Shown here piece by piece: positions 1-64,000 of a DNA stretch of 64,000 bases (the stretch's first letter is position 1; the number at the start of each line of letters is the position of its first letter). The notes under the pieces were generated by a model. That model was not told where the DNA came from, ran no database searches, and worked only from the letters and a program-made list of their open reading frames with translations. The DNA comes from Bacillota bacterium (GTDB taxonomy: Bacteria > Bacillota > UBA994), in assembly GCA_018333655.1 (NCBI GenBank), contig JAGXTJ010000023.1:1-64000 (forward strand), read 5' to 3'. The translations under genes and the position numbers were made by a program.

Positions 1-38
1 CATACTCTGTGTACTCTGTGGTTAATAAACGTACCTTC

Positions 39-80
39 TCTCTTGTCTCTTGCCTCTCGCCTCTTGCCTCTTGCCTCTTG
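39..80. repeat. Heptamer tandem repeat upstream of lgt
   Basis: Six consecutive 7-bp units of the form YCTCTTG (one unit reads CCTCTCG) occupy these positions, followed by a partial unit. The stretch is a strongly pyrimidine-biased strand with no coding sense that I trust. It lies about 50 bp in front of lgt. Slipped-strand expansion is the simplest origin; no function is visible. Confidence 0.8.
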
Positions 81-130
81 TCTTATGTGCGGTAATCGTA
101 TAGCATGAGCATGAAAAAGTAGAGAGTGAG

Positions 131-886
131 ATGATGGGTGCTATGAATCCCATAGCTTTTGAGGTGCTCGGCGTGAGCATTCGGTGGTACGGAATTTTTA
201 TTACGGCGGGGATGCTTCTCGGCATAGCCCTAGCCTTGCGCGAGGTGCGGCGTCAAGGGGAGAATGAGAGCTGGTATCTCGATATGCTCCTTTTAGCCAT
301 TCCAGCTGGGCTACTTGGGGCTAGACTCTACTATGTAATCTTTAACTTTAGCAGCTATGAAACGTGGGCGGCAGCACTAAACTTTCGCGAGGGAGGGCTG
401 GCCATCCACGGCGGGGTTATGGGCGCTGCCCTTGTCGCCTTTCTCTATGTGCGTTACAGAAAGGTTGACTTCTGGCAGTGGGCGGACATCGCCGCCCCTA
501 GCCTCATCTTAGCGCAAGCCATCGGCAGGTGGGGTAATTTCTTTAATGAGGAGGCGTACGGCATTCCCACGCGCTTGCCCTGGGCGATGTACATCGCCAA
601 TGAATACCGGCATCCGGCTTTTCTCTACGAATCGCTGTGGAATATCGCGGTGTTCGTTTTGCTGCTTTGGATGTCGCGCCGGAGAAGCTTTAGAGGACAA
701 ATCGCCACTCTCTACGTCACCTTGTATTCTGTAGGCCGACTGTGGATCGAACAAATTAGGGCAGACAGCCTCATGCTCGGGCCTTTCAAGGTTGCACAAC
801 TAGTGAGCGTGCTTTTGATTGTACTCGGCGCTTACTGCTATGTTCGCCTGAAGCGGCAGCAGTACGGGCAGAGCAAGGCTCTGTAA
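131..886 (+). CDS. lgt: Prolipoprotein diacylglyceryl transferase
   Basis: This 251-residue integral membrane enzyme transfers the diacylglyceryl group from phosphatidylglycerol to the lipobox cysteine of prolipoproteins, the first step of lipoprotein maturation. Several hydrophobic segments are spread along the protein. The Lgt signature (AIGRWGNFFNEEAYG) lies near residues 130-144 and the conserved HGG segment (AIHGGVMGA) near residue 92. Length is slightly short but normal for the family. ATG 131 is chosen because a GAGAGTGAG stretch precedes it; ATG 134 and 143 are alternatives. The signal peptidase that acts next (lspA) lies about 44 kb away in the same window. Confidence 0.95.
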   Translation: MMGAMNPIAFEVLGVSIRWYGIFITAGMLLGIALALREVRRQGENESWYLDMLLLAIPAGLLGARLYYVIFNFSSYETWAAALNFREGGLAIHGGVMGAALVAFLYVRYRKVDFWQWADIAAPSLILAQAIGRWGNFFNEEAYGIPTRLPWAMYIANEYRHPAFLYESLWNIAVFVLLLWMSRRRSFRGQIATLYVTLYSVGRLWIEQIRADSLMLGPFKVAQLVSVLLIVLGAYCYVRLKRQQYGQSKAL

Positions 887-912
887 CAAGTTGCTACCCT
901 CCTTCATACTAT
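885..912 (+). promoter_or_regulatory. Candidate sigma-E/sigma-K type promoter of cotE
   Basis: A CATACTAT box at 905-912 fits the CATAnnnT -10 pattern of mother-cell sigma factors. An AACA at 885-888 sits 16 bp upstream, where sigma-K promoters carry a short AC-containing -35. In B. subtilis cotE is transcribed by sigma-E and sigma-K. A start point near 919 is expected. Consensus match only. Confidence 0.45.
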
Positions 913-930
913 GGTCTAACCGAAGGGGGT
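896..930 (+). promoter_or_regulatory. Leader inverted repeat that can hide the cotE ribosome binding site
   Basis: ACCC (896-899) and CCTTC (901-905) are complementary to GAAGG (922-926) and GGGT (927-930), nine pairs with one bulged base. The 3' arm is the cotE Shine-Dalgarno sequence. The putative -10 box starts at the end of the 5' arm, so only read-through RNA from lgt would contain both arms. Confidence 0.5.
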
Positions 931-939
931 GAATAGTTT

Positions 940-1494
940 ATGTGGAACCGCCAAGATTCTTTAGGGCTTCGGGACATCATTGCTCGTACCACCTGTGCCA
1001 AAGGGCAAAAACGCTTCAAACAGACGTTCTCCATACATACGACTCATGTTCCCGACACGGTTCTTGGCTACCGGATAACCAACCACAGCTTTGTGGCCTT
1101 GCCCGAGCGCAACTACGTGGTCATTACGGGTCAGTACGATGGGCATGTTTGGTATGCGTATGATCGTGGTAATCAGACGTATGTGGACAAGAAGACCATC
1201 TGCTACACCGAACACGTGCCGGTAGTTGACTTAGAAGGCGTGCGTCTCCTTGTAGGAGAGCACGTGCAGGCTGCGGTCGTCAAAGAACCTCGCATTACGG
1301 ATGCCCATTTGCGGCGTGGGGTAGTCGAAGTGACGGCCATGCTGGAGTACTACGCCGAAATAGTCGGCGAAGCGAAGTTGTGGGTTAAGGTCTTCGAGCC
1401 GCCAGATTGTGTGGACGACAAGAAGCACGTTGATTTCACCGAAACCGAAGAGGAAGAATTTGATGACTTCCCTGAGGATGAAGAAGATTTCTAG
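940..1494 (+). CDS. cotE: CotE-type spore coat morphogenetic protein
   Basis: The 184-residue product matches the outer spore coat protein CotE family by pattern: an N-terminal IIARTTCAKGQKRFK segment, PDTVLGYRITNHSF, VWYAYD and AEIVGEAKLWVKV correspond in order and spacing to conserved CotE blocks, and the last 20 residues are almost all Asp/Glu, as in the B. subtilis protein. In Bacillus, CotE surrounds the forespore and anchors the outer coat in the mother cell. An excellent GAAGGGGG ribosome binding site precedes ATG 940. A rho-independent terminator follows, so the gene is probably monocistronic. It directly precedes the YheC/D island, which fits a shared role in the spore coat. Confidence 0.88.
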   Translation: MWNRQDSLGLRDIIARTTCAKGQKRFKQTFSIHTTHVPDTVLGYRITNHSFVALPERNYVVITGQYDGHVWYAYDRGNQTYVDKKTICYTEHVPVVDLEGVRLLVGEHVQAAVVKEPRITDAHLRRGVVEVTAMLEYYAEIVGEAKLWVKVFEPPDCVDDKKHVDFTETEEEEFDDFPEDEEDF

Positions 1495-1516
1495 AGCCAT
1501 CAAGCCATAGTCTGGG

Positions 1517-1542
1517 AGCCGCCTGCGTAGGCGGTTTTTTTT
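1517..1542 (+). terminator. Rho-independent terminator after cotE
   Basis: CCGCC (1519-1523) pairs with GGCGG (1530-1534), extended on both sides by T-A, G-U and A-T pairs, and is followed by a run of eight T. It lies 23 bp past the cotE stop. Confidence 0.88.
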
Positions 1543-1543
1543 G

Positions 1544-1572
1544 CACACTTCATCCGTTCTCCTTCATATGTT
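1544..1572 (+). promoter_or_regulatory. Candidate mother-cell sigma promoter of the YheC/D island
   Basis: CATATGTT at 1565-1572 fits CATAnnnT, and CACA at 1544-1547 lies 17 bp upstream, the arrangement of sigma-K promoters. TCCGTTC (1553-1559), upstream of the -10 box, is complementary to GAACGGA (1591-1597), which includes part of the ribosome binding site of the next gene. Weak consensus evidence; position between a terminator and a spore-coat-like gene supports it. Confidence 0.4.
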
Positions 1573-1605
1573 GGAGTGACCCGCTAGTTGGAACGGAGGT
1601 TGAGA

Positions 1606-2958
1606 GTGCTTGTAAGAGTAGAATTGGCGGCGCTTCTTGAGGACGTAGGCGGTAGTATTATGCGAATGCCTTGGAGTCTGATGAGGGATCTGGGCGTTAG
1701 TGAATCTACACTAGAAGTCTGTTTGGGCCAGTCGATGGCGCAGGCACAGGTGGAAAGACTCTCTGCGGAAGATGATGACAGACGAGTCTATCTTAGCAAA
1801 CCACTCCTAATGTCCCTACATCTTAATGAGTGTATGCGTCTTGGTTTCTGGCGAGAGCAAGGCAGCAATAGGCTGCGCTTAGGCCCCGTGCTAGGTATAC
1901 TGGTTGGACTTCACAGTGACAAAATGCTGGGCTTACGCGAGAAAAATATCAGGGACTTCGCCCGCTTGGCCAGGCAAAGAGGTGCCCTGACCTATGCCTT
2001 CGGAGCAAGCGATATCGACTGGCAGCGGTCTTGCATCACCGGGTGGGTTTTTAATCGCCATAAGCTAGTGAGGATGGAGTGTCCGCTACCCGATGTTGTT
2101 TACGACAAAGTGTCTAGCCGCCGGGTGGAGAATTCGGGCGCCGTAATCGAGATGAAGGATAGGCTGCGCGAGTATCCTCGCCTTAAGTACTACAACCTAG
2201 CCTTCTTCAACAAATGGGACGTGCATTGTCTGCTCGCGGCGCACCCACTGCTTAGTAAGTTCTTGCCGAGTACGGCGGAGCTTACGCCTGAACGGCTACT
2301 AGAGTACCTGGGGCGATACAGAGCGGTTTTTGTTAAGCCTACAGAGGGCTCGCTAGGAAGCGGCATTCTCCGTATTGGCAGGGTTGGTACTCTCTACTCT
2401 TACCGTTTTACGCGCCTAAATCGTCCTGACCTGCAGGGGGTTTGTTACAGCAGTGACAAGGTTGTGCGCTTAATTAAGAAGCTGATGCAGCAAGGGCAGT
2501 ACGTGGTACAAAGAGGACTTCGGCTAGCTCGCGTGAATGGCGGGCCCTTTGACTGCAGGGTGCTGCTGCAAAAAAACCTGCGTAACAAATGGGTTGTAGA
2601 AAGTATAGTTGCGCGGGTTGCTGAGCCTGGCAATATAATTTCGAACATGTCAGATGGAGCGTACTTACTGCATCCGCGGCAGGCGCTACTCTTATCTTTT
2701 GGGCCACAGGGTAACTCGTCGATGCTTATCCGCACTATGAGAAGGATAGCTAGAGCCACAGCTCTAGCTATAGAGAAGGGGATGGGCATGGAATTTGCGG
2801 AGATGGGCGTAGATCTAGCCTTTGACACGAACGGTAGACTGTGGATACTAGAGGCCAATTCGCGGCCCGGTCGCCAAACCAATGACCTTAGAGAGCGACA
2901 TGTCTCGAGTTCAGTTGTAAGGTTTGTCGGATATCTTTGCAGCCGCGGCAGGCTGTAA
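1606..2958 (+). CDS. YheC/YheD family ATP-grasp protein, paralogue 1
   Basis: A 450-residue YheC/D-type ATP-grasp protein. An N-terminal region of about 100 residues leads into the shared LGPVLGILVGL segment, then YAFGASDIDW and DVVYDKV, characteristic of the family. The ATP-grasp core shows FVKPTEGSLGSGI (Lys near residue 244), VVQRGL, FDCRVLLQK and a C-terminal EMGVDLAFDTNG with EANSRPGR (Glu near residue 416) for Mg-ATP binding. YheC and YheD are endospore coat-associated in B. subtilis; their reaction is unknown, but ATP-grasp enzymes usually join a carboxylate to an amine. GTG 1606 is chosen because GGAGG lies 6 bp ahead; TTG 1588 is an alternative. First of four paralogues in the same operon. 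Confidence 0.85.
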   Translation: MLVRVELAALLEDVGGSIMRMPWSLMRDLGVSESTLEVCLGQSMAQAQVERLSAEDDDRRVYLSKPLLMSLHLNECMRLGFWREQGSNRLRLGPVLGILVGLHSDKMLGLREKNIRDFARLARQRGALTYAFGASDIDWQRSCITGWVFNRHKLVRMECPLPDVVYDKVSSRRVENSGAVIEMKDRLREYPRLKYYNLAFFNKWDVHCLLAAHPLLSKFLPSTAELTPERLLEYLGRYRAVFVKPTEGSLGSGILRIGRVGTLYSYRFTRLNRPDLQGVCYSSDKVVRLIKKLMQQGQYVVQRGLRLARVNGGPFDCRVLLQKNLRNKWVVESIVARVAEPGNIISNMSDGAYLLHPRQALLLSFGPQGNSSMLIRTMRRIARATALAIEKGMGMEFAEMGVDLAFDTNGRLWILEANSRPGRQTNDLRERHVSSSVVRFVGYLCSRGRL

Positions 2959-2971
2959 AGGAGGGGTGATT

Positions 2972-4375
2972 ATGTCAGTCGTCATCCTTCATCCTGATCC
3001 TAGTAGGTTGGCCTACTTGCGGCAACTTCTGCCCGAAGTGGATGTGCAGAAGAGCCTGGTCCCTAGTATAGTTCCCAAGCTCGTCATTCGATGGGGGGTC
3101 AGTGACGTAGCTGACCCCACGGGAGCAGTAGTCATTAATAGGGCTCAGTCTATGGCGCTCGTTTCTCGCGCCACGGAAGTTTGGCGGCAGAGTATGTTGA
3201 GGCTAGCTACTGGCACTAGTTTTCGCCGTTACCGGATCTACTTGTTTGATCTCTTGCCTGTCTTAGTTTATAGGCAAGAGATTGGCAGTCGAACCATTGT
3301 AGAAGTTAATCCCGAAGGGTCTAAAGAGATACGTGATGCTATCGCCTTGGCAGTGAGGGCTTTGCATGTACTGGGCCTAGACTTTGCTGTCGTGGAAATT
3401 CATCGCTCTAGTCAAGGGCGTTTGGGAGTGCGTACGGTCGATGTGGCACCTAAGATGACTAAGCGACTGGCAAATGCTCTGGTCTCCCATGTTCGCCAGC
3501 GCTTGCGTGAGGTAGACCTCAGGCAGACCATGGTGGTCTTTCAAAAAGCCAACCCGGCCTACTTGGACAAAGTGGTGAGCATCGGGGCTGACCCTGAGTT
3601 TATGCTGCGCGACTCTACCACCATGACCATGATCATGGCTTCTAAGTTCTTTCCGCGCGAGGGTTCGGTAGGATGTGATTCACTTTTCATAAGAGGTCGT
3701 GAATCAGGCTACCCCTTGGCAGAACTGAGGCCTGCGCCAAGCTACTCTCCCCTGCAGCTCCTAACGAACATTCGTATCGCAATGGAGTTAGCCTTGCGTC
3801 TCGCTCCTTTCCATAATGTAGAGTGGTGTGCTGGGAGTCTGCCCTTTGGCAAGTTCCCCATCGGAGGGCATATTCACTTCGCTGGGGTGGTGATGAGTGG
3901 CCAGCTCTTAAGAGCCCTCGATACCTATCTCTCAGTGCCCTTGCTTATGATTGAGAACATTAGAACAGCTATCGTGCGGAGAGCCAAATTTGGCTACCTC
4001 GGTGATTATAGGTTGAAAGAGCATGGCGGTTTTGAGTACCGTACTCCCGCAAGCTGGCTGGTAGCCCCCGACATTGCCTTGGCAACGCTGTGCTTAGCGA
4101 AAGTGGTCGTCAGTGAGTACCATCTTCTCAAGCGCGATGTCTTCTCCCAAGCAGAAGCACGTACCGCCTTCTCAGCGGGTGACCGCAAGTACTTTGCAGG
4201 TGTCTTTAGCCAGTTATGGCAGGACCTTAAAGCGACATCCACATACAGACTCTATGAGAGTGAATTGCAGAATCTTGAAGATAAGATCAGTGTGGGGTGG
4301 ACTTGGTCCGAAAGAGCGGATATACGGCGGGCATGGGGCCTGCGTGTGCCGCGGACGCGATTCTTCAGGAATTAA
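2972..4375 (+). CDS. PhiEco32-type COOH-NH2 ligase (putative amidoligase)
   Basis: A 467-residue protein with a poorly conserved N-terminal half and a C-terminal domain of the glutamine-synthetase-like COOH-NH2 ligase family first noticed in phage phiEco32. Visible family marks are GADPEFML near residue 206, YPLAELRPAPS near 248, FPIGGHIHFAG near 294-304 and HGGFEYRTPASWL near 350. Such enzymes are predicted to form amide bonds with ATP. A strong AAAGGAGG site directly precedes ATG 2972, 13 bp after the preceding gene; I reject the in-frame start at 2924 because it overlaps that gene and lacks a site. Amidoligase and YheC/D genes are known neighbours in Bacillota, so a joint pathway is likely, the substrate unknown. 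Confidence 0.8.
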   Translation: MSVVILHPDPSRLAYLRQLLPEVDVQKSLVPSIVPKLVIRWGVSDVADPTGAVVINRAQSMALVSRATEVWRQSMLRLATGTSFRRYRIYLFDLLPVLVYRQEIGSRTIVEVNPEGSKEIRDAIALAVRALHVLGLDFAVVEIHRSSQGRLGVRTVDVAPKMTKRLANALVSHVRQRLREVDLRQTMVVFQKANPAYLDKVVSIGADPEFMLRDSTTMTMIMASKFFPREGSVGCDSLFIRGRESGYPLAELRPAPSYSPLQLLTNIRIAMELALRLAPFHNVEWCAGSLPFGKFPIGGHIHFAGVVMSGQLLRALDTYLSVPLLMIENIRTAIVRRAKFGYLGDYRLKEHGGFEYRTPASWLVAPDIALATLCLAKVVVSEYHLLKRDVFSQAEARTAFSAGDRKYFAGVFSQLWQDLKATSTYRLYESELQNLEDKISVGWTWSERADIRRAWGLRVPRTRFFRN

Positions 4376-4393
4376 GAGAGAGAGGTGAGTAGG

Positions 4394-5512
4394 GTGCGTT
4401 CCGTCGCAGTAGGAATAATGTCCTTTCGCAACCGTACAGGGGGGATGCCTTTTGCCGAGACAGGGTACTTTCGCCAATCACTCCAGGCCGCAAAGAAGCT
4501 GTCAATGCGGGCGTTTGTCTTTTGTCCCCTCGATATCGACTGGCGTAGCCGCAGTATCTACGGCTACGTATATGACGACGCTGCCGGAGCCTGGCAGGCT
4601 AAACACTTTCCTTTTCCTGACGTGGTGTACGACCGACTATTCCCGCCGCGCGGCAGGCTGGCGAACCTTTTGTTTGCCGCCGCTAAGCGCTTACGAACCC
4701 AAGGCCAGGTACAGATGTTCGGCCGAGCCTTCCGAGGCAAGTGGGAGGTGTACAGCGCGCTGGCTAAACATGATGATGTAAAAGAACATCTTCCTGAGAC
4801 AAGGCCCCTTCACAAACTTGCTGATTTAGACCTGCTTCTACGTAAACATGGCTATGTGTTCGTCAAGCCTGACATGGGTAGTCAAGGCGCGGGCGTGGTG
4901 TCCATTAGAGCCACAACCAATGGTTACCGTTGTCGCGGCAGAAACCACCGCAACGTTCCATACGCAGTAAACACACATTCCCTAGCCCATGTTCTGGCGG
5001 TAGCTAAGTCCGCCAGTATGCGCCGGCGGCTATTGGTGCAACAAGGGCTTGAGCTTAGTTTCTTACAGGGACGTACCTTTGATGTGAGGGCAGTTGTGCA
5101 AAAGGACCACGAAGGAAAGTGGCAGTTGACGGGCGCGGCGGTGAGAATCGGCCGCCCGGGTAGCGTGACCTCAAACTTGCATGGTGGTGGTCATGCTGCG
5201 CGCCCGGAGGCGCTGCTTAAACGTGCGTTTCCCGCAAGTTACAGCGAGATTATGGAAACATTAGTCCGGCTTGCCCTGAGAATACCTGCCGTCATTGACC
5301 AAGAGCTAGGCCGATACGGCGAGCTAGGACTAGACTTTGGGGTGGACAATAACGGCAAAATTTGGCTTATTGAGGCTAATAGTAAGCCTGGCCGCACCGT
5401 CTTTTTACGCACAGGGGACTATGCCTTACGAAGAACTAGCATCGCGCGGCCCATGCAGTACTCGCGGTATCTCGCTCTGCAAAAACGAAGTGGTGGTGAA
5501 GAAGTTGTTTGA
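4394..5512 (+). CDS. YheC/YheD family ATP-grasp protein, paralogue 2 (short form)
   Basis: A 372-residue YheC/D protein that lacks the roughly 80-residue N-terminal extension of its three relatives and starts almost directly with the VGIMSFRNR segment. The family core is intact: FCPLDIDWRSRS, DVVYDRL, FVKPDMGSQGAGV, LLVQQGLEL, FDVRAVVQK, ELGLDFGVDNNG and EANSKPGR. The size resembles B. subtilis YheC, whereas paralogues 1, 3 and 4 resemble the longer YheD. GTG 4394 follows AGGTGAG at a good distance; GTG 4385 is possible. The end overlaps paralogue 3 by 17 bp, which indicates translational coupling. Confidence 0.82.
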   Translation: MRSVAVGIMSFRNRTGGMPFAETGYFRQSLQAAKKLSMRAFVFCPLDIDWRSRSIYGYVYDDAAGAWQAKHFPFPDVVYDRLFPPRGRLANLLFAAAKRLRTQGQVQMFGRAFRGKWEVYSALAKHDDVKEHLPETRPLHKLADLDLLLRKHGYVFVKPDMGSQGAGVVSIRATTNGYRCRGRNHRNVPYAVNTHSLAHVLAVAKSASMRRRLLVQQGLELSFLQGRTFDVRAVVQKDHEGKWQLTGAAVRIGRPGSVTSNLHGGGHAARPEALLKRAFPASYSEIMETLVRLALRIPAVIDQELGRYGELGLDFGVDNNGKIWLIEANSKPGRTVFLRTGDYALRRTSIARPMQYSRYLALQKRSGGEEVV

Positions 5513-6842
5513 GCTATCTCACAGTGGCAGTGTGCTGTATATAACTAGTGACGAGGCCAGTAAATGGAGTTTGGTGCATGGTCAAGAAGTCTCTGTCAGG
5601 TTTGGCTGTTGTGTGGCGCCTGCCGCCCTACATGTAGAGGAACATAGGCAACGGCAGCGCATGAGTGTGTTGCTTAGGGCACGACTTCATTTTCCCTCTG
5701 CCTACAGGGGTAATTTGCTCTACCATGCCGAGCGGAAGGAAGTGCAAATTGGGCCTCTGATTGGTTTTTTGACGATGCCGCAGGGAGGTAAGTCTGGAGC
5801 GTGGGATAGTAACCTCTACAGTGGCTTGCAGGCGGCCGCTCGCCATGTAGATGCTTTCACCTATGCCTTTAGCCCTAGAGATGTAGACTGGTCGTCGCGC
5901 TTGGTGCGTGGCCATTACAGGGGTAGGGGCGCTGTTAAGCAGCTTATCGTTCCCCTGGCAGATGTGATCTATAATCGGGTGTCAAATCGCAGCCAAGAGC
6001 GAACCGCCCTTTATCGACACTTTTTGAAACGCGTGGCGGACAATAAGCATCCTTACTTGTTCAACCCCCACTTCTTTAATAAATGGCAAGTGCATCGTTG
6101 GCTTTCTTCTGATGGAGAGGTGCGTCAATATCTTCCCGAGACGCGTTTGTTAGGTGGAGTGCGCGACATGGAGCGGATAGTGTCTCGCCATGGGCATGCC
6201 TATGTCAAACCTTTGGGCGGAAGCCAAGGCAAAGGCATTGTCCGCGTCGCAGGTCTTAAGGAAGGCGGTTATGCCGTTCATTATCGCACTGGTGCCAGCA
6301 ATGTGCTGCATTATCACGCTAATTTTGCCGAGGCAGCGTCAGAGGTTCTGGCTGCTAAAGAGCGGCGAGGCTACCTCGTTCAGCAGGGCTTGACTTTAGC
6401 CAAGTATCGCGGCAGCACCTTTGATGTCAGGGTAACCATGCACAAGCAGGGTAGTGGAGAATGGGAGGTAGTGGGGCCTGCGGCAAAAGTTGCAGTAACA
6501 GGGGCAGTCACTACGCATGTACATAATGGCGGTAGGGTCTACCCGCTAAAGAAAGTGTTGCGCGAGGTTTTTCCGCAGCATGAAGCAGATATCTTTCTTC
6601 GCCTAGTCGTGGCCAGCAAGAAAATTGCCGTGGCGCTAGAGCGCGCCTGCAAACTGCGCTTAGGGGAATTAGGCCTAGACCTCGGTATAACACCAAGGGG
6701 GGAGGTTTATCTCTTTGAGGTGAACGCGCGGCCTGGGCGCATGGTGTTTGCTCCCGGCTGGGCCAGAAAAGATGGTAGGCACTCCTTGCGCTGTCTCACT
6801 GCGTTTGCGCACTACGCAGCCGGCTTTGGCGAAGTAGATTAG
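5496..6842 (+). CDS. YheC/YheD family ATP-grasp protein, paralogue 3
   Basis: A 448-residue long-form YheC/D protein. After an N-terminal domain of about 85 residues come IGPLIGFLTM, YAFSPRDVDW and DVIYNRVSNRS, then the ATP-grasp marks YVKPLGGSQGKGI, YLVQQGLTLAKYRG, FDVRVTMHK, a TTHVHNGG loop and ELGLDLGITPRG with FEVNARPGR. The start lies inside the end of paralogue 2; three consecutive GTG codons (5490, 5493, 5496) and TTG 5505 are available and no strong ribosome binding site decides between them. The 17-bp overlap and 3-bp gap to the next gene show one transcription unit. Confidence 0.82.
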   Translation: MKKLFELSHSGSVLYITSDEASKWSLVHGQEVSVRFGCCVAPAALHVEEHRQRQRMSVLLRARLHFPSAYRGNLLYHAERKEVQIGPLIGFLTMPQGGKSGAWDSNLYSGLQAAARHVDAFTYAFSPRDVDWSSRLVRGHYRGRGAVKQLIVPLADVIYNRVSNRSQERTALYRHFLKRVADNKHPYLFNPHFFNKWQVHRWLSSDGEVRQYLPETRLLGGVRDMERIVSRHGHAYVKPLGGSQGKGIVRVAGLKEGGYAVHYRTGASNVLHYHANFAEAASEVLAAKERRGYLVQQGLTLAKYRGSTFDVRVTMHKQGSGEWEVVGPAAKVAVTGAVTTHVHNGGRVYPLKKVLREVFPQHEADIFLRLVVASKKIAVALERACKLRLGELGLDLGITPRGEVYLFEVNARPGRMVFAPGWARKDGRHSLRCLTAFAHYAAGFGEVD

Positions 6843-6845
6843 GGG

Positions 6846-8180
6846 GTGCAGAAATTGCTACTAGTGAAATTGTCGGCACATGCGCCACAACAGCAAGGGG
6901 ATAGCAGGACTGTCAAAGGCGGAATGAGTGTTCTGCGCGGAACGCTGTGCACTAAGTTAGGTCACTCTGTACTACACCTGAGCCCTGAGGCTATCAAGGG
7001 GCTGGGGCTAGAGATGGGGCGAGAGGTGGCTTTGTGGCGTGATGGAAACGGTTACAGATTAGGGCCTTACATTGGCATTATGACTGTGAGGCGCCCGCAG
7101 GCGCAGCCGGGGTTTGCTGGAATCGGTGGCAGGCGAGATAATTTCGTGGGGTTATCGCGTATGGGGCAGAAAATGGGTGCTGTTGTCTTTGTTTTTGCGG
7201 CCGAGGATGTAGATTATCAGGCCCAGAGAATTACGGGCTTCTGCCTAGAGGGTAGCGGACAATGGACTCGCGTGAGTCTGCCTTGGCCTGACGTCATCTA
7301 CAACCGGGTTCCTGATCGCCAATCGGAAGAAAAGGCAGCGGTAGCGCTACTTAAGAAGAGATTTGTCGCAGCAGGGGGGGCTCTCTTCAATTCCGGGTTT
7401 TTTCATAAGTGGCAGATCACTGAGGCCCTCATTCGTCAAGGGGCAGTAAAGCACTACCTCCCTGAAACGAAATTGCTAGAGACAGCCCGCGATTTTCTTA
7501 GCATGTTGGCAGAACATAGTCTGCTCTACCTTAAGCCTGTCAGCAGCTTTGCCGGACAGGGAATCCTCCAAGTTAGCCGCTTGCCTCACCGGTTGCTTTT
7601 GCGCTACCGCGCGGGAGATGAGGTGAAAGAGGAGCACTATGGGAATGTAGAAAGCCTCTTAAGAGCAGTAAAGCAGCATAAAATACCTGGCCAGTACCTA
7701 GTCCAGCAGGGCTTGGCGCTAGCGAAGTATCGTGGGGCAATATTTGACGCACGTGCCCTGGTACAAAAGACGAGTGAGGGCGACTGGGATCTAACTGGTG
7801 TCGGCATACGGGTAGCGAGCCGCGGGGGGATAACAACTCATGTGCCCTGTGGTGGCCATATTGCCTCCTTAGAAAATGTGCTGCAAGAAGTCTATGGCGA
7901 GACAGAAGTGAAGTCGAGTGGTGTCTGGCTGCGGGTTAAAAATCTCGCGCTAGCGATTGCACCGGCCATAGAAAAAAGCCTTGGGCAGACTCTAGGGGAG
8001 ATGTCCATGGATATCGGCATCACCTCTGCCGGGCACTGCTACTTCTTAGAAGCAAATGCCAAGCCTATGAAGTTCGATGAACCCCACATTTGGCGCCGTT
8101 CTTTGCGTAGACGCGTCGAGTACTGCAGGTTCCTGGCGGGATGGCGGGGCGACGAGGTACACAGCTATGCGGGTAACTAA
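6846..8180 (+). CDS. YheC/YheD family ATP-grasp protein, paralogue 4
   Basis: A 444-residue long-form YheC/D protein with LGPYIGIMTV, FVFAAEDVDY, DVIYNRVPDRQ, LYLKPVSSFAGQGI, YLVQQGLALAKYRG, FDARALVQK, TTHVPCGGH and EMSMDIGITSAG. The C-terminal metal/ATP motif reads FLEANAKPMKF instead of the EANS(K/R)PGR of its relatives, and the phosphate-binding loop is SSFAGQG instead of G(S/G)xGxG, so this copy is the most diverged in the active site. It shares the QQGLxLAKYRG block with paralogue 3, suggesting a recent common ancestor. GTG 6846 is 3 bp after the preceding stop; ATG 6924 with AAGGCGG ahead is an alternative. Confidence 0.8.
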   Translation: MQKLLLVKLSAHAPQQQGDSRTVKGGMSVLRGTLCTKLGHSVLHLSPEAIKGLGLEMGREVALWRDGNGYRLGPYIGIMTVRRPQAQPGFAGIGGRRDNFVGLSRMGQKMGAVVFVFAAEDVDYQAQRITGFCLEGSGQWTRVSLPWPDVIYNRVPDRQSEEKAAVALLKKRFVAAGGALFNSGFFHKWQITEALIRQGAVKHYLPETKLLETARDFLSMLAEHSLLYLKPVSSFAGQGILQVSRLPHRLLLRYRAGDEVKEEHYGNVESLLRAVKQHKIPGQYLVQQGLALAKYRGAIFDARALVQKTSEGDWDLTGVGIRVASRGGITTHVPCGGHIASLENVLQEVYGETEVKSSGVWLRVKNLALAIAPAIEKSLGQTLGEMSMDIGITSAGHCYFLEANAKPMKFDEPHIWRRSLRRRVEYCRFLAGWRGDEVHSYAGN

Positions 8181-8613
8181 GGTATCTTCTGCGCGCTGGG
8201 AGAGGATAAAAACGCGGGTGATAGAGTTTGTGGCCACCCACAAAGACCGACACATCACCAAAGAGGCGAGCAGCAAGCTCAAGAATCTGAGCGGACTAGA
8301 CCTTGAACAACCGGGCACCTTGGTCTTACTGGTAACAGCGCATAAACGCTTGCTGGGAGTGTTGGCTTGTCAGACCTATGGCGAGGTTTTTTCTATAGCC
8401 GTGGTGAGGAGGGGCGAGAGAAGCCGAGGCGTCGGAAAGCTGCTGCTCGGTAATGCCCTAAACACCTTAGGCAAGATGCATGTAGAAATTGCTTCAGATA
8501 ATGTCCCGAGCATAAAACTGGCCTTCGCCTGCGGGCTACTTGGCTACGGGGCCTTTGTCAGAGATAACGGGCAGGTGGTGCTGCGCTTAAAGACTTTTGA
8601 GGAGCTCGCCTAA
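8167..8613 (+). CDS. GNAT-like acyltransferase
   Basis: A 148-residue protein with an N-terminal helical part and a C-terminal GNAT-like fold. The RSRGVGKLLL segment near residues 85-95 matches the acyl-CoA pyrophosphate-binding motif (R/Q-x-x-G-x-G/A), followed by VEIASDNVPSIKLAFACGLLGYG, a typical last GNAT helix-strand pair. GNAT proteins transfer an acyl group from acyl-CoA to an amine. ATG 8167 overlaps the end of paralogue 4 by 14 bp, so it belongs to the YheC/D operon; a terminator directly follows. GNAT genes have been noted next to predicted amidoligases in other Bacillota. Substrate unknown. Confidence 0.72.
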   Translation: MRVTKVSSARWERIKTRVIEFVATHKDRHITKEASSKLKNLSGLDLEQPGTLVLLVTAHKRLLGVLACQTYGEVFSIAVVRRGERSRGVGKLLLGNALNTLGKMHVEIASDNVPSIKLAFACGLLGYGAFVRDNGQVVLRLKTFEELA

Positions 8614-8630
8614 AACGGGCTCCTTTTGTT
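8601..8630 (+). terminator. Rho-independent terminator at the end of the YheC/D operon
   Basis: GGAGCTCG (8601-8608) pairs with CGGGCTCC (8616-8623), eight pairs with one G-U, a 7-base loop that contains the GNAT stop codon, and a TTTTGTT tail. Confidence 0.75.
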
Positions 8631-8698
8631 AGCAGTAATAGGTTGGCGGTATGGGTGAATAGAGTATACAGGAGCATGAGGTAGGGAGAGGACTTTTG

Positions 8699-9814
8699 AT
8701 GAGTATTCTCGTGGCGCACCTAGCTGAGATCATGGCCTGTTACGGTTTGCACGGCAACCCCGTGACTGTTGACAATCAGTTGTGTATCAGCACCAAGGAT
8801 GGTCTATTGGCGGTGCACATTCACTCTGGCGACAAGGAGGAAGTAGCATGGGCTGGAAGATGCCTCTCTGAACTCCGCCATCGGGGAGTAAGGGGCCTTG
8901 GCGCTATCCAGAGGACTTTAAGCGAGCACTTTTCTGTAGAAATTAACAAGGTAAAGCTCTACCTGACTGAGTATACCCCTGGAGGGGCATGTGACAGCAG
9001 TAGTATCTTTGAGGTGAGGGCCATTGGACGCCTGCTAGGACAAGTACACAGGGCTTCAGAGGAAATACTCTACTTGTCTGCCTGCCCGGCCATTCGCGTG
9101 GCACCCCTTTGGCGGGATGCCGCACGTGAGCGGGTGGCCTACTGGGGGCTAGCGGCACATCGCTATCGCAAGGGGGAGCGTGGCGAGGCCGTCAGAGAAC
9201 TGCTGCGGCAGGCCGAAGAAGCTCTCAGTCGCGCTGACGAACTGGCCTTGCGGCACGACGGGGTGAGAGTTATTTCTTTTGCGGGGCTTTCTTACGGTCA
9301 ATTTGTCTACATGAATGCGGAACATCAAGTGTATCTTAATCAGTCTCATGCCTGTAATACGGACTGGGCCTATACCTCTGTCGGGAGCTTGCTCCTAGAT
9401 GGGAGCTTCGCCCATGACAGGGGCTTGCACTTCTTGGCGGCCTACCTCGCGGTTCACCCCTTGAGTGAAGTCGAATGGCAGCTCCTCTTAGCCTACCTAC
9501 TCTACCCGCACGAATGGGCCACAGCCCTAGATGAGTTGGTGAGAGGGCGTCCCGCTCTTAATAGCCGGGAAGCTATAGTGGATTTGCGGCGGAAGAACGA
9601 ATGGATGGACTGGCTCAATGAAGAAGGTAGCGCCTTACGGAGGGGAGTGCAGCAAAATCCACCTGCACTACTATCTTTGCCACCACTAGAGAGTGTGGAA
9701 AAGAGTGCCATTGTGCCTGCGCTAGAAGTTCCCCTAGAGGTAGAAAAGCCAGTTTCTCGTCCCGAAGGCAAAATCACATGGAAAAGATTTCCGAGTAGTC
9801 CGCGACGCTCATAG
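8699..9814 (+). CDS. CotS-like spore coat protein, degenerate kinase fold (tentative)
   Basis: I do not recognise this 371-residue protein with certainty. Its layout resembles the CotS/YsxE/YutH group of spore coat proteins with an aminoglycoside-phosphotransferase fold: an N-lobe-like segment with DGLLAVHIHS and LSELRHRGVRG, a hinge-like VKLYLTEYTPGG, then AIGRLLGQVHRAS. Where such kinases carry HxDxxxxN and a metal-binding DFD, this protein has SFAGLSYGQFVYMN and YLNQSHACN, so it would be catalytically dead. The last 50 residues are Pro- and charge-rich and probably disordered. ATG 8699 follows GTAGGGAGAGG; it lies behind the terminator of the YheC/D operon and probably has its own promoter. 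Confidence 0.5.
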   Translation: MSILVAHLAEIMACYGLHGNPVTVDNQLCISTKDGLLAVHIHSGDKEEVAWAGRCLSELRHRGVRGLGAIQRTLSEHFSVEINKVKLYLTEYTPGGACDSSSIFEVRAIGRLLGQVHRASEEILYLSACPAIRVAPLWRDAARERVAYWGLAAHRYRKGERGEAVRELLRQAEEALSRADELALRHDGVRVISFAGLSYGQFVYMNAEHQVYLNQSHACNTDWAYTSVGSLLLDGSFAHDRGLHFLAAYLAVHPLSEVEWQLLLAYLLYPHEWATALDELVRGRPALNSREAIVDLRRKNEWMDWLNEEGSALRRGVQQNPPALLSLPPLESVEKSAIVPALEVPLEVEKPVSRPEGKITWKRFPSSPRRS

Positions 9815-9855
9815 TCATTCGCAGAGCAGGGCAGGGTAGTATAGAGGTGAGCTAA

Positions 9856-10545
9856 GTGCTTATGCAAATTGCCCTGCGCACTGTTTTTTTCTATGTCGCT
9901 GTAGTCATAGTGCTACGCATTATGGGGAAGCGCGAACTAGGCCATTTGTCGCCCTTTGATTTAGTGGTGTCTATTATGATTGCCGAGTTAGCGGCGCTTC
10001 CCATCGAGAATACGGACAAGCCCCTACTAGAGGGAGTCATTCCGCTTGTGGTGCTGCTTCTACTAGAGGTGCTTCTTTCCTACGCTGCTCTAAAGTCGGA
10101 AACAGTTCGCGGCATCGTCAACGGCAAGCCAAGCATGGTCATTATTAAGGGTAAAATTATGGAGAGAGAAATGCGCAAGCTGCGCTACAACCTCAATGAC
10201 TTGCTCGTGGGTCTGCGCAGTCAGGGGATCGTGGACCTGGCGGAGGTGGATTATGCCATTCTTGAGCCTTCAGGCACTTTGAGCGTCATACCCATAGTAG
10301 ATAAAAGACCCGTGACCCCGGCTGACCTCAAGCTAGAACTCCCTCGCGAAGAGTTGCCCTTGGTGCTCATTACAGACGGTAGAATTCACTGGGTGAGTGT
10401 AAAGAAGGGTGGCTATGACGAGGGGTCTTTTCGCGCTTTACTTCACTCCCAGGGTATTCACTCAGAACAAGCAGTACTCTTTGCCTACCTTGATGGGCGG
10501 GGTAACTTGCAAATTCAGCTCAAGGACGCACATAGACAATCATAG
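9856..10545 (+). CDS. YetF/DUF421 family membrane protein
   Basis: A 229-residue protein of the DUF421 (YetF/YrbG/YdfR) family. Three hydrophobic segments fill roughly residues 1-80, including the family mark RIMGKRELGHLSPFDLVVSI; the cytoplasmic part then shows VNGKPSMVIIKGKI and LNDLLVGLRSQGI, followed by a second alpha/beta domain from about residue 130. Several family members are induced in the forespore or under stress in Bacillus, but their activity is unknown. GTG 9856 lies 6 bp after AGGTGA. It stands alone between two gaps. Confidence 0.88.
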   Translation: MLMQIALRTVFFYVAVVIVLRIMGKRELGHLSPFDLVVSIMIAELAALPIENTDKPLLEGVIPLVVLLLLEVLLSYAALKSETVRGIVNGKPSMVIIKGKIMEREMRKLRYNLNDLLVGLRSQGIVDLAEVDYAILEPSGTLSVIPIVDKRPVTPADLKLELPREELPLVLITDGRIHWVSVKKGGYDEGSFRALLHSQGIHSEQAVLFAYLDGRGNLQIQLKDAHRQS

Positions 10546-10711
10546 GCGTAGCGAAACAATGCGTTCATGACGGGGAAATAAGGCAAAAACTTAATATTTT
10601 CTACCTGCGAGTCGTAATATCTTGCTGCTACAATGAACCGATTGGGTTACTGAATGTAGAGCACCAAGGCGGTGCATACTACAATGCACTCTGTTATTGG
10701 GAGGTAGATTG
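10546..10711 (+). promoter_or_regulatory. Leader region with two mutually exclusive hairpins
   Basis: This 166-bp gap precedes the activase module. GCACC (10661-10665) pairs with GGTGC (10671-10675), and GTGCAT (10672-10677) pairs with ATGCAC (10684-10689). The two stems share bases 10672-10675 and cannot form together. AGAG (10658-10661) and CTCT (10689-10692) could close an outer stem. The GGGAGG ribosome binding site lies just downstream at 10699-10704. No convincing promoter was found. Confidence 0.4.
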
Positions 10712-11725
10712 ATGATCGTTATTGGCATACCGCGGGCCTTGCTCTACTATATTTACTTTCCTCTATGGCGGCGTTTTTTCTCTGAGCTTGGGGTTAAGGT
10801 GGTTCTTTCTGCTCCCACCAGTGAGGAATTTCTGACCGCAGGTGCACGAGCGGTGGTCGACGAAGTTTGTGCCCCAGTGAAGATCGCCATGGGGCATATC
10901 TTATCGCTAGCTCCCCATGTCGACTATGTTCTCGTTCCGCGTTTCGTAAGCGTAGAGCCGCGTGCCTACATTTGTCCGAAATTAATGGGCCTGCCAGATA
11001 TGATTCGCCATAACGGACTAAAGATGCCCCCTGTACTCGCCCCGGATATTGACTTGAGTCGTGGCTACCTAGGGTTACTGCGGGTTCTTACGGAAGTAAG
11101 CCGTGTTCTTGGCAAGGGGTGGTGGCCGAGTGCCCGCGCTTTCTACCAGGCACTCTCTGAGGTGAAGAGGACTAGGCGCAAGCTTATGACAGGGCTGACG
11201 CCTGAGGAGGCCTTTCATGGCACAATGCGGCGACGTAAACCAGGGCGGCGCATGCGTATCGCCGTTCTCGGTCATCCATACAGCATTTATGACCCCCTGC
11301 TGAGCATGAATATTATCGACAGATTGCGCTCCCACGGCATTGATGTAGTCACAGCAGAGATGCTGCCAGAAGAACACATTGCCCTTGGCCTGCGAAGACT
11401 CAAGAAGAAGCTGTTCTGGACGCAGAGCAAAATGGTGCTAGGGGCAGGGCTCTACTTTCTGCATGACGACGACGATGTAGAAGGGATTATCGTCCTAAGC
11501 TCTTTTGGTTGTGGCTTAGAGTCATTAGTAGCCGACATGTTAGAGCGCTTCGCCCGCCGTAAAGAGTTTCCGTTGCTGCACCTTACCGTAGATGAACATA
11601 GTGCTGAAGCTGGTTTAGTTACGCGGCTAGAGGCTTTCGTTGAAACAGTGCGAGGGAGGATAAGGCATGCGCGTTACCTTTCCCCACATGGGGACGCTGA
11701 GTTTAGCAATGCGAGCGCTCCTTGA
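10712..11725 (+). CDS. Acyl-CoA dehydratase activase-related protein (DUF2229 type), first copy
   Basis: A 337-residue protein of the DUF2229/HgdB-like family that accompanies (R)-2-hydroxyacyl-CoA dehydratase activators. It begins IGIPRALLYYIYFPLWRRFF, typical of these proteins, keeps cysteines in VVDEVCAPVKIAMGH and YICPKLMGLPD that could hold an iron-sulfur cluster, and ends with FGCGLESL followed by LTVDEHSAEAGLVTRLEAFVE, a motif repeated in the next gene. Function is unproven; it may be a protein activase or reductase component. GGGAGG at 10699-10704 supports ATG 10712. The end overlaps the next gene by 59 bp. Confidence 0.75.
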   Translation: MIVIGIPRALLYYIYFPLWRRFFSELGVKVVLSAPTSEEFLTAGARAVVDEVCAPVKIAMGHILSLAPHVDYVLVPRFVSVEPRAYICPKLMGLPDMIRHNGLKMPPVLAPDIDLSRGYLGLLRVLTEVSRVLGKGWWPSARAFYQALSEVKRTRRKLMTGLTPEEAFHGTMRRRKPGRRMRIAVLGHPYSIYDPLLSMNIIDRLRSHGIDVVTAEMLPEEHIALGLRRLKKKLFWTQSKMVLGAGLYFLHDDDDVEGIIVLSSFGCGLESLVADMLERFARRKEFPLLHLTVDEHSAEAGLVTRLEAFVETVRGRIRHARYLSPHGDAEFSNASAP

Positions 11726-12773
11726 AAACTTGGGACTTCAGGTGGTGATGCCTCCCCCTATTACTAGCCGTACTTTGGCACTGGGGGCGAAGTATTCGCC
11801 AGAGTGTGTTTGTCTGCCTTTCAAAGTGAACGTCGGGAATTACATAGAGGCCATAGAGTTAGGGGCGGACACCGTGGTCATGGCGGGCGGCATTGGACCA
11901 TGTCGCTTTGGCTACTATGCAGAGTTACAGCGCGAAATATTGGCGGACCTTGGCCTCTCGGCCAACATGATCGTACTCGAGCCGCCCCAAGGCATGGTGA
12001 CGGAGCTTTGGCGTAAAATCTCAAGCTTAACCCGGGGCCATTCATTTATGTCCGTGGCGCAAGTCTTTTACTTTGCTTGGCGTCTTGCCAAGGGGCTCGA
12101 CGGCATCGAAAAGACTCTTCACCAGGTGCGCGCCCTCGAGAAAACTAGGGGTTCTTGCGACATAATCTGGAACGAGGCACAGAACAGCATTGGCCAAACG
12201 CGAACCCTACGAGGACTATGGGCTGCCGAAAGACTGATCAAAGAGCGCATCGCGGCCTTGCCAAAAAAAACCTGTGTGCACCCTCTGCGCGTAGGGCTGG
12301 TCGGCGAAATCTACATGCTGCTAGAGCCGAAGGTCAACCTAGGTCTCGCCGAGCGCCTCGGCTACCTAGGGGTAGAGGTTCACCGTAGTATGTCTGTGAG
12401 TGACTGGGTGACACAGCACCTGGTGCCAGATCCTAGAGCGCAAGTTTTGGTCCGAAAAATTAGGCAGGCGGCAAAGCCGTACTTGCGCGGCCATGTGGGG
12501 GGACATGGCCTTGAGACGATAGGCCATAGTGTTCTCTACGCCGAAGAAGGAATGGATGGCATCATTCAAGTCTTGCCTCTGACCTGCATGCCTGAAATCG
12601 TAGCGCAGAGTATCTTGCCTACGATTAGTGAGAAATATGGCATCCCTATCCTCACCCTCGTGTTGGATGAGCATGCCGGCGAGGGAGGCTTGCAGACACG
12701 ACTGGAAGCATTTGTCGATATGTTGCGCGCACGCCAAAGACGAGGGAGGGCGATAACTAGTCATGGGAACTAA
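11667..12773 (+). CDS. Acyl-CoA dehydratase activase-related protein (DUF2229 type), second copy
   Basis: A 368-residue relative of the preceding gene. It opens with VTFPHMGTLSLAMRALLENLG, has cysteines in SPECVCLPFKVNVGNY and in GGIGPCRFGYYAE, and ends with VLPLTCMPEIVAQS and LVLDEHAGEGGLQTRLEAFVDML, the same closing motif as its neighbour. The two proteins thus look like a pair that forms a cysteine-rich complex, perhaps with an Fe-S cluster, which the ATPase encoded next would activate. The ATG lies inside the preceding gene, with GGAGGGATAAGG ahead of it. The end overlaps the next gene by 11 bp. Confidence 0.75.
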   Translation: MRVTFPHMGTLSLAMRALLENLGLQVVMPPPITSRTLALGAKYSPECVCLPFKVNVGNYIEAIELGADTVVMAGGIGPCRFGYYAELQREILADLGLSANMIVLEPPQGMVTELWRKISSLTRGHSFMSVAQVFYFAWRLAKGLDGIEKTLHQVRALEKTRGSCDIIWNEAQNSIGQTRTLRGLWAAERLIKERIAALPKKTCVHPLRVGLVGEIYMLLEPKVNLGLAERLGYLGVEVHRSMSVSDWVTQHLVPDPRAQVLVRKIRQAAKPYLRGHVGGHGLETIGHSVLYAEEGMDGIIQVLPLTCMPEIVAQSILPTISEKYGIPILTLVLDEHAGEGGLQTRLEAFVDMLRARQRRGRAITSHGN

Positions 12774-13734
12774 TGTGTACCTAGGGGTTGATGTCGGGTC
12801 GGTCAGCACCAAGCTAGTAGCTATCGATAGCAAGGGTCAAGTTCTCGGGCACTGCTACTTAGAGACTCAGGGGCAACCGATCGCCGCCATTCAGAAAGGC
12901 CTCGATTTAATTAAACATGCACTCACTGGAAGTAACACAGTGGCGGGAGTAGCGACTACCGGTAGCGGCAGAGTAATTGCCGCGGCCCTGCTAGGTGCAG
13001 ATGTAGTAAAAAACGAGATTACGGCACATGCCACAGCTACTTTGCGGGTGCTACCCGAGGCTCGCGCCATTATTGAAATTGGTGGGCAAGATTCTAAAAT
13101 GATACTGATTAATCATGGAGTGGTCACCGACTTTGCGATGAACACGGTATGTGCTGCTGGGACCGGGTCTTTCTTGGACCGACAAGCGCATCGTCTCGGC
13201 TTGCCTGTAGGGTCCTTGGGAGAACTTGCCTTGCAAGCCAAAACACCCACCCGCATTGCCGGTAGGTGTGCCGTTTTTGCTGAGTCCGACATGATCCACA
13301 AACAGCAAGCCGGTCACAACCTCGCTGACATTGTGGCCGGGCTGTGTGAAGCCTTAGTACGTAATTACCTGAACAATGTGGGCAAGGGAAAAACAGTAAA
13401 GGGGCCGGTCTCTTTCCAGGGCGGCGTGGCGGCTAATATCGGTATCCGCAAGGCCTTGGAGGCGGCCCTAGAGCTGGCCGTGGTCGTCCCCGAACACTAC
13501 AAAGTAATGGGAGCCTTAGGAGCGGCTTACTTGGCAGTGGAGACGATTGGCAAGTCTGCTTTTCGCGGGTTCGGTGTGGCAGGAGCCCATTGTCTCGCCT
13601 CTTCAGAACCCTGTCTCGGTTGCGGCAATGCCTGCGAGGTGGTGCGGTTTGCTATGGAAGGCCGAGTTTTGGCACACTGGGGAGACCGTTGTGGCAAGTA
13701 CAGTCAAAAACAACTTTCGTCAGCTGGGTCTTGA
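12763..13734 (+). CDS. BadF/BadG/HgdC-type ATPase (acyl-CoA dehydratase activase)
   Basis: A 323-residue ASKHA-fold ATPase related to the 2-hydroxyglutaryl-CoA dehydratase activator HgdC. It shows GVDVGSVSTKLVAID at the N terminus, EIGGQDSK near residue 107, NTVCAAGTGSFLD (first cluster cysteine) near 130, and GRCAVFAESDMIHKQQAG (second cluster cysteine) near 169; the homodimer binds one [4Fe-4S] cluster between the subunits and drives ATP-dependent electron transfer. A C-terminal CLGCGNAC tail of about 50 residues is extra and might hold another metal site. No dehydratase gene is nearby, so the electron acceptor is unknown. The stop directly abuts the stop of the convergent HAD gene. Confidence 0.85.
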   Translation: MGTNVYLGVDVGSVSTKLVAIDSKGQVLGHCYLETQGQPIAAIQKGLDLIKHALTGSNTVAGVATTGSGRVIAAALLGADVVKNEITAHATATLRVLPEARAIIEIGGQDSKMILINHGVVTDFAMNTVCAAGTGSFLDRQAHRLGLPVGSLGELALQAKTPTRIAGRCAVFAESDMIHKQQAGHNLADIVAGLCEALVRNYLNNVGKGKTVKGPVSFQGGVAANIGIRKALEAALELAVVVPEHYKVMGALGAAYLAVETIGKSAFRGFGVAGAHCLASSEPCLGCGNACEVVRFAMEGRVLAHWGDRCGKYSQKQLSSAGS

Positions 13735-14373
13735 TTAAATTGGGGCAATGACACTCTTGAGCTCGGCGAAGGTTGCGATAGTGAAGTCGGCACGAGCAAG
13801 TTCCGTGGTCTGGCCAGTGCCAAACAAGCACCCGACAGTAAAGAGGGAGTTAGCCTGACCTGCCAGCATGTCGTGAAAGCGGTCACCCACCATGTAGCCT
13901 CCCGTAATGTGGTGACGTTCTTTGACGAGAGCTACTAAGTCGACTTTTGTCAGGCCATGGAACTGTCCCGCGCAGTAGCGGGCATCAAAAAGTTCAACTA
14001 AGCCTAAATGGTGAGTTACTGACTCAAGGTAGTTGGGGGCGCAGTTTGAACAGATATATGTTTTGTAGCCTAAGCTCCGCACATGGGAAAGTGTCTCGCG
14101 TACACCTGGGAAGGGCTGGGCTTGCGACTCTACTAGCAGGCGCAGCTCTGCTTTTTCCATCAATTGATCGGCATGCTCTGCGTGATGACGATGTTCTGAG
14201 GGCAGGAGCATTTCCCAGATTTCGTGTAGTGGGTAGCCGAGGGTATTAGCGAGGACCGCATCGCTCGGCACGGTAAGCGCAAGCTCGATAAGCACCTCGC
14301 GAAAAGCCGGAATGGCAACTTGTCGTGCATCCCATAGTGTTCCATCAAGATCAAAAATAACAGCTTTAACCAA
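13735..14373 (-). CDS. HAD-superfamily hydrolase (phosphatase-like)
   Basis: A 212-residue HAD subfamily IA protein. VIFDLDGTLWD provides the nucleophile Asp8 and acid Asp10; a helical cap follows; YICSNCAP is motif II; a Lys in LTKVDLVA and GDRFHDMLA form motifs III and IV. Such enzymes dephosphorylate small molecules (phosphoglycolate, nucleotides, sugar phosphates); the substrate cannot be read from sequence. The minus-strand TTG at 14373 is preceded by GAAGGGG at 8 bp; an ATG at 14381 is in another frame. It is convergent with the activase gene and divergent from the SASP gene. Confidence 0.85.
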   Translation of the reverse strand: MVKAVIFDLDGTLWDARQVAIPAFREVLIELALTVPSDAVLANTLGYPLHEIWEMLLPSEHRHHAEHADQLMEKAELRLLVESQAQPFPGVRETLSHVRSLGYKTYICSNCAPNYLESVTHHLGLVELFDARYCAGQFHGLTKVDLVALVKERHHITGGYMVGDRFHDMLAGQANSLFTVGCLFGTGQTTELARADFTIATFAELKSVIAPI

Positions 14374-14487
14374 TTTATCATCCCCTTCTCACCTATATTT
14401 TGCATCGAGAATGCTTACATAGCAATACGCTCTTTGTTCAAAACTATAAGTGCCGGCAATTGTTTGCGGCGAAGGGGTGGTAGTGCA

Positions 14488-14664
14488 TTGGCACGTGGAC
14501 GCAAAGTAATGTCTGAACAGCTGAAGCTGAAGTTGGCAGAGGAGCTTGGCTTTGCCGATACTGTGCGCTCCCGCGGATGGGGTGCGGTGTCGACCAAGGA
14601 GACAGGCGATATGGTAAGACTGGCTATCGCCAAGGCGGAGCAACAGATGAAAGGTTTTCGTTAG
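14488..14664 (+). CDS. Small acid-soluble spore protein, alpha/beta type
   Basis: A 58-residue DNA-binding spore core protein. The sequence begins MARGRKVMSEQLKLKLAEEL, then GWGAVSTKETGDMVRLAIAKAEQQ, matching the clostridial alpha/beta SASP pattern with the Gly-rich turn and the amphipathic C-terminal helix. These proteins coat spore DNA in A-like form, protect it from UV and are degraded by GPR on germination. TTG 14488 is chosen because AAGGGGTGG ends 7 bp before it and the resulting N terminus matches relatives. A sigma-G promoter is expected in the 114-bp gap upstream, but I could not find a convincing one. Confidence 0.85.
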   Translation: MARGRKVMSEQLKLKLAEELGFADTVRSRGWGAVSTKETGDMVRLAIAKAEQQMKGFR

Positions 14665-14670
14665 ACTGGA

Positions 14671-14700
14671 GCCATCCTTTCAAGGATGGCTTCTCAATTT
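14671..14700 (+). terminator. Hairpin terminator after the SASP gene
   Basis: GCCATCCTT (14671-14679) and AAGGATGGC (14682-14690) form a perfect 9-bp stem with a 2-base nominal loop, so the inner pairs open, followed by a T-rich tail that is interrupted (TTCTCAATTT). Confidence 0.65.
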
Positions 14701-14767
14701 GAAATGTTCCAGTTCGTGGCGAGAACGGCAGGATTCAAGAGTCTGCTGTAGAAAGACATTATGTCAG

Positions 14768-15976
14768 ATGCGGAAGGGGCGGATAGACATTCTTAAAAAA
14801 ATATGGCGCATTGAAGACGCTATGGATTTGGTCAAAAAACATATCACCATCTCTGATAAAAGCGTATTGACCCCCCTAACGGAGCTTGTTGGCAGCATCA
14901 TCGGCGAGGATGTGTACGCGCCCTGCCCTGTGCCTCACTTTAGGCGCTCTACTATGGACGGCTATGCTGTAGTTGCTGCGGACACCCATGGGGCGAGCGA
15001 GTCGTTGCCGGCCATGCTGCACCTTAGTGATTCCAAGTTACCCATGTGTGAGCGCGTATACACCGGCGACCTTGTTCGCGAGGCTTTTGACGCGGTGATG
15101 ATGCTTGAGTATGCAGAGGAGCTTCTCGATGGCACCGTTCTTCTGTCACGCCCTATCGCCGCGGGAGACAACATTATGGGCGTGGGCGAGGACATAGCGG
15201 CAAACAGTCTGGCCCTTGGTCAAGGGGGACAAGCGACCTCGCACGATGTTGGTGTCTTGGCGGCCCTCGGTAAGACTGGCGTTAAGACGCGTGATTTTCG
15301 TGTCGGCATTATCTCGACCGGCAACGAGATAGTCCCTTATGAGTGCCTTCCGCAGGTAGGACAGATGAGGGACATCAATTCGCCTCTCTTGACGAGTCTC
15401 TTTCAGACAGCAGGTTTCAGGGTGCAGTACTATGGTATTTTTCGTGATGATGAAGTGTCGTTGACGAAAGCTCTGGCCATGGCCTTGGAACAAACAGATG
15501 CCGTCGTGCTTTCTGGCGGTAGTTCTGCTGGGGCACTCGATTTTACGGAGCGAGCCGTGAACAACCTCGGTCTGCCGGGCGTGCTTGTGCATGGGCTGGC
15601 AGTGAAACCTGGTAAACCAACAATTCTTGGCGCAGTACGAGGCAGACTCGTGGTGGGCCTGCCAGGCCACCCTCTGTCTTGCGCCGTCATGGCGCACATG
15701 GTAGCGCTGCCCTTGTTGCGCTTTGCGGCGGGGGCCAAGGCCTCGATGCCTATGTACGCGAGTGTCGTGCTTGCGCGACCCCTGGCCAGCTTGCCCGGAC
15801 GCAGGGACTTTATCCCCTGTCGCCTCTCTGGTCAAGAAGCATGGCCACAACAGTCAAAGTCAGCGGCCATTCAAGTTCTGGCTGCTTCGCAAGGTTTGCT
15901 GGTGGTGCCTGAGGAGTGTGAAGGATACAGTGCCGGCACAACGGTCAATGTGCGGCTTTGGGGAGGTTCAGTGTGA
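14768..15976 (+). CDS. moeA: Molybdopterin molybdenumtransferase MoeA, first copy
   Basis: A protein of about 400 residues that inserts molybdate into adenylylated molybdopterin. Marks are FRRSTMDGYAV, RPIAAGDNIMGVGEDI, VGIISTGNEIV, DINSPLL, SGGSSAGALDFTE, HGLAVKPGKP and VVGLPGHPLSCAV, in family order. The start is uncertain: ATG 14768 lacks a ribosome binding site, whereas GGAAGGGGCGG (14772-14782) is well placed for an ATT codon at 14789, which would begin the protein ILKKIWRIEDA as in relatives. The stop overlaps the start of the second moeA by 4 bp (GTGA). First gene of a five-gene cofactor operon. Confidence 0.92.
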   Translation: MRKGRIDILKKIWRIEDAMDLVKKHITISDKSVLTPLTELVGSIIGEDVYAPCPVPHFRRSTMDGYAVVAADTHGASESLPAMLHLSDSKLPMCERVYTGDLVREAFDAVMMLEYAEELLDGTVLLSRPIAAGDNIMGVGEDIAANSLALGQGGQATSHDVGVLAALGKTGVKTRDFRVGIISTGNEIVPYECLPQVGQMRDINSPLLTSLFQTAGFRVQYYGIFRDDEVSLTKALAMALEQTDAVVLSGGSSAGALDFTERAVNNLGLPGVLVHGLAVKPGKPTILGAVRGRLVVGLPGHPLSCAVMAHMVALPLLRFAAGAKASMPMYASVVLARPLASLPGRRDFIPCRLSGQEAWPQQSKSAAIQVLAASQGLLVVPEECEGYSAGTTVNVRLWGGSV

Positions 15977-17871
15977 GACAGCGCTACTTAAATAGTGTTT
16001 CCAAGGAAGTTGCCTTGAAGATGTGGCTGGAGTCATTCCCCTTGAGAGCGTTAGAAGGCGAAGTGGTGGCGACGAACAAGTCGCTTGGCCGCGTCACGGC
16101 GCGTCCCGTGCGCGCGGTGCAGTCATCACCGCACTATGCCGCCTCGGCTATGGACGGGATTGCCGTCTTGGCGAGGGACACCGTTCATGCGGCTCCTCTG
16201 CGACCCGTAAGGCTCGAAATAGGCCTCAACTGCTCTGTCGTTGATACAGGCGACCCCCTGCCGCAGGGTAGCGACGCGGTCATTATGATTGAGAATGTAG
16301 TGATCGAGGGCACTAGTTGCTACATAGAGCAGAGCGTAGCGCCCTTCACTAATGTGCGCCCTGTGGGCGAAGACATTGTAGCGGGGGAGATACTGCTGCC
16401 ACGTTTTCGGCACATCACGCCCGTGGACATGGGTGCGCTCTTGGCAGCAGGTGTGGGCGAGGTGGCCGTCTTGGCTAAGCCGCGCGTGACAATCATACCC
16501 ACAGGGGATGAAATGGTGCCGCCCGGTAGTGTCCTCAAGCAAGGGGATATAGTTGAATATAATTCCGCCATCATTAGCGGCGAAGTAGAGCTTTGGGGAG
16601 GCCAACCTATAGTTTTAGCACCTGTTGCTGATGATGCGAAACTCCTCAGTAAGGCTGTAGAAGAGGCCGCCACTCATAGCGATATCATCCTCATTATCGC
16701 CGGTTCTTCCACTGGCCGGGGAGATTTTACGGTAGAGGTCTTAGAAAAAATAGGGACTGTCTTGGTGCACGGGGTGGCCATGCGGCCAGGTAAGCCGGTA
16801 ATTTTAGCCAAAGTGGGTAGTGCGCCGGTAGTGGGACTGCCTGGATACCCTGTGTCCATGCACCTTTGTCTCGAGACCTTTGTCAAGCCCCTGCTTTTTT
16901 CCTACAACCGCCAGCCCCTGCCCTCGTCTGTACAAGTAGAGGGAGTTTTGACCCGTCGCCTAGTATCGCCTTTCGGTGTCGAAGAGCAGGTTAGGGTTCA
17001 GGCAGGATGCGTGGGGGGGCAGGTCATTGTCACGCCGCTAGGGCGTGGCGCGGGCGTTGTTTCCTCATTGATGCGTGCCGATGGCTTGGTCACTGTGCCT
17101 GCTCAGTCGGAGGGCTTGGCCGAGGGGGAAGTGGTGAGTGTTACTCTTAGGAGACCGCCCGCGACTATCAATGATACCTTGGTATGTATCGGTAGCCACG
17201 ACCTAGCCCTCGACGTGCTGGCGGATATACTGCGCGTTTCAGAAGATATGCACTTGCAGACGAGCCATGTGGGAAGCATGGGTGGGCTACTTTCTCTAAA
17301 ACGCAATTTTGCCCATCTTGCTACTACTCATCTCCTAGATGAAACTAGCGGCAAGTACAATATTGACGTTGTCAGGCGACTCTTTCCGGATGAGGACATG
17401 GTTATTGTAAATCTCGTGGAGCGGTGGCAGGGTTTCATTCATCGCTGGGAGCGAGCCATTAGTGGCTGGCAGGACCTCACCAAGGGCAGGTTTGTCAATC
17501 GCCAGAGGGGTGCAGGTACTCGCGCCTTGCTAGACTACCACCTAAAGCTACAAGGCATAGAGCCCCGCGATATCGAAGGCTACGGCCGCGAAGAGAGCAC
17601 TCACCTTGCTGTGGCCTGTGCGGTGGATGCAGGTAGCGCCGACGTAGGTCTAGGTATTTTATCAGCGGCAGAGAATTTTGGGCTGTCATTTACGCCACTG
17701 TGCTTGGAGCAGTTTGATATCGTTTTACGGCGCGATTCCCTCTCTGACCCTCGCGTTGTGGCACTGTTAAGGGTAGTTCGCTCGCCCGAGTTTGCTGCCC
17801 GTGTCGGAGAGCTTGGTGGGTATGAAACCAAAATGAGCGGAGAGGTAGTGTGGTCGACGCATGCGAGATAA
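15973..17871 (+). CDS. MoeA fused to a periplasmic-binding-protein-like domain
   Basis: A 632-residue fusion. Residues 1 to about 400 are a MoeA domain (AASAMDGIAV, NVRPVGEDIVAGE, IIPTGDEMV, IAGSSTGRGDFTVE, MRPGKPVIL, VVGLPGYPVSMH). Residues from about 405 to the end form a PBP-like domain (PF12727 type) with IGSHDLALDVLAD, SHVGSMGGLLSLKRN, HLLDETSGKYN, FVNRQRGAGTRALLD and VACAVDAGSADVGLG; this domain resembles molybdate or tungstate sensing domains and may bind the oxyanion or a cofactor precursor. GTG 15973 is in a GTGA overlap with the first moeA and has GGGGAGG ahead. Two MoeA paralogues in one operon may separate Mo from W insertion; that is inference. Confidence 0.9.
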   Translation: MRQRYLNSVSKEVALKMWLESFPLRALEGEVVATNKSLGRVTARPVRAVQSSPHYAASAMDGIAVLARDTVHAAPLRPVRLEIGLNCSVVDTGDPLPQGSDAVIMIENVVIEGTSCYIEQSVAPFTNVRPVGEDIVAGEILLPRFRHITPVDMGALLAAGVGEVAVLAKPRVTIIPTGDEMVPPGSVLKQGDIVEYNSAIISGEVELWGGQPIVLAPVADDAKLLSKAVEEAATHSDIILIIAGSSTGRGDFTVEVLEKIGTVLVHGVAMRPGKPVILAKVGSAPVVGLPGYPVSMHLCLETFVKPLLFSYNRQPLPSSVQVEGVLTRRLVSPFGVEEQVRVQAGCVGGQVIVTPLGRGAGVVSSLMRADGLVTVPAQSEGLAEGEVVSVTLRRPPATINDTLVCIGSHDLALDVLADILRVSEDMHLQTSHVGSMGGLLSLKRNFAHLATTHLLDETSGKYNIDVVRRLFPDEDMVIVNLVERWQGFIHRWERAISGWQDLTKGRFVNRQRGAGTRALLDYHLKLQGIEPRDIEGYGREESTHLAVACAVDAGSADVGLGILSAAENFGLSFTPLCLEQFDIVLRRDSLSDPRVVALLRVVRSPEFAARVGELGGYETKMSGEVVWSTHAR

Positions 17872-18799
17872 GGCGGGGCGCGTTATAGACTACCTCAGGC
17901 TCTCTATCACCGAGGAATGCGATTTGCGCTGTCGTTACTGCCAGCCAGAGGGAGAAATTACTTACCCTGCGGAGCTTACTCTTGACGACTTTCTCTTCGT
18001 TATTCGGGTGGCCAGCACGCTTGGCATCAGGAGGGTGCGCCTTACGGGTGGCGAGCCTCTGCGCAGGGCGGGCTTGCCAGATTTTATCCAAAGCGTCGCG
18101 GCTATCCCTGGCATTGACGATGTTTCTCTGACCACAAACGGGGTCTTGTTGGCGGAAATGGCGACAGTTCTCAAAGACAAAGGGCTCAATCGGGTCAATA
18201 TCAGCCTAGATTCGCTACAGCCGGAGCGCTATGCTTACATGACGCGCGGTGGTGTGCTGCACAAGGTTTTGGCGGGTGTTACGGCCGCTCTTTCGGCTAA
18301 ACTCACGCCCGTCAAAATTAACTGTGTCGTTATCCGTGGCTTTAACGACGACGAAGTCGAGGCTTTTGCTGCACTCACTTGGCGACAAGACATCGCCGTG
18401 CGCTTCCTTGAGCTGATGTCCTTTGGCGAAGGCAGTAACTTTGCCCCCGAGGCCTTAGTTCCGATACAAGAGATAAAGAAGAGACTAGGGCCCCTCATAG
18501 CGGCAGAAGAGGTTGGGGCAGGGCCGGCAAAGGTTTTTCGTTTCCCCGGCGCGCAGGGGACACTAGGCTTTATAAGTGGTACCAGCGAGTATTTTTGTCG
18601 CGGCTGCAATAGATTACGCATTACGGCGCAGGGTAAGGTCCGCTCATGTCTCTTTGCCGATGCCGAGGGTGACATTAGAGAATTAATCGTCACCAGACGA
18701 GAAGAAGCGCTGCGCAGGGCCTTAGAGCAGGCGGTAACCACCAAGCCAGAGCGAGAAAAAAGCATCGACAATCGCCGCATGGCAGAGATAGGGGGCTAG
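17861..18799 (+). CDS. moaA: GTP 3',8-cyclase
   Basis: A 312-residue radical SAM enzyme that converts GTP to 3',8-cyclo-GTP, the first step of molybdopterin synthesis. The SAM cluster motif is C20-x3-C24-x2-C27 (CDLRCRYC), GGEPLRR binds SAM, and a second [4Fe-4S] cluster is held by FCRGCNRLRITAQGKVRSC near residues 246-263. The protein ends in GG, the C-terminal motif required in MoaA. It overlaps the upstream gene by 11 bp and is followed 6 bp later by moaC, its pathway partner. Confidence 0.95.
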   Translation: MRDKAGRVIDYLRLSITEECDLRCRYCQPEGEITYPAELTLDDFLFVIRVASTLGIRRVRLTGGEPLRRAGLPDFIQSVAAIPGIDDVSLTTNGVLLAEMATVLKDKGLNRVNISLDSLQPERYAYMTRGGVLHKVLAGVTAALSAKLTPVKINCVVIRGFNDDEVEAFAALTWRQDIAVRFLELMSFGEGSNFAPEALVPIQEIKKRLGPLIAAEEVGAGPAKVFRFPGAQGTLGFISGTSEYFCRGCNRLRITAQGKVRSCLFADAEGDIRELIVTRREEALRRALEQAVTTKPEREKSIDNRRMAEIGG

Positions 18800-18805
18800 A
18801 CTTAG

Positions 18806-19297
18806 TTGTTAACGCATATCGATGAGGCAGGAAGAGCCTCCATGGTAGATGTATCGGCCAAGGCCGCCACTAGGCGTGTCGCTACAGCCCGCGCTTCGGT
18901 GTGTATGAGAAAAGAGACGATGGCGCTTATCTTAAGCGGGCAAGTTCCCAAGGGAGATGTCTTAGCTGCCCTGCGTCTAGCAGGTATCATGGCGGCCAAA
19001 AAGACTCCCGAGCTGATTTTTCTTTGCCATCCCCTGCGCATTTCGACGGTTAGGGTAGAGGCGCGTGAGGCGTCCCCCTGCGAACTAGAAATTATATCTG
19101 AAGTAGTGGCCTTTGATAGTACTGGGGTCGAAATGGAAGCCTTGACCGCGGTAACAGTGGCAGCGCTTACCGTGGTTGATATGTGCAAGGCGGTTGATAA
19201 AGGCTTAATAATACAAAATGTTCATTTGCTATCAAAATTTGGTGGCAAAAGTGGGGACTTTGTCTGGGGAGGTGAAAATCCATGCGCGGAAAGATAG
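18806..19297 (+). CDS. moaC: Cyclic pyranopterin monophosphate synthase
   Basis: A 163-residue enzyme that converts 3',8-cyclo-GTP to cyclic pyranopterin monophosphate. Family marks are MVDVSAKAATRRVATA near residue 13, PELIFLCHPLRI near residue 67, FDSTGVEMEALTAVTVAALTV near 110 and CKAVDKGL near 132. TTG 18806 is the start; a run of G at 18791-18795 serves as ribosome binding site. The last 16 bp overlap the next gene. moaE and moaD, which act next, are not in this operon. Confidence 0.95.
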   Translation: MLTHIDEAGRASMVDVSAKAATRRVATARASVCMRKETMALILSGQVPKGDVLAALRLAGIMAAKKTPELIFLCHPLRISTVRVEAREASPCELEIISEVVAFDSTGVEMEALTAVTVAALTVVDMCKAVDKGLIIQNVHLLSKFGGKSGDFVWGGENPCAER

Positions 19298-20226
19298 AGG
19301 CAGTTTCCACTAGCCCAAGTAAAGGTATGCGCAAAGTTCCGCAACCTGTAGCTACGTTGTTGGCAGGACAGGGCGTGGCAGGAGATGCCCATGCTGGTTT
19401 TTCGCATCGGCAGGTTAGTCTCTTGGCAGTGGAGAGTATTCGCAAGATGCAGGCTATGGGAGTAGCCGTAACAGCGGGAGACTTTGCGGAGAACATTACC
19501 CTCAGTGCCATAGACTTGTCGCGGGTGTCCGTAGGCACTCGACTGACTCTAGGCGGCTCCGCCGTACTCTCTATCACGCAACTAGGAAAAGAATGTCATG
19601 AACGTTGTGCCATTTATTATCAAGCGGGTGACTGTGTGATGCCCCGCGAGGGGGTTTTCGCCGAGGTGCTACGTGGCGGTCAAGTCATGCCCGGTGATTC
19701 GGTAATCGTGTGGCCGAAGCTACAAGTCTTAGTGATTACTCTAAGCGATCGGTGCGCACGAGGGGAGACACAAGACGAGAGTGGCCCCGCTATAGCGAAC
19801 GAGCTCACCCTGCTAGGTGCCACAGTGCAAGCAACTCTTCTCGCCGATGATTACGATCAACTTGTGCAGCAATTGCGATCCGCTTGTGACTGCGGCGACT
19901 TCGATGTCGTGCTTACCACAGGGGGGACAGGGCTCGCCCCGCGCGACATAACTCCTGAAGCAACATTAGCGGTGGTAGAGCGTGAGGTGCCCGGCATGGC
20001 AGAAGCCATGCGAGCTCTTAGCCTTAGTAAAACCCCCATGGCTATGCTCAGCCGGGCCGTAGTCGGGGTGCGCAAGAGGACCATGATCATCAATCTACCC
20101 GGGAGTAAGAAGGGGGCACTAGAGTGCCTCGGCATTGTGCTCCCCGTCTTGCCTCATGCGCAAGAAGTGATGCGCGGCCATAGCCTAGACTGTGGCCGTA
20201 GCCACAGTACTCGACTGTGGCCGTAG
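19282..20226 (+). CDS. MOSC domain fused to molybdopterin adenylyltransferase (MogA)
   Basis: A 314-residue fusion. Residues 1-147 are a MOSC domain (KGMRKVPQPVA, GDAHAGFSHRQVSLL, GDFAENITL, GKECHERCAIYYQAGDCVM with clustered cysteines), a fold used for sulfur or Mo-cofactor transfer. Residues 148-300 are MogA/MoaB (VLVITLSDRCARGE, LTTGGTGLAPRDITPEA, PGMAEAMR, NLPGSKKGALE), which adenylylates molybdopterin before MoeA acts. The last 12 residues are encoded by the palindromic repeat array that follows; the stop codon TAG lies in the second repeat copy, so the native C terminus may have been altered by repeat insertion. Confidence 0.92.
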   Translation: MRGKIEAVSTSPSKGMRKVPQPVATLLAGQGVAGDAHAGFSHRQVSLLAVESIRKMQAMGVAVTAGDFAENITLSAIDLSRVSVGTRLTLGGSAVLSITQLGKECHERCAIYYQAGDCVMPREGVFAEVLRGGQVMPGDSVIVWPKLQVLVITLSDRCARGETQDESGPAIANELTLLGATVQATLLADDYDQLVQQLRSACDCGDFDVVLTTGGTGLAPRDITPEATLAVVEREVPGMAEAMRALSLSKTPMAMLSRAVVGVRKRTMIINLPGSKKGALECLGIVLPVLPHAQEVMRGHSLDCGRSHSTRLWP

Positions 20227-20308
20227 CCACAGTACTCGACTGTGGCCGTAGCCACAGTACTCGACTGTGGCCGTAGCCACAGTACTCGACTGTGGCCGTA
20301 GCCACAGT
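20189..20308. repeat. Five tandem copies of a 25-bp palindromic unit
   Basis: The 20-bp sequence ACTGTGGCCGTAGCCACAGT, itself an 8-bp inverted repeat around CGTA, starts at 20189, 20214, 20239, 20264 and 20289, identical each time and separated by ACTCG. The array is bounded on both sides by CTAG, so the outermost arms form a longer palindrome. The first copies are inside the MOSC-MogA coding frame. It is the largest non-genic tract of the window. It is not a CRISPR array: the spacers are 5 bp and identical. Confidence 0.95.
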
Positions 20309-20340
20309 CTAGTAGACTGATAAACAAACGCAGACTTGCG

Positions 20341-20369
20341 GCGCGGACCTAAGGGTTCGCGCTTTTTTT
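20341..20369 (+). terminator. Rho-independent terminator of the molybdenum cofactor operon
   Basis: GCGCGGACC (20341-20349) pairs with GGTTCGCGC (20354-20362), nine pairs with one G-U, a TAAG loop and seven T. It separates the cofactor operon from the dcw cluster. Confidence 0.9.
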
Positions 20370-20471
20370 GTAAAAAGAAAAAAATATTTTCGCCGCAGAG
20401 AAGGAACAGCACCTTGAGGGGAGAATAATAGTGGGTGAAAGTGGTGCATTGTGGTGGAAGGGGGCAAGACA

Positions 20472-20900
20472 GTGTTTTTAGGGCAACATGAACATAGCGT
20501 TGACGACAAAGGCAGGCTGTTCTTGCCCGCTAAATTTCGCGAACGTTTGGGCTCTCCCTTTGTGGTGACGAAAGGTTTAGATGGCTGTCTCTTTATCTAT
20601 CCCTTGCGAGAATGGGAAGTTATCTCGCAGCGTTTGCAAGAAATGACGACTTCCCGCAGTGATGCACGGGCGTTCACGCGGCTCTTCTTCTCTGGTGCCG
20701 CCGAGCTCGATTTCGACAAACAAGGACGCATTAATATCCCAGAACCACTGCGGCAACATGCCATGCTAGCTAAAGATGCTGTAGTCATCGGAGCCGGACG
20801 GAGAGTTGAAGTGTGGAGTGCCGCCTCTTGGCAGGACTACTCTAGTAATGCACTCAAAAACTACGAACAAGTGGCGGAAGAACTGGAGACCATACTCTAA
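20472..20900 (+). CDS. mraZ: Transcriptional regulator MraZ
   Basis: A 142-residue protein with two AbrB-like MraZ repeats; first gene of most dcw clusters, where it can bind repeats in its own promoter. Visible blocks are GQHEHSVDDKGRLFLPAKFRE at the N terminus and DKQGRINIPEPLRQHA in the second half. GTG 20472 is chosen because GGAAGGGGG ends 7 bp before it and MFLG is the usual N terminus. No clear MraZ box was found upstream, but the region from 20370 to 20471 is purine-rich. Confidence 0.95.
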   Translation: MFLGQHEHSVDDKGRLFLPAKFRERLGSPFVVTKGLDGCLFIYPLREWEVISQRLQEMTTSRSDARAFTRLFFSGAAELDFDKQGRINIPEPLRQHAMLAKDAVVIGAGRRVEVWSAASWQDYSSNALKNYEQVAEELETIL

Positions 20901-20906
20901 AGGACG

Positions 20907-21854
20907 GTGGGGAGCATTAACGCGCATGTACCTGTTCTACTGGAGGAGTCCGTAAGGGCTCTCGACCTACGTAAAGGCGAGGTAGTGCTAGATTGTACCT
21001 TTGGCCGTGGTGGTCACACGCGGCGTTTTCTTGAGGCAGTTGGGCCTACTGGCTTGGTGTTGGGCCTTGATGTAGATAGTGCCGCCCTCTTAGCCGCTAA
21101 GGAGATTACAGCCCCAAATTTTCGTTTCGTGGCCCTGAATTTTCGCAACTTAGATATAGCCCTGCGCACAGCTGGTATAGAAGAAGTGGACAAGGTGTTT
21201 TTTGACCTCGGTGTCTCTAGCCCTCAGTTAGACGAGGCGGCACGGGGTTTCTCTTACAGGACAGAGGCGCCTCTAGATATGCGCCTAGACAAGGATCTCG
21301 TGACGAGTGCAGAAGAGCTCTTGCAGCAGAGTAGCGAAGGGGAGCTAGCACAAATTCTTTGGGATTTTGGGGAGGAACGCTGGGCCAAACGAATTGCTTC
21401 CTTTATTGTGCTGGCGCGAGCCAAGGCTCCCATCAAGACGACCCTAGAGTTAGTGGAGATTATTAAGGCGGCTGTGCCCAAGGCGGTGCGGCAAGCCGAA
21501 GATCAGCATCCGGCCCGCCGTACTTTTCAGGCTCTGCGCATTGCCGTAAACGACGAGTTAGGTGCCCTCAAAGAAGGTTTAGAAAAAGGCCTGGTGGCGC
21601 TTAAAAATGGCGGAAGACTCGGCTGCATTGCCTTTCACTCTCTCGAGGACCGCATAGTGAAGCAATTTATGATTCACCATGCACGTGAGTGTCTGTGTCC
21701 GCAGGGCCTACCGCAGTGCGTGTGTAATCACCGACCACAAGTCAAGTTAATTACTAAGAAGCCCCTGGTGCCTACGCCAGACGAAGTGCGTGACAACCCC
21801 CGCAGTCGCAGTGCGCACTTGCGAGTGATCGAGAAATTGCCTAGGTTCTATTAA
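20907..21854 (+). CDS. rsmH: 16S rRNA m4C1402 methyltransferase
   Basis: A 315-residue SAM-dependent enzyme that N4-methylates C1402 of 16S rRNA. It shows HVPVLLEESVRAL, the SAM site VLDCTFGRGGHTRRFLE, FDLGVSSPQLDEAARGFSYR, APLDMRLD, RRTFQALRIAVNDELG, HSLEDRIVKQFM and a Cys-containing CLCPQGLPQCVC insertion usual in the family. GTG 20907 is used, although AAAGGA stands only 2 bp ahead; an ATT at 20916 would have a better spacing. Second gene of the dcw cluster. Confidence 0.96.
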   Translation: MGSINAHVPVLLEESVRALDLRKGEVVLDCTFGRGGHTRRFLEAVGPTGLVLGLDVDSAALLAAKEITAPNFRFVALNFRNLDIALRTAGIEEVDKVFFDLGVSSPQLDEAARGFSYRTEAPLDMRLDKDLVTSAEELLQQSSEGELAQILWDFGEERWAKRIASFIVLARAKAPIKTTLELVEIIKAAVPKAVRQAEDQHPARRTFQALRIAVNDELGALKEGLEKGLVALKNGGRLGCIAFHSLEDRIVKQFMIHHARECLCPQGLPQCVCNHRPQVKLITKKPLVPTPDEVRDNPRSRSAHLRVIEKLPRFY

Positions 21855-21873
21855 GCTGAGGGAGTGAATAACT

Positions 21874-22245
21874 GTGATACCAGCAAGAAAGCCTCTGCCT
21901 CTTGCTCCAGAACCCATATTAGAGAGAAGACGGCTTCCCGCCAAGAGGAGCAAAACTTCTCTCCTGCCGCGCTTTGTCAGGCGTGCCGCCTTGACACTGG
22001 CGATATGCGGCTTGTTGTTTGGCTACTCAGTGCATCGCCACGCGCAAATCGCTAGTTCGGAGCGAGATATCGCTCATTTGACAGCAGAGATCGCTGAAAT
22101 GGAAGCTCAGAATGCCAAGCTGCAGATAGAGGTGCTGGCATTATCATCCCTACCGCGCCTTGAGCGCGTGGCACGCCAAGAGCTAGGCATGATGAACCCC
22201 CAAGGCAGGCAGATTATTTTGGTCGGAGTGACTGGTGGCAACTAG
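21874..22245 (+). CDS. ftsL: Cell division protein FtsL-like
   Basis: A 123-residue bitopic protein: a basic cytoplasmic N terminus, one membrane segment around residues 36-52 (AALTLAICGLLFGYSV), and an outside coiled coil from about 60 to 95 with heptad hydrophobics, then SLPRLERVARQELGMMNP, typical of FtsL/DivIC. It would join the FtsQ-FtsB/DivIC complex of the divisome. Position between rsmH and the penicillin-binding protein is that of ftsL. GTG 21874 follows GAGGGAG. Confidence 0.85.
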   Translation: MIPARKPLPLAPEPILERRRLPAKRSKTSLLPRFVRRAALTLAICGLLFGYSVHRHAQIASSERDIAHLTAEIAEMEAQNAKLQIEVLALSSLPRLERVARQELGMMNPQGRQIILVGVTGGN

Positions 22246-22268
22246 GTGCGACAAAGGGGGGCGAATGA

Positions 22269-24347
22269 GTGTCTACTCCCATGGGTATGAAGCTTAGGGT
22301 AGCTAATTTGTTAGTGCTTTTCATCCTAGGCTGCGTGGTCTTGGTCTTGCGACTTGGTTTTCTGCAGTTTGTTCGTGGGCCCGAATTAGAGAGGTGGGCC
22401 ATGGCACAATGGAGCAGGGATGTGGCTGTCTCACCTAGCCGCGGCGTTATCTATGATCGCAACCTGAGACCTCTTGCCGTCAGTGCTAATGCTGACACCT
22501 TGGTCGCACTCCCTGCCAAAATTGAGAATCCGGATGAAACTGCTGCCAAATTGGCTGCAGTTCTTGGTATTTCTCCGGAAGTGATTCATCGCGGCATTAC
22601 GCGGCGTCTTGACCAAGTGTATATCGCGCGCCAGATCTCCCGCGAGCAGGCGGCGGCGGTGCGGGCTCTAAATTTGCCCGGCATTGACTTCAAAATTGAA
22701 ACAGATCGCTACTATCCAAATGCTAATTTGGCTAGTCACCTACTAGGCTTTGTGGGTATAGATAACCAGGGGCTGGGTGGGCTGGAGCATAAGTATGATG
22801 CCACCCTGCGCGGTACTCCGGGTGAAGTTAGAAATCCTGCCGATGGCCGAAGAAACCCCCTGCAAAACGTAAGCCCTGAATATGTGCCGCCAGTGCCCGG
22901 CCAGAGCATCGTCCTGACCATTGATGAAGTCATACAACATATAGTGGAAAGAGAACTTGATGCTGCCATGACGCGTCACCAGGCCACCGCGGCTCTCGCT
23001 GTGGCCATGAATCCCCAAACGGGTGAAATCCTCGCCATGGCCAATCGCCCCGACTTTGACCCTAATGCCTTTAACCGCTACACTGAGGCCTTGTGGCGTA
23101 ACACCGCCGTCAGTGACAGCTTTGAGCCTGGTTCCACTTTCAAGGTTGTCACGGCCGCAGCTGCCTTGAACGAGGGCGTTGTGAACGAGGAAGACCGTTT
23201 TTTTTGTACGGGCTCTGTTTCTGTAGCGGGCGTTAGGCTCGGTTGTTGGCGGGCTGGCGGGCATGGCAGTCAGAATTTCGCCGAGGTGTTTTGGCAGTCT
23301 TGCAACCCAGGTTTTGTCGATGTCGGCATGAAGCTAGGCCGAGAAACTCTCCAGGCCTACATCGACAAATTTGGCTTCGGCAGACGCACCGGCATTGATC
23401 TGCCTGGGGAAGCGCCTGGCGTTATGTTTCGGCGGATGGGGCCGGTCGAACTAGCGACGACAAGTTTCGGCCAAGGTCCTGCAGTGACCGCCTTGCAGCA
23501 AGTAGTGGCGCTCTCGGCCGCTGTCAATGGGGGCATAGTATATCGTCCCCGCCTTGTTAAGGAGATTAGAGACCAACAAGGTGTTGTGGTGCAAACGTTT
23601 CCTAAGGAAGTTGTAGGGCAAGCTATAACTGCCGATACTTCGGCGAGAGTACGCACGCTGCTCGAAGGAGCGGTGCTCTATGGGTCAGGACGAAATGCCT
23701 TTATAGAGGGCCAAAGAGTAGGCGGCAAGACCGGTACAGCCCAGATGGTTAGGGCGGGCGGGGGCTACTATGATGGCAGATACATCGCCTCATTCATCGG
23801 CATGGCACCCGCAGACGACCCCTCGATAGCCTTGCTAGTGATTGTAAGGGATCCACAGGGGCCCTATGGTTACTATGGTAGCCAAGTTGCCGCACCCGCT
23901 TTTCGGGCTATGATGGTTGATATTTTGCGCTACCTGAACGTAGAGCCCCACAGTGGGGGTTCGGTTTTGGCCGAGCCTGCTCTCGTTACGGTGCCAGAGC
24001 TACGGGGTCTTAGTACTACGGCTGCTCTTGCCCATCTCCGCGACCTTGGGTTAAACTTACGTATGGAGAAGGTGGGCGATCGTGTCATTTCGCAAACGCC
24101 TACGCCGGGGGCCGCAGTTTCTGTGGGGACAACGGTCATCGTTGAACTAGGAACCGCACAAGATCCCCTGGGGCGAATCGTCGTTCCTGATGTGCGCGGT
24201 CTCTCCATGCGCGACGCCAGCCTTAAAATGTCCGCTGCGGGACTACGTATTGTGGTGACTGGGACGGGGCTGGCCGTAACTCAAGACCCACTTCCTGGAG
24301 AAGAAGTCGATATATCTACCATCGTAAGAGTCACTTTTCGCCCGTGA
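22269..24347 (+). CDS. Class B penicillin-binding protein with two PASTA domains (FtsI/SpoVD type)
   Basis: A 692-residue D,D-transpeptidase. One N-terminal membrane anchor (residues 9-30), a dimerisation domain from about 45 (GVIYDRNLRPLA), then the catalytic domain with SxxK (SFEPGSTFK), SxN (QSCNPG) and KTGT (GGKTGTAQ). Two PASTA domains follow (VTVPELRGLSTTAALAHL and IVVPDVRGLSMRDASLKM). Only one such gene is present, where Bacillus has pbpB and spoVD, so it may serve both division and spore cortex. GTG 22269 lies behind AAAGGGGGG. Confidence 0.94.
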   Translation: MSTPMGMKLRVANLLVLFILGCVVLVLRLGFLQFVRGPELERWAMAQWSRDVAVSPSRGVIYDRNLRPLAVSANADTLVALPAKIENPDETAAKLAAVLGISPEVIHRGITRRLDQVYIARQISREQAAAVRALNLPGIDFKIETDRYYPNANLASHLLGFVGIDNQGLGGLEHKYDATLRGTPGEVRNPADGRRNPLQNVSPEYVPPVPGQSIVLTIDEVIQHIVERELDAAMTRHQATAALAVAMNPQTGEILAMANRPDFDPNAFNRYTEALWRNTAVSDSFEPGSTFKVVTAAAALNEGVVNEEDRFFCTGSVSVAGVRLGCWRAGGHGSQNFAEVFWQSCNPGFVDVGMKLGRETLQAYIDKFGFGRRTGIDLPGEAPGVMFRRMGPVELATTSFGQGPAVTALQQVVALSAAVNGGIVYRPRLVKEIRDQQGVVVQTFPKEVVGQAITADTSARVRTLLEGAVLYGSGRNAFIEGQRVGGKTGTAQMVRAGGGYYDGRYIASFIGMAPADDPSIALLVIVRDPQGPYGYYGSQVAAPAFRAMMVDILRYLNVEPHSGGSVLAEPALVTVPELRGLSTTAALAHLRDLGLNLRMEKVGDRVISQTPTPGAAVSVGTTVIVELGTAQDPLGRIVVPDVRGLSMRDASLKMSAAGLRIVVTGTGLAVTQDPLPGEEVDISTIVRVTFRP

Positions 24348-24364
24348 GAGAAGGAGTGGACAAG

Positions 24365-25840
24365 GTGCAATTTGACAGCCTGCTACAGGGGATTACAGCT
24401 ATAGCACGCGAAGGCGATGCCGAGGTTGTGGGTGTCACCGACGTGTTACAACAAGTGCGCCCGGGGTACCTGTTTGTCGCCATCAAGGGGAAGCGGGTCG
24501 ACGGGCATGATTTAGTAGCAGAGGCTCTGTCGCGCGGCGCAGTGGCAATTGTGTGCTCGCGGGGGGTGTCTTTGCCCATAGGCATCGCCTCTGCACAGGT
24601 TCCCGATACTAGGGTCGCCCTAGCTCATCTCGTTTCTAATTTTTATGGAACACCCGCCGCCAAGATGCGCATGGTAGGTGTTACTGGTACTAATGGTAAG
24701 ACCACTACCTCTTTTCTTATACAGTCCATTTTGCGTGAGGCCGGCTTCAAGGTAGGGTTACTCGGCACCGTGCATGTAGACAATGGCGACTATGTAGAAC
24801 CCGCGACCTTGACTACCCCCGATGCGCCTCTTCTGTATGCGAGCTTGGCGCGCATGGTCGAAAACGGGGTGGACCATGCCGTCATGGAGGTTTCTTCGCA
24901 CTCGCTCGTACTCGGCCGTGTAGAGGCCATAGAGTACGACACGGCGGTATTTCTCAACCTCACCCAAGATCATCTTGATCTGCATGGAACTATGGAGGCG
25001 TACTTTGAGGCCAAGGCAGGGTTGTTTACACATCTAGGTAAGGTCGCCAAGAAAGCCCCCAAAACCGCGGTCATCAATCTAGATGACGCGTATGGTCAGC
25101 GCTTAGTAGGCCTGTGCGATAGCAAGGTGCTCACCTATGCCCTAGACCAAGCGGCTGACTTTTTTGCACGTGATGTGCGTGGGGACGCCAGCGGCGCCTC
25201 CTTTTGCCTGGTGACGCCTTCTGGCGAGTGCGAGGTAACCATTTCTACCCCAGGCCGGCATAGTATATATAATGCGCTGGCCGCAGCCGGAGCTGCATGG
25301 GCCGAAGGAGTCGAGCTGGCAGCTATAGCGCGGGGGCTGGCTCGGCCGACTGTGCCTGGCCGCATGGAGCGTGTGGACGCGGGGCAGCCTTTTGACGTCT
25401 TCATAGACTATGCCCATACTCCTGATGGTCTAGATAACGTCTTGCGGGCGGCGAGATCGTTCACGCGCCATCGTCTGATCGTAGTGTTTGGTTGTGGTGG
25501 GGATCGTGACCGAGGCAAGAGGCCTCTCATGGGTGAGATTGCGGCTCGTCTGGCCGACCTCGTTATTCTTACCTCAGATAATCCGCGTCGGGAAGAACCG
25601 ACCTCTATTTTGCAGGAGATATTGTCTGGCATTACAGAGACCGACGCTCGCGAGAGAGTACTGGTGGAAGTTTCTCGGGCGGAAGCCATTCGTAAGGCCA
25701 TTTTTATGGCCCGTCAAGGTGATGTTGTCCTTCTGGCGGGCAAGGGCCACGAGAACTACCAGATTTTTCGGGATGAAACCATTCACTTTGATGATCGCGA
25801 AGTGGCAAGCTTGGCCCTAGGAGAGATGAGCGATGCCTAA
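24365..25840 (+). CDS. murE: UDP-MurNAc-tripeptide synthetase
   Basis: A 491-residue Mur ligase that adds the third stem-peptide residue. The ATP loop is GVTGTNGKTTTSFL and the C-terminal ligase domain shows YAHTPDGL, FGCGGDRDRGKRP and TSDNPRREEP. The DNPR motif is diagnostic for meso-diaminopimelate, so the peptidoglycan is likely of the A1-gamma type. GTG 24365 is chosen because GAAGGAG stands 7 bp ahead; GTG 24344 would overlap the penicillin-binding protein gene by 4 bp. It overlaps murF by 8 bp. Confidence 0.96.
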   Translation: MQFDSLLQGITAIAREGDAEVVGVTDVLQQVRPGYLFVAIKGKRVDGHDLVAEALSRGAVAIVCSRGVSLPIGIASAQVPDTRVALAHLVSNFYGTPAAKMRMVGVTGTNGKTTTSFLIQSILREAGFKVGLLGTVHVDNGDYVEPATLTTPDAPLLYASLARMVENGVDHAVMEVSSHSLVLGRVEAIEYDTAVFLNLTQDHLDLHGTMEAYFEAKAGLFTHLGKVAKKAPKTAVINLDDAYGQRLVGLCDSKVLTYALDQAADFFARDVRGDASGASFCLVTPSGECEVTISTPGRHSIYNALAAAGAAWAEGVELAAIARGLARPTVPGRMERVDAGQPFDVFIDYAHTPDGLDNVLRAARSFTRHRLIVVFGCGGDRDRGKRPLMGEIAARLADLVILTSDNPRREEPTSILQEILSGITETDARERVLVEVSRAEAIRKAIFMARQGDVVLLAGKGHENYQIFRDETIHFDDREVASLALGEMSDA

Positions 25841-27191
25841 GTTATCTCTGTTGGCGCTCTGCGCGGCTGTCGATGGGGTTCTCATCGGCAGGGACTGCGA
25901 GCTCTCGGGAGCCGTGGCGGATCACAGGCAAGTTAAACCCGGCAACGTGTTCTTTGCCTTGCCAGGGGCGCGCCATGACGGGCATGACTATGTGGCAGAG
26001 GCCGTAAAACTTGGCGCAGCCGCGGCCATCGTCTCGCGCGGTGGTGAATACCCTTGCCCTGTAGTCATGGTGCCTGATACCAGAGAGGCGCTAGGTAGGA
26101 TGGCCAGAGAGCACCTAGCCAGTAGCAGTGCCAAGGTGGTGGCCATCACAGGCAGTGTCGGCAAGACGAGTGTCAAAGAATTAACTGCAGCGGCTCTCGC
26201 TGGGACGATGAAGGTGTACCGTAGCCCGGGCAATTTTAATACCGAAGTAGGCCTGCCACTTAGCGTTCTCAATCATGTCGATGAAGAAGTCTTGGTGCTC
26301 GAGATGGGGATGCGCGGTTTGGGGCAGATTGCTGCCTTGACCGCAATTGCGCCCCCTGATGTCGTAATCATGACTAATGTCGGTGAAGCTCATATTGAAC
26401 TTTTGGGTTCACGCGCGAACATTGCTCGTGCCAAGGGAGAAATTCTGCTCGGTATGAATGTAGGTGGCACCGCTATCTTGAATCGCGATGACGACTTCTA
26501 TGACTTTCACCTGCTTTTGGCCACAGGACCGGTGCTTTCCGTAGGTTCTCATAAGGAAGCCGACTTGCGGCTTACCGAAGTGGTGATGGATGAAAAAGGG
26601 AATAGCCACTACACTCTCTGTAGCGGTACGGAAGCCTGGCAAGTACACACCCCCTGGCCAGGGCGTCACAATGCACAGAACTCAGCCATGGCCATTGCCG
26701 CCGCTGTTGTACTGGGCGTGGACATCGCGCAGGCCATAAAAGGGCTAGAAGCCTGTCAGATCGCCAGTCAGAGACTTGAAATACTCGTTGTGCCCCGTGG
26801 CTACACCCTCATCGACGATACCTACAATGCCAGCCCGTCCTCTGTGGTGGCGGCACTTTGCACCCTAGACGAATATGCTGGAGTGCGACGCAAAATTGCT
26901 GTGCTAGGCAGCATGTTTGAACTCGGCGAACGCTCGGCGGCCGCGCATCAAGAGGTGGGGGAAGTGGCAGCTAGGGTATGTGACCTAGTGCTGACTTTGG
27001 GCCGGGAGGCCGAAGAAGTAGCGCGGGTGGCAGAAGCTAGGGGCGTTCGCAGTATACACTGCGAAAGTGTTGCGCAAGTACTTCTGGTCTTGCAAAAAGA
27101 ACTACAGCCTGGCGACGTAGTCTTAGTCAAGGGTTCGCGGGGCATGCAGATGGAGCGCATTGCTGACCTGTGCCGCAGAGGAGATGTTTAA
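25833..27191 (+). CDS. murF: UDP-MurNAc-tripeptide D-alanyl-D-alanine ligase
   Basis: A 452-residue Mur ligase that adds D-Ala-D-Ala and completes the pentapeptide. It has an N-terminal substrate domain (DHRQVKPGNVFFALPG), the ATP loop AITGSVGKTSVKEL, NFNTEVGLPLSVL, EMGMRGLGQI, NVGEAHIELLGS and the C-terminal LIDDTYNASPSSV and VKGSRGMQME. It is placed between murE and mraY and overlaps both. Confidence 0.96.
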   Translation: MPKLSLLALCAAVDGVLIGRDCELSGAVADHRQVKPGNVFFALPGARHDGHDYVAEAVKLGAAAAIVSRGGEYPCPVVMVPDTREALGRMAREHLASSSAKVVAITGSVGKTSVKELTAAALAGTMKVYRSPGNFNTEVGLPLSVLNHVDEEVLVLEMGMRGLGQIAALTAIAPPDVVIMTNVGEAHIELLGSRANIARAKGEILLGMNVGGTAILNRDDDFYDFHLLLATGPVLSVGSHKEADLRLTEVVMDEKGNSHYTLCSGTEAWQVHTPWPGRHNAQNSAMAIAAAVVLGVDIAQAIKGLEACQIASQRLEILVVPRGYTLIDDTYNASPSSVVAALCTLDEYAGVRRKIAVLGSMFELGERSAAAHQEVGEVAARVCDLVLTLGREAEEVARVAEARGVRSIHCESVAQVLLVLQKELQPGDVVLVKGSRGMQMERIADLCRRGDV

Positions 27192-28173
27192 GTTGCCGTA
27201 CGAATTCTTACTAGCCTTTGCTCTGGCGCTTATCATGTCCTTAGCTCTCGGTAAGTTGGGCATACCACTCTTGCACCGGCTAAAGTTTGGCCAAGTGGTA
27301 CGGAGCGACGGGCCTTCCTCGCATGCAACCAAACGAGGTACCCCCACCATGGGTGGAGTCATTTTCTTAATACCAGCCCTGCTCGTCACTTGGTGGTGGG
27401 GGGGGGCTGTTAGGCTTAGTTTTACCATGCTCGTAGTGATCGCCGTGTTTACTCTAGGCTTTGCGCTGGTCGGTCTGGCCGATGATGCTCTAAAAGTTGT
27501 ATTCCGTCGCAGTCTTGGCTTGCTGGCTAGGCAAAAATTGTACTGGCAGACGGTTCTCACCGCGGCAGCAGCGCTCGTGCTCTACTCTGTCGGCCATAGC
27601 ACTGTTCTAGTTATGCCCTTTGTGGGGTGGCGATTTGAGCTTGGCCTATTCTACTGGGCTTTTCTGCTCTTCATTGGGCTGGCCTTTAGCAATGCGGTCA
27701 ATCTCACCGATGGTATCGATGGCTTGGCAGGGGGGACAATGATGTTCGCGTCGTTGGCCTACGTGGTCATTGGTCTGGTGACTGGGGTCCTTCCGGTGGT
27801 CATTTTTTCCTTGGCGCTTATGGGCGGCCTGCTAGGTTTCCTCTACTACAACCGTCATCCGGCGCGCGTGTTCATGGGCGATGTTGGTTCATTGGGACTC
27901 GGGGGGGCGTTTGTGTCCATGGGTGTGCTTACCGGGACTGAATTGCTGCTGCCCATTATTGGAGCGGTCTATGTGTGGAGCACCTTTTCCGTGACTTTAC
28001 AGGTGGCCTTTTTTCGACTCACGGGGGGTAGAAGATTTTTTCGCATGGCGCCGTTTCATCACTCACTAGAGTTGCGGGGTTGGTCGGAGAGACGCATCGT
28101 CTTGGTTTACTATGCAGCCAGCGCTGTCTGTGCTTTGGCGGGAATTTTAGGATTGGCGGGAATGGGGGGATAA
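27184..28173 (+). CDS. mraY: Phospho-MurNAc-pentapeptide transferase
   Basis: A 329-residue polytopic membrane enzyme (about ten segments) that forms lipid I from UDP-MurNAc-pentapeptide and undecaprenyl phosphate. Marks are SHATKRGTPTMGGVIF, GLADDALKVVFRRSLGL with the catalytic Asp pair, NAVNLTDGIDGLAGG, RVFMGDVGSLGLGG and MAPFHHSLELRGWSE. ATG 27184 overlaps the murF stop; TTG 27193 has the better distance to the GAGGAG site. ftsW follows after 2 bp; murD, which normally lies between, is missing. Confidence 0.96.
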   Translation: MFKLPYEFLLAFALALIMSLALGKLGIPLLHRLKFGQVVRSDGPSSHATKRGTPTMGGVIFLIPALLVTWWWGGAVRLSFTMLVVIAVFTLGFALVGLADDALKVVFRRSLGLLARQKLYWQTVLTAAAALVLYSVGHSTVLVMPFVGWRFELGLFYWAFLLFIGLAFSNAVNLTDGIDGLAGGTMMFASLAYVVIGLVTGVLPVVIFSLALMGGLLGFLYYNRHPARVFMGDVGSLGLGGAFVSMGVLTGTELLLPIIGAVYVWSTFSVTLQVAFFRLTGGRRFFRMAPFHHSLELRGWSERRIVLVYYAASAVCALAGILGLAGMGG

Positions 28174-28175
28174 AA

Positions 28176-29273
28176 TTGCGTGGCAAGAGCGCACCAGACT
28201 ATGCACTGCTCATCTTCATACTCGCCCTAGTTACGGCCGGCGTGGTCATGGTATATAGCGCGAGCTTTCCCCTTTCATTAACGAGGCATGGACATGGCTG
28301 GTTTTTCGCCCTTCGGCAGATGCTGTGGGCGATTGCCGGAATAGTAGCCTTAACTATAGCAAGCTACATCAACTACAGGAAGTGGCAGCAGGCCTCGACA
28401 GTGCTGTTGTTGGCGACGATCCTGCTACTACTAGCTTTGTATGTGCCTGGGGTAGGTTTCTCGGTACAAGGATCCACGCGTTGGATAAACCTCGGTCTAT
28501 TCAACTTGCAACCTTCGGAAATCGCCAAAGTAACTATGGTGATGTGGGTCGCGGCCTTTTTGGCCCGGAAAGCAGACAGGTTGCGGAGTTTCACTAAGGG
28601 AACCATGCCCGTGCTTCTGGTCACAGGCCTTGTGGCCGGGCTAATCTTTGACCAGCCGGACTTAGGCACGGCGGTGGCGATAGTCCTCGTAATGTGCTTG
28701 GTGCTCTTTGCGGGTGGCTTGCCTTGGGGACAAATAATCTCTTTAGGCGTTCTAGGTATCGGCTTGCTCGCTGTCGGCATCAAGACAGCGGATTACCGCC
28801 TCGAACGTTTTATGTCCTTTCTTAACCCCTGGCAAGATCCTTTGGATACTGGCTACCACATCATTCAGTCCCTCTATGCCATTGGCTTGGGCGGGGTCTT
28901 TGGCAGAGGGCTTGGCGAGAGTATTCAAAAAAGGTTTTTCCTGCCGGAGCCTCATAATGACTTTATATTCGCCATCATCAGCGAGGAATGGGGTTTTATA
29001 GGCGGGGCAGTCATAATTGCCTTGTTTGGCGCGGTAGCGTGGCGTGGGCTGAGAATTGCTGCTCGCGCGCCCGATAAATTTAGCGGTCTACTGGCAACGG
29101 GACTAACGTCCATGATTGTATCGCAAGCATTTATTAATATGGGGGTCGTTACGGGGTTGATGCCAGTAACTGGTATTACCTTGCCCTTTATTAGCTATGG
29201 GGGTAGTTCTCTCCTCATGGTCATGGGTTCCGCAGGGGTTCTGCTCAACATTTCAAGATTTTGCCGCGAATGA
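28176..29273 (+). CDS. ftsW: SEDS-family peptidoglycan glycosyltransferase (FtsW/SpoVE type)
   Basis: A 365-residue protein with about ten membrane segments that polymerises lipid II as partner of the class B penicillin-binding protein. It shows VYSASFP, GSTRWINLGLFNLQPSEIAK, DQPDLGTA, RGLGESIQKRFFLPEPHNDF, SEEWGF, NMGVVTGLMPVTGITLP and SYGGSS. TTG 28176 is chosen because GGGGGGA lies 5 bp ahead and all longer in-frame starts overlap mraY deeply. As the only SEDS gene here it may serve division and cortex synthesis. Confidence 0.95.
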   Translation: MRGKSAPDYALLIFILALVTAGVVMVYSASFPLSLTRHGHGWFFALRQMLWAIAGIVALTIASYINYRKWQQASTVLLLATILLLLALYVPGVGFSVQGSTRWINLGLFNLQPSEIAKVTMVMWVAAFLARKADRLRSFTKGTMPVLLVTGLVAGLIFDQPDLGTAVAIVLVMCLVLFAGGLPWGQIISLGVLGIGLLAVGIKTADYRLERFMSFLNPWQDPLDTGYHIIQSLYAIGLGGVFGRGLGESIQKRFFLPEPHNDFIFAIISEEWGFIGGAVIIALFGAVAWRGLRIAARAPDKFSGLLATGLTSMIVSQAFINMGVVTGLMPVTGITLPFISYGGSSLLMVMGSAGVLLNISRFCRE

Positions 29274-29281
29274 GGTATGAA

Positions 29282-30373
29282 ATGAAGATTAGGGTCATTT
29301 TTTCCGGTGGTGGAACGGGGGGACATGTCTATCCCGCCATTTCTCTGGCGCACGAGGTTTTAAGGCGGCATCCTGGCGCCGAAGTGCTCTTTGTCGGAGC
29401 TAAGCGAGGCTTAGAAAACCAAATCGTGCCGCGCGAGGGTTTTCGGCTCATGACTTTAGAGACAACCTCTTTGCCGCGTCGGCTCTCTTTGGAGCAGCTA
29501 CGTACCGTGTACCGCGCCTTGCGCGGGGTAGTACAGGCGCGCCGCATACTCCGTGATTTTTCTCCTGACCTTGTGGTGGGCACGGGGGGCTACGCCGCAT
29601 TTCCGCTGCTTATGGCCGCCGCACTAGCCGACTACCCAACCCTTATTCACGAGCAGAATGCTTATCCGAGCTTGACGAATCGTCTACTATCTCGCTTTGT
29701 GGACAAGGTTGCCGTCAGCCATCGTGAAGCCGGGTCGTTCTTTCCCTCACACAAGGTGGCAGTAACGGGCAATCCTCTGCGCCCCGAGATTCTAAGTGCC
29801 GATAGAGAGAGTGCCCGCTTGCGCCTTAATATCGCGCCAGAGGATAAGGTGTTGGTCGCCGTCGGCGGCAGTGGGGGAGCAAAAGTGCTCAGTGAAACCC
29901 TCAGCGCTTGCTACAAGGAATTTGCGCTCAAAAAAATCCGGGTCTTTCACGTTACTGGTAGGCGCGACTATGAAGCCATTAGCCGAGTGGCGCGTGAATA
30001 TCTCGGGCCCTACTTGACGCTTATCGAGTATGCGACGAATTTGCCGGAGCTTCTCGCCGCCGCAGACTTGGTAATCTCACGCCCGGGCGGAACGACAGCG
30101 GAGCTCGCCTATCTAGGAAAACCAAGCATCCTCATCCCCGCTCCGATAGCCGCGGAGAACCACCAGTATCATAACGCGAAGGTGTTCAGTGAGGCAGGGG
30201 CTGCTATTCTCATCCCCGAACACACTTTGACTCCCCATCTTCTTAGCGAGAAAGTAAGCGAAGTTCTGTTTAACGAAGCAGTGCTTTCGCAGATGTCACG
30301 AAAGGCCTATACGCTCTCTTTCCCTAGTGCGACCATGACTATATGCGATTTGCTAGACGGGCTAATCAGCTAG
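29282..30373 (+). CDS. murG: Lipid II synthase (UDP-GlcNAc transferase)
   Basis: A 363-residue GT28 glycosyltransferase that adds GlcNAc to lipid I at the membrane inner face. N-domain marks are SGGGTGGHVYPAISLA, GTGGYAAFP and HEQNAYPSLTNR; C-domain marks are GGSGGAK, HVTGRRDY and SRPGGTTAELAYLGKPSILIP with AAENHQYHNA, which binds UDP-GlcNAc. ATG 29282 with GAGGT ahead fits the usual MKIRVIFSGGG start. murB and murC, often next, are absent. Confidence 0.96.
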   Translation: MKIRVIFSGGGTGGHVYPAISLAHEVLRRHPGAEVLFVGAKRGLENQIVPREGFRLMTLETTSLPRRLSLEQLRTVYRALRGVVQARRILRDFSPDLVVGTGGYAAFPLLMAAALADYPTLIHEQNAYPSLTNRLLSRFVDKVAVSHREAGSFFPSHKVAVTGNPLRPEILSADRESARLRLNIAPEDKVLVAVGGSGGAKVLSETLSACYKEFALKKIRVFHVTGRRDYEAISRVAREYLGPYLTLIEYATNLPELLAAADLVISRPGGTTAELAYLGKPSILIPAPIAAENHQYHNAKVFSEAGAAILIPEHTLTPHLLSEKVSEVLFNEAVLSQMSRKAYTLSFPSATMTICDLLDGLIS

Positions 30374-30387
30374 CTCGGCAAGTAGCA

Positions 30388-30434
30388 ATGCCATGCTCCC
30401 CGGCATAGGATGGTGCAACGATATGGATTGCACC
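30388..30434 (+). promoter_or_regulatory. Two successive hairpins between murG and murA
   Basis: ATGCC (30388-30392) pairs with GGCAT (30402-30406), and GGTGCAA (30412-30418) pairs perfectly with TTGCACC (30428-30434) around a 9-base loop. No T run follows, so they are not classical terminators; they lie just before the AAAGGAG site of murA and could act as RNA processing or attenuation elements. Confidence 0.4.
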
Positions 30435-30459
30435 GCTCTGCGAAAGGAGTGAAAGAAGC

Positions 30460-31716
30460 TTGGAGCGTTATGTCATCTCTGGCGGGAAACCTCTGCGTGG
30501 CGTGATCGACATTACCGGGGCCAAGAACGCCGCCCTCCCCATTATTGCCGCCTGCTTACTCACGGAGGAGGCGGTACTTCTCCGCAACATGCCGTCGCTA
30601 ACGGACATTGGTGTCATGCAAGGTATCTTACATAGTCTAGGTGTCAACAGCCAACTCACTGCCGGGGACTTCTTTGTTCATCCCAATGTAGTAAAGAGCC
30701 ACATCATCCCCGAAAACCTGATGCAAGAAATGCGTTCGTCGGTGATCATCGTGGGGCCCTTGCTGGCCCGCTACGGCAAGGTAAGCGCTTCCTATCCTGG
30801 GGGTTGTGCCATTGGGGCTCGTCCCATCGACTTGCATATCATGGGGCTAAGGGCGCTGGGGGCTACCATTGTCGAGGAGGGGAGGGGGTCTCTGACGGTC
30901 ACGGCCAAGAAACTACGAGGGGCTCGTGTGAAGTTAACATCACCAAGTGTGGGTGCCACCGAGAACATTATGATGGCGGCAAGTTTGGCCATAGGTGACA
31001 CCATCATTGAAAACGCGGCTAAAGAGCCCGAGGTAGTCGACCTGCAAAATTTCTTAAATGCCATGGGTGGTAAAGTTTCGGGGGCGGGAACCGATTGCAT
31101 ACATATCTCCGGAGTCAGCTCCCTCAGCGGTACAGAGTACACTATTATGTCGGATCGCATTGTGGCTGGTACATATCTCTTGGCAGCGCTCATGACAGAA
31201 GGAGAGATAACGGTACGTTCTGTTGTGCCCGAGCACCTAGAGCCCTTGTTAGTAGTGCTGCGTGCCATGGGTGCCGAGCTCTCTCTGACCGCAAGTGAAG
31301 TGAAATGTAGAGTAAGGGGTAGGCCACAGGCTGTAGGCGAAATCGTCACCTCTCCCCATCCTGGGTTCCCTACGGATCTGCAGGCTCCGATGCTCGCGGC
31401 ATTGTGCCTGGCAGAAGGTACATCCGTCCTCACCGAAGGGGTATTTGAGAGCAGGTTTGGGCATGTCGAAGAGCTAAACCGCATGGGTGCCTGTGTTGCC
31501 GTGGACGGGAGTCAAGCAGTTATTAAAGGGGTAGCGCGATTAACAGGCGCGGTAGTAAAGGCCACAGACCTAAGGGCGGGGGCAGCACTTACCTTAGCGG
31601 GACTTTCGGCTAGAGGCACAACCGTGGTAGAAGATATTTACCACATAGACCGCGGGTATGTAGCCATAGAGGAGAGTCTAGCACGTCTTGGCGGTCAGAT
31701 CAGACGCGAGAAGTAG
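30460..31716 (+). CDS. murA: UDP-GlcNAc 1-carboxyvinyltransferase
   Basis: A 418-residue EPSP-synthase-fold enzyme that transfers enolpyruvate from PEP to UDP-GlcNAc, the first committed peptidoglycan step and fosfomycin target. It shows GAKNAALPIIAACLLT at the N terminus, MRSSVIIVGPLLARYGK, and PGGCAIGARPIDLH with the catalytic Cys near residue 116, so it should be fosfomycin-sensitive. VGATENIMMAA and FPTDLQAP are further family blocks. TTG 30460 has AAAGGAG 12 bp upstream. It takes the place where murC or murB usually stand. Confidence 0.95.
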   Translation: MERYVISGGKPLRGVIDITGAKNAALPIIAACLLTEEAVLLRNMPSLTDIGVMQGILHSLGVNSQLTAGDFFVHPNVVKSHIIPENLMQEMRSSVIIVGPLLARYGKVSASYPGGCAIGARPIDLHIMGLRALGATIVEEGRGSLTVTAKKLRGARVKLTSPSVGATENIMMAASLAIGDTIIENAAKEPEVVDLQNFLNAMGGKVSGAGTDCIHISGVSSLSGTEYTIMSDRIVAGTYLLAALMTEGEITVRSVVPEHLEPLLVVLRAMGAELSLTASEVKCRVRGRPQAVGEIVTSPHPGFPTDLQAPMLAALCLAEGTSVLTEGVFESRFGHVEELNRMGACVAVDGSQAVIKGVARLTGAVVKATDLRAGAALTLAGLSARGTTVVEDIYHIDRGYVAIEESLARLGGQIRREK

Positions 31717-31729
31717 AGGGGGAGTTTTC

Positions 31730-32434
31730 ATGGTGAGAGGAGCGTTTCTCATATTTCTCGTGCTCCTTTTTTGCTGGCAAATGGTACAAGCTCCCTGGTT
31801 CTTCAGCCTAGAGCAGGTCGAAGTCAAGGGTGTAGAGACCTTGACTGCGCGACATGTGGAGGAGTTGGCAGGCGTATGGCGGGGGGCTAATCTCCTGCGG
31901 CTCAATCTAAGTGAAGTTGTCGAGCGATTGTTAGCGCACCCGCAAATTGCCGCAGCTTCTGTGCGGCGCATCTGGCCAAATAAACTAGAAATTTCTGTCG
32001 AAGAGAACATTGGCCTAGCGGTCATCCCCTATCATGATGGCTTTGTCGAGATCGATGGCCTTGGCCGCGTAATTTCTATAGTACATGACTTTAGTCGTGT
32101 CAATTTGCCGATTATCACGGGGGTACCGCTCACACAGGCCTATCTTGGCGACACAATTATACATCCGCTGTTCGCAGTAGCTCATCAGGTAGTGCTAAAT
32201 TTGCCAGGCAGTGTAAGGCCAAGTATTTCCGAAATACATGTCACCGCCAATGGTTTTGTTAACATGACCACGACAGCGGGTGTGTTGATTCGATTAGGCA
32301 GTAATGCCCATACACAGTCACGTCTTGCATTGCTTCCTGCCGTGCTTTATGCTTATAAAGAGAGGGGATTGTCGCGAGAAACGACGGCCTACATCGATAT
32401 GACAGGTGAGGTCCCCGTATATAAAGGACGGTAA
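31730..32434 (+). CDS. ftsQ: Cell division protein FtsQ/DivIB
   Basis: A 234-residue bitopic protein. One N-terminal membrane segment (residues 4-19), then a POTRA domain (FSLEQVEVKGVETLTARHVEELAG) and the beta domain with VRRIWPNKLEISVEEN and GLGRVIS. It nucleates the FtsL/DivIC complex on the outer side of the membrane. A strong GAGGGGGAG site precedes ATG 31730. It follows murA by 13 bp within the dcw operon. Confidence 0.92.
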   Translation: MVRGAFLIFLVLLFCWQMVQAPWFFSLEQVEVKGVETLTARHVEELAGVWRGANLLRLNLSEVVERLLAHPQIAAASVRRIWPNKLEISVEENIGLAVIPYHDGFVEIDGLGRVISIVHDFSRVNLPIITGVPLTQAYLGDTIIHPLFAVAHQVVLNLPGSVRPSISEIHVTANGFVNMTTTAGVLIRLGSNAHTQSRLALLPAVLYAYKERGLSRETTAYIDMTGEVPVYKGR

Positions 32435-32437
32435 TAA

Positions 32438-33154
32438 ATGAAAGGTCGCTCTCATGTCGCCCTCACCGCTGTTTGCCTCTTGCTGGGCTGGCTTCTAGCA
32501 CTGCAGATTCGCAGCACCGGAAATTTCGCCACTGTTGTCCCTGACCTGCGTACTTCGGAAATGCGGGTGCTGCTGATGGACGCCATGCGCCAAAATCAGA
32601 ATCTTCAAGTAGAACTTGATGGCCTGCGCGAGCAGCTCAGGGGATACGAAGTTGCTGCCACCAGAGGTGAAGGCGTGCTCGAGCAGTTGCACAGTAATTT
32701 AGAGAATGCTCGCGTCTTGGCCGGCATTACCGCCGTCATGGGACAGGGCATATCCGTGACCATTAATGATAGTCAGCGTTTAGCAGCAGCAACTGATGAC
32801 CCGGCCGTTTTTATTGTCCATGATGAAGATATTTTAAAAATAGTTAATGTGTTGCGGGCTGCCGGAGCGGAAGCTATCTCTGTCAACGGACAGCGACTCT
32901 TGGCGACTAGTGAAATTCACTGTGCCGGACCTTCAGTGTCCGTGAACAACACCCGCATTGCCGCTCCTTTTGTAGTGACTGCCATTGGCGATAATAAAGC
33001 TTTAGAAAGCGCCTTACGCATGCGCGGTGGTATTATTGAAACACTCAGCTACTTTGGCATCGAGATAGAGTTGAGGCTGCATGAAAAAGTAACGGTGCCT
33101 GGGTTTACGCAGCCGCTACGGTTCGAATGGGCAGAGCCTGTATTGGGGAGATAG
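32438..33154 (+). CDS. DUF881 family protein (YlxW-like)
   Basis: A 238-residue protein with an N-terminal membrane segment (residues 8-25), a coiled coil from about 45 to 90, and the DUF881 alpha/beta domain with GQGISVTINDSQ, VHDEDILKIVNVLRAAGAEAISVNGQRL and PFVVTAIGDNKAL. DUF881 proteins are constant dcw neighbours in Bacillota, between ftsQ and ftsA, and are presumed extracellular; the molecular role is unknown. It starts 3 bp after ftsQ and is followed 4 bp later by the small basic protein gene, its usual partner. Confidence 0.9.
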   Translation: MKGRSHVALTAVCLLLGWLLALQIRSTGNFATVVPDLRTSEMRVLLMDAMRQNQNLQVELDGLREQLRGYEVAATRGEGVLEQLHSNLENARVLAGITAVMGQGISVTINDSQRLAAATDDPAVFIVHDEDILKIVNVLRAAGAEAISVNGQRLLATSEIHCAGPSVSVNNTRIAAPFVVTAIGDNKALESALRMRGGIIETLSYFGIEIELRLHEKVTVPGFTQPLRFEWAEPVLGR

Positions 33155-33158
33155 GATA

Positions 33159-33491
33159 ATGTTACTAGCTACAGTCGGTTTAATGATGGGACTCCTGCTC
33201 GGGTTTGTCAGCGGCGTGAGAATTCCCCCACACTTAGCTCCCTATACCGCGGTAGCTCTTCTTGCGGCCGCAGACTCGCTCCTCGGGGGTTTAAGGTCTT
33301 CGCTGTCTGGCACCTTTGACGACACAATTTTTGTAAGTGGGTTGCTTAGCAATGCCCTGCTGGCAGCACTGCTCGCCTTCGTTGGGGATAGAATGGGCAT
33401 TAATCTTTACCTGGCCGCAGTGGTGGCGTTTGGAGTGCGGATTTTTCAAAATCTCGCCATCATACGCAGGATGCTCCTGTTGCGAGTGTGA
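33159..33491 (+). CDS. sbp: Small basic protein, DUF1290 family
   Basis: A 110-residue membrane protein with three hydrophobic segments: LLATVGLMMGLLLGFV, YTAVALLAAADSLLGGLRSS and LLSNALLAALLAFVGDRMGINLY, then AVVAFGVRIFQNLAIIRR. The sequence and the place between the DUF881 gene and ftsA identify it as DUF1290 (B. subtilis sbp/YlxX). Function unknown; division-related by context. Confidence 0.92.
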   Translation: MLLATVGLMMGLLLGFVSGVRIPPHLAPYTAVALLAAADSLLGGLRSSLSGTFDDTIFVSGLLSNALLAALLAFVGDRMGINLYLAAVVAFGVRIFQNLAIIRRMLLLRV

Positions 33492-33526
33492 TAGAATGAA
33501 TGAGTATAGAGAAGGGCGGTGGACGA

Positions 33527-34735
33527 GTGCGGAAAGAACTGATTGCGAGTTTGGATGTCGGGACAGCCAACACTCGCTGTGTCATTGCCGAAATTAATCA
33601 GCGCGGTGAAGTGCAAATTCTCGGCATGTGTAGCCGCCCTTCGGCAGGTATGCGCAAAGGGCTGATAGTTGATGTTGAGGCCAGTGCAGCTTCCGTCAGA
33701 GAGGTGGTAGCATTTGCAGAGCGCATGGCGGGGGGCACTACAGCCTCTCTTTTTGTGGCTCTCTCTCCACTACACGCGGTGCTGCAGCCCTCTAAAGGCA
33801 TGGTGGCAGTACTAGGCGCTGACCACGAGGTCTGTCAAGAAGATATCGATCGAGTTATGCAGGCAACTAGGCTGGTCAATCTGCCACCCAACAGAGAAAT
33901 CGTAGACATGGTGGCGCTGCAGTACATAGTAGATGGATACGGCGGTCTAAAAGATCCGGTGAACATGATAGGCATGCGCTTAGAGCTAGAGGCTATGTTG
34001 GTGGTAGGTAACTTAACTGCCCTGTCTAATCTTAGGCGCAGCGTAGAGCGCGCGGGCTATGCTGTGGAAGGTTTCGTGCTCAAGCCTCTCGCCCTGGGAG
34101 AGTTGCTCTTAAGCGAGGACGAACGCGAGCTAGGTGTCGAGCTGGTTGATGTCGGTGCCGCGGTAACCGAGATGGCGTATTTTGAAGAAGGAGCTTTGCG
34201 CTCGATCGCCGCAGTCCCCCTTGGCGGCGCTTATGTGAGCAACGACCTGACTCTAGGGCTGCGTGTAAGCACCAAGACGGCGGAGCGCCTCAAGACGGAA
34301 GTTGACTGGTTTACCCAACCCCCGGACAGAGCCATAGATTTAGCTAGTTTTGGGCATGTAGAGGCTAGAAAAGTCACGGCGGGTGAGATTATCGATGTTA
34401 TGGAGCCCCGTTATGAAGAGATATTTAACATGGTGCGGCAGCAGTCTCGTGAGATGAACGGCAGCGATGTACCTAATGGCGGCTATGTGGTCACTGGTGG
34501 CACTGCCAAGCACAAGTCCTTTCTCGCCCTACTGAGACGAATTTTGGGAAATCGTGTAAGGGTAAGCCTTGAAACCTACGGTGCCGTCGATGACCCAGGC
34601 TACAATGCCGCGGTGGCAGTGTTGACATATGTTCTTAATCGGCGCGGCGGACAAGCTAGTGTCAACAAACAACAGAAGAGCGGGCGCGGAATTATGGACA
34701 AGGTAAAAGGTTTTTTCCAAGATTTTTGGGAGTAG
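33527..34735 (+). CDS. ftsA: Cell division protein FtsA
   Basis: A 402-residue actin-like ATPase that tethers FtsZ filaments to the membrane. It shows ASLDVGTANTRCVIAEI (phosphate 1), GMRKGLIVDVEAS, the SHS2 domain, ELVDVGAAVTEMAYFEEG and GGYVVTGGTAKHKS, and ends with an amphipathic helix GIMDKVKGFFQDFWE, the membrane anchor. GTG 33527, preceded by GGGCGGTGG, gives the common N terminus; ATG 33500 would add nine residues. It is followed by ftsZ after 18 bp. Confidence 0.94.
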   Translation: MRKELIASLDVGTANTRCVIAEINQRGEVQILGMCSRPSAGMRKGLIVDVEASAASVREVVAFAERMAGGTTASLFVALSPLHAVLQPSKGMVAVLGADHEVCQEDIDRVMQATRLVNLPPNREIVDMVALQYIVDGYGGLKDPVNMIGMRLELEAMLVVGNLTALSNLRRSVERAGYAVEGFVLKPLALGELLLSEDERELGVELVDVGAAVTEMAYFEEGALRSIAAVPLGGAYVSNDLTLGLRVSTKTAERLKTEVDWFTQPPDRAIDLASFGHVEARKVTAGEIIDVMEPRYEEIFNMVRQQSREMNGSDVPNGGYVVTGGTAKHKSFLALLRRILGNRVRVSLETYGAVDDPGYNAAVAVLTYVLNRRGGQASVNKQQKSGRGIMDKVKGFFQDFWE

Positions 34736-34753
34736 TATGGGGGGCGAGAGAGA

Positions 34754-35812
34754 GTGTTAGAGTGGGATAACGATTATAATCAACCTGCTAAAATTAAAGT
34801 TATAGGTGTCGGTGGCGGCGGCAGTAATGGCGTCAACCGCATGATTGAGGCCGGACTTAAAGGGGCAGAATTTATTGCCGTAAATACCGATGCACAGGCT
34901 TTGAGTGCATCGCTGGCTACTCACAAGTTGCAGATTGGAGAAAAACTCACCCGTGGGCTGGGTGCAGGTGCTAATCCCGAGGTGGGTACTAAGGCGGCTG
35001 AAGAAAGTCGCGAAGTGCTGGCTAAGGCCCTTAAGGGGGCGGACATGATTTTCGTGACCGCTGGCATGGGCGGTGGCACAGGTACTGGTGCCGCACCGAT
35101 TGTGGCCGAGGTGGCGCGAGATTTGGGTGCCTTAACCGTGGGTGTAGTCACAAAACCATTCGGGTTTGAGGGCAAACGACGCATGACACAGGCCGAGCGT
35201 GGTATTGCCGCACTGCGTGAAAAAGTAGATACAATTATCGTTATCCCCAACGACCGCTTGCTACAGGTAGCGGATAAAAATACGACATTTATGGAAGCTT
35301 TCCGCATGGCCGATGATGTGCTCAGGCAAGGTGTACAAGGCATCTCTGACGTCATGATGGTTCCTGGCATCATCAATGTTGACTTTGCCGATATCAAAGC
35401 CATTATGTCTAATGCTGGCTCAGCCTTGATGGGTATTGGTAAGGCCGTTGGCGAGGGCCGCTGCATTGCCGCCACCAAGATGGCGATATCAAGCCCTCTG
35501 CTCGAAACATCCATAGACGGTGCTAAGGGCGTTTTGCTAGCTATTACAGGAGGGCCTTCCCTCAGCCTGTTTGAGGTTGATGAGGCCGGTAAAATTATAC
35601 AACAGGCCGTAGACGTAGATTCTAACTTTATCCTCGGCGCGGTGATAGACGAAACGATGGGCGAAGAAGTGAGGGTTACCGTTATCGCCACTGGCTTTGA
35701 AGGGCGCAAACCTAAGGAGCATGTGTTTGATGGCATCACCATTTCTCCGCTTGATGACAATCAACTAGACATCCCAACTTTTGTACGCCGAAAACGCAGC
35801 TTTGATAAATAA
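34754..35812 (+). CDS. ftsZ: Cell division GTPase FtsZ
   Basis: A 352-residue tubulin homologue that polymerises into the Z ring. It shows [17 protein letters not shown], the GTP loop [17 protein letters not shown]-region equivalents, [21 protein letters not shown] (T7 loop) and a short linker ending in the conserved peptide [10 protein letters not shown] that binds FtsA and SepF. GTG 34754 follows GGGGCGAGAGAG. It is the last gene of the dcw cluster proper; spoIIGA follows after 70 bp. Confidence 0.97.
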
Positions 35813-35820
35813 TTATCTAC

Positions 35821-35837
35821 GAAAAATGACATTTTTC
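35821..35837. promoter_or_regulatory. Perfect 17-bp palindrome upstream of spoIIGA
   Basis: GAAAAATGACATTTTTC is a perfect palindrome around a single A and covers the proposed -35 of spoIIGA. A TTCAACA at 35835-35841 is, on the minus strand, one mismatch from the Spo0A box TGTCGAA. Candidate operator. Confidence 0.5.
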
Positions 35838-35859
35838 AACACCCCTAGCTCATTATAAT
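35826..35859 (+). promoter_or_regulatory. Candidate Spo0A-dependent spoIIGA promoter with 22-bp spacer
   Basis: ATGACA (35826-35831) and a perfect TATAAT (35854-35859) are separated by 22 bp. The B. subtilis spoIIG promoter is known for near-consensus sigma-A boxes spaced 22 bp apart, which makes it depend on phosphorylated Spo0A bound at the -35. The same unusual spacing at the same gene is the evidence here; boxes for Spo0A are only approximate. Confidence 0.55.
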
Positions 35860-35880
35860 CATCATGAGCGGGGGTGTTTG
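35838..35880 (+). promoter_or_regulatory. Leader hairpin that contains the spoIIGA ribosome binding site
   Basis: AACACCCC (35838-35845) pairs with GGGGTGTT (35871-35878) and GCTCAT (35848-35853) with ATGAGC (35864-35869), 14 pairs with a small internal loop; the 10-base loop holds the TATAAT box. The 3' arm includes the GCGGGGG ribosome binding site. The tail TTTGTCTT is a poor T run, so the element may also be a weak terminator for ftsZ. Confidence 0.6.
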
Positions 35881-35882
35881 TC

Positions 35883-36752
35883 TTGGTCATATACCTTGAC
35901 TCACTGTGGTTACTGAATTGGGCCATGAATTGGTGGCTGCTGTGGGCTACCGCTAAAACTCTGCGTCGGCAGGCACCTCGCGCCCGACTAATGTGGGCAG
36001 CTTCTCTTGGGGCGATGTCCTCCCTACTTTGGCTATTGCTCCCAGGGCCAACTTGGGTGCTGTTCTCACTGAAGGTAGTAGTCGCCATAGCGATGGTTAA
36101 CTGCTGCTTTACCCCGAGGGGACTTAGGCAGTGCCTAGAGCATACAGGCGTGTTCCTGCTTATCTCGGCTCTCTGTGCTGGTCTTACCCTAGGCATGGCC
36201 CTTTTTGGAGTAGGGGGGGTGAGCGAAGCGCTGCCTAGTATGGGCTGGTACATTGTGGTAGGCGGACCGATCTTGATGACCCTGCCTGTGCAGCGACTGT
36301 GGGCGAACTTGGGGCGGCAATTCCGTCACAGTGAACAGAGCGCGCGCTTTGAGTTTGTTTTACAGGGGATTTCGGTTTCGCTCCTCGGCCTACTCGACAC
36401 GGGCAATGTTTTGCTCGAGCCACTGAGCTACCGTCCGGTGGTGGTGGTCGATGCAGAAGCCATATCAGATTTGCTGCCCGAAGAGCTGCTGTCGCTCGTG
36501 TATCAATGGGATAAATTGGGCGAAACCTTGCTTGACTCATTGCCAGACTGGCTGGCCTCTAGGCTCACTCTCATACCCTATACCGCGGTGGCAGGGGGAG
36601 GAATGATGGTCGGTATTCGTCCGGATTCATGCTCTATTCTAGTCAAGGGCAGCTGGCACCCTGTGGACGCCGTAATCGGGTTTGCCCCTCTCGAATTTGC
36701 TGCAGGAGAAAAGTTCGCTTTACTACCTGCGGAAGTCTGGCCGATGGATTAA
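35883..36752 (+). CDS. spoIIGA: Pro-sigma-E processing aspartic protease
   Basis: A 289-residue sporulation protease. The N-terminal half has five membrane segments starting VIYLDSLWLLNWAMNWWLLW; the cytoplasmic half has the aspartic protease motif GLLDTGNVLLEPL near residue 170, then PYTAVAGGGMMVGIRPD. It cleaves the pro-sequence from sigma-E in the mother cell after activation by SpoIIR. TTG 35883 is chosen over GTG 35874 because it gives the family N terminus MVIYLD and a proper distance to GCGGGGG. sigE follows after 13 bp. Confidence 0.93.
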   Translation: MVIYLDSLWLLNWAMNWWLLWATAKTLRRQAPRARLMWAASLGAMSSLLWLLLPGPTWVLFSLKVVVAIAMVNCCFTPRGLRQCLEHTGVFLLISALCAGLTLGMALFGVGGVSEALPSMGWYIVVGGPILMTLPVQRLWANLGRQFRHSEQSARFEFVLQGISVSLLGLLDTGNVLLEPLSYRPVVVVDAEAISDLLPEELLSLVYQWDKLGETLLDSLPDWLASRLTLIPYTAVAGGGMMVGIRPDSCSILVKGSWHPVDAVIGFAPLEFAAGEKFALLPAEVWPMD

Positions 36753-36765
36753 GAAGGGAGAATGA

Positions 36766-37503
36766 ATGATGATCCGCACCAATCTCTGGCGTTTGCGCTT
36801 TTGGCTCGTCTTCCTCCGGGTACTACGCCTCTTAGGGGTGCCATGGGTGCCTCGAGCTGTTCATTTTGTCGGTAGCTCCGAAGCCCTGCCGCCCCCCCTC
36901 ACGGAAGAAGAGGAGCATTACCTTATCGAGGGCTTAAAGAGCGGTGACTTTGCTGTCAAGTCGGTGTTAATTGAACGCAACCTGAGACTAGTAGTCTACA
37001 TTGCGCGCAAGTTTGAGAACACCGGCCTGCCCATTGAGGACTTGGTTTCCATAGGTTCAATTGGGCTCATCAAAGCTGTCAATACCTTTAATCCCGCCCG
37101 TAATATCAAGCTCGCCACCTATGCCTCTCGGTGCATTGAAAACGAGATACTGATGTACTTGCGACGCAACCAAAAGAACAAAGTTGAAGTCTCACTTGAC
37201 GAGCCTTTAAATATTGACTGGGACGGCAACGAACTGCTGCTCTCTGATGTCATCCCGGTAGAAAATAGCGAGGTTCATCGGGCGCTAGAAGCGGAAGTGG
37301 ACCGGCGTATGCTGCAAAGCGCCATGTCTAAACTGAGCGCGAGGGAGCAGAGGATTATAGAACTGCGTTTTGGTCTCCATGATGGGCGGGAGCGCACTCA
37401 GAAAGAAGTGGCAGACCTACTCTGCATCTCACAGTCCTACATATCTCGTCTCGAAAAACGAATTCTAAATCGTTTGAAGCGAGAATTTAGGAAAATGGAG
37501 TAA
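36766..37503 (+). CDS. sigE: RNA polymerase sigma-E (mother cell, pro-form)
   Basis: A 245-residue sigma-70-family factor of early mother-cell transcription. A hydrophobic, basic pro-sequence of about 28 residues precedes [18 protein letters not shown], the expected SpoIIGA cleavage zone. Region 2 contains [38 protein letters not shown] and [19 protein letters not shown]; region 4 contains RIIELRFGL and [30 protein letters not shown] precedes ATG 36766 and 36769. Cotranscribed with spoIIGA. Confidence 0.96.
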
Positions 37504-37506
37504 TTA

Positions 37507-37583
37507 CCCCCCTTTTCTTGTTATCCCCTGTATTAAAGTGGCACAAAGATGGTGATAATTCATCATGAGTGGCATGAAGGGGG
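37507..37583 (+). promoter_or_regulatory. Anti-ribosome-binding-site pairing in the sigG leader
   Basis: CCCCCTT (37508-37514) is perfectly complementary to AAGGGGG (37577-37583), the sigG ribosome binding site. The proposed sigma-F promoter lies between the arms, so read-through RNA from sigE carries both arms while forespore RNA lacks the 5' arm. In B. subtilis a leader hairpin is reported to limit translation of read-through sigG mRNA, which supports this reading. Confidence 0.55.
37530..37560 (+). promoter_or_regulatory. Candidate sigma-F promoter of sigG-spoIIR
   Basis: GTATT (37530-37534), a 16-bp spacer and GGTGATAATT (37551-37560) fit the forespore sigma-F pattern (-35 GYWTA, -10 GGnnAnAATr) with one mismatch in each box. 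Both sigG and spoIIR are known sigma-F genes. Confidence 0.6.
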
Positions 37584-37590
37584 AAACACA

Positions 37591-38376
37591 GTGAACCGAG
37601 TGGAGATATGTGGCGTAAACACCTCGAAACTACAAGTACTTGGCAATGCCAAAATGCGCGACTTGTTCATTGCTATACAGCAAGGCGACGAAGCCGCCCG
37701 CGAAAAACTTATTATGGGCAATCTGCGCCTGGTGCTAAGTGTCATACAGCGTTTCAACAACCGTGGGGAACTAGTCGATGATCTGTTCCAAGTCGGGTGC
37801 ATAGGACTTATGAAAGCTATCGATAATTTCGATCTCAAACATAATGTCAAATTCTCTACCTATGCCGTACCGATGATCATTGGGGAAATTCGCCGCTACT
37901 TGCGCGACAACAATCCCATACGTGTAAGTCGCTCGCTGCGCGACATCGCCTACAAGGCGCTACAGGTGCGCGACGCCCTAGTCACCAGGAATGGTAGAGA
38001 GCCAACAGTTAGTGAGATAGCCGAAGAGCTACACTTGCCTCGTGAAGAAGTTGTGTTTGCGCTCGACGCCATACAAGAACCAGTGTCTTTGTTTGACCCT
38101 ATCTACCAAGAGGGTGGCGACCCCATATACATTATGGACCAAATCAAGAGTGAAAAAGATAATGATGCCTACTGGTTAGAAGGTATCGCCATTAAAGAAG
38201 CGCTCTTTAGACTCAGTGATCGAGAAAGGCACATCGTCAACCTGCGGTTTTTTGCTGGCAAAACGCAGATGGAAGTGGCGGACGAGATAGGAATATCTCA
38301 GGCGCAGGTCTCGCGCTTAGAGAAAGCGGCCTTGGTCCAGATGAAAAAGCTCATTGCCGATCGCGGTGAAAAGTGA
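37591..38376 (+). CDS. sigG: RNA polymerase sigma-G (late forespore)
   Basis: A 261-residue sporulation sigma factor. The N terminus MNRVEICGVNTSKLQVL is the hallmark of sigma-G; region 2 shows GNLRLVLSVIQRFNNRGELVDDLFQVGCIGLMKAIDNFD and FSTYAVPMIIGEIRRYLRD, region 3 PIRVSRSLRDIAYKAL, region 4 RERHIVNLRFFAGKTQMEVADEIGISQAQVSRLEKA. It transcribes late forespore genes such as SASP genes. GTG 37591 follows AAGGGGG. Its stop overlaps the spoIIR start. Confidence 0.96.
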   Translation: MNRVEICGVNTSKLQVLGNAKMRDLFIAIQQGDEAAREKLIMGNLRLVLSVIQRFNNRGELVDDLFQVGCIGLMKAIDNFDLKHNVKFSTYAVPMIIGEIRRYLRDNNPIRVSRSLRDIAYKALQVRDALVTRNGREPTVSEIAEELHLPREEVVFALDAIQEPVSLFDPIYQEGGDPIYIMDQIKSEKDNDAYWLEGIAIKEALFRLSDRERHIVNLRFFAGKTQMEVADEIGISQAQVSRLEKAALVQMKKLIADRGEK

Positions 38377-38912
38377 TGTGGCAAAAAGTGGTCGCAACCT
38401 TGCTCCTACTGTTAATGATACTCGGACCGCGTGGCGGCGCCACCATGCGCAGTAGAGAGATTATTCGCCTCCATGTGCATGCCCACAGCGATACCGAAGA
38501 AGAGCAGCGACTGAAACTAGCAGTAAGGGATGCCTTGCTGGGTGAAATTAACCGCCTAGTAAGTGAGGCGGAAACACCTTCTCAGGCGGAGAAACTAATC
38601 GAGAGGGCCTTGCCTGGCCTCACATCCCTGCTACAGAGCACCCTACAAAAAGAGAAGTCGCCCCATGTTGGGCAGGTAAAATGGGGGGTGTTTCTCTTCC
38701 CTAGCAGGGTCTACGGCCAACTGGCCTTGCCTGCCGGACGTTACCGCGCTTTGAATGTCCACATTGGCGAGGGAAATGGTAGAAACTGGTGGTGCGTGAT
38801 GTATCCTCCCCTCTGCTTCGTCAACGGTGTAGTCGGACAATCGACGGAGAGGCGCTTCGATTCGGCCCTGCGAAACCTCGTGCAAAGTCTCTGGCGCCGT
38901 CTGCGCAACTAG
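38376..38912 (+). CDS. spoIIR: Stage II sporulation protein R
   Basis: A 178-residue secreted signalling protein of the forespore that activates SpoIIGA across the intermembrane space. A signal peptide covers about residues 1-23 (VVATLLLLLMILGPRGGA), followed by REIIRLHVHAHSDTEEEQRLKLAVRDALL and LPAGRYRALNVHIGEGNGRNWWCVMYPPLCFV, both diagnostic. The ATG shares one base with the sigG stop, so translation is coupled. Having spoIIR in the sigG unit places both under the same sigma-F promoter and next to the protease gene spoIIGA whose product it activates. Confidence 0.94.
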   Translation: MWQKVVATLLLLLMILGPRGGATMRSREIIRLHVHAHSDTEEEQRLKLAVRDALLGEINRLVSEAETPSQAEKLIERALPGLTSLLQSTLQKEKSPHVGQVKWGVFLFPSRVYGQLALPAGRYRALNVHIGEGNGRNWWCVMYPPLCFVNGVVGQSTERRFDSALRNLVQSLWRRLRN

Positions 38913-38923
38913 GAGTAGCATTA

Positions 38924-38967
38924 ACACCCCTTCTTCCTCATATAACACTATGAAGGAGAGGGGGTGT
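38924..38967 (+). promoter_or_regulatory. Long leader hairpin that contains the ylmC ribosome binding site
   Basis: Bases 38924-38942 pair with 38949-38967 in 18 pairs (two G-U) with one mismatch and a 6-base loop. The 3' arm contains the whole GGAGAGGGGG ribosome binding site of the next gene. No T run follows, so it is not a normal terminator of spoIIR. Confidence 0.65.
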
Positions 38968-38971
38968 GCTT

Positions 38972-39241
38972 GTGCTGCGAGTTTCGGACTTGCGCGAGAA
39001 AGAGATTGTGAACATTCTCGATGGAAGGCGCATCGGCTTTATTGGCGACCTAGATGTTGATGTTCAGGAAGGGAGAATCCGTGCCCTCATAGTGCTGGGG
39101 CAAGGGAAGCTGCTCGGTTTGTTCGGACGCGACGATAATGTGTATATCGCCTGGGACAAAATTGTGAAGATAGGCCTTGATGTGATTTTGGTGGATATGC
39201 CTAGTCTGGAGACACCGTGTTTAGAGGATGAATTGTCATGA
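38972..39241 (+). CDS. ylmC: YlmC/YmxH family PRC-barrel sporulation protein
   Basis: An 89-residue PRC-barrel protein (VSDLREKEIVNILDGRRIGFIGDLDVDVQEGRIRALIVLG split over two strands, then DNVYIAWDKIVKIGLDVILVD). This YlmC/YmxH group is confined to spore formers; its role is unknown. GTG 38972 is chosen because it gives the normal N terminus and lies 7 bp behind a GGGGG run; GTG 38966 is possible. It lies between spoIIR and nrdR. Confidence 0.9.
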   Translation: MLRVSDLREKEIVNILDGRRIGFIGDLDVDVQEGRIRALIVLGQGKLLGLFGRDDNVYIAWDKIVKIGLDVILVDMPSLETPCLEDELS

Positions 39242-39258
39242 ACACCCAAGATGTAGTA

Positions 39259-39283
39259 CCATAGAGACAAGAGGTATCTATGG
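39259..39283 (+). promoter_or_regulatory. Inverted repeat in the nrdR leader
   Basis: CCATAGA (39259-39265) pairs perfectly with TCTATGG (39277-39283) around 11 bases. AACACCC (39241-39247), overlapping the ylmC stop, is complementary over six bases to GGGTGG-region purines at 39288-39292 (CACCC with GGGTG), again the ribosome binding site of the next gene. Confidence 0.4.
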
Positions 39284-39298
39284 ATTGGGGTGGAACGG

Positions 39299-39760
39299 GT
39301 GAAATGCCCCCAGTGTGACTGCGTAGACAGTCGGGTAGTTGATAGTAGGCCGACCGCTGAAGACAGCACCATTCGTCGCCGGCGCGAGTGCCCAGCATGC
39401 CTGCGCCGCTTCACTACTTACGAGAGGCTGGAAGAACAACCTATAGTGGTCATCAAGAAAGATGGTAGCCGGCAATTATTTAGTAGGAGCAAAATTCTCT
39501 CTGGCCTTCTTAAGGCCTGTGAGAAACGCCCTGTGCCCCTCGACGTTTTGGAGGCCGCTGTCCTAGACATCGAGGCGAAACTCGCGAATGAAATGCCCTC
39601 CGAAATTCCGTCCGCGCGTATAGGCGAGTTAGTCATGGAACGACTGCAGAACATAGATGAAGTGGCCTATGTGCGCTTCGCCTCCGTGTATCGCCAGTTT
39701 ACAGATATCAATAATTTTCTCGGTGAACTCGAAAAGTTGCTCAAGGTGCGAGGACAATGA
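39299..39760 (+). CDS. nrdR: Transcriptional repressor NrdR
   Basis: A 153-residue repressor of ribonucleotide reductase genes. The zinc ribbon is CPQCDC with CPACLRRFTTYER (Cys 3, 6, 31, 34 approximately), followed by an ATP-cone domain with VVIKKDGSRQLFSRSKILSGLLKACEKRPV split over two elements and VAYVRFASVYRQFTDINNF. GTG 39299 gives the standard MKCPQC start and lies 5 bp behind GGGGTGG. Its stop overlaps the next gene by 4 bp (ATGA). Confidence 0.95.
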   Translation: MKCPQCDCVDSRVVDSRPTAEDSTIRRRRECPACLRRFTTYERLEEQPIVVIKKDGSRQLFSRSKILSGLLKACEKRPVPLDVLEAAVLDIEAKLANEMPSEIPSARIGELVMERLQNIDEVAYVRFASVYRQFTDINNFLGELEKLLKVRGQ

Positions 39761-41043
39761 AAGAGGTGTCTAAAGCACTGCTAGAAGGTAAAATTCGCGA
39801 CCTCCTTTTGGAGAATGTGATGGCCACGCCTTGGCATGATGCTCTGCGCCAGGGTCTAGTTTACGTGCACTCGCTCACGCCAGACTTTCGTTCCCTGCTT
39901 TTCGTTCCGGAGTTCCGCACCCTGCAGGCCAAAGATGAAGCTTCGTACATCCTAGGGCTTGTCCACGCTGGCAAGTTAGCTTCTTGGCAGGCAGCCGAGC
40001 TTGCGCTACCGCATTTTGTCACAGATATTGGCCTTCCCTGCTTGCAGCTTTACGGCCCAAAGCGCTTGGCGGCAGTGTTTCGGCAGCTTTTCGCCCTTTG
40101 GTCTCTCCCGCCGCAGAGCACTATCTCGCTCAACTTAGGCGACGACTTAGACCGTGACTCCCTAGTCGTTATGGAGACAGTGCTCGACGTTCTCGATCAG
40201 GGGGCAACTTTTCTGGAGCCCCAGGTCATCATGCGCGTGCGCAGGGGGGTGAATCTCGAACGCGAGAGCGGTGGGTATAAAATTCTGCATAAAGCGCTAG
40301 ACATGGCTCGCTCTCGGGCGGGTATGGCCTTTGCGCTCATGGATTCTCCCCGCAACAGCTCCTTTATGGGTCTTATGGCCTTTTCGAAATATGGCTTGCG
40401 CTTAGAGCCGGCACGACTTGACTTCTATCAAGGTACGAGGGGACAAACGATAGGGGGACAGGTTTCTCTCAACTTAAGTAAAACACTCATCCACGGCGTA
40501 TCCGGCTTAAAAGAGAACCTCGCCATCGCCGCGAGAATCCTGGCTACTAATCTCGAGCTTACGGCGCGCGAAGGAGGCCTCGTAAAGATGGGGGATACTC
40601 CTCTCATCATCAACTTGGGCGGCCTCCACTACTATCCCGTGTCGCATGAGCTATTTGACATGCTAGGGCTTATTAGCGAGCAGGTAGCAAGTTTGCGACG
40701 TGAGTTTGATCTTAATATTATGCTGGCGGCTACTGGGGAGGACGTGCCTTTTGCCTCGGGTGACGACAGGGGTGTTAGTAAGCATAAGATTTCGGCCTTG
40801 GTAGCAAGCATGGAGCAGTACTTGCCAGCGGGGCATTGTTTGCGACTCCCCGCCGGTCTCCACTTGAGTATAGAAGACCTCTACGAGCAACTTTGTGAGG
40901 CTATCGACAAGGGGATTAGCTTTCTGCGATTCATAATCGAGGATGTAAGGTGCTCACACTGTCACTTAGCAGTAAGGGCTCTGGGGCCTTGTCCGCAGTG
41001 TGGCAGCGAGAGCAGAAGGCAAGTTGTGGACCGTGGTGGATAA
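39757..41043 (+). CDS. NrdD-like protein without a glycyl radical site
   Basis: A 428-residue protein that resembles anaerobic ribonucleotide reductase NrdD over much of its length but is far shorter than the usual 600-700 residues. Suggestive parts are LVYVHSLTPDF (NrdD: IHIHDLDY), IGGQVSLNLSKTL, INLGGLHYYPVSHEL, FASGDDRGVSKHKISALVASM and a C-terminal zinc-ribbon-like CSHCHLAVRALGPCPQCGS. NrdD continues there into the glycyl radical loop (RxxGY); here the chain ends 12 residues later. It is thus unlikely to be a reductase by itself. It is translationally coupled to nrdR, so a regulatory or nucleotide-sensing role is possible. Assignment by pattern, moderate. Confidence 0.5.
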   Translation: MKEVSKALLEGKIRDLLLENVMATPWHDALRQGLVYVHSLTPDFRSLLFVPEFRTLQAKDEASYILGLVHAGKLASWQAAELALPHFVTDIGLPCLQLYGPKRLAAVFRQLFALWSLPPQSTISLNLGDDLDRDSLVVMETVLDVLDQGATFLEPQVIMRVRRGVNLERESGGYKILHKALDMARSRAGMAFALMDSPRNSSFMGLMAFSKYGLRLEPARLDFYQGTRGQTIGGQVSLNLSKTLIHGVSGLKENLAIAARILATNLELTAREGGLVKMGDTPLIINLGGLHYYPVSHELFDMLGLISEQVASLRREFDLNIMLAATGEDVPFASGDDRGVSKHKISALVASMEQYLPAGHCLRLPAGLHLSIEDLYEQLCEAIDKGISFLRFIIEDVRCSHCHLAVRALGPCPQCGSESRRQVVDRGG

Positions 41044-41045
41044 AG

Positions 41046-41072
41046 GGCGGCAGCAAGTGAACTTTTGCCGCC
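41046..41072 (+). terminator. Hairpin behind the NrdD-like gene
   Basis: GGCGGC (41046-41051) pairs with GCCGCC (41067-41072) and AAGT with ACTT inside. No T run follows, so termination is uncertain; RNA stability element is an alternative. Confidence 0.4.
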
Positions 41073-41129
41073 ATCTGGCAGGATTTCGCGCTAGACATAA
41101 CGAATAAGATGCCGAAAGGGGGGAGTAGC

Positions 41130-42374
41130 TTGGAGGCGGTACGGAGCAAGAAAAAACGGAAGCACCGACGCTGGCGAGTTTTTAAGCGTATTCTCCTCAT
41201 GGCGTTTGTCGGCGTTCTATTGTACGGGGTTTATGGCTTGGGTAGGCTGGTCTACCAGAGGGTCTTCTTCCCTCCGGTGCGCTATGAACAAGCGCAGGCA
41301 GTAGATAGTGCCATTTTTGCGGGCGACGCTCTCATGCTGCGCGAGGAGTTAGCGCTCGTAACCGGGCGGGCTGGTGTTTTAAACATGTTAGTTGACCATG
41401 GCGCGAGAGTCCACGCGGGGCAAAGCCTATTTGAGATCGTGGATAAAAGCCTCTTGTCTTCGATTGACACAGAAATCGCCCGAGAGGCCGCAGATAGGCC
41501 AGGCGAGGCTGCTCCGGAAGCGGTCATCGTCGAGCGACGCCAGCAGCTGACCGAGGCTCTCTCTATCGTCCGCAGTCTATCCAGCGAGGTTGCCCTAAGC
41601 TTGCGCGACAATGAAACTACTGAGATGGCGCGAGCCATGCGTGAACTGAGGCGGGCTACAGAGAACGCCCGCCGTCGGCAAGATGAGTATGCGTTTGCTA
41701 CACGGTCTGAGACCCTAGAGGAGGAGCGCAGAGCTTCGCTACTAGCGCAACGTCAGCAGGCTGTCCATGTGGTAAGGGCGAACATCCCTGGCTACTTAAG
41801 TTATGCCCCAGACGAAAGGGTCGGCTCGCTTAAGGTGTCAGAATACATGTCTGTAACCATAGACATGGTTAGGCAAGAGAAAAGCGTCTTAAGGGCAAGG
41901 GCAAATGGTGAAAGAGTGCCTGCGGGGCAGGCCGTTGGTGTAGTGATTGACCCCGCTCAGGCCATGTTAATCTTTGAGGCGCCAGAAACTTTAGCTCTGC
42001 CCAAAGCGGTGGACATTGCTTTTGGCGAAACAGTGGTCATGGCAGAGGCTCTGCCGCGCATGTTAACTGGGGTAGAGGGCAAGGTCCTCGTCCCTCTGCG
42101 CCTTACAAATCCTCCCTTTGCGGCACTAGAACAGCGTACTGTAAATGTAGTGGTGCGTCCCCGCGGTGAGCCCATCAGCAGTATTCCGTCAAGTTCCTTA
42201 GTGGTTGGGGCTGAGACAGTCGTCTTTGTCAAAACGGAGAACGGTGAACACGTAGCGCGAACGGTGAGAGTCGTGGCGACAAAGGGGGATAGAACCCACG
42301 TGACGGGACTTATTCCCCTAGAGACTGTAGTAGTCAACCCAGGGCGATTGCCGCCCAAAGCGGGAACGCCATGA
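41130..42374 (+). CDS. HlyD-like membrane fusion protein
   Basis: A 414-residue protein with a very basic N terminus (KKKRKHRRWRVFKR), one membrane segment (about residues 21-42), a biotinyl-lipoyl-like hairpin (VTGRAGVLNMLVDHGARVHAGQSLFEIVD), a coiled-coil segment rich in Arg/Glu from about 125 to 215, and beta domains that end with VARTVRVVATKGDRTHVTGLIPLETVVVNPG split over strands. This is the layout of HlyD-type adaptors, although no ABC transporter is adjacent. Such proteins are found near ylmE-sepF in Clostridia. TTG 41130 has GGGGGGAG 5 bp ahead; ATG 41109 has none. ATGA overlap with ylmE. Confidence 0.75.
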   Translation: MEAVRSKKKRKHRRWRVFKRILLMAFVGVLLYGVYGLGRLVYQRVFFPPVRYEQAQAVDSAIFAGDALMLREELALVTGRAGVLNMLVDHGARVHAGQSLFEIVDKSLLSSIDTEIAREAADRPGEAAPEAVIVERRQQLTEALSIVRSLSSEVALSLRDNETTEMARAMRELRRATENARRRQDEYAFATRSETLEEERRASLLAQRQQAVHVVRANIPGYLSYAPDERVGSLKVSEYMSVTIDMVRQEKSVLRARANGERVPAGQAVGVVIDPAQAMLIFEAPETLALPKAVDIAFGETVVMAEALPRMLTGVEGKVLVPLRLTNPPFAALEQRTVNVVVRPRGEPISSIPSSSLVVGAETVVFVKTENGEHVARTVRVVATKGDRTHVTGLIPLETVVVNPGRLPPKAGTP

Positions 42375-43027
42375 GCAACACGGCGCGAGAGCTAATTGCT
42401 GCCGTACAGGCCTATCCAGGCGTCACCTTGGTCGCTGTGAGCAAGGCCGTCGGCCTGCCGGAAATTAAACTCGCTTACGAGATGGGCATTAGTAATTTTG
42501 GTGAGAATCGCGTTCAAGATGCACTTCCCAAAATAGAGCAGTGCATTTTGCCGTTAACCTGGCATTTCATTGGCCGCGTACAGACGAATAAACTGCGCAA
42601 AATAGTAGGCTCCTTTTCCTTAGTTCACTCCTTGTGCAGCCTGCGGGTGGCCGAAGAGATGAGCAAAGTGGCGCAAGCTGAGGGCAAGGTCTTCACCTGT
42701 CTTATTCAGGTCGATACTACAGACGAAGAAACAAAGCAGGGTCTCCGGCCTGACGAGGTAGGGCCGTTTATAGACTCTCTTGCTGGTATGAAAGCTGTAG
42801 CGATTAAAGGTCTAATGACGATGGGGCCAAACACCGCGGACAAAGAGATGATCAGACAGTCCTTTCGCCAAGTACGGCAGCTCTACGATGAACTAAGCCG
42901 AGAGAAATGGCCTGCTGTGGAAATGCGCCACCTATCCATGGGCATGAGCAGCGATTACCGCCTAGCTTTAGACGCAGGCTCCAATATGGTGAGAATTGGC
43001 ACGGCCATTTTTGCCAACATCAAATGA
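42371..43027 (+). CDS. ylmE: PLP homeostasis protein YggS/YlmE
   Basis: A 218-residue single-domain PLP-binding protein of the alanine racemase N-terminal fold. The PLP lysine is in TLVAVSK near residue 25; further marks are GISNFGENRVQDALPK, WHFIGRVQTNK, VHSLCSLRVAEEM, LIQVDTTDEETKQG, GLMTMGP, LSMGMSSDYRLAL and VRIGTAIF. It keeps free PLP low and binds no amino acid substrate in known cases. The gene overlaps its upstream neighbour by 4 bp and precedes sepF, the standard order. Confidence 0.95.
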   Translation: MSNTARELIAAVQAYPGVTLVAVSKAVGLPEIKLAYEMGISNFGENRVQDALPKIEQCILPLTWHFIGRVQTNKLRKIVGSFSLVHSLCSLRVAEEMSKVAQAEGKVFTCLIQVDTTDEETKQGLRPDEVGPFIDSLAGMKAVAIKGLMTMGPNTADKEMIRQSFRQVRQLYDELSREKWPAVEMRHLSMGMSSDYRLALDAGSNMVRIGTAIFANIK

Positions 43028-43044
43028 CGAAGGGAAGCGGGCTT

Positions 43045-43509
43045 ATGAGAGAAAAGTCCAGATGGAGAAAATTCCTAGATTTCTTTGGTTTCGATAGTGA
43101 CGATGACGAGGAGGAAGACACGCGGCGAGAACCACTCCTCCCCGAGGATGCTGTCAGTGATTTGCACTCCCAGCGTCGCCCGCAGCAAGTAGTCGACCTT
43201 GCCAAACGCCAGCAGATGAGGGTTGTCGTCGTGCAGCCGAGTAGTTTTGATGATGTGCCCAATATTGTTGAGCATGTCAAGGCACGCCGCCCGGTAATCA
43301 TCAACCTCGACATTTGCGATCAAAAGGGGCGGCAGCGCATCCTGGACTTCATGTCGGGAGCGACTTATGGCAGCGGCGGTCGCATGCAAAAGATTAGCGA
43401 GGCAATTTTTCTTTCCGCGCCCTCAACTGTGCAGATTGACAACATCACGGGTGAAATTTATGACGACGGACTGGCAAGTCATCGACCCAGTCAGAAAAAA
43501 GGCAATTGA
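43045..43509 (+). CDS. sepF: Cell division protein SepF
   Basis: A 154-residue FtsZ-bundling membrane anchor. An amphipathic N-terminal helix (SRWRKFLDFFGF) is followed by an acidic linker (DSDDDEEED) and the SepF core (VVVVQPSSFDDVPNIVEHVKARRPVIINL split, then DQKGRQRILDFMSGATYGSGG and SEAIFLSAPSTVQI). ATG 43045 follows AAGGGAAGCGGG; ATG 43024 overlaps ylmE and is a weaker alternative. Confidence 0.95.
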   Translation: MREKSRWRKFLDFFGFDSDDDEEEDTRREPLLPEDAVSDLHSQRRPQQVVDLAKRQQMRVVVVQPSSFDDVPNIVEHVKARRPVIINLDICDQKGRQRILDFMSGATYGSGGRMQKISEAIFLSAPSTVQIDNITGEIYDDGLASHRPSQKKGN

Positions 43510-43545
43510 TAAAGGACTGCATAACAACTAAGGGGGACTGAGTTT

Positions 43546-44007
43546 ATGCCATTAAAGCCTCAAGATATCAGCAAGAAAGAGTTTAAGAAGGCGATTCGTG
43601 GTTACAACGTCGAAGAGGTAGATGATTTTCTCGATCAATTTACCCGCGATTACGAGGCTACTTTGCGCGAACTTGCTACGCAGCGCGAGCAAGTACAAAA
43701 GGTAGAGGATAAACTTAGCCATTACTACAAACTTGAACAGACCCTCCACGGGGCCTTGATGGTGGCACAAGAGACAGCCGAAGAGGTTAAGAACTCGGCC
43801 CGCAAAGAGGCGCAGCTTATTGTTAAAGAGGCGGAAGTTCGTGCGGAAAGAATGGTTGAAGAAGCCATCTCCAAGTCACGTAAAATGGCCTCTGAGTACA
43901 CTGAAGTACAAAAACAGTCCGAGATTTTTCGGGGCAGGCTCCGGGCACTGCTACAAGCACAGCTAGAGATGCTCGGTTCTACAGATTGGGATAAACTCTC
44001 GCAGTAG
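43546..44007 (+). CDS. divIVA: DivIVA family polar protein
   Basis: A 153-residue coiled-coil protein that recognises curved membrane at septa and poles. The N-terminal lipid-binding domain is KPQDISKKEFKKAIRGYNVEEVDDFLDQF (in two halves), followed by heptad coiled coils from about 30 to 145. In Bacillus, DivIVA positions MinCD and anchors the chromosome origin at the spore pole. GGGGGA precedes ATG 43546. The ylmH and ylmG genes usually near sepF are absent. Confidence 0.94.
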   Translation: MPLKPQDISKKEFKKAIRGYNVEEVDDFLDQFTRDYEATLRELATQREQVQKVEDKLSHYYKLEQTLHGALMVAQETAEEVKNSARKEAQLIVKEAEVRAERMVEEAISKSRKMASEYTEVQKQSEIFRGRLRALLQAQLEMLGSTDWDKLSQ

Positions 44008-44076
44008 AAAGCCCGACTGCATGGTCGTTCTTGGTGAGGGGCACATTAGCCTTAGACCAAGGGAGGCGATGCAGCC

Positions 44077-44367
44077 ATGGACCGTAAGGTCGATACAACG
44101 CGCGAGCGCAAATTTGCGGCGTTCTGCGACTATTTAGAGCGGATACGATTTAACGATTATGTGGACATGACCAACAATCCGTGGCGACTTCTGTGGGTCA
44201 ACTTTATCGCGGGGGCCGCGCGCGGCGTGGGCTTCGCGTTTGGCGGCAGCTTGCTGGCGGCCTTCTTGGTCTACTTGTTATCGCAAATCGCCATATTGAA
44301 CCTGCCACTCATCAGTGAGTTCATTGCTGAGATAGTCCGCTTGGTAAGTAAAAATTTAGAGCCTTAG
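44077..44367 (+). CDS. DUF5665 family membrane protein
   Basis: A 96-residue protein with a charged N-terminal half (FAAFCDYLERIRFNDYVDMTNNPWRLLWVNF split) and a glycine-rich membrane segment around residues 48-75 (GAARGVGFAFGGSLLAAFLV). It fits DUF5665, small proteins encoded near lspA in many Clostridia. Function unknown. GGGAGGCG precedes ATG 44077. An imperfect stem of CTTGGT (44030) with ACCAAG (44056) lies in its leader. Confidence 0.75.
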   Translation: MDRKVDTTRERKFAAFCDYLERIRFNDYVDMTNNPWRLLWVNFIAGAARGVGFAFGGSLLAAFLVYLLSQIAILNLPLISEFIAEIVRLVSKNLEP

Positions 44368-44401
44368 CTTGTACATAAGAGAATTTTGCGGAGGTCACTT
44401 C

Positions 44402-44838
44402 TTGATAGCTGCCTTTTTGTTGTCGCTCGGAATCCTGCTACTCGACCAAGTGAGCAAGCACTTGGTCGTCTTAAATTTGTCCTACGGCGAATCTCTGCCT
44501 ATCTGGCCTGGGTTCTTGGCCTTGACGCATGTGCATAATTTCGGAGCCGCCTTTGGGCTTTTTGCTGGACAGCGTTGGCTCTTCTTTGTGGCGGTTTTCG
44601 TAACCATGGCCGTGTTATTCATGTGGCGCAAAGACATCCTGCGGGCAGGACCCTTGGCATTGTGGTCCTGTGCGCTGCTTTTAGGTGGTGCCCTAGGTAA
44701 CTTCCTCGACCGCCTCAGGCTAGGTTTTGTCGTCGATTTCATTGATCTTGGGTTCTGGCCGGTCTTTAATGTGGCTGACTCGGCCATAGTAGTGGGCGCT
44801 CTTACGCTTGCCATTGTAACCATACGGGCGGAATTTAA

Positions 44839-44842
<4 letters not shown>
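44402..44842 (+). CDS. lspA: Lipoprotein signal peptidase (signal peptidase II)
   Basis: A 146-residue membrane aspartic protease that removes prolipoprotein signal peptides after Lgt has acted. Four membrane segments; LLLDQVSKHLVV, HVHNFGAAFGLF, GGALGNFLDRLRLGFVVDFID (catalytic Asp) and FNVADSAIVVG (second catalytic Asp) are in family order. TTG 44402 has GGAGG 7 bp ahead; TTG 44369 would add 11 residues without a site. ATGA overlap with rluD. Confidence 0.95.
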
Positions 44843-48048
<3,206 letters not shown>

Positions 48049-48137
48049 GCATAGACCTCCTTTCGACTCTCTTATCTTAACCTGTTCATTTTCTGCGCAC
48101 AAGGTACATAGAGTTAAGAGGTAAAGGGGGTTATCAT

Positions 48138-50783
48138 GTGCCTCGCCAGAGTAGCTATCATTGTTTGGAGTACGAGGAAGTCTTGCTCCGCTTGCGCTCG
48201 CGCCTAGAGGGGCTAGACATGCATGAAGCGGCTTCGCGGCTGAAAGCATATGGGCTGAACCGTCTCGCCGCTAAAAAGCGGCCAAGCCTTATCATTATGT
48301 ACTTCGCACAGTTTAAAGACCTTATGACGGTCATCTTGCTGGCGGCCACCCTTGTCTCGGGGTTGCTCGGGGAATACGCCGATGCCATAACTATCATCGC
48401 GATAGTCCTGCTTAACTCAGGTCTTGGGTTGTTTCATGAGCTTAGGGCGGAGAAAGCTCTTTTAGCACTGCGCAAGCTAGAAGTCCCCATGGCCACAGTA
48501 CGTCGCCAAGGGCAGGAGCAAGCCATTCCGGGCGAGAACCTGGTGCCTGGTGATATCGTGGTGCTAAAGGCAGGCGATAGGGTCCCTGCAGACATTAGGC
48601 TGGGGCAGGCTTACTCCTGTGAGATAGACGAAGCCAGTCTTACGGGTGAATCTGTGCCTGTGCGCAAGGTGGCCAGGGCTATGCTTGCTGAGGCTCCGCT
48701 TTCTGAGCGGCATTCCTCTGCTCACTTCGGAACCTTAGTGACGAAAGGATACGCCATAGGAGTCGTTACGGCGACAGGCATGAGCACGGAAGTAGGTCGC
48801 GTTGCCGCGCACCTTGAAGTAGAAGAAAAGCCTACACCACTGCAAATCAAATTCCGACAATTGGGTACCTACCTTGTCGTGGCCTGCCTCGCAGTCTGCG
48901 CTCTAGTAGTTGTGCTAGGGGTGATGCGCGATGAGCCCCTGCATCGCATGTTCCTCGCGGGGGTAAGTCTAGCTGTTGCCGCCATCCCGGAAGGGCTCTC
49001 GACACTAGTGACCATCGTACTGGCACTAGGCGTTCATCGCATTGCCAAAGTAAACGCGGTGGTGCGACGCCTGCCGGCCGTGGAGACTATGGGCAGTACG
49101 ACCGTGATTTGTTCTGACAAGACAGGAACTCTCACTCTAAACAAGATGACGGTGAGAGAAGTGTTAGCGGGCGGAACATTGTACAACCTCGCCAGCCTAG
49201 AGCAACAGCTAGCAGTGAGATTAGATTCGCCCCTGTGGCTGGCCTTAAAGATTGGCTCCCTCTGTAGTACCAGCAAGCTCATACCAGGTGATCCACCCAC
49301 TGTGGTGGGCGACCCCACCGAAGGGGCCATACTAATGGCCGCAGCCCGGGCTAAAGTGATACCCAAGGAGTCAGTGCGTAGCACCCTGCCTTTTTGCGCG
49401 GAACGAAAAGCCATGAGTGTCATTGTCAGCGACTTGGGTGCGAAAAATTGGGTCTACACTAAGGGCGCGCCAGAAAGCATATTACGCATGTGTAGTTACG
49501 TGGTAGAGGGTGAAAAGCGCCTTAGAATAGAGAGCTCGCACAAGGAAGCCCTAGAGCGTCGCCAAGCGGAGTTTGCCGCGCGGGGTCTTAGGGTGCTTGC
49601 CGTAGCTTATCGTGAGTATAGTGGGCCACTACAGAATGAGAATGTGCGAGAACTAGAGAGCAACCTCACCTTCGTAGGACTGATTGCCATGCATGACCCC
49701 CCCCGACCAGAAGTCTTACCGGCGATCAAACTCTGCCGCTTAGCCGGTATTCGAGTCATTATGATAACTGGCGATCATGCCTTAACAGCTTTGGCTATTG
49801 CAGAGGAAATTGGGCTGCCCCATGCGCGGGGCGAGGTGGTAGCAGGCGCACAGATTGACGCCATGACTGATGCCGAGCTCTGGGAAGCAGTCATGCATGC
49901 CAATGTCTTCGCGCGAGTATCGCCTCTTTGTAAGTTGCGCATTGTGAAAACGCTGCAGCGGCAGGGTCATATTGTGGCCATGACGGGTGACGGTATCAAC
50001 GACGCCCCCGCCCTGCGCGAGGCTGACATCGGCATTAGCATGGGGCTGTGCGGCACCGAGGTAGCCCGCGAAGCGTCGCAACTGGTACTACAGGATGACA
50101 ACTTTGCCACTATTGTCAAGGCCATGCAAGAAGGGCGTGGAATTTACGATAATATCCGCAAGTTCCTCCGCTACCTGCTGACCTGCAATGTGGGGGAGTT
50201 AGTGTCGGTCGTTTTTACCATGGCCATAGGCCTGCCCATACCGCTACAGCCTATGCAAATACTTTGGATTAACTTGGTGACGGATGGGCTGCCTGCCTTA
50301 GCTCTCGGAGTCGACACGACGGATAAGAACATTATGCTGCGGCCACCCCGGCCCAAGGATGAAGGCGTCTTCGGCAGGGGGCTCTGGCGCAAAATAGTGG
50401 CGCGCGGTCTTCTCATCGGCCTGTCGACCTTTTTTGTCTTTGCCATAGGTCTCTTCGCCACCAATAGCCTCGAGGCCTCCCAGACCATGGCCTTTGCCAC
50501 CTTGGTGATGTGCCAGCTACTGCATGTCTTTGACTGTCGTTCGGAAACTGTTGGTATCGCCGAAAAAGGAATCACCACCAATCCCTTTCTTCTAGTTTCG
50601 GTGGGCCTCTCGGTGGCGCTCCTGATGTTGTCCATCTACTTTCCTCCCCTCAGTAAGGCCCTAGGAAATGTGCCCTTGTGGCGGGGAGAGTGGGCGATAG
50701 TTCTTTTAGCTGCCGGATGCCCCACCGTCTTTATTGGTCTACGCCGGCTCCTCCTGTATCGGACAGGGAGGAAACGCCCTTGA
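48138..50783 (+). CDS. Calcium-type P-type ATPase (P2A-like)
   Basis: An 881-residue cation pump. It has the N-terminal actuator region (LEGLDMHEAASRLKAYGLNRL), TGES in DEASLTGESVPV near residue 168, the ion-site segment AAIPEGLSTLVTI, the phosphorylation site SDKTGTL with Asp near 327, KGAPE (nucleotide domain), TGDH and GDGINDAPALREADIGISMG, and a C-terminal block of six membrane segments with LWINLVTDGLPALALG. This pattern fits Ca2+ export pumps of SERCA type, though Mn2+ is possible. GTG 48138 lies 7 bp after AAAGGGGG. It stands alone between rqcH and yicC. Confidence 0.92.
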   Translation: MPRQSSYHCLEYEEVLLRLRSRLEGLDMHEAASRLKAYGLNRLAAKKRPSLIIMYFAQFKDLMTVILLAATLVSGLLGEYADAITIIAIVLLNSGLGLFHELRAEKALLALRKLEVPMATVRRQGQEQAIPGENLVPGDIVVLKAGDRVPADIRLGQAYSCEIDEASLTGESVPVRKVARAMLAEAPLSERHSSAHFGTLVTKGYAIGVVTATGMSTEVGRVAAHLEVEEKPTPLQIKFRQLGTYLVVACLAVCALVVVLGVMRDEPLHRMFLAGVSLAVAAIPEGLSTLVTIVLALGVHRIAKVNAVVRRLPAVETMGSTTVICSDKTGTLTLNKMTVREVLAGGTLYNLASLEQQLAVRLDSPLWLALKIGSLCSTSKLIPGDPPTVVGDPTEGAILMAAARAKVIPKESVRSTLPFCAERKAMSVIVSDLGAKNWVYTKGAPESILRMCSYVVEGEKRLRIESSHKEALERRQAEFAARGLRVLAVAYREYSGPLQNENVRELESNLTFVGLIAMHDPPRPEVLPAIKLCRLAGIRVIMITGDHALTALAIAEEIGLPHARGEVVAGAQIDAMTDAELWEAVMHANVFARVSPLCKLRIVKTLQRQGHIVAMTGDGINDAPALREADIGISMGLCGTEVAREASQLVLQDDNFATIVKAMQEGRGIYDNIRKFLRYLLTCNVGELVSVVFTMAIGLPIPLQPMQILWINLVTDGLPALALGVDTTDKNIMLRPPRPKDEGVFGRGLWRKIVARGLLIGLSTFFVFAIGLFATNSLEASQTMAFATLVMCQLLHVFDCRSETVGIAEKGITTNPFLLVSVGLSVALLMLSIYFPPLSKALGNVPLWRGEWAIVLLAAGCPTVFIGLRRLLLYRTGRKRP

Positions 50784-50807
50784 TATTCTAGGCGGAGAAG
50801 GTATACT
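50780..50807 (+). promoter_or_regulatory. Candidate sigma-A promoter of the yicC-remA-rpoZ unit
   Basis: TTGATA (50780-50785), a 16-bp spacer and TATACT (50802-50807) are each one or two bases from the sigma-A consensus. The -35 overlaps the stop codon of the upstream ATPase gene; yicC starts about 30 bp after the expected start point. Confidence 0.6.
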
Positions 50808-50845
50808 ATACAGAGAAGCACATGCAAGAACCGCCGGAGGTTGTG

Positions 50846-51727
50846 ATGAGTATACGCAGTATGACTGGCTTTGGTCGCAGTAGTGGCCTCACCCAATTCG
50901 GGCAGGTCACGGTCGAGGTAAAGAGCGTCAATCACCGCTACCTTGACCTTTCCCCCCGTATCGCCAGGGAGCTTGCTTTCTTGGAAGAGGACATAAAGGC
51001 TGTTCTGCGGGAATTTGTGACTCGGGGCCGTGTTGACGTCACTGTGAAACTGGCCGCGAAGACACAGATGAACAGAGGGGCGAGCTTTAATTTAGAGCAA
51101 ATGGCCGAGTACCGCCACAAGCTGCTCGAAATAGCAGAACGGTTTTCGCTACGGCCAGAGGTGACCCTAGAACAGCTCTTAGCGCTGCCTGGTGTAGTCA
51201 TCGAGCCAGAGCCCCTGGCCGATAGCGGCGAAACCGGTGAAGAGATTAAGCGCCTGGTCAGACAGGCAGCACAGGCGCTTTGTGATTCGCGCACTCTAGA
51301 GGGCGAACGGCTTGCTGCCGACATCAGTATGCGCGTCGCAGAGATCACAAACTGGGTTCTGCATATACATGACCGTTCTTTATCGTCCGTAGAGGTGTAT
51401 CGCCAGCGGTTGCACGACAATATTAAGCGACTGGCCAGTGATGTTTTGGTCGACCCGAGTAGACTAGAAGTAGAGGTGGCCCTCTTTGCTGAACGTGCCA
51501 GCATCACTGAGGAAGTGGTGCGACTTCGTGCGCATCTTCTAAATTTTCATAGTTTCTTAGCCTCAAAACAGGCCATCGGCCGTAAGATGGACTTTTATCT
51601 GCAGGAAATGAATAGAGAAGTAAATACTATTGGCAGTAAATCAGCCGACGTTGCCATCAGTCAGCTCGTTGTTGACATTAAGAGCGAACTAGAGAAGGTG
51701 CGGGAGCAAGTACAGAATCTAGAATGA
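50846..51727 (+). CDS. yicC: YicC family endoribonuclease-like protein
   Basis: A 293-residue YicC/YloC protein: MSIRSMTGFGRSS at the start, QVTVEVKSVNHRYLDLSPRIAREL, LALPGV, and a C-terminal DUF1732 domain with LDNIKRLASDVLVDPSRLEVEVALFAERASITEEVVRLRAHL (in parts) and KMDFYLQEMNREVNTIGSKS. E. coli YicC is an endoribonuclease acting on RNA hairpins. CGGAGG 5 bp ahead fixes ATG 50846. First gene of a unit leading to remA. Confidence 0.94.
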   Translation: MSIRSMTGFGRSSGLTQFGQVTVEVKSVNHRYLDLSPRIARELAFLEEDIKAVLREFVTRGRVDVTVKLAAKTQMNRGASFNLEQMAEYRHKLLEIAERFSLRPEVTLEQLLALPGVVIEPEPLADSGETGEEIKRLVRQAAQALCDSRTLEGERLAADISMRVAEITNWVLHIHDRSLSSVEVYRQRLHDNIKRLASDVLVDPSRLEVEVALFAERASITEEVVRLRAHLLNFHSFLASKQAIGRKMDFYLQEMNREVNTIGSKSADVAISQLVVDIKSELEKVREQVQNLE

Positions 51728-51751
51728 TCCACAGGCGAAGGGAGTATGCAC

Positions 51752-52051
51752 ATGGAAATGCGTCTTGTAAATATTGGTTTTGGCAATATCGTCTCCGCAA
51801 ATCGTATAGTAGCTATTGTCAGCCCAGAATCGGCCCCCATTAAACGCATCATTCAAGAGGCCAGAGACCGTGCCATGCTGGTCGATGCTACTTATGGCCG
51901 ACGCACTCGCGCCGTAATTATCACCGACAGCGGTCACGTCATCCTCTCGGCCGTGCAGCCCGAGACCGTAGCGCATCGCCTAGTCGGAAAAGACCATAAA
52001 TTTGAGCCAGAACCTGAGGACAAAGAAGAGAAGTTAGAACTAGACCAGTAG
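51752..52051 (+). CDS. remA: Extracellular matrix regulator RemA (DUF370)
   Basis: A 99-residue DNA-binding protein of the RemA family: [30 protein letters not shown] (in parts), [30 protein letters not shown]. In B. subtilis RemA forms octameric rings and activates biofilm matrix and osmoprotection genes. The acidic 20-residue tail ([12 protein letters not shown]) is extra. Of ATG 51746, 51752 and 51758, the second is 7 bp behind AAGGGAG. Guanylate kinase, normally next, is missing. Confidence 0.95.
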
Positions 52052-52064
52052 GGGGAAAGTACCA

Positions 52065-52262
52065 ATGATGATTTGGCCTTCAGTAGATAAGCTCCTTAAG
52101 AGAGTAGATAGCAAGTATACCTTGGTCATTGCGGCCTCGAAGCGTGCACGTGAGTTAGCGCAGAATACCAAGTACAATGCTGGCAAGCCCGTGACTGTGG
52201 CCTTGCAAGAGATCGACCAAGGTATTATTACTTACTTGCGATTAAAACAGGGGGAAAAGTAG
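52065..52262 (+). CDS. rpoZ: RNA polymerase omega subunit
   Basis: A 65-residue subunit that helps fold the beta-prime chain. PSVDKLLKRVDSKYTLVIAASKRARELA and KPVTVALQEIDQGII are the conserved parts (shown shortened here). GGGGGAAAG precedes ATG 52065. A terminator follows directly. Confidence 0.93.
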   Translation: MMIWPSVDKLLKRVDSKYTLVIAASKRARELAQNTKYNAGKPVTVALQEIDQGIITYLRLKQGEK

Positions 52263-52288
52263 CATGGCAGAGGTCATGCTCTTTTTTT
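52261..52288 (+). terminator. Rho-independent terminator after rpoZ
   Basis: AGCATG (52261-52266) pairs with CATGCT (52275-52280) and is followed by C and seven T. It starts inside the rpoZ stop codon and ends 10 bp before priA. Confidence 0.75.
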
Positions 52289-52298
52289 AAGTCGACTG

Positions 52299-54284
52299 AT
52301 GTATGTACAAGTAATCTGTAATATAGGCGCTCTCTCTCGGCGCACGCTCACTTATCGCGGCGACGCCCCCCTAGGTAGTCTCGTGGCGGTCGAGGTAGGT
52401 AGTCGCAAAGCCACGGCTATCGTCATTGCCCATAGTGCGGCCACTGAAGTCGATGAAGCTACGGTGAAAGAAGTGAGCGAAGTTCTCTATGGGGGCTATG
52501 CATGGCTTTCGGGTGACTTAATCGATTTGGCAGGGGTTATCGCGGACTACTATCTGTGTTCCTTGGGGGCAGTGCTTGAGCTCATGCTGCCTGTCCCCTT
52601 TGCGTGCAAAGAGATTAGTGGACTAAAGAGACCCCCCAAGGACAAGCCGCTGCTGCTGGCAAAAAACCTCGTACGGCAGCAGCCGCTTCTGCTGACCGAG
52701 GCGCAAAGTGCAGCTGTAGAAAGCATTAAGGCGGCGATAGTGGGCGGTAGCAAGAAACCGTACCTGCTTTACGGGGTTACCGGTAGCGGCAAGACGGAGG
52801 TCTACCTGCAGGCGATCTCACTCGTAGTGGCGCGCCACCAGCAAGCAATTTACTTGGTGCCCGAGATCTCCCTTACGCCGCAGACTATAGCTGCCGTTGT
52901 CTCGCGCTTCGGCGAAAAGGTCGGGGTACTGCATAGTGCCCTTTCGGCGGGGGAGCGGGCGAGAACTTGGCAGAATATAGCCGCAGGAAAAATACAGATA
53001 GTGGTGGGAGCACGTTCCGCTGTTTTCGCCCCCATACGAAATTTAGGCCTCATCATCATGGACGAAGAGCATGAGACTAGTTATCGTCATGAGGGCGGGC
53101 TCAATTTTCATGCCAGAGTGGTGGCCCAACTGCGGGTGCGGCGGGCAGGGGGGCTACTCCTCTTAGGCAGTGCCACACCGTCGCTCGAGGTTTACACTTC
53201 GGCAATGCAAGGAAAATCAGAACTACTTCGCCTCGCCAGCCGACCTAGGGGAAGTTTCTTGCCCGAAGTGAAGCTCGTTGATATGCGCGAGGAGCTGCGG
53301 GCTGGTGTCAAAGGGCTTATTTCCACTCCGCTCAGGCTAGCCATGGCCGAAAGACTGGCCTTAGGCGAGCAGGCCTTGCTGCTATTTAATCGCCGCGGCT
53401 ACGCTCAGTTTTCACTATGCCAAGACTGCGGCTTTATCCATTTGTGTCCGCATTGCGACATCAGCCTGCGCCTGCATGCCGGTGCGAGTGTCTTAAAATG
53501 TCATTACTGCGGACTGAGTAAGGTAGCTTCACCCCTCTGCCCTAAGTGTGGTAGTAGGCAGATGTTAAGCCGAGGCGCAGGTACGGAAAAGCTCGAGCAA
53601 GAAGTGCGGGAGCTTTTTCCAAATTATGGGGTCACACGTTTAGACAGAGACACAACTTCGCAGAAAGGCTCCCATGAAAGGCTACTAACTGAGTTCGGCT
53701 CACTTAACTCGCAAATTCTCCTGGGCACGCGCATGATTGCCAAAGGGCTAGACTTCCCGAGTGTCACTGTCGTGGGGGTGATAGATGCCGACAGCGGTAT
53801 TTTCTTCCCTGACTTTCGTGCCGTGGAAGAGAGTTTTCATCTCTTGATGCAAGTTGCCGGGCGCTCCGGTCGCGGACACCTCCCGGGCACTGTGTATGTG
53901 CAAGCTTATAATCCCGACCATTATTGTTTGCGGCTGGCAAGCCAGCATGACTACGAGGGCTTTACGCGCGTGGAAAGTAAGCTCAGGCGTAAGCTATCGT
54001 ATCCTCCTTTTGGGGGGCTCATCACGCTGCGATTTCGTAGCCGAGATCTCTTAAGGTTGCGCGAGGCCACGCGGTCGATAGCGGAATTACTCGCGCAAGA
54101 TAAGAGCTTAACCATTCTAGGCCCCGTCGCAGAATCACCCGAGAAAGTGAGCGATGTTTTCCGCTATCAGATCAGCATAAAGGGCTCGAGCAGGCAATAT
54201 CTGCAAAAGTATTTACGTGAGAAGCGTGATGAGGTAGAGGCCCTCTGTGTAGCACGCACCCACTGGTATGTTATAATTGAATAG
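52299..54284 (+). CDS. priA: Primosomal replication helicase PriA
   Basis: A 661-residue superfamily 2 helicase that reloads the replicative helicase at stalled forks. It has a short 3'-end-binding N domain, the Walker A motif LYGVTGSGKTEVY near residue 155, MDEEHETSYRHE, GSATPS, eight zinc cysteines in CQDCG, CPHCD, CHYCG and CPKCG, then the helicase C domain with GAGTEKLEQE, DRDTTSQKG and LGTRMIAKGLDFPSV. It is shorter than the usual 730-plus residues, mainly at the N terminus. No ribosome binding site is visible before ATG 52299, so expression may be low or the start may differ. Confidence 0.94.
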   Translation: MYVQVICNIGALSRRTLTYRGDAPLGSLVAVEVGSRKATAIVIAHSAATEVDEATVKEVSEVLYGGYAWLSGDLIDLAGVIADYYLCSLGAVLELMLPVPFACKEISGLKRPPKDKPLLLAKNLVRQQPLLLTEAQSAAVESIKAAIVGGSKKPYLLYGVTGSGKTEVYLQAISLVVARHQQAIYLVPEISLTPQTIAAVVSRFGEKVGVLHSALSAGERARTWQNIAAGKIQIVVGARSAVFAPIRNLGLIIMDEEHETSYRHEGGLNFHARVVAQLRVRRAGGLLLLGSATPSLEVYTSAMQGKSELLRLASRPRGSFLPEVKLVDMREELRAGVKGLISTPLRLAMAERLALGEQALLLFNRRGYAQFSLCQDCGFIHLCPHCDISLRLHAGASVLKCHYCGLSKVASPLCPKCGSRQMLSRGAGTEKLEQEVRELFPNYGVTRLDRDTTSQKGSHERLLTEFGSLNSQILLGTRMIAKGLDFPSVTVVGVIDADSGIFFPDFRAVEESFHLLMQVAGRSGRGHLPGTVYVQAYNPDHYCLRLASQHDYEGFTRVESKLRRKLSYPPFGGLITLRFRSRDLLRLREATRSIAELLAQDKSLTILGPVAESPEKVSDVFRYQISIKGSSRQYLQKYLREKRDEVEALCVARTHWYVIIE

Positions 54285-54296
54285 AGAGGTGATTAC

Positions 54297-54776
54297 ATGG
54301 CGATTCGCATAGTGAGAGAAAAGGGCGACGAGCTACTAGGTATCAAGGCCAAGGAAGTGAGTCGGTTCGATCACACCTTAGTACGACTCATTGACGATAT
54401 GTTTGCTACCATGCATCACTACCATGGCATTGGGCTGGCAGCCCCCCAAATTGGCATCTCGAAACGCATTATTGTGGTAGAGGTTGATGATGACAAAATG
54501 GCGCTCATCAATCCTGTGATAGTCGAGGCCGCTGGTGAAGAAGCTGATGTCGAGGGTTGTTTGAGTTGGCCCGGGCATTACGGCGAAGTGGTACGCAAAA
54601 CACATATTACCGTAGTGGCGCGTACCGCCCTAGGCGAAGAAGTTAAAGTGCAGGCAGAAGGCCTACTGGCGCGATGCCTACAGCATGAGATTGATCACTT
54701 AAACGGGGTATTGTTTTGCGATATTGCCCGCCGCCTGCTTGACAAAAGCGAGATGAGTGACGGGTCAGATGAGTAA
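54297..54776 (+). CDS. def: Peptide deformylase
   Basis: A 159-residue Fe2+/Zn2+ enzyme that removes the formyl group from nascent chains. All three motifs are present: GIGLAAPQIG, EGCLSWPG (metal Cys) and CLQHEIDHLNG (metal His pair). GAGAGGTG precedes ATG 54297. It overlaps fmt by 8 bp; the two genes act at opposite ends of the formylation cycle. Confidence 0.96.
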   Translation: MAIRIVREKGDELLGIKAKEVSRFDHTLVRLIDDMFATMHHYHGIGLAAPQIGISKRIIVVEVDDDKMALINPVIVEAAGEEADVEGCLSWPGHYGEVVRKTHITVVARTALGEEVKVQAEGLLARCLQHEIDHLNGVLFCDIARRLLDKSEMSDGSDE

Positions 54777-55707
54777 ACGGATTGTCTACATGGGTAGCCC
54801 GTCCTTTGCCGTGCCACCCCTCCTGGCCTTAGTGCAAAATAATTACAGCATTGCCGCGGTTTTTACCCAGCCGGATATGCCTGCGGGGCGCGGTCGCGCT
54901 CTAACGCCGCCGCCGGTCAAGTTGGCGGCCGAAAAGCTCGGGCTACCCATTGTGCAAGCCAGGTCTCTTAAGGATAAAGAGGTAGAGGAGCGCCTGGCGA
55001 GGCTTGCCCCCGACCTTATTGTCGTAGTGGCTTACGCCGCTTTTTTGCCACTCGCGGTGCGCAAGATACCGCCTTGTGGCTGTCTCAATATACACGCTTC
55101 ACTGCTGCCTCGCTACCGCGGTGGTGCCCCCATACACTGGGCCATTGTAAATGGCGAGCGTGACACGGGCGTAACCATTATGCGCATGGCGAGCGGCCTC
55201 GATGCTGGTGACATTATTAAACAAGCACAGCTCCCCATTAGTGAAGAGGCTACCACGGGCGAGGTAACCGAGCTTCTTTCCACCCTAGGAGCGGGGCTAC
55301 TACTAGATGTGTTGTCACTTCCTGATTTGGGAGAATCGCTCCGCCGGCCACAAGAGCACGCCCTGGCTACTTATGCCCGTAACATTAAGAAAGAAGATGG
55401 CTACGTAGATTGGCAGCTCGACGCGACAAGAATCCATAATCTGATTCGGGGCCTTAATCCCTGGCCACTAGCCTATACTTATTTTGAGGGGCAGTACTTG
55501 CGTGTTTTGCGTTCACAAGTAGTTCATGCTAAGTTGTCTTTGCGCCCCGGCGAGGTGAGCAGCGCGCACGATGGTCTCTACGTCGGCACGGGAGATAAAG
55601 CCCTGCTGCTACTGCAAGTTCAACTAGCTGGTAAGCGAGTCATGACGGGCGCAGAGTTTAGTCGTGGCTACCTACAAGGCCGAAACGCCATGTTTCATTC
55701 TATCTAG
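54769..55707 (+). CDS. fmt: Methionyl-tRNA formyltransferase
   Basis: A 312-residue enzyme that formylates initiator Met-tRNA. The N domain shows RIVYMGSPSFAVPPL, PAGRGRALTPPPVK and the folate site NIHASLLPRYRGGAPIHWAI; the C-terminal OB-like tRNA-binding domain includes IHNLIRGLNPWPLAYT. ATG 54769 lies within the def end and matches the family N terminus. Confidence 0.96.
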   Translation: MSKRIVYMGSPSFAVPPLLALVQNNYSIAAVFTQPDMPAGRGRALTPPPVKLAAEKLGLPIVQARSLKDKEVEERLARLAPDLIVVVAYAAFLPLAVRKIPPCGCLNIHASLLPRYRGGAPIHWAIVNGERDTGVTIMRMASGLDAGDIIKQAQLPISEEATTGEVTELLSTLGAGLLLDVLSLPDLGESLRRPQEHALATYARNIKKEDGYVDWQLDATRIHNLIRGLNPWPLAYTYFEGQYLRVLRSQVVHAKLSLRPGEVSSAHDGLYVGTGDKALLLLQVQLAGKRVMTGAEFSRGYLQGRNAMFHSI

Positions 55708-55721
55708 AGGAGGTTGATCCC

Positions 55722-56411
55722 ATGTTTTTTCTAAATACACCCGCGGGCCTAGCTCTAATGGTAGTAGCAATGATTCTCGCCTTCTTTTCACAAATTAAGA
55801 TGAAAAGCGCTTACCAGAAATACAGCAATATGCGCGTTAAATCTGGTCGTACAGGTGCTGATGTAGCGCGCGAGATCTTGCGCCAGGCAGGGCTAACTGA
55901 CGTGCGCGTGGAACCCGTAGGCGGCACCTTGACGGATCACTACGACCCGCGTTCGCGCACCGTCCGTCTCTCGCAAGGTGTTTACAATGGTTCGAGCGTA
56001 GCAGCCTTAGGCGTAGCCGCGCATGAGACAGGGCATGCCCTGCAGCATCAAGAAAACTATGGGCCGCTAGCACTGCGCAGTGCCATCTTGCCACTGGCTG
56101 GTTTCGGCTCTAACGCCGCTTTTCCGCTTTTTATTGCGGGCCTGTTCTTTAACAATGTGCTCTTTATGGATCTAGGCATCTTGCTTTTTGCGGGCGCGGT
56201 ACTCTTTCAAATTGTCACTCTGCCAGTGGAGTTTAATGCCAGCACACGTGCTGTCGACTCCCTGAGCGCCGGAGGCTATGTAACGCGTGAGGAAGAGGAG
56301 CCTGTTAAAGACATGCTGCGGGCGGCTGGCTACACCTACTTGGCTGCTACAGCTGTGGCCTTGGCCAATCTACTGCGCTTAGTTCTCCTACGCGGGAGCA
56401 GAAGGGACTAA
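55722..56411 (+). CDS. Membrane zinc metallopeptidase, YugP family
   Basis: A 229-residue member of the PF04298 neutral zinc metallopeptidases. A short N-terminal membrane segment, then DHYDPRSRTVRLSQGVY and the HExxH site AAHETGHALQH near residue 105, two further membrane segments (about 130-170), and LPVEFNASTRAVDSL with the third metal ligand Glu. Substrates unknown. GAGGAGG precedes ATG 55722. It overlaps nothing and is 2 bp from rsmB. Confidence 0.92.
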   Translation: MFFLNTPAGLALMVVAMILAFFSQIKMKSAYQKYSNMRVKSGRTGADVAREILRQAGLTDVRVEPVGGTLTDHYDPRSRTVRLSQGVYNGSSVAALGVAAHETGHALQHQENYGPLALRSAILPLAGFGSNAAFPLFIAGLFFNNVLFMDLGILLFAGAVLFQIVTLPVEFNASTRAVDSLSAGGYVTREEEEPVKDMLRAAGYTYLAATAVALANLLRLVLLRGSRRD

Positions 56412-56413
56412 GA

Positions 56414-57715
56414 GTGGCGAATGCGCGTTTGCAGGCTTTGCGGGTGCTGATGTCGGTCGAGAACGACAAGGCCTACGCTAACCTAGCCCTTGTTGCTAGC
56501 AGCAATGATGAAGCGGTAAGCGGTGCCGATAAGGCACTGCTTATTCAGCTTGTGTACGGTACACTAAGCTGCCAACTTGCCCTAGATTACCAGCTGGACG
56601 CTTTGCTCACTAGGCCATTGGCCTCGTTGCCAGTTAGCATACGCAATATCTTGCGGCTAGGTGCCTACCAGATTATGTACTTAAATCGTGTTCCCGACCG
56701 AGCGGCAGTAGACGAAGCAGTCAAGCTCGCGCACGCCTTCGGCCATCGCGGTACAGCGGGCTTAGTTAATGCGGTGCTGCGACGTTTATCTCTCCGCAAG
56801 GACAATTTGTCCTGGCCCGATGAAAAGATAGACGAGGCCAGCTACTTGAGCACGCGTTACGCCCATCCTCTCTTCTTGGTCAAAAGATACTTGTCTAGGC
56901 TCGGTCGTAGCGAGACAGAAGCGCTTCTTTCGGCCAACAATGAGCCGCCGCGTTTTAGCATCCGGACTAATACCATGCGTACATCGGTGGCCGAGCTGAA
57001 GGCTAATTTGGAGCATATGGGTATAACCTCCGCCGAGGGCCGCTTTGTTCCTGAGATTCTTTATCCCACACCGACACCTTCTTTTCAGGGTGATCTTTTT
57101 CGCCGTGGGCACTACCAGGTGCAGGGTGAGGCCTCGGCCATGTGCGCTCACTTGCTCTCGGTGGAGCCAGGGCAGCGGGTGGTCGATTTGTGTGCTGCCC
57201 CAGGCGGCAAGACAACGCATATTGCCGCTCTTATGCAGGACAAAGGGCAGGTCGTGGCGTTTGACCACAATGCCAAGCGACTTCGCCTCGTCGAAGAGAA
57301 CGCCCGGCGTTTAGGGCTTAGCTCTATCGTGGCCTATGATTTGCCGGTAGAGAGAGCCCATGAAGTCGTCAGCACAGCTGAGCGTGTGTTGCTTGATGCG
57401 CCTTGTTCGGGCTTTGGAGTGCTGCGGCATAAGCCCGACATTCGCCAACACCGCCAAGAATATGATATCTTTAACTTGTCAGCTCTGCAGCGGCGCTTAA
57501 TTATCTGTGCCGCCGACTTAGTTGCCCCCAAGGGCATTTTAGTATACAGTGTCTGCACCACTGAACCTGAAGAGACGGAGGATGTGGTGAACTATCTGCT
57601 CGCAGAGCGCCCAGATTTTAGGCCGCACAACTCCCTGCCTGGGCAGTATTTTTGGCCGCATCGTGACGGCATTGATGGCTTTTTTATGGTCGCGCTTAAG
57701 CGGGCTGAGGATTAA
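56414..57715 (+). CDS. rsmB: 16S rRNA m5C967 methyltransferase
   Basis: A 433-residue enzyme with an N-terminal NusB-like RNA-binding domain (ALRVLMSVENDKAYANLAL) and a C-terminal SAM-dependent methyltransferase domain: DLCAAPGGKTTHIAALM binds SAM, VLLDAPCSGFGVLRHKPDIR contains the resolving Cys and LVYSVCTTEPEE the catalytic Cys. GTG 56414 follows the preceding stop by 2 bp. Confidence 0.94.
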   Translation: MANARLQALRVLMSVENDKAYANLALVASSNDEAVSGADKALLIQLVYGTLSCQLALDYQLDALLTRPLASLPVSIRNILRLGAYQIMYLNRVPDRAAVDEAVKLAHAFGHRGTAGLVNAVLRRLSLRKDNLSWPDEKIDEASYLSTRYAHPLFLVKRYLSRLGRSETEALLSANNEPPRFSIRTNTMRTSVAELKANLEHMGITSAEGRFVPEILYPTPTPSFQGDLFRRGHYQVQGEASAMCAHLLSVEPGQRVVDLCAAPGGKTTHIAALMQDKGQVVAFDHNAKRLRLVEENARRLGLSSIVAYDLPVERAHEVVSTAERVLLDAPCSGFGVLRHKPDIRQHRQEYDIFNLSALQRRLIICAADLVAPKGILVYSVCTTEPEETEDVVNYLLAERPDFRPHNSLPGQYFWPHRDGIDGFFMVALKRAED

Positions 57716-57733
57716 AAAGGGGGTACTAGGTTC

Positions 57734-58765
57734 ATGTCACACGATTTTATCTCCATGACGGAAGGCGAGCGCTTAGCTTGGCTAGAAAGTCTCGGACAAC
57801 CTAAGTTTAGACTGAAGCAAATTGAAGAGTGGGTTTATACCCATGCTGTCACCTCGTTCAGTGATATGGCGAATTTGCCCAAAGCACTGCGTGAAGATTT
57901 GGAGGCTGCTGATGTGCCCGTGGTCGCGCCGCGCGTCGTAGCCGAGCACAAGGGCACATCAGCCACAAAACTAGCCCTGCTTCTCGCTGATGGGCAGGTC
58001 ACAGAGTCGGTAATTATGCACTATCGCCATGGTGTGTCGCTTTGCGTTTCGTCCCAAGTTGGCTGCAAAATGGCCTGTACTTTTTGTGCAACCGGCGAAA
58101 AAGGTTTTCGTCGCCATTTGACACGTTTTGAAATGGTGGCACAGTTAATTTTAGCGAACAATCGTTTGCGAGAGAGTAACGAAAAAATTACTCATATTGT
58201 GATGATGGGCATGGGGGAACCGCTCGACAACTACGAGGAAACACTTGGCTTCATCAAGGCAGCCTGTGGTCCCCTCTTTGGCATTAGCCCAAGGCGCGTT
58301 ACCGTCTCTACTTGCGGGTTGGTCCCACAAATGGAGCGCCTAGCTCACGAAGAGTTGCCCCTAAACTTGAGTGTGAGTCTGCACGCCCCAAATGATGAGT
58401 TGCGAGCAACGCTTATGCCGACGGCAAAAATCTTTACTATCAACAAAATACTGGCCGCCATGCACTACTATGCCGAAACCACAGGCCGCAGGGTGAGCAT
58501 TGAATACACTCTCATCAAGGGCATTAATGATCGCGAGCGGGATGCCGAGGAGTTAGTCAGTAAGATTAAAGGTGGCAAATTCCATGTTAATCTCATTCCC
58601 GTGAACCCATTTCTTGGCTCGTCCCTCGAGCGTCCCTCTCTGCCGCGTACCAAGAAATTTCAACAGATACTTGTGGATGCTGGCATAACTGCCACCATCA
58701 GACGCGAACTAGGCAGTGAAATCAGTGCCGCCTGCGGGCAATTGAAAGGCAGTATTGTACCTTAA
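57734..58765 (+). CDS. rlmN: Dual-specificity rRNA/tRNA m2A methyltransferase
   Basis: A 343-residue radical SAM enzyme that methylates A2503 of 23S rRNA and A37 of some tRNAs. The cluster motif is CKMACTFC within SQVGCKMACTFCATGEKGF; further marks are FETVAQL-type, HIVMMGMGEPLDNYEE, RRVTVSTCGLVP, LNLSVSLHAPND, EYTLIKGIND and the C-terminal REGSDI-equivalent RRELGSEISAACGQL with the methyl-carrying Cys. AAAAAGGGGG precedes ATG 57734. Confidence 0.95.
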   Translation: MSHDFISMTEGERLAWLESLGQPKFRLKQIEEWVYTHAVTSFSDMANLPKALREDLEAADVPVVAPRVVAEHKGTSATKLALLLADGQVTESVIMHYRHGVSLCVSSQVGCKMACTFCATGEKGFRRHLTRFEMVAQLILANNRLRESNEKITHIVMMGMGEPLDNYEETLGFIKAACGPLFGISPRRVTVSTCGLVPQMERLAHEELPLNLSVSLHAPNDELRATLMPTAKIFTINKILAAMHYYAETTGRRVSIEYTLIKGINDRERDAEELVSKIKGGKFHVNLIPVNPFLGSSLERPSLPRTKKFQQILVDAGITATIRRELGSEISAACGQLKGSIVP

Positions 58766-58784
58766 TTAGTGGGGTGAGCGAGAG

Positions 58785-59540
58785 TTGTGGGTTGTTTTTA
58801 GTGAAACTAACAGAGGTAAAGTGCGACCGAAAAACCAGGATGCTTTGATCAGGGAACGTTTTTCTCTGCCTGAAGGCGAGGCCTGCCTGTGTGCTGTGGC
58901 CGACGGTATGGGGGGGCACCTCGCGGGAGACGTGGCGTCCCGTATTGCTGTAGAAGAGCTTTCCCTTGGTGTGGCCGAAACAATACACCGGCTTCCGCCT
59001 AGCGAGGTTTTGTCTTTAGCAGTCACACGCGCGAATAGCAAGGTGCTACTTCTGGCGCAGTCTGACCCTAGCTGCGCTGGCATGGGTACCACACTGACCG
59101 CCGCCCTGTTGTTTGGTCAAGTGGCCTTTGTATGCCATGTAGGTGATAGCCGAGCCTATACCTATCATGGCGGCAGACTCACTCGTCTGACCGATGACCA
59201 TTCGTATGTCGAGGAGCTACTGCGCAAAGGTGAGCTCAGCCTTGACGACGCTGAAAAGCATCCGAAACGCAATATTCTCACGCGAGCGCTAGGGGTGCAG
59301 GCCGAGTTGTTGATGGATTGCCAAGAGTTCGACCTAGGTGACGTCGAGATGTTGCTCCTGTGCACCGATGGCTTGACTAAGCTACTAAGCGATCACGAAA
59401 TCCAAGGTATTATAGCAGCCCACCCTGACCGAGCAGAGGTCTTGCGGGCTTTGCTTGATATGGCCCTAGAGCGGGGTGCGCCCGACAATGTGACGGCTCT
59501 CGTAATCAGTCGTGGCGGGGGTGTCATTCGTGGCGAATAG
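58785..59540 (+). CDS. prpC: PP2C-type serine/threonine phosphatase
   Basis: A 251-residue Mn2+-dependent phosphatase, partner of the PrkC kinase. Metal and phosphate motifs are RPKNQDA, VADGMGGHLAGDVAS, GMGTTLTAALL, HVGDSRAYTYHGG, TDDHSYVEEL and GAPDNVTALVI. TTG 58785 begins MWVVFSETNRGKVRPKNQDA and has GGGGTGAG ahead. The end overlaps prkC by 11 bp. Confidence 0.95.
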   Translation: MWVVFSETNRGKVRPKNQDALIRERFSLPEGEACLCAVADGMGGHLAGDVASRIAVEELSLGVAETIHRLPPSEVLSLAVTRANSKVLLLAQSDPSCAGMGTTLTAALLFGQVAFVCHVGDSRAYTYHGGRLTRLTDDHSYVEELLRKGELSLDDAEKHPKRNILTRALGVQAELLMDCQEFDLGDVEMLLLCTDGLTKLLSDHEIQGIIAAHPDRAEVLRALLDMALERGAPDNVTALVISRGGGVIRGE

Positions 59541-61401
59541 AGTGCTCGGCGGGCGCTACATTTTGGGCGAGAGACTAGGAGGCGGGGGCACCGCCTTTGT
59601 CTACAAGGGACGCGACTCCCTCTTAAATCGCACGGTGGCCATAAAAGTTCTCAACACACAGTTAACCGCTGATGGCGACTTTGTCGCTAAATTTCGCCGC
59701 GAAGCGCAAGCTGCGGCCAGTCTTTCAAATCCCTACATTGTCGGTGTCTACGACGTCGGCCAGGACGATGATGTTTACTACATCGTCCTGGAGTATGTCG
59801 AGGGCAAAACCCTGAAAGAATTTATCGCCGCAGAGGGCCCCTTTACGCTAGAAATCGTTGTCGATATTGCCATGCAAATTGCCGAGGCTTTGCGGCACGC
59901 CCATCAACATGGGGTAGTGCACCGCGACATTAAGCCCCACAATATTCTGATTACGCGAGATGGACAAGCGAAAGTTACCGACTTCGGTATTGCGAGGGCT
60001 ACGACAACCTCTACCCTCACGCAGAGTGGTTCGCTTATGGGTTCGGTGCATTACATGAGCCCGGAACAGGCTCGGGGTGGCTACACGAATGAGCGCTCCG
60101 ACATTTACTCCCTAGGCGTCGTCATATATGAAATGCTCACCGGGGTAGTGCCCTTTACGGGGGACAATGTGGTTTCCATCGGGCTCAAGCACTTGCAAGA
60201 GAACCCTCGGCCTATTAAGGAGCAGAGGCCAGAAGTTTCACCCGGTCTCGAAAAGATTGTCGCCAAGGCGATGTGCAAAGAGCAGGGCAAGCGCTACCAA
60301 TCAATCACCGAGATGATTCGAGATCTAGCGGATATGTCAGGGATAAGTGGTGTCAACATCGAGGGCGGTAAAAACCCGCGCCGTGGCAAGGAATTAGCTG
60401 ACAAGCAGAGTGAACTTGACGACACCTACATTCCCAGTTTGAAGGTGGATAGTATGAGCCCCAAGCAGAGAAAGAAATGGCCCCTTTTGGCCGTTCTCAC
60501 CATCTTGATGGTTGTTACCATGTTAGTCGTCGGTGGCTACCTGCTCTATGTCTTTTGGCCGCGGCCAGAGGTTTTGGTTCCCAATGTCGTTAATAAGACC
60601 TTGGCCGAGGCAGAGAGAGAGCTGCGCGCCGCGGGGCTCAATTCGACTATCGGTGTGGCGGAGTGGAATCCCTTAATTCCGGCCAATGTGGTCATTCGCC
60701 AGCAGCCACCCGCGGGACGCCCCGTGCGTGCGGGCCGCATGGTTGAGATTATCCCTAGCCGCGGTCCAGAGCTAGTAGAAGTGCCAAAGCTCGTGGGTCT
60801 TTCCTTGCTCGAAGCGCAGATCGCCGTGTCCGCCCATGGCTTTACCCTGGGGCAGCAAGATACTGAGCATCACGACACTGCTCCCCCCGAACAAGTGATT
60901 ATGCAAAATCCTCGCCCTGGCTTCCTTACGCAGCGTGGCGTGCCCATCGACATTGTGGTCAGCCTAGGCAAGGCCATCACGGACGTGCAGACCCCACTTC
61001 TTATCGGTCTATCAGAGGCCGAAGTTGCCACAGCCTTGCGCGAGGCTGGCTTGACTGTGCGAACACCTATCCTGCAAGATTTTCATGACACGGTGCCCCC
61101 AGGCCATGTCATATCGCAATCGCCTGCACCGGGCACACTGATCGCCCTAGGGGGCGAAATCGGCATTGTGGTGAGTAGGGGTAGGCAGGCACGAATCACC
61201 GTAGTTATCCCAGCTCGTGAGCTCAACGACAATACGCGCGTAGAGATTACGGTAGAGGATAGGGAAGGCCGGCGAGTCGCCTACGAGGGAGTGCATAGTA
61301 GTGCCGATGGCGAGGTAAGAATCCCAGTCACAGGCCTTGCCCCCATGCGCCTTATTGTGCGCTTGAACGGTAGGATAGATCGAGAAGAGATTGTCAATTA
61401 G
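59530..61401 (+). CDS. prkC: PASTA-domain serine/threonine protein kinase
   Basis: A 623-residue membrane receptor kinase that senses muropeptides and, in Bacillus, triggers germination. The kinase domain spans about residues 10-275: GERLGGGGTAFVYKG, VAIKVLN (Lys near 39), HRDIKPHNIL and DFGIARA. One membrane segment follows near 318-340. Outside are three PASTA domains (starting VLVPNVVNKTL, VEVPKLVGLSL and VQTPLLIGLSE) and a beta-rich tail of about 60 residues that is not PASTA. GTG 59530 has GGCGGGGGTG ahead. Confidence 0.95.
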   Translation: MANRVLGGRYILGERLGGGGTAFVYKGRDSLLNRTVAIKVLNTQLTADGDFVAKFRREAQAAASLSNPYIVGVYDVGQDDDVYYIVLEYVEGKTLKEFIAAEGPFTLEIVVDIAMQIAEALRHAHQHGVVHRDIKPHNILITRDGQAKVTDFGIARATTTSTLTQSGSLMGSVHYMSPEQARGGYTNERSDIYSLGVVIYEMLTGVVPFTGDNVVSIGLKHLQENPRPIKEQRPEVSPGLEKIVAKAMCKEQGKRYQSITEMIRDLADMSGISGVNIEGGKNPRRGKELADKQSELDDTYIPSLKVDSMSPKQRKKWPLLAVLTILMVVTMLVVGGYLLYVFWPRPEVLVPNVVNKTLAEAERELRAAGLNSTIGVAEWNPLIPANVVIRQQPPAGRPVRAGRMVEIIPSRGPELVEVPKLVGLSLLEAQIAVSAHGFTLGQQDTEHHDTAPPEQVIMQNPRPGFLTQRGVPIDIVVSLGKAITDVQTPLLIGLSEAEVATALREAGLTVRTPILQDFHDTVPPGHVISQSPAPGTLIALGGEIGIVVSRGRQARITVVIPARELNDNTRVEITVEDREGRRVAYEGVHSSADGEVRIPVTGLAPMRLIVRLNGRIDREEIVN

Positions 61402-61415
61402 GGGGCACGCATTAC

Positions 61416-62294
61416 TTGCAGGGACGAATCATTAGGCTCTTGGCGGGATTTTACTTCGTGCAGCTAGGCGACCGTGAAGTGCGCTGTCGGGCCAGAGGAA
61501 AGCTCAGGTTGCAGAGCGAAAACCCATGTGTGGGCGACTATGTTAAAATTAGCTTGCTTAGTGATGGCGAAGGCGTCGTCGACCAAGTTCTGCCGCGCAG
61601 GAATGTCTTGGAACGGCCCTTTGTCGCCAATATCACACAAGTGGTGGTAGTTTGTGCAGCCACTAGGCCCCTGCCCAATCTTGTTTTGCTGGATAGAATT
61701 TTAGTCGCGGCAGAGTTCTTGGGCGTTTCTGGTGTGGTGGTCATCAACAAATGTGATCTCGATTCGGGTGACCAGGTCAAGCGCCTATACACCCAGGCAG
61801 GCTACCCTGTGGTTTCTCTCTCCCTCGTTGCAGAGGGCTGTGTCCGCCCTCTGCTCCCCGCTTTGCGTGGGCATACTTCGGTTTTGGCAGGGCAGTCAGG
61901 GGTGGGTAAATCGAGCCTGATTAAACACCTTTGTCCCGAGCGCGAAGTCTTGGTTGGCGAAGTGAACCTGCGCAAAGGTTTTGGCAGACATACGACACGT
62001 CTCGTTGAACTCATTTACATGCCAGAGTGGGAAGCCTACGTGGTTGACACCCCCGGCTTCAGTAAGTTTGATCTGCCAGTTGAGCTATCGAGCCTGGCTC
62101 TGTCCGACTATTTTCTTGAGATGCGGGGACTACGGATGCACTGCAAATTCGGCCACGACTGTAGACACCAAGACGAACCAGGCTGCCGTGTAGGGCAAGA
62201 AGTTCAGGCGGGGACTATATCCGCGGAGCGCTACCAAAGTTACATCATGCTGCTAGGGGAATTGAAAGAGCGCGAGAGGAGTCAGTATAAGTGA
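61416..62294 (+). CDS. rsgA: Ribosome small subunit GTPase RsgA
   Basis: A 292-residue circularly permuted GTPase for 30S maturation. OB domain first, then the permuted motifs NKCDL (G4), LAGQSGVGKSSLIKHL (G1) and VVDTPGFSKF (G3), and a C-terminal zinc knuckle CKFGHDCRHQDEPGC. TTG 61416 has AGGGGG about 10 bp ahead. The stop is in a GTGA overlap with rpe. Confidence 0.95.
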   Translation: MQGRIIRLLAGFYFVQLGDREVRCRARGKLRLQSENPCVGDYVKISLLSDGEGVVDQVLPRRNVLERPFVANITQVVVVCAATRPLPNLVLLDRILVAAEFLGVSGVVVINKCDLDSGDQVKRLYTQAGYPVVSLSLVAEGCVRPLLPALRGHTSVLAGQSGVGKSSLIKHLCPEREVLVGEVNLRKGFGRHTTRLVELIYMPEWEAYVVDTPGFSKFDLPVELSSLALSDYFLEMRGLRMHCKFGHDCRHQDEPGCRVGQEVQAGTISAERYQSYIMLLGELKERERSQYK

Positions 62295-62941
62295 CCATTG
62301 TCTCACCTTCCGTACTTGCGGCCGACCTCTTATTCTTGCGAGAAGAATTTGAGAGTGTGGTACAGGCCGGCTTAACATCGGTGCATTTAGATATAATGGA
62401 TGGGCATTTTGTGCCCAATCTTTCGTATGGTCTGAACATGGTTCATGCTGTAAAGCGTTTCGGCCAACTTAAATTTGATGTTCACCTGATGGTGACTGAA
62501 CCGGAGCGTTATGTAGTTGAGCTGGCAGCGCTACGCCCGGAGTTTATTACTGTCCATTACGAGGCCACGAACCACTTGCATCGGCTTATCTACCGCATCA
62601 AGGAGCTAGGGTGTAAGGCAGGGGTATCGCTTAACCCTTCTACCTCTCCAGAGGTTTTAAAATACGTCTGGCCCGACCTTGATGGAGTGTTGATCATGAC
62701 AGTCAACCCTGGGTTTGGCGGGCAGCAATTTATCAGCACCATGTTGCCAAAAATTGCGGCAGTAAAAGAGGTAACTAGTGACATAGAGCGTCCCTTCTTT
62801 ATTCAAGTCGATGGGGGCATCAATCTAGAGACGGGCATGGCCGCGGCAATAGCTGGGGCGACACATCTGGTGGCCGGGGCAGCTTTCTTCCAAAGTCCCG
62901 ATCGTGCCGCTTTCGCGCAGGCTTTGCAGTTAGCTCCGTAA
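62291..62941 (+). CDS. rpe: Ribulose-phosphate 3-epimerase
   Basis: A 216-residue TIM-barrel enzyme of the pentose phosphate pathway. Marks are SPSVLAADLLFL, VHLDIMDGHFVPNLSYG, FDVHLMVTEPERYV, GVSLNPSTS, VLIMTVNPGFGGQQFI, IQVDGGI and LVAGAAFFQ. GTG 62291 overlaps rsgA. A strong terminator follows at once. Standard position after rsgA in Bacillota. Confidence 0.96.
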   Translation: MTIVSPSVLAADLLFLREEFESVVQAGLTSVHLDIMDGHFVPNLSYGLNMVHAVKRFGQLKFDVHLMVTEPERYVVELAALRPEFITVHYEATNHLHRLIYRIKELGCKAGVSLNPSTSPEVLKYVWPDLDGVLIMTVNPGFGGQQFISTMLPKIAAVKEVTSDIERPFFIQVDGGINLETGMAAAIAGATHLVAGAAFFQSPDRAAFAQALQLAP

Positions 62942-62984
62942 TAGAAAAGAGCTAACTCATGGAGATGAGTTAGCTCTTTTCTAT
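62941..62984. terminator. Bidirectional terminator between rpe and rpmB
   Basis: Bases 62941-62960 and 62965-62984 form a perfect 20-bp stem around GGAG, with T runs on the 3' side in both directions (CTTTTCTAT). It starts in the rpe stop codon and contains the rpmB stop codon on the other strand, so it terminates both convergent genes. Confidence 0.92.
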
Positions 62985-63181
62985 ACGGCGCGGGTTACAC
63001 GATTTGATTTCAGACAAGTTGTACAGACATTGAGTCGCGTGGGTGTGCCATTGGCAATCACTCTTACTCTCTGCACATTGGGGAAACGAGTGCGCTTGCT
63101 GCGTTTCGTTAATTGTGACCCTTTGTAACTCAGTTTATTGCCAGAGGACTTGTTCTTGCCACAAACCTCACATCTAAGCAT
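62981..63181 (-). CDS. rpmB: 50S ribosomal protein L28 (zinc form)
   Basis: A 66-residue ribosomal protein with the four-cysteine zinc form: CEVCGK at the start and CTTCLK near residue 56. GNKLSYKGSQLTKRSKRTRFPNVQRVRV (in parts) is the conserved core. GGAGGTG precedes the minus-strand ATG at 63181. Zinc-type copies are the default in Clostridia; a zinc-free paralogue elsewhere cannot be judged from this window. Confidence 0.96.
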   Translation of the reverse strand: MLRCEVCGKNKSSGNKLSYKGSQLTKRSKRTRFPNVQRVRVIANGTPTRLNVCTTCLKSNRVTRAV

Positions 63182-63210
63182 TTTGACCGCACCTCCTTTT
63201 CACGCAAGTA

Positions 63211-63240
63211 ATTCTACCATATGATAAGAGAGGCTGGCAA
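63211..63240 (-). promoter_or_regulatory. Sigma-A promoter of rpmB
   Basis: Read on the minus strand: TTGCCA (63240-63235), an 18-bp spacer, TAGAAT (63216-63211), with TGG just before the -10 as an extended -10 element. One mismatch to consensus in each box. About 30 bp upstream of the rpmB start. Confidence 0.7.
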
Positions 63241-63242
63241 GG

Positions 63243-63276
63243 CTGCCTGTAAGTTCACAGAGACTTGGCGAGGCAG
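63243..63276 (+). promoter_or_regulatory. Nested inverted repeat between rpmB and asp23
   Basis: CTGCCT (63243-63248) pairs with AGGCAG (63271-63276), and AAGT (63251-63254) with ACTT (63263-63266). It lies in the divergent gap upstream of the asp23 gene, between the two promoters. Role unknown; no clear sigma-A promoter was found for the plus strand. Confidence 0.35.
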
Positions 63277-63337
63277 GAATAATACGAGTTCAGTCGAATA
63301 ATAAATAATTGTACGTGGACAAAAGGGAGGAAGCCTT

Positions 63338-63703
63338 GTGAGCCAGACTATTGTAACTGAGTTCGGCAAGATAATCATCACTGAGGAGGCTGTCTCTACA
63401 GTCGCGGGCGTGGCGGCCCTCGAATGTTACGGCCTAGTAGGGATGTGCAGCCGTAGTCGTATTCGTGATGGCTTTATCGAGCTCTTGGGGAAAGAAAATC
63501 TTTCTCGGGGCGTCGAAGTACAGATTAAAGACGGCAATGTAATCATAGATCTATTTGTCATTGTAGGCTATGGGACCAAAATTTCTGAGGTTGCGCAAAA
63601 CATCATGGAGAAAGTAAAATATGTAGTCGAGACCTTTGTTGGTATGCCTGTGGAACACGTGAATGTCAACGTGCAAGGTGTGCGTGTTAACAGCGGCAAG
63701 TAG
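63338..63703 (+). CDS. Asp23/Gls24 family envelope stress protein
   Basis: A 121-residue Asp23 (YloU-type) protein: GKIIITEEAVSTVAGVAALECYGLVGM and VIIDLFVIVGYGTKISEVAQNIMEKVKYVVE (each shown shortened) then PVEHVNVNVQGV. Members are linked to cell-envelope homeostasis and always sit in front of the DAK-type kinase gene, as here (18 bp gap). GGGAGGAAG precedes GTG 63338. Confidence 0.93.
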   Translation: MSQTIVTEFGKIIITEEAVSTVAGVAALECYGLVGMCSRSRIRDGFIELLGKENLSRGVEVQIKDGNVIIDLFVIVGYGTKISEVAQNIMEKVKYVVETFVGMPVEHVNVNVQGVRVNSGK

Positions 63704-63721
63704 TAGCGAGGAGGAAAGTAG

Positions 63722-64000
63722 TTGACAGCAAAGCACATCGATGCCGCGCTCCTCAAGCAAATGTTCATTTCCGGCACACGAAACTTGGAAATGAGAAAAG
63801 AGCAAGTGGACGCGCTAAACGTATTTCCAGTCCCCGATGGTGATACCGGAACTAACATGAATCTGACTCTGCAAGCGGTTCTAAAATCTCTTGACAAGCC
63901 TAACCTTAACACGTGTGGACAGGTAGCACAGGCTGTGGCTTCTGGCTCGCTCATGGGCGCTAGGGGAAACTCCGGCGTTATACTTTCACAGCTGTTTCGT
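63722..64000 (+). CDS. fakA: Fatty acid kinase FakA-like DhaL-domain protein (5' part)
   Basis: The first 93 codons of a YloV/FakA protein, cut off by the window end. HIDAALLKQMFISGTRNLE leads to NVFPVPDGDTGTNMNLT, the Mg-ADP-binding Asp cluster of DhaL domains, and GSLMGARGNSGVILSQLFR. FakA phosphorylates fatty acids bound to FakB so that exogenous fatty acids enter phospholipid synthesis. TTG 63722 lies behind GAGGAGG. Classic partner of the preceding Asp23 gene. Confidence 0.92.
   Translation, partial: MTAKHIDAALLKQMFISGTRNLEMRKEQVDALNVFPVPDGDTGTNMNLTLQAVLKSLDKPNLNTCGQVAQAVASGSLMGARGNSGVILSQLFR

Follow-up and report, generated by a model that had tools for sequence, protein, structure and literature searches.

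The closest described relatives of the proteins treated here are YheC and YheD of B. subtilis. Their genes belong to the sigma-E regulon, with expression raised by SpoIIID (PMC517825), and YheD assembles first into rings and later into a shell around the spore, localising with the coat basement layer (PMC7911427). Operons that join ATP-grasp genes with COOH-NH2-ligase or GNAT domains also have many earlier instances, their enzymes often acting in succession, according to the passage of PMC4431377 that cites Iyer, Abhiman, Burroughs and Aravind 2009. For PF14398, the family to which YheC and YheD belong, our literature search found no member with a described reaction. Iyer, Abhiman, Burroughs and Aravind reportedly predicted, in 2009, spore-wall or capsule roles for amidoligase operons, and Pfam presumably records such a prediction as well.

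The window (the whole 64 kb stretch of DNA analysed here) contains a tight operon of six plus-strand genes, positions 1606-8613, which encode four YheC/D ATP-grasp proteins, a COOH-NH2 ligase (LIG) and a GNAT-like protein, with cotE directly 5'. B. subtilis YheC and YheD match PF14398 above its curated cut-off, as the window proteins do, and comprise one short and one long form, comparable to YheCD_B against YheCD_A, C and D; for them, mother-cell expression and spore localisation are reported (PMC517825, PMC7911427). In contrast to B. subtilis, the window places four paralogues, a COOH-NH2 ligase and a GNAT gene in one operon after cotE, and the promoter looks sigma-K-like here, whereas it is of the sigma-E type there. 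PF14395, the COOH-NH2 ligase family, was not found in B. subtilis, which served as a control in our genome survey. The predicted amidoligase operons of Iyer et al. 2009, as the passage in PMC4431377 presents them, show the same linkage of ATP-grasp ligases with COOH-NH2-ligase or GNAT domains, and the present operon is a further member of this already predicted kind. The first-pass annotation, made from the letters of the window, had described the system as a candidate unknown one; it is better known than that suggests, since operons of this composition are in the literature (in that same passage of PMC4431377) and many Bacillota carry YheC/D genes in tandem arrays.

Organization of the operon

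The features of the locus are given in Table 1. Intergenic gaps within the operon are, in order, 13, 18, -20, 3 and -14 bases, and YheCD_A has a GTG start with GGAGG six bases 5' of it. Gene calls, gaps, Pfam matches and the hairpin 3' of the GNAT gene agree with the earlier description of six near-contiguous genes that follow cotE and are closed by a terminator; the operon proposed there stands, but its start, placed at 1544, falls in the promoter and not at the first gene. YheCD_B lacks the N-terminal domain found in YheCD_A, C and D. The CotS-like gene occupies the identical position in two families of relatives (f1 and f3). The genes farther out are unrelated, and an Rfam search of positions 1-16000 gave no match.

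Table 1. Features of the cotE-YheC/D-LIG region of the window
Feature	Position	Strand	Description
sigma-K/E-type promoter-like motif 5' of cotE	886..913	+	AC-N-CATACTATG; same motif as operon promoter
cotE	940..1494	+	spore coat morphogenetic protein, acidic tail; PF10628 E 4.4e-30
Terminator of cotE	1516..1542	+	9-pair stem then U8, -13.8 kcal/mol, z -2.8
sigma-K-type promoter of operon	1545..1573	+	AC-N16/18-CATATGTTG; kept in orthologous cotE-A intergenic regions
YheCD_A	1606..2958	+	predicted YheC/D ATP-grasp ligase; PF14398 E 8.1e-64; own orthologue group
LIG	2972..4375	+	predicted GS-fold COOH-NH2 ligase, probable degenerate ATP-grasp N-terminal domain; PF14395 E 3.7e-95
YheCD_B	4394..5512	+	predicted YheC/D ATP-grasp ligase; PF14398 E 3.3e-78; own orthologue group
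YheCD_C	5493..6842	+	predicted YheC/D ATP-grasp ligase; PF14398 E 1.8e-69; own orthologue group
YheCD_D	6846..8180	+	predicted YheC/D ATP-grasp ligase; PF14398 E 4.7e-69; own orthologue group
GNAT-like acetyltransferase	8167..8613	+	Pfam GNAT E 1e-3, below cut-off; syntenic position kept
Terminator of operon, 3' of GNAT	8599..8625	+	10-pair stem then U4, -15.7 kcal/mol, z -3.4
CotS-like spore coat kinase-fold protein, 3' neighbour of operon	8699..9814	+	TIGR02906 E 2e-10, below curated cut-off

The AC-N16/18-CATATGTTG motif is kept in six related cotE-YheCD_A intergenic stretches, and sites of this motif number approximately seven in the whole 64 kb, both strands included. Of the 47 loci surveyed, 19 had a sigma-K-like motif in the stretch from cotE to the operon, against 0.43 expected from shuffles, the 47 promoter regions being a phylogenetically non-independent set. 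The -10 boxes of sigma E and sigma K are alike. Promoters were assessed by this conservation across loci and terminators by the z-scores of their stem energies; a sigma-70 scan and a simple terminator scan found no excess over shuffles. The possible sigma-K promoter that the first reading had placed after cotE is thus recovered as a conserved motif, and the operon promoter looks, from its sequence, to be of a late mother-cell, sigma-K-like type.

Predicted enzymes

In a profile search the four YheC/D proteins matched PF14398 with 216-263 bits (cut-off 26.8), and they are the only PF14398 proteins in the whole genome. An alignment of 52 YheC/D proteins, all four window proteins included, showed K239, R313, D396, E409, N411 and other positions to be invariant, and the ATP-grasp catalytic residues are intact in all four paralogues. 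YheCD_A, B, C and D each form a single orthologue group with 1:1 relationships across classes, Thermaerobacter included, and the order of the four genes is kept as far as Thermaerobacter. Judged by these comparisons, the four genes, first described as diverged paralogues, are old, separate orthologue groups, and they emerge as separate, ancient predicted enzymes. Because the groups are old and separate, gene order is kept and all catalytic residues are retained, the four proteins likely have non-redundant roles.

The best fold matches of the YheCD_C model were RimK and LysX/ArgX, which attach amino acids to a carboxylate of a protein; YheCD_C differs from them in sequence (approximately 15% identity) and in its extra N-terminal domain. 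Ddl was matched as well, and the graspetide ligases PsnB, AMdnB and CdnC-type were among the fold matches of the YheCD_C and LIG models, although the fit of YheC/D to RimK, LysX and Ddl is closer. A sequence search of solved structures gave weak matches to glutathione synthetase and RimK only.

LIG matched PF14395 (COOH-NH2 ligase type 2) with 318 bits (cut-off 25), and its motifs GADPE, AELRP, GGHIHF and GFEYR are invariant in our alignments. The fold matches of its model were glutamine synthetase (GS), YbdK and ATP-grasp proteins, the Foldseek matches including PsnB/RimK. The catalytic domain of LIG has the fold of YbdK and the other glutamine-synthetase-fold carboxylate-amine ligases, with the GGHIHF and Arg motifs invariant, whereas the N-terminal domain is additional to YbdK-type ligases. 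Profile comparison assigned this domain to ATP-grasp with 20-65% probability, varying with the rows used, and together with the PsnB/RimK matches this makes a degenerate ATP-grasp remnant the probable identity of the modelled domain. No relative of LIG was found by sequence search among solved structures, and viral contigs held distant ligases only (25-36%). The GNAT gene is a sub-threshold, weak Pfam match (18-19 bits, the cut-offs being 20.7 and 23.6), and its position is kept in class-mates and in Thermaerobacter.

Distribution and loss with sporulation

LIG was present in 52 of the 399 Bacillota genomes surveyed. Far from occurring mainly in non-spore-formers, the outcome that the first-pass annotation had named as contrary to its proposal, 51 of these 52 genomes had SpoIVA; all 52 had YheC/D. 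Co-occurrence with CotE, proposed in the same place as a check, gave an odds ratio of 21 (p 6.5e-18), with CotE not detected in 22 of the 52. The cotE gene adjoins the ligase block across Bacillota and lay near LIG on the same strand in 44 of 66 named loci; in G008 and G010, two genomes from another genus of the class, it is >20 kb away. ATP-grasp, COOH-NH2 ligase and GNAT genes stand together in one conserved operon in the window and its relatives, including Thermaerobacter. In Paenibacillus, LIG adjoins cotE and the YheC/D array is elsewhere, so the enzymes need not constitute one fixed pathway. Other recurrent neighbours of LIG were mostly housekeeping genes (mutS, ychF, ylbF/ymcA) that gave no substrate clue. 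CotE's acidic tail was considered as the ligation target and is not supported, since equally acidic tails occur in several ligase-less genomes.

Two relatives lack the operon, Spo0A, SpoIVA and CotE all together, and a third lacks the operon and has a truncated, decaying spo0A; such joint loss with spo genes occurs within the same genus and family. The gene set is widespread, and its loss when sporulation ceases, taken with its position beside cotE, suggests that the mother cell chemically attaches something to the spore coat.

A skin-like element within LIG of two related genomes

Known skin-type sporulation elements include the sigK skin, SP-beta in spsM and gin in gerE (PMC5595907). In G008 and G010, LIG is split by a serine-recombinase element of approximately 5.2 kb with short direct repeats, at which excision would restore the LIG frame, and both halves of LIG are under purifying selection. 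The element resembles skin-type elements in its recombinase, its repeats, the in-frame restoration and a host gene tied to sporulation; it differs from them in being so short, in having an amidoligase as host gene and in that no phage structural genes were seen in it. Phage recombinases were at most approximately 30% identical to that of the element, and no relatives of it were found in viral contigs. By this analysis the element, which is not in the window's own genome, would be skin-like and a candidate for excision as in the sigK skin. It would make an amidoligase one of the few genes that DNA rearrangement rebuilds in the mother cell.

Proposed function and alternatives

We propose, with a probability of roughly 0.7, that this is a mother-cell, late-sporulation operon for ATP-dependent formation of amide (or isopeptide) bonds at the spore coat, whatever the order of its steps. 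The spore-surface amide-ligation system put forward in the first reading is well supported by the co-occurrence with SpoIVA and CotE, the loss with sporulation, the sigma-K-type promoter and the skin-like element of a relative, and the proteins are very probably mother-cell coat ligases. From these results we infer an activity, an acceptor, a product and an order of steps. LIG would activate a carboxylate in its glutamine-synthetase-like domain, the degenerate ATP-grasp N-terminal domain probably holding the acceptor. For the four YheC/D proteins we predict activity as non-redundant RimK/LysX-like ligases that would join amino acids, or amines resembling them, to an acceptor associated with the coat, either a protein or a small molecule, and the GNAT protein may acylate or cap the product. 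That these ligases work by ordered stepwise assembly we hold to be possible but somewhat doubtful; that ligation proceeds in four ordered steps, that the product is a non-ribosomal peptide and that the GNAT protein caps it are guesses.

YheC/D might instead be mainly structural proteins of the coat or basement layer that retain an ATP-grasp fold and are just modified or cross-linked by the ligase, a role suited to B. subtilis YheD, which forms its rings and shell with strong self-interaction (PMC7911427). However, all 52 aligned sequences, including the four from the window, share the same catalytic Lys, Asp, Glu and Asn, and because a purely structural role would not preserve these residues we find this alternative improbable. 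Slightly less probable again is action on peptidoglycan, whether of the cortex or of a different layer, with amino acids added to or branched from stem peptides. D-Ala-D-Ala ligases are indeed among the best fold matches, and a gene resembling AspA/M99-type carboxypeptidases lies near LIG in approximately 22 loci, mainly in Syntrophomonadaceae, but the genes linked to the operon are cotE and one resembling CotS, not cortex genes, the promoter is of a late mother-cell type, and YheD is found with the basement layer of the coat (PMC7911427).

The graspetide ligases among the fold matches raise the question of a RiPP cluster, in which ATP-grasp enzymes would cyclise a ribosomally made precursor for secretion or deposition. 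RimK, LysX and Ddl are the better fit, and there is no room for a precursor gene: the operon genes abut or overlap, the flanking gaps of 111 and 85 bases hold the terminators and promoter, and no linked precursor-peptide gene was found between or beside the operon genes, making this reading very unlikely. Unrelated genes farther out would suit a secondary-metabolite or stress operon merely situated beside cotE, with no special tie to sporulation, but we give this hardly any credence given SpoIVA in all but one of the carriers, joint loss with spo genes among close relatives, the sigma-K-type promoter and the skin-like element in a relative's LIG.

Beyond the proposed coat ligation, we consider as rather unlikely the more elaborate scheme in which many Bacillota would build a previously undescribed amide-linked coat oligomer by the ordered action of a single GS-type ligase and four ATP-grasp ligases, in some cases five, with one lineage enabling the pathway, in the terminal mother cell, by skin-like excision from LIG. 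Through this locus the YheC/D family is connected with CotE, with another type of ligase and with predicted late mother-cell control. If the model is true, spore coats bear an amide-linked modification of non-ribosomal origin, with possible effects on resistance, adhesion or germination; cultured carriers include Tumebacillus and Kyrpidia, for the cotE-linked set, and Paenibacillus, for LIG beside cotE, which opens it to direct testing. Fusion proteins of LIG with YheC/D also exist.

The operon and its arrangement in relatives

The six-gene operon described in the first-pass annotation is real; its genes were delimited by initiation and termination codons, ribosome-binding sites and the junctions between them. 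It encodes four YheC/D ATP-grasp proteins (PF14398; YheCD_A to YheCD_D, here A to D), a GS-fold COOH-NH2 ligase (PF14395; LIG) and an acetyltransferase-like protein (GNAT). Upstream lies cotE with its own terminator and downstream a CotS-like gene, and the 2.2-Mb genome has no other PF14398 genes. B lacks the N-terminal domain of about 80 residues that is present in A, C and D. The Pfam scores of GNAT fall below the cut-off; the gene is nonetheless conserved in synteny, and its assignment is the least certain of the operon. Directly 3' of the CotS-like gene is, by eye, a DUF421/YetF-like membrane protein gene (9856-10545), and three genes at 10697-13734 resemble, by eye, a 2-hydroxyacyl-CoA dehydratase-like pair and an ASKHA activase.

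Coordinates of the operon genes and of related features in other genomes
Feature	Location	Strand	Remarks
YheCD_A	window 1606-2958	+	codons, ribosome-binding site, junctions
LIG	window 2972-4375	+	codons, ribosome-binding site, junctions
YheCD_B	window 4394-5512	+	codons, ribosome-binding site, junctions
YheCD_C	window 5493-6842	+	codons, ribosome-binding site, junctions
YheCD_D	window 6846-8180	+	codons, ribosome-binding site, junctions
GNAT	window 8167-8613	+	codons, ribosome-binding site, junctions
Five-gene YheC/D tandem array	G035 C1 2150258-2156309		unlinked to cotE-ligase pair
LIG-YheC/D fusion	L159 1064-3838	-	G101, single protein, 924 aa
LIG-YheC/D fusion	L160 2485-5436	+	G361, single protein, 983 aa
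Candidate skin-like element	L026 6651-12007	reverse complement	G008, 5.35 kb
Candidate skin-like element	L028 4477-9700		G010, 5.21 kb

The order cotE-A-LIG-B-C-D-GNAT-CotS is common to the window's family and class-mate family f3, and Thermaerobacter (L075) has cotE-LIG-A-B-C-D-GNAT. Class-mate family f2 keeps the A-LIG-B-C-D-GNAT block unchanged, but with cotE at a distance of over 20 kb. In genomes of the Paenibacillus type, five YheC/D genes stand in tandem far from the cotE-LIG pair, and physical linkage is therefore not obligatory; similar unlinked five-gene arrays were seen in G078, G227, G338 and G377. On the short contig of L023/L037 (G003) the operon is seemingly partly decayed, with A in two frames and C apparently absent. 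An AspA/M99-type carboxypeptidase-like gene adjoins the ligase in about 22 loci, mainly of Syntrophomonadaceae type, mostly on the opposite strand (e.g. L055 10347-11291, minus strand).

Paralogues, conserved residues and folds

In a tree of 60 YheC/D sequences, A, B, C and D, together with their Thermaerobacter copies, each fell on a single side of a branch, with supports of 98/94, 100/99, 96/92 and 99/97, respectively. The phylogeny proposed as a check on the four paralogues thus yielded four separate, ancient orthologue groups, that is, old enzymes rather than recent copies. The two genes 3' of LIG in Kyrpidia and Tumebacillus grouped with C and then D. All 52 aligned YheC/D proteins retain K197, K239, G246, Q297, D311, R313, W324, G346, D396, E409 and N411 (YheCD_C numbering), which, from general knowledge of ATP-grasp enzymes, presumably include the phosphate-binding lysine and the metal ligands. 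The predicted structure of C (pLDDT 94) is closest in fold to RimK and LysX/ArgX.

LIG has 28 residues invariant across 32 sequences, and its model (pLDDT 93.8) matched ATP-grasp ligases, glutamine synthetase and YbdK. Its first 200 or so residues are probably a pre-ATP-grasp domain and a lidless C-terminal half of an ATP-grasp domain, an assignment with moderate support. The fusion of LIG to a YheC/D protein in two genomes argues that the two act together.

Association with sporulation

The ligase was present in 52 of 399 genomes of the phylum. SpoIVA was found in 51 of these 52 versus 336 of 399 overall (p = 0.0017), the single exception being a genome 61% complete, so that relatives of the operon are not mainly in non-spore-formers. 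Every ligase genome has YheC/D (37/37 in one survey, the remainder by gene maps). The suggested check of co-occurrence with cotE found CotE in 30 of 52 ligase genomes versus 21 of 347 others (odds ratio 21, p = 6.5e-18).

Three draft genomes of the window's own family serve as natural knock-outs: Spo0A and SpoIVA are missing from G001 and G006, while G005 has a truncated Spo0A and only a remnant of SpoIVA; none of the three contains YheC/D, ligase or CotE. Since they are 90-95% complete and all these loci are absent jointly, assembly loss alone is an unlikely explanation.

Predicted function

Computation established which genes are present and in what order, how they are conserved, which catalytic residues and folds they have, and that they are associated with sporulation and CotE. 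The five enzymes would perform carboxylate-amine ligation on a coat-associated acceptor. Sequential assembly, as the first-pass annotation had it, is plausible because there are four non-redundant ligases and fusions; ligases that modify separate targets in parallel would fit equally well. CotE's acidic tail was considered as the ligation target and is without specific support, the tails being equally acidic in ligase-less genomes.

It was already known that YheC/D proteins occur on spores and that genes for ATP-grasp enzymes, COOH-NH2 ligases and GNAT proteins are linked in operons, and the operon belongs to an already predicted kind of system. The open-access literature searched assigned no function to the sporulation set. 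What is new, as far as we have checked, is the evidence from loss of sporulation, the division of the YheC/D genes into four ancient orthologue groups, and the skin-like split of the ligase gene.

Promoter motif and interruption of the ligase gene

Of 47 loci, which are not independent of each other, 19 have the sigma-K-type motif AC-N16-18-CATA-NNN-T[AG] in the stretch from cotE to the following operon gene, versus 0.43 in dinucleotide-preserving shuffles. The spacing within the motif is consistent with the 14-16 gap reported in B. subtilis for a 5-nt -35 and a 10-nt -10 element (PMC517825). In the window the motif occurs upstream of cotE and of the operon and, counting both strands, about five further times in the 64 kb. 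Because sigma E and sigma K -10 boxes are alike, the motif is more safely read as of a putative late mother-cell type.

In two genomes from one genus of the class, G010 and G008 (3.8 Mb in a single contig), an element splits the ligase gene within the active-site motif KGFP-IGGH. Each element carries an epimerase-like gene and the gene for a large serine recombinase of 504 residues, with Resolvase, Recombinase and Zn-ribbon domains, and is flanked by direct repeats of 14 bp (G010) or 10 bp (G008). Joining the flanks in silico restored the frame and gave complete ligases of 464/465 residues. Identity between the two genomes is 63% and 72% for the ligase halves, 62% for the recombinase and 74% for the epimerase. 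With dS saturated or high and dN 0.16-0.29, the ligase halves and recombinase have therefore long been under selection despite the interruption, which is not what an inactivating insertion predicts. Retained selection on a split gene is what developmentally excised elements such as skin, SP-beta in spsM and gin in gerE (PMC5595907) predict, and the two elements are candidates for excision of this skin-like kind. Such elements are tolerated where a gene has a role in the terminal mother cell alone, which makes the interruption independent support for a mother-cell role.
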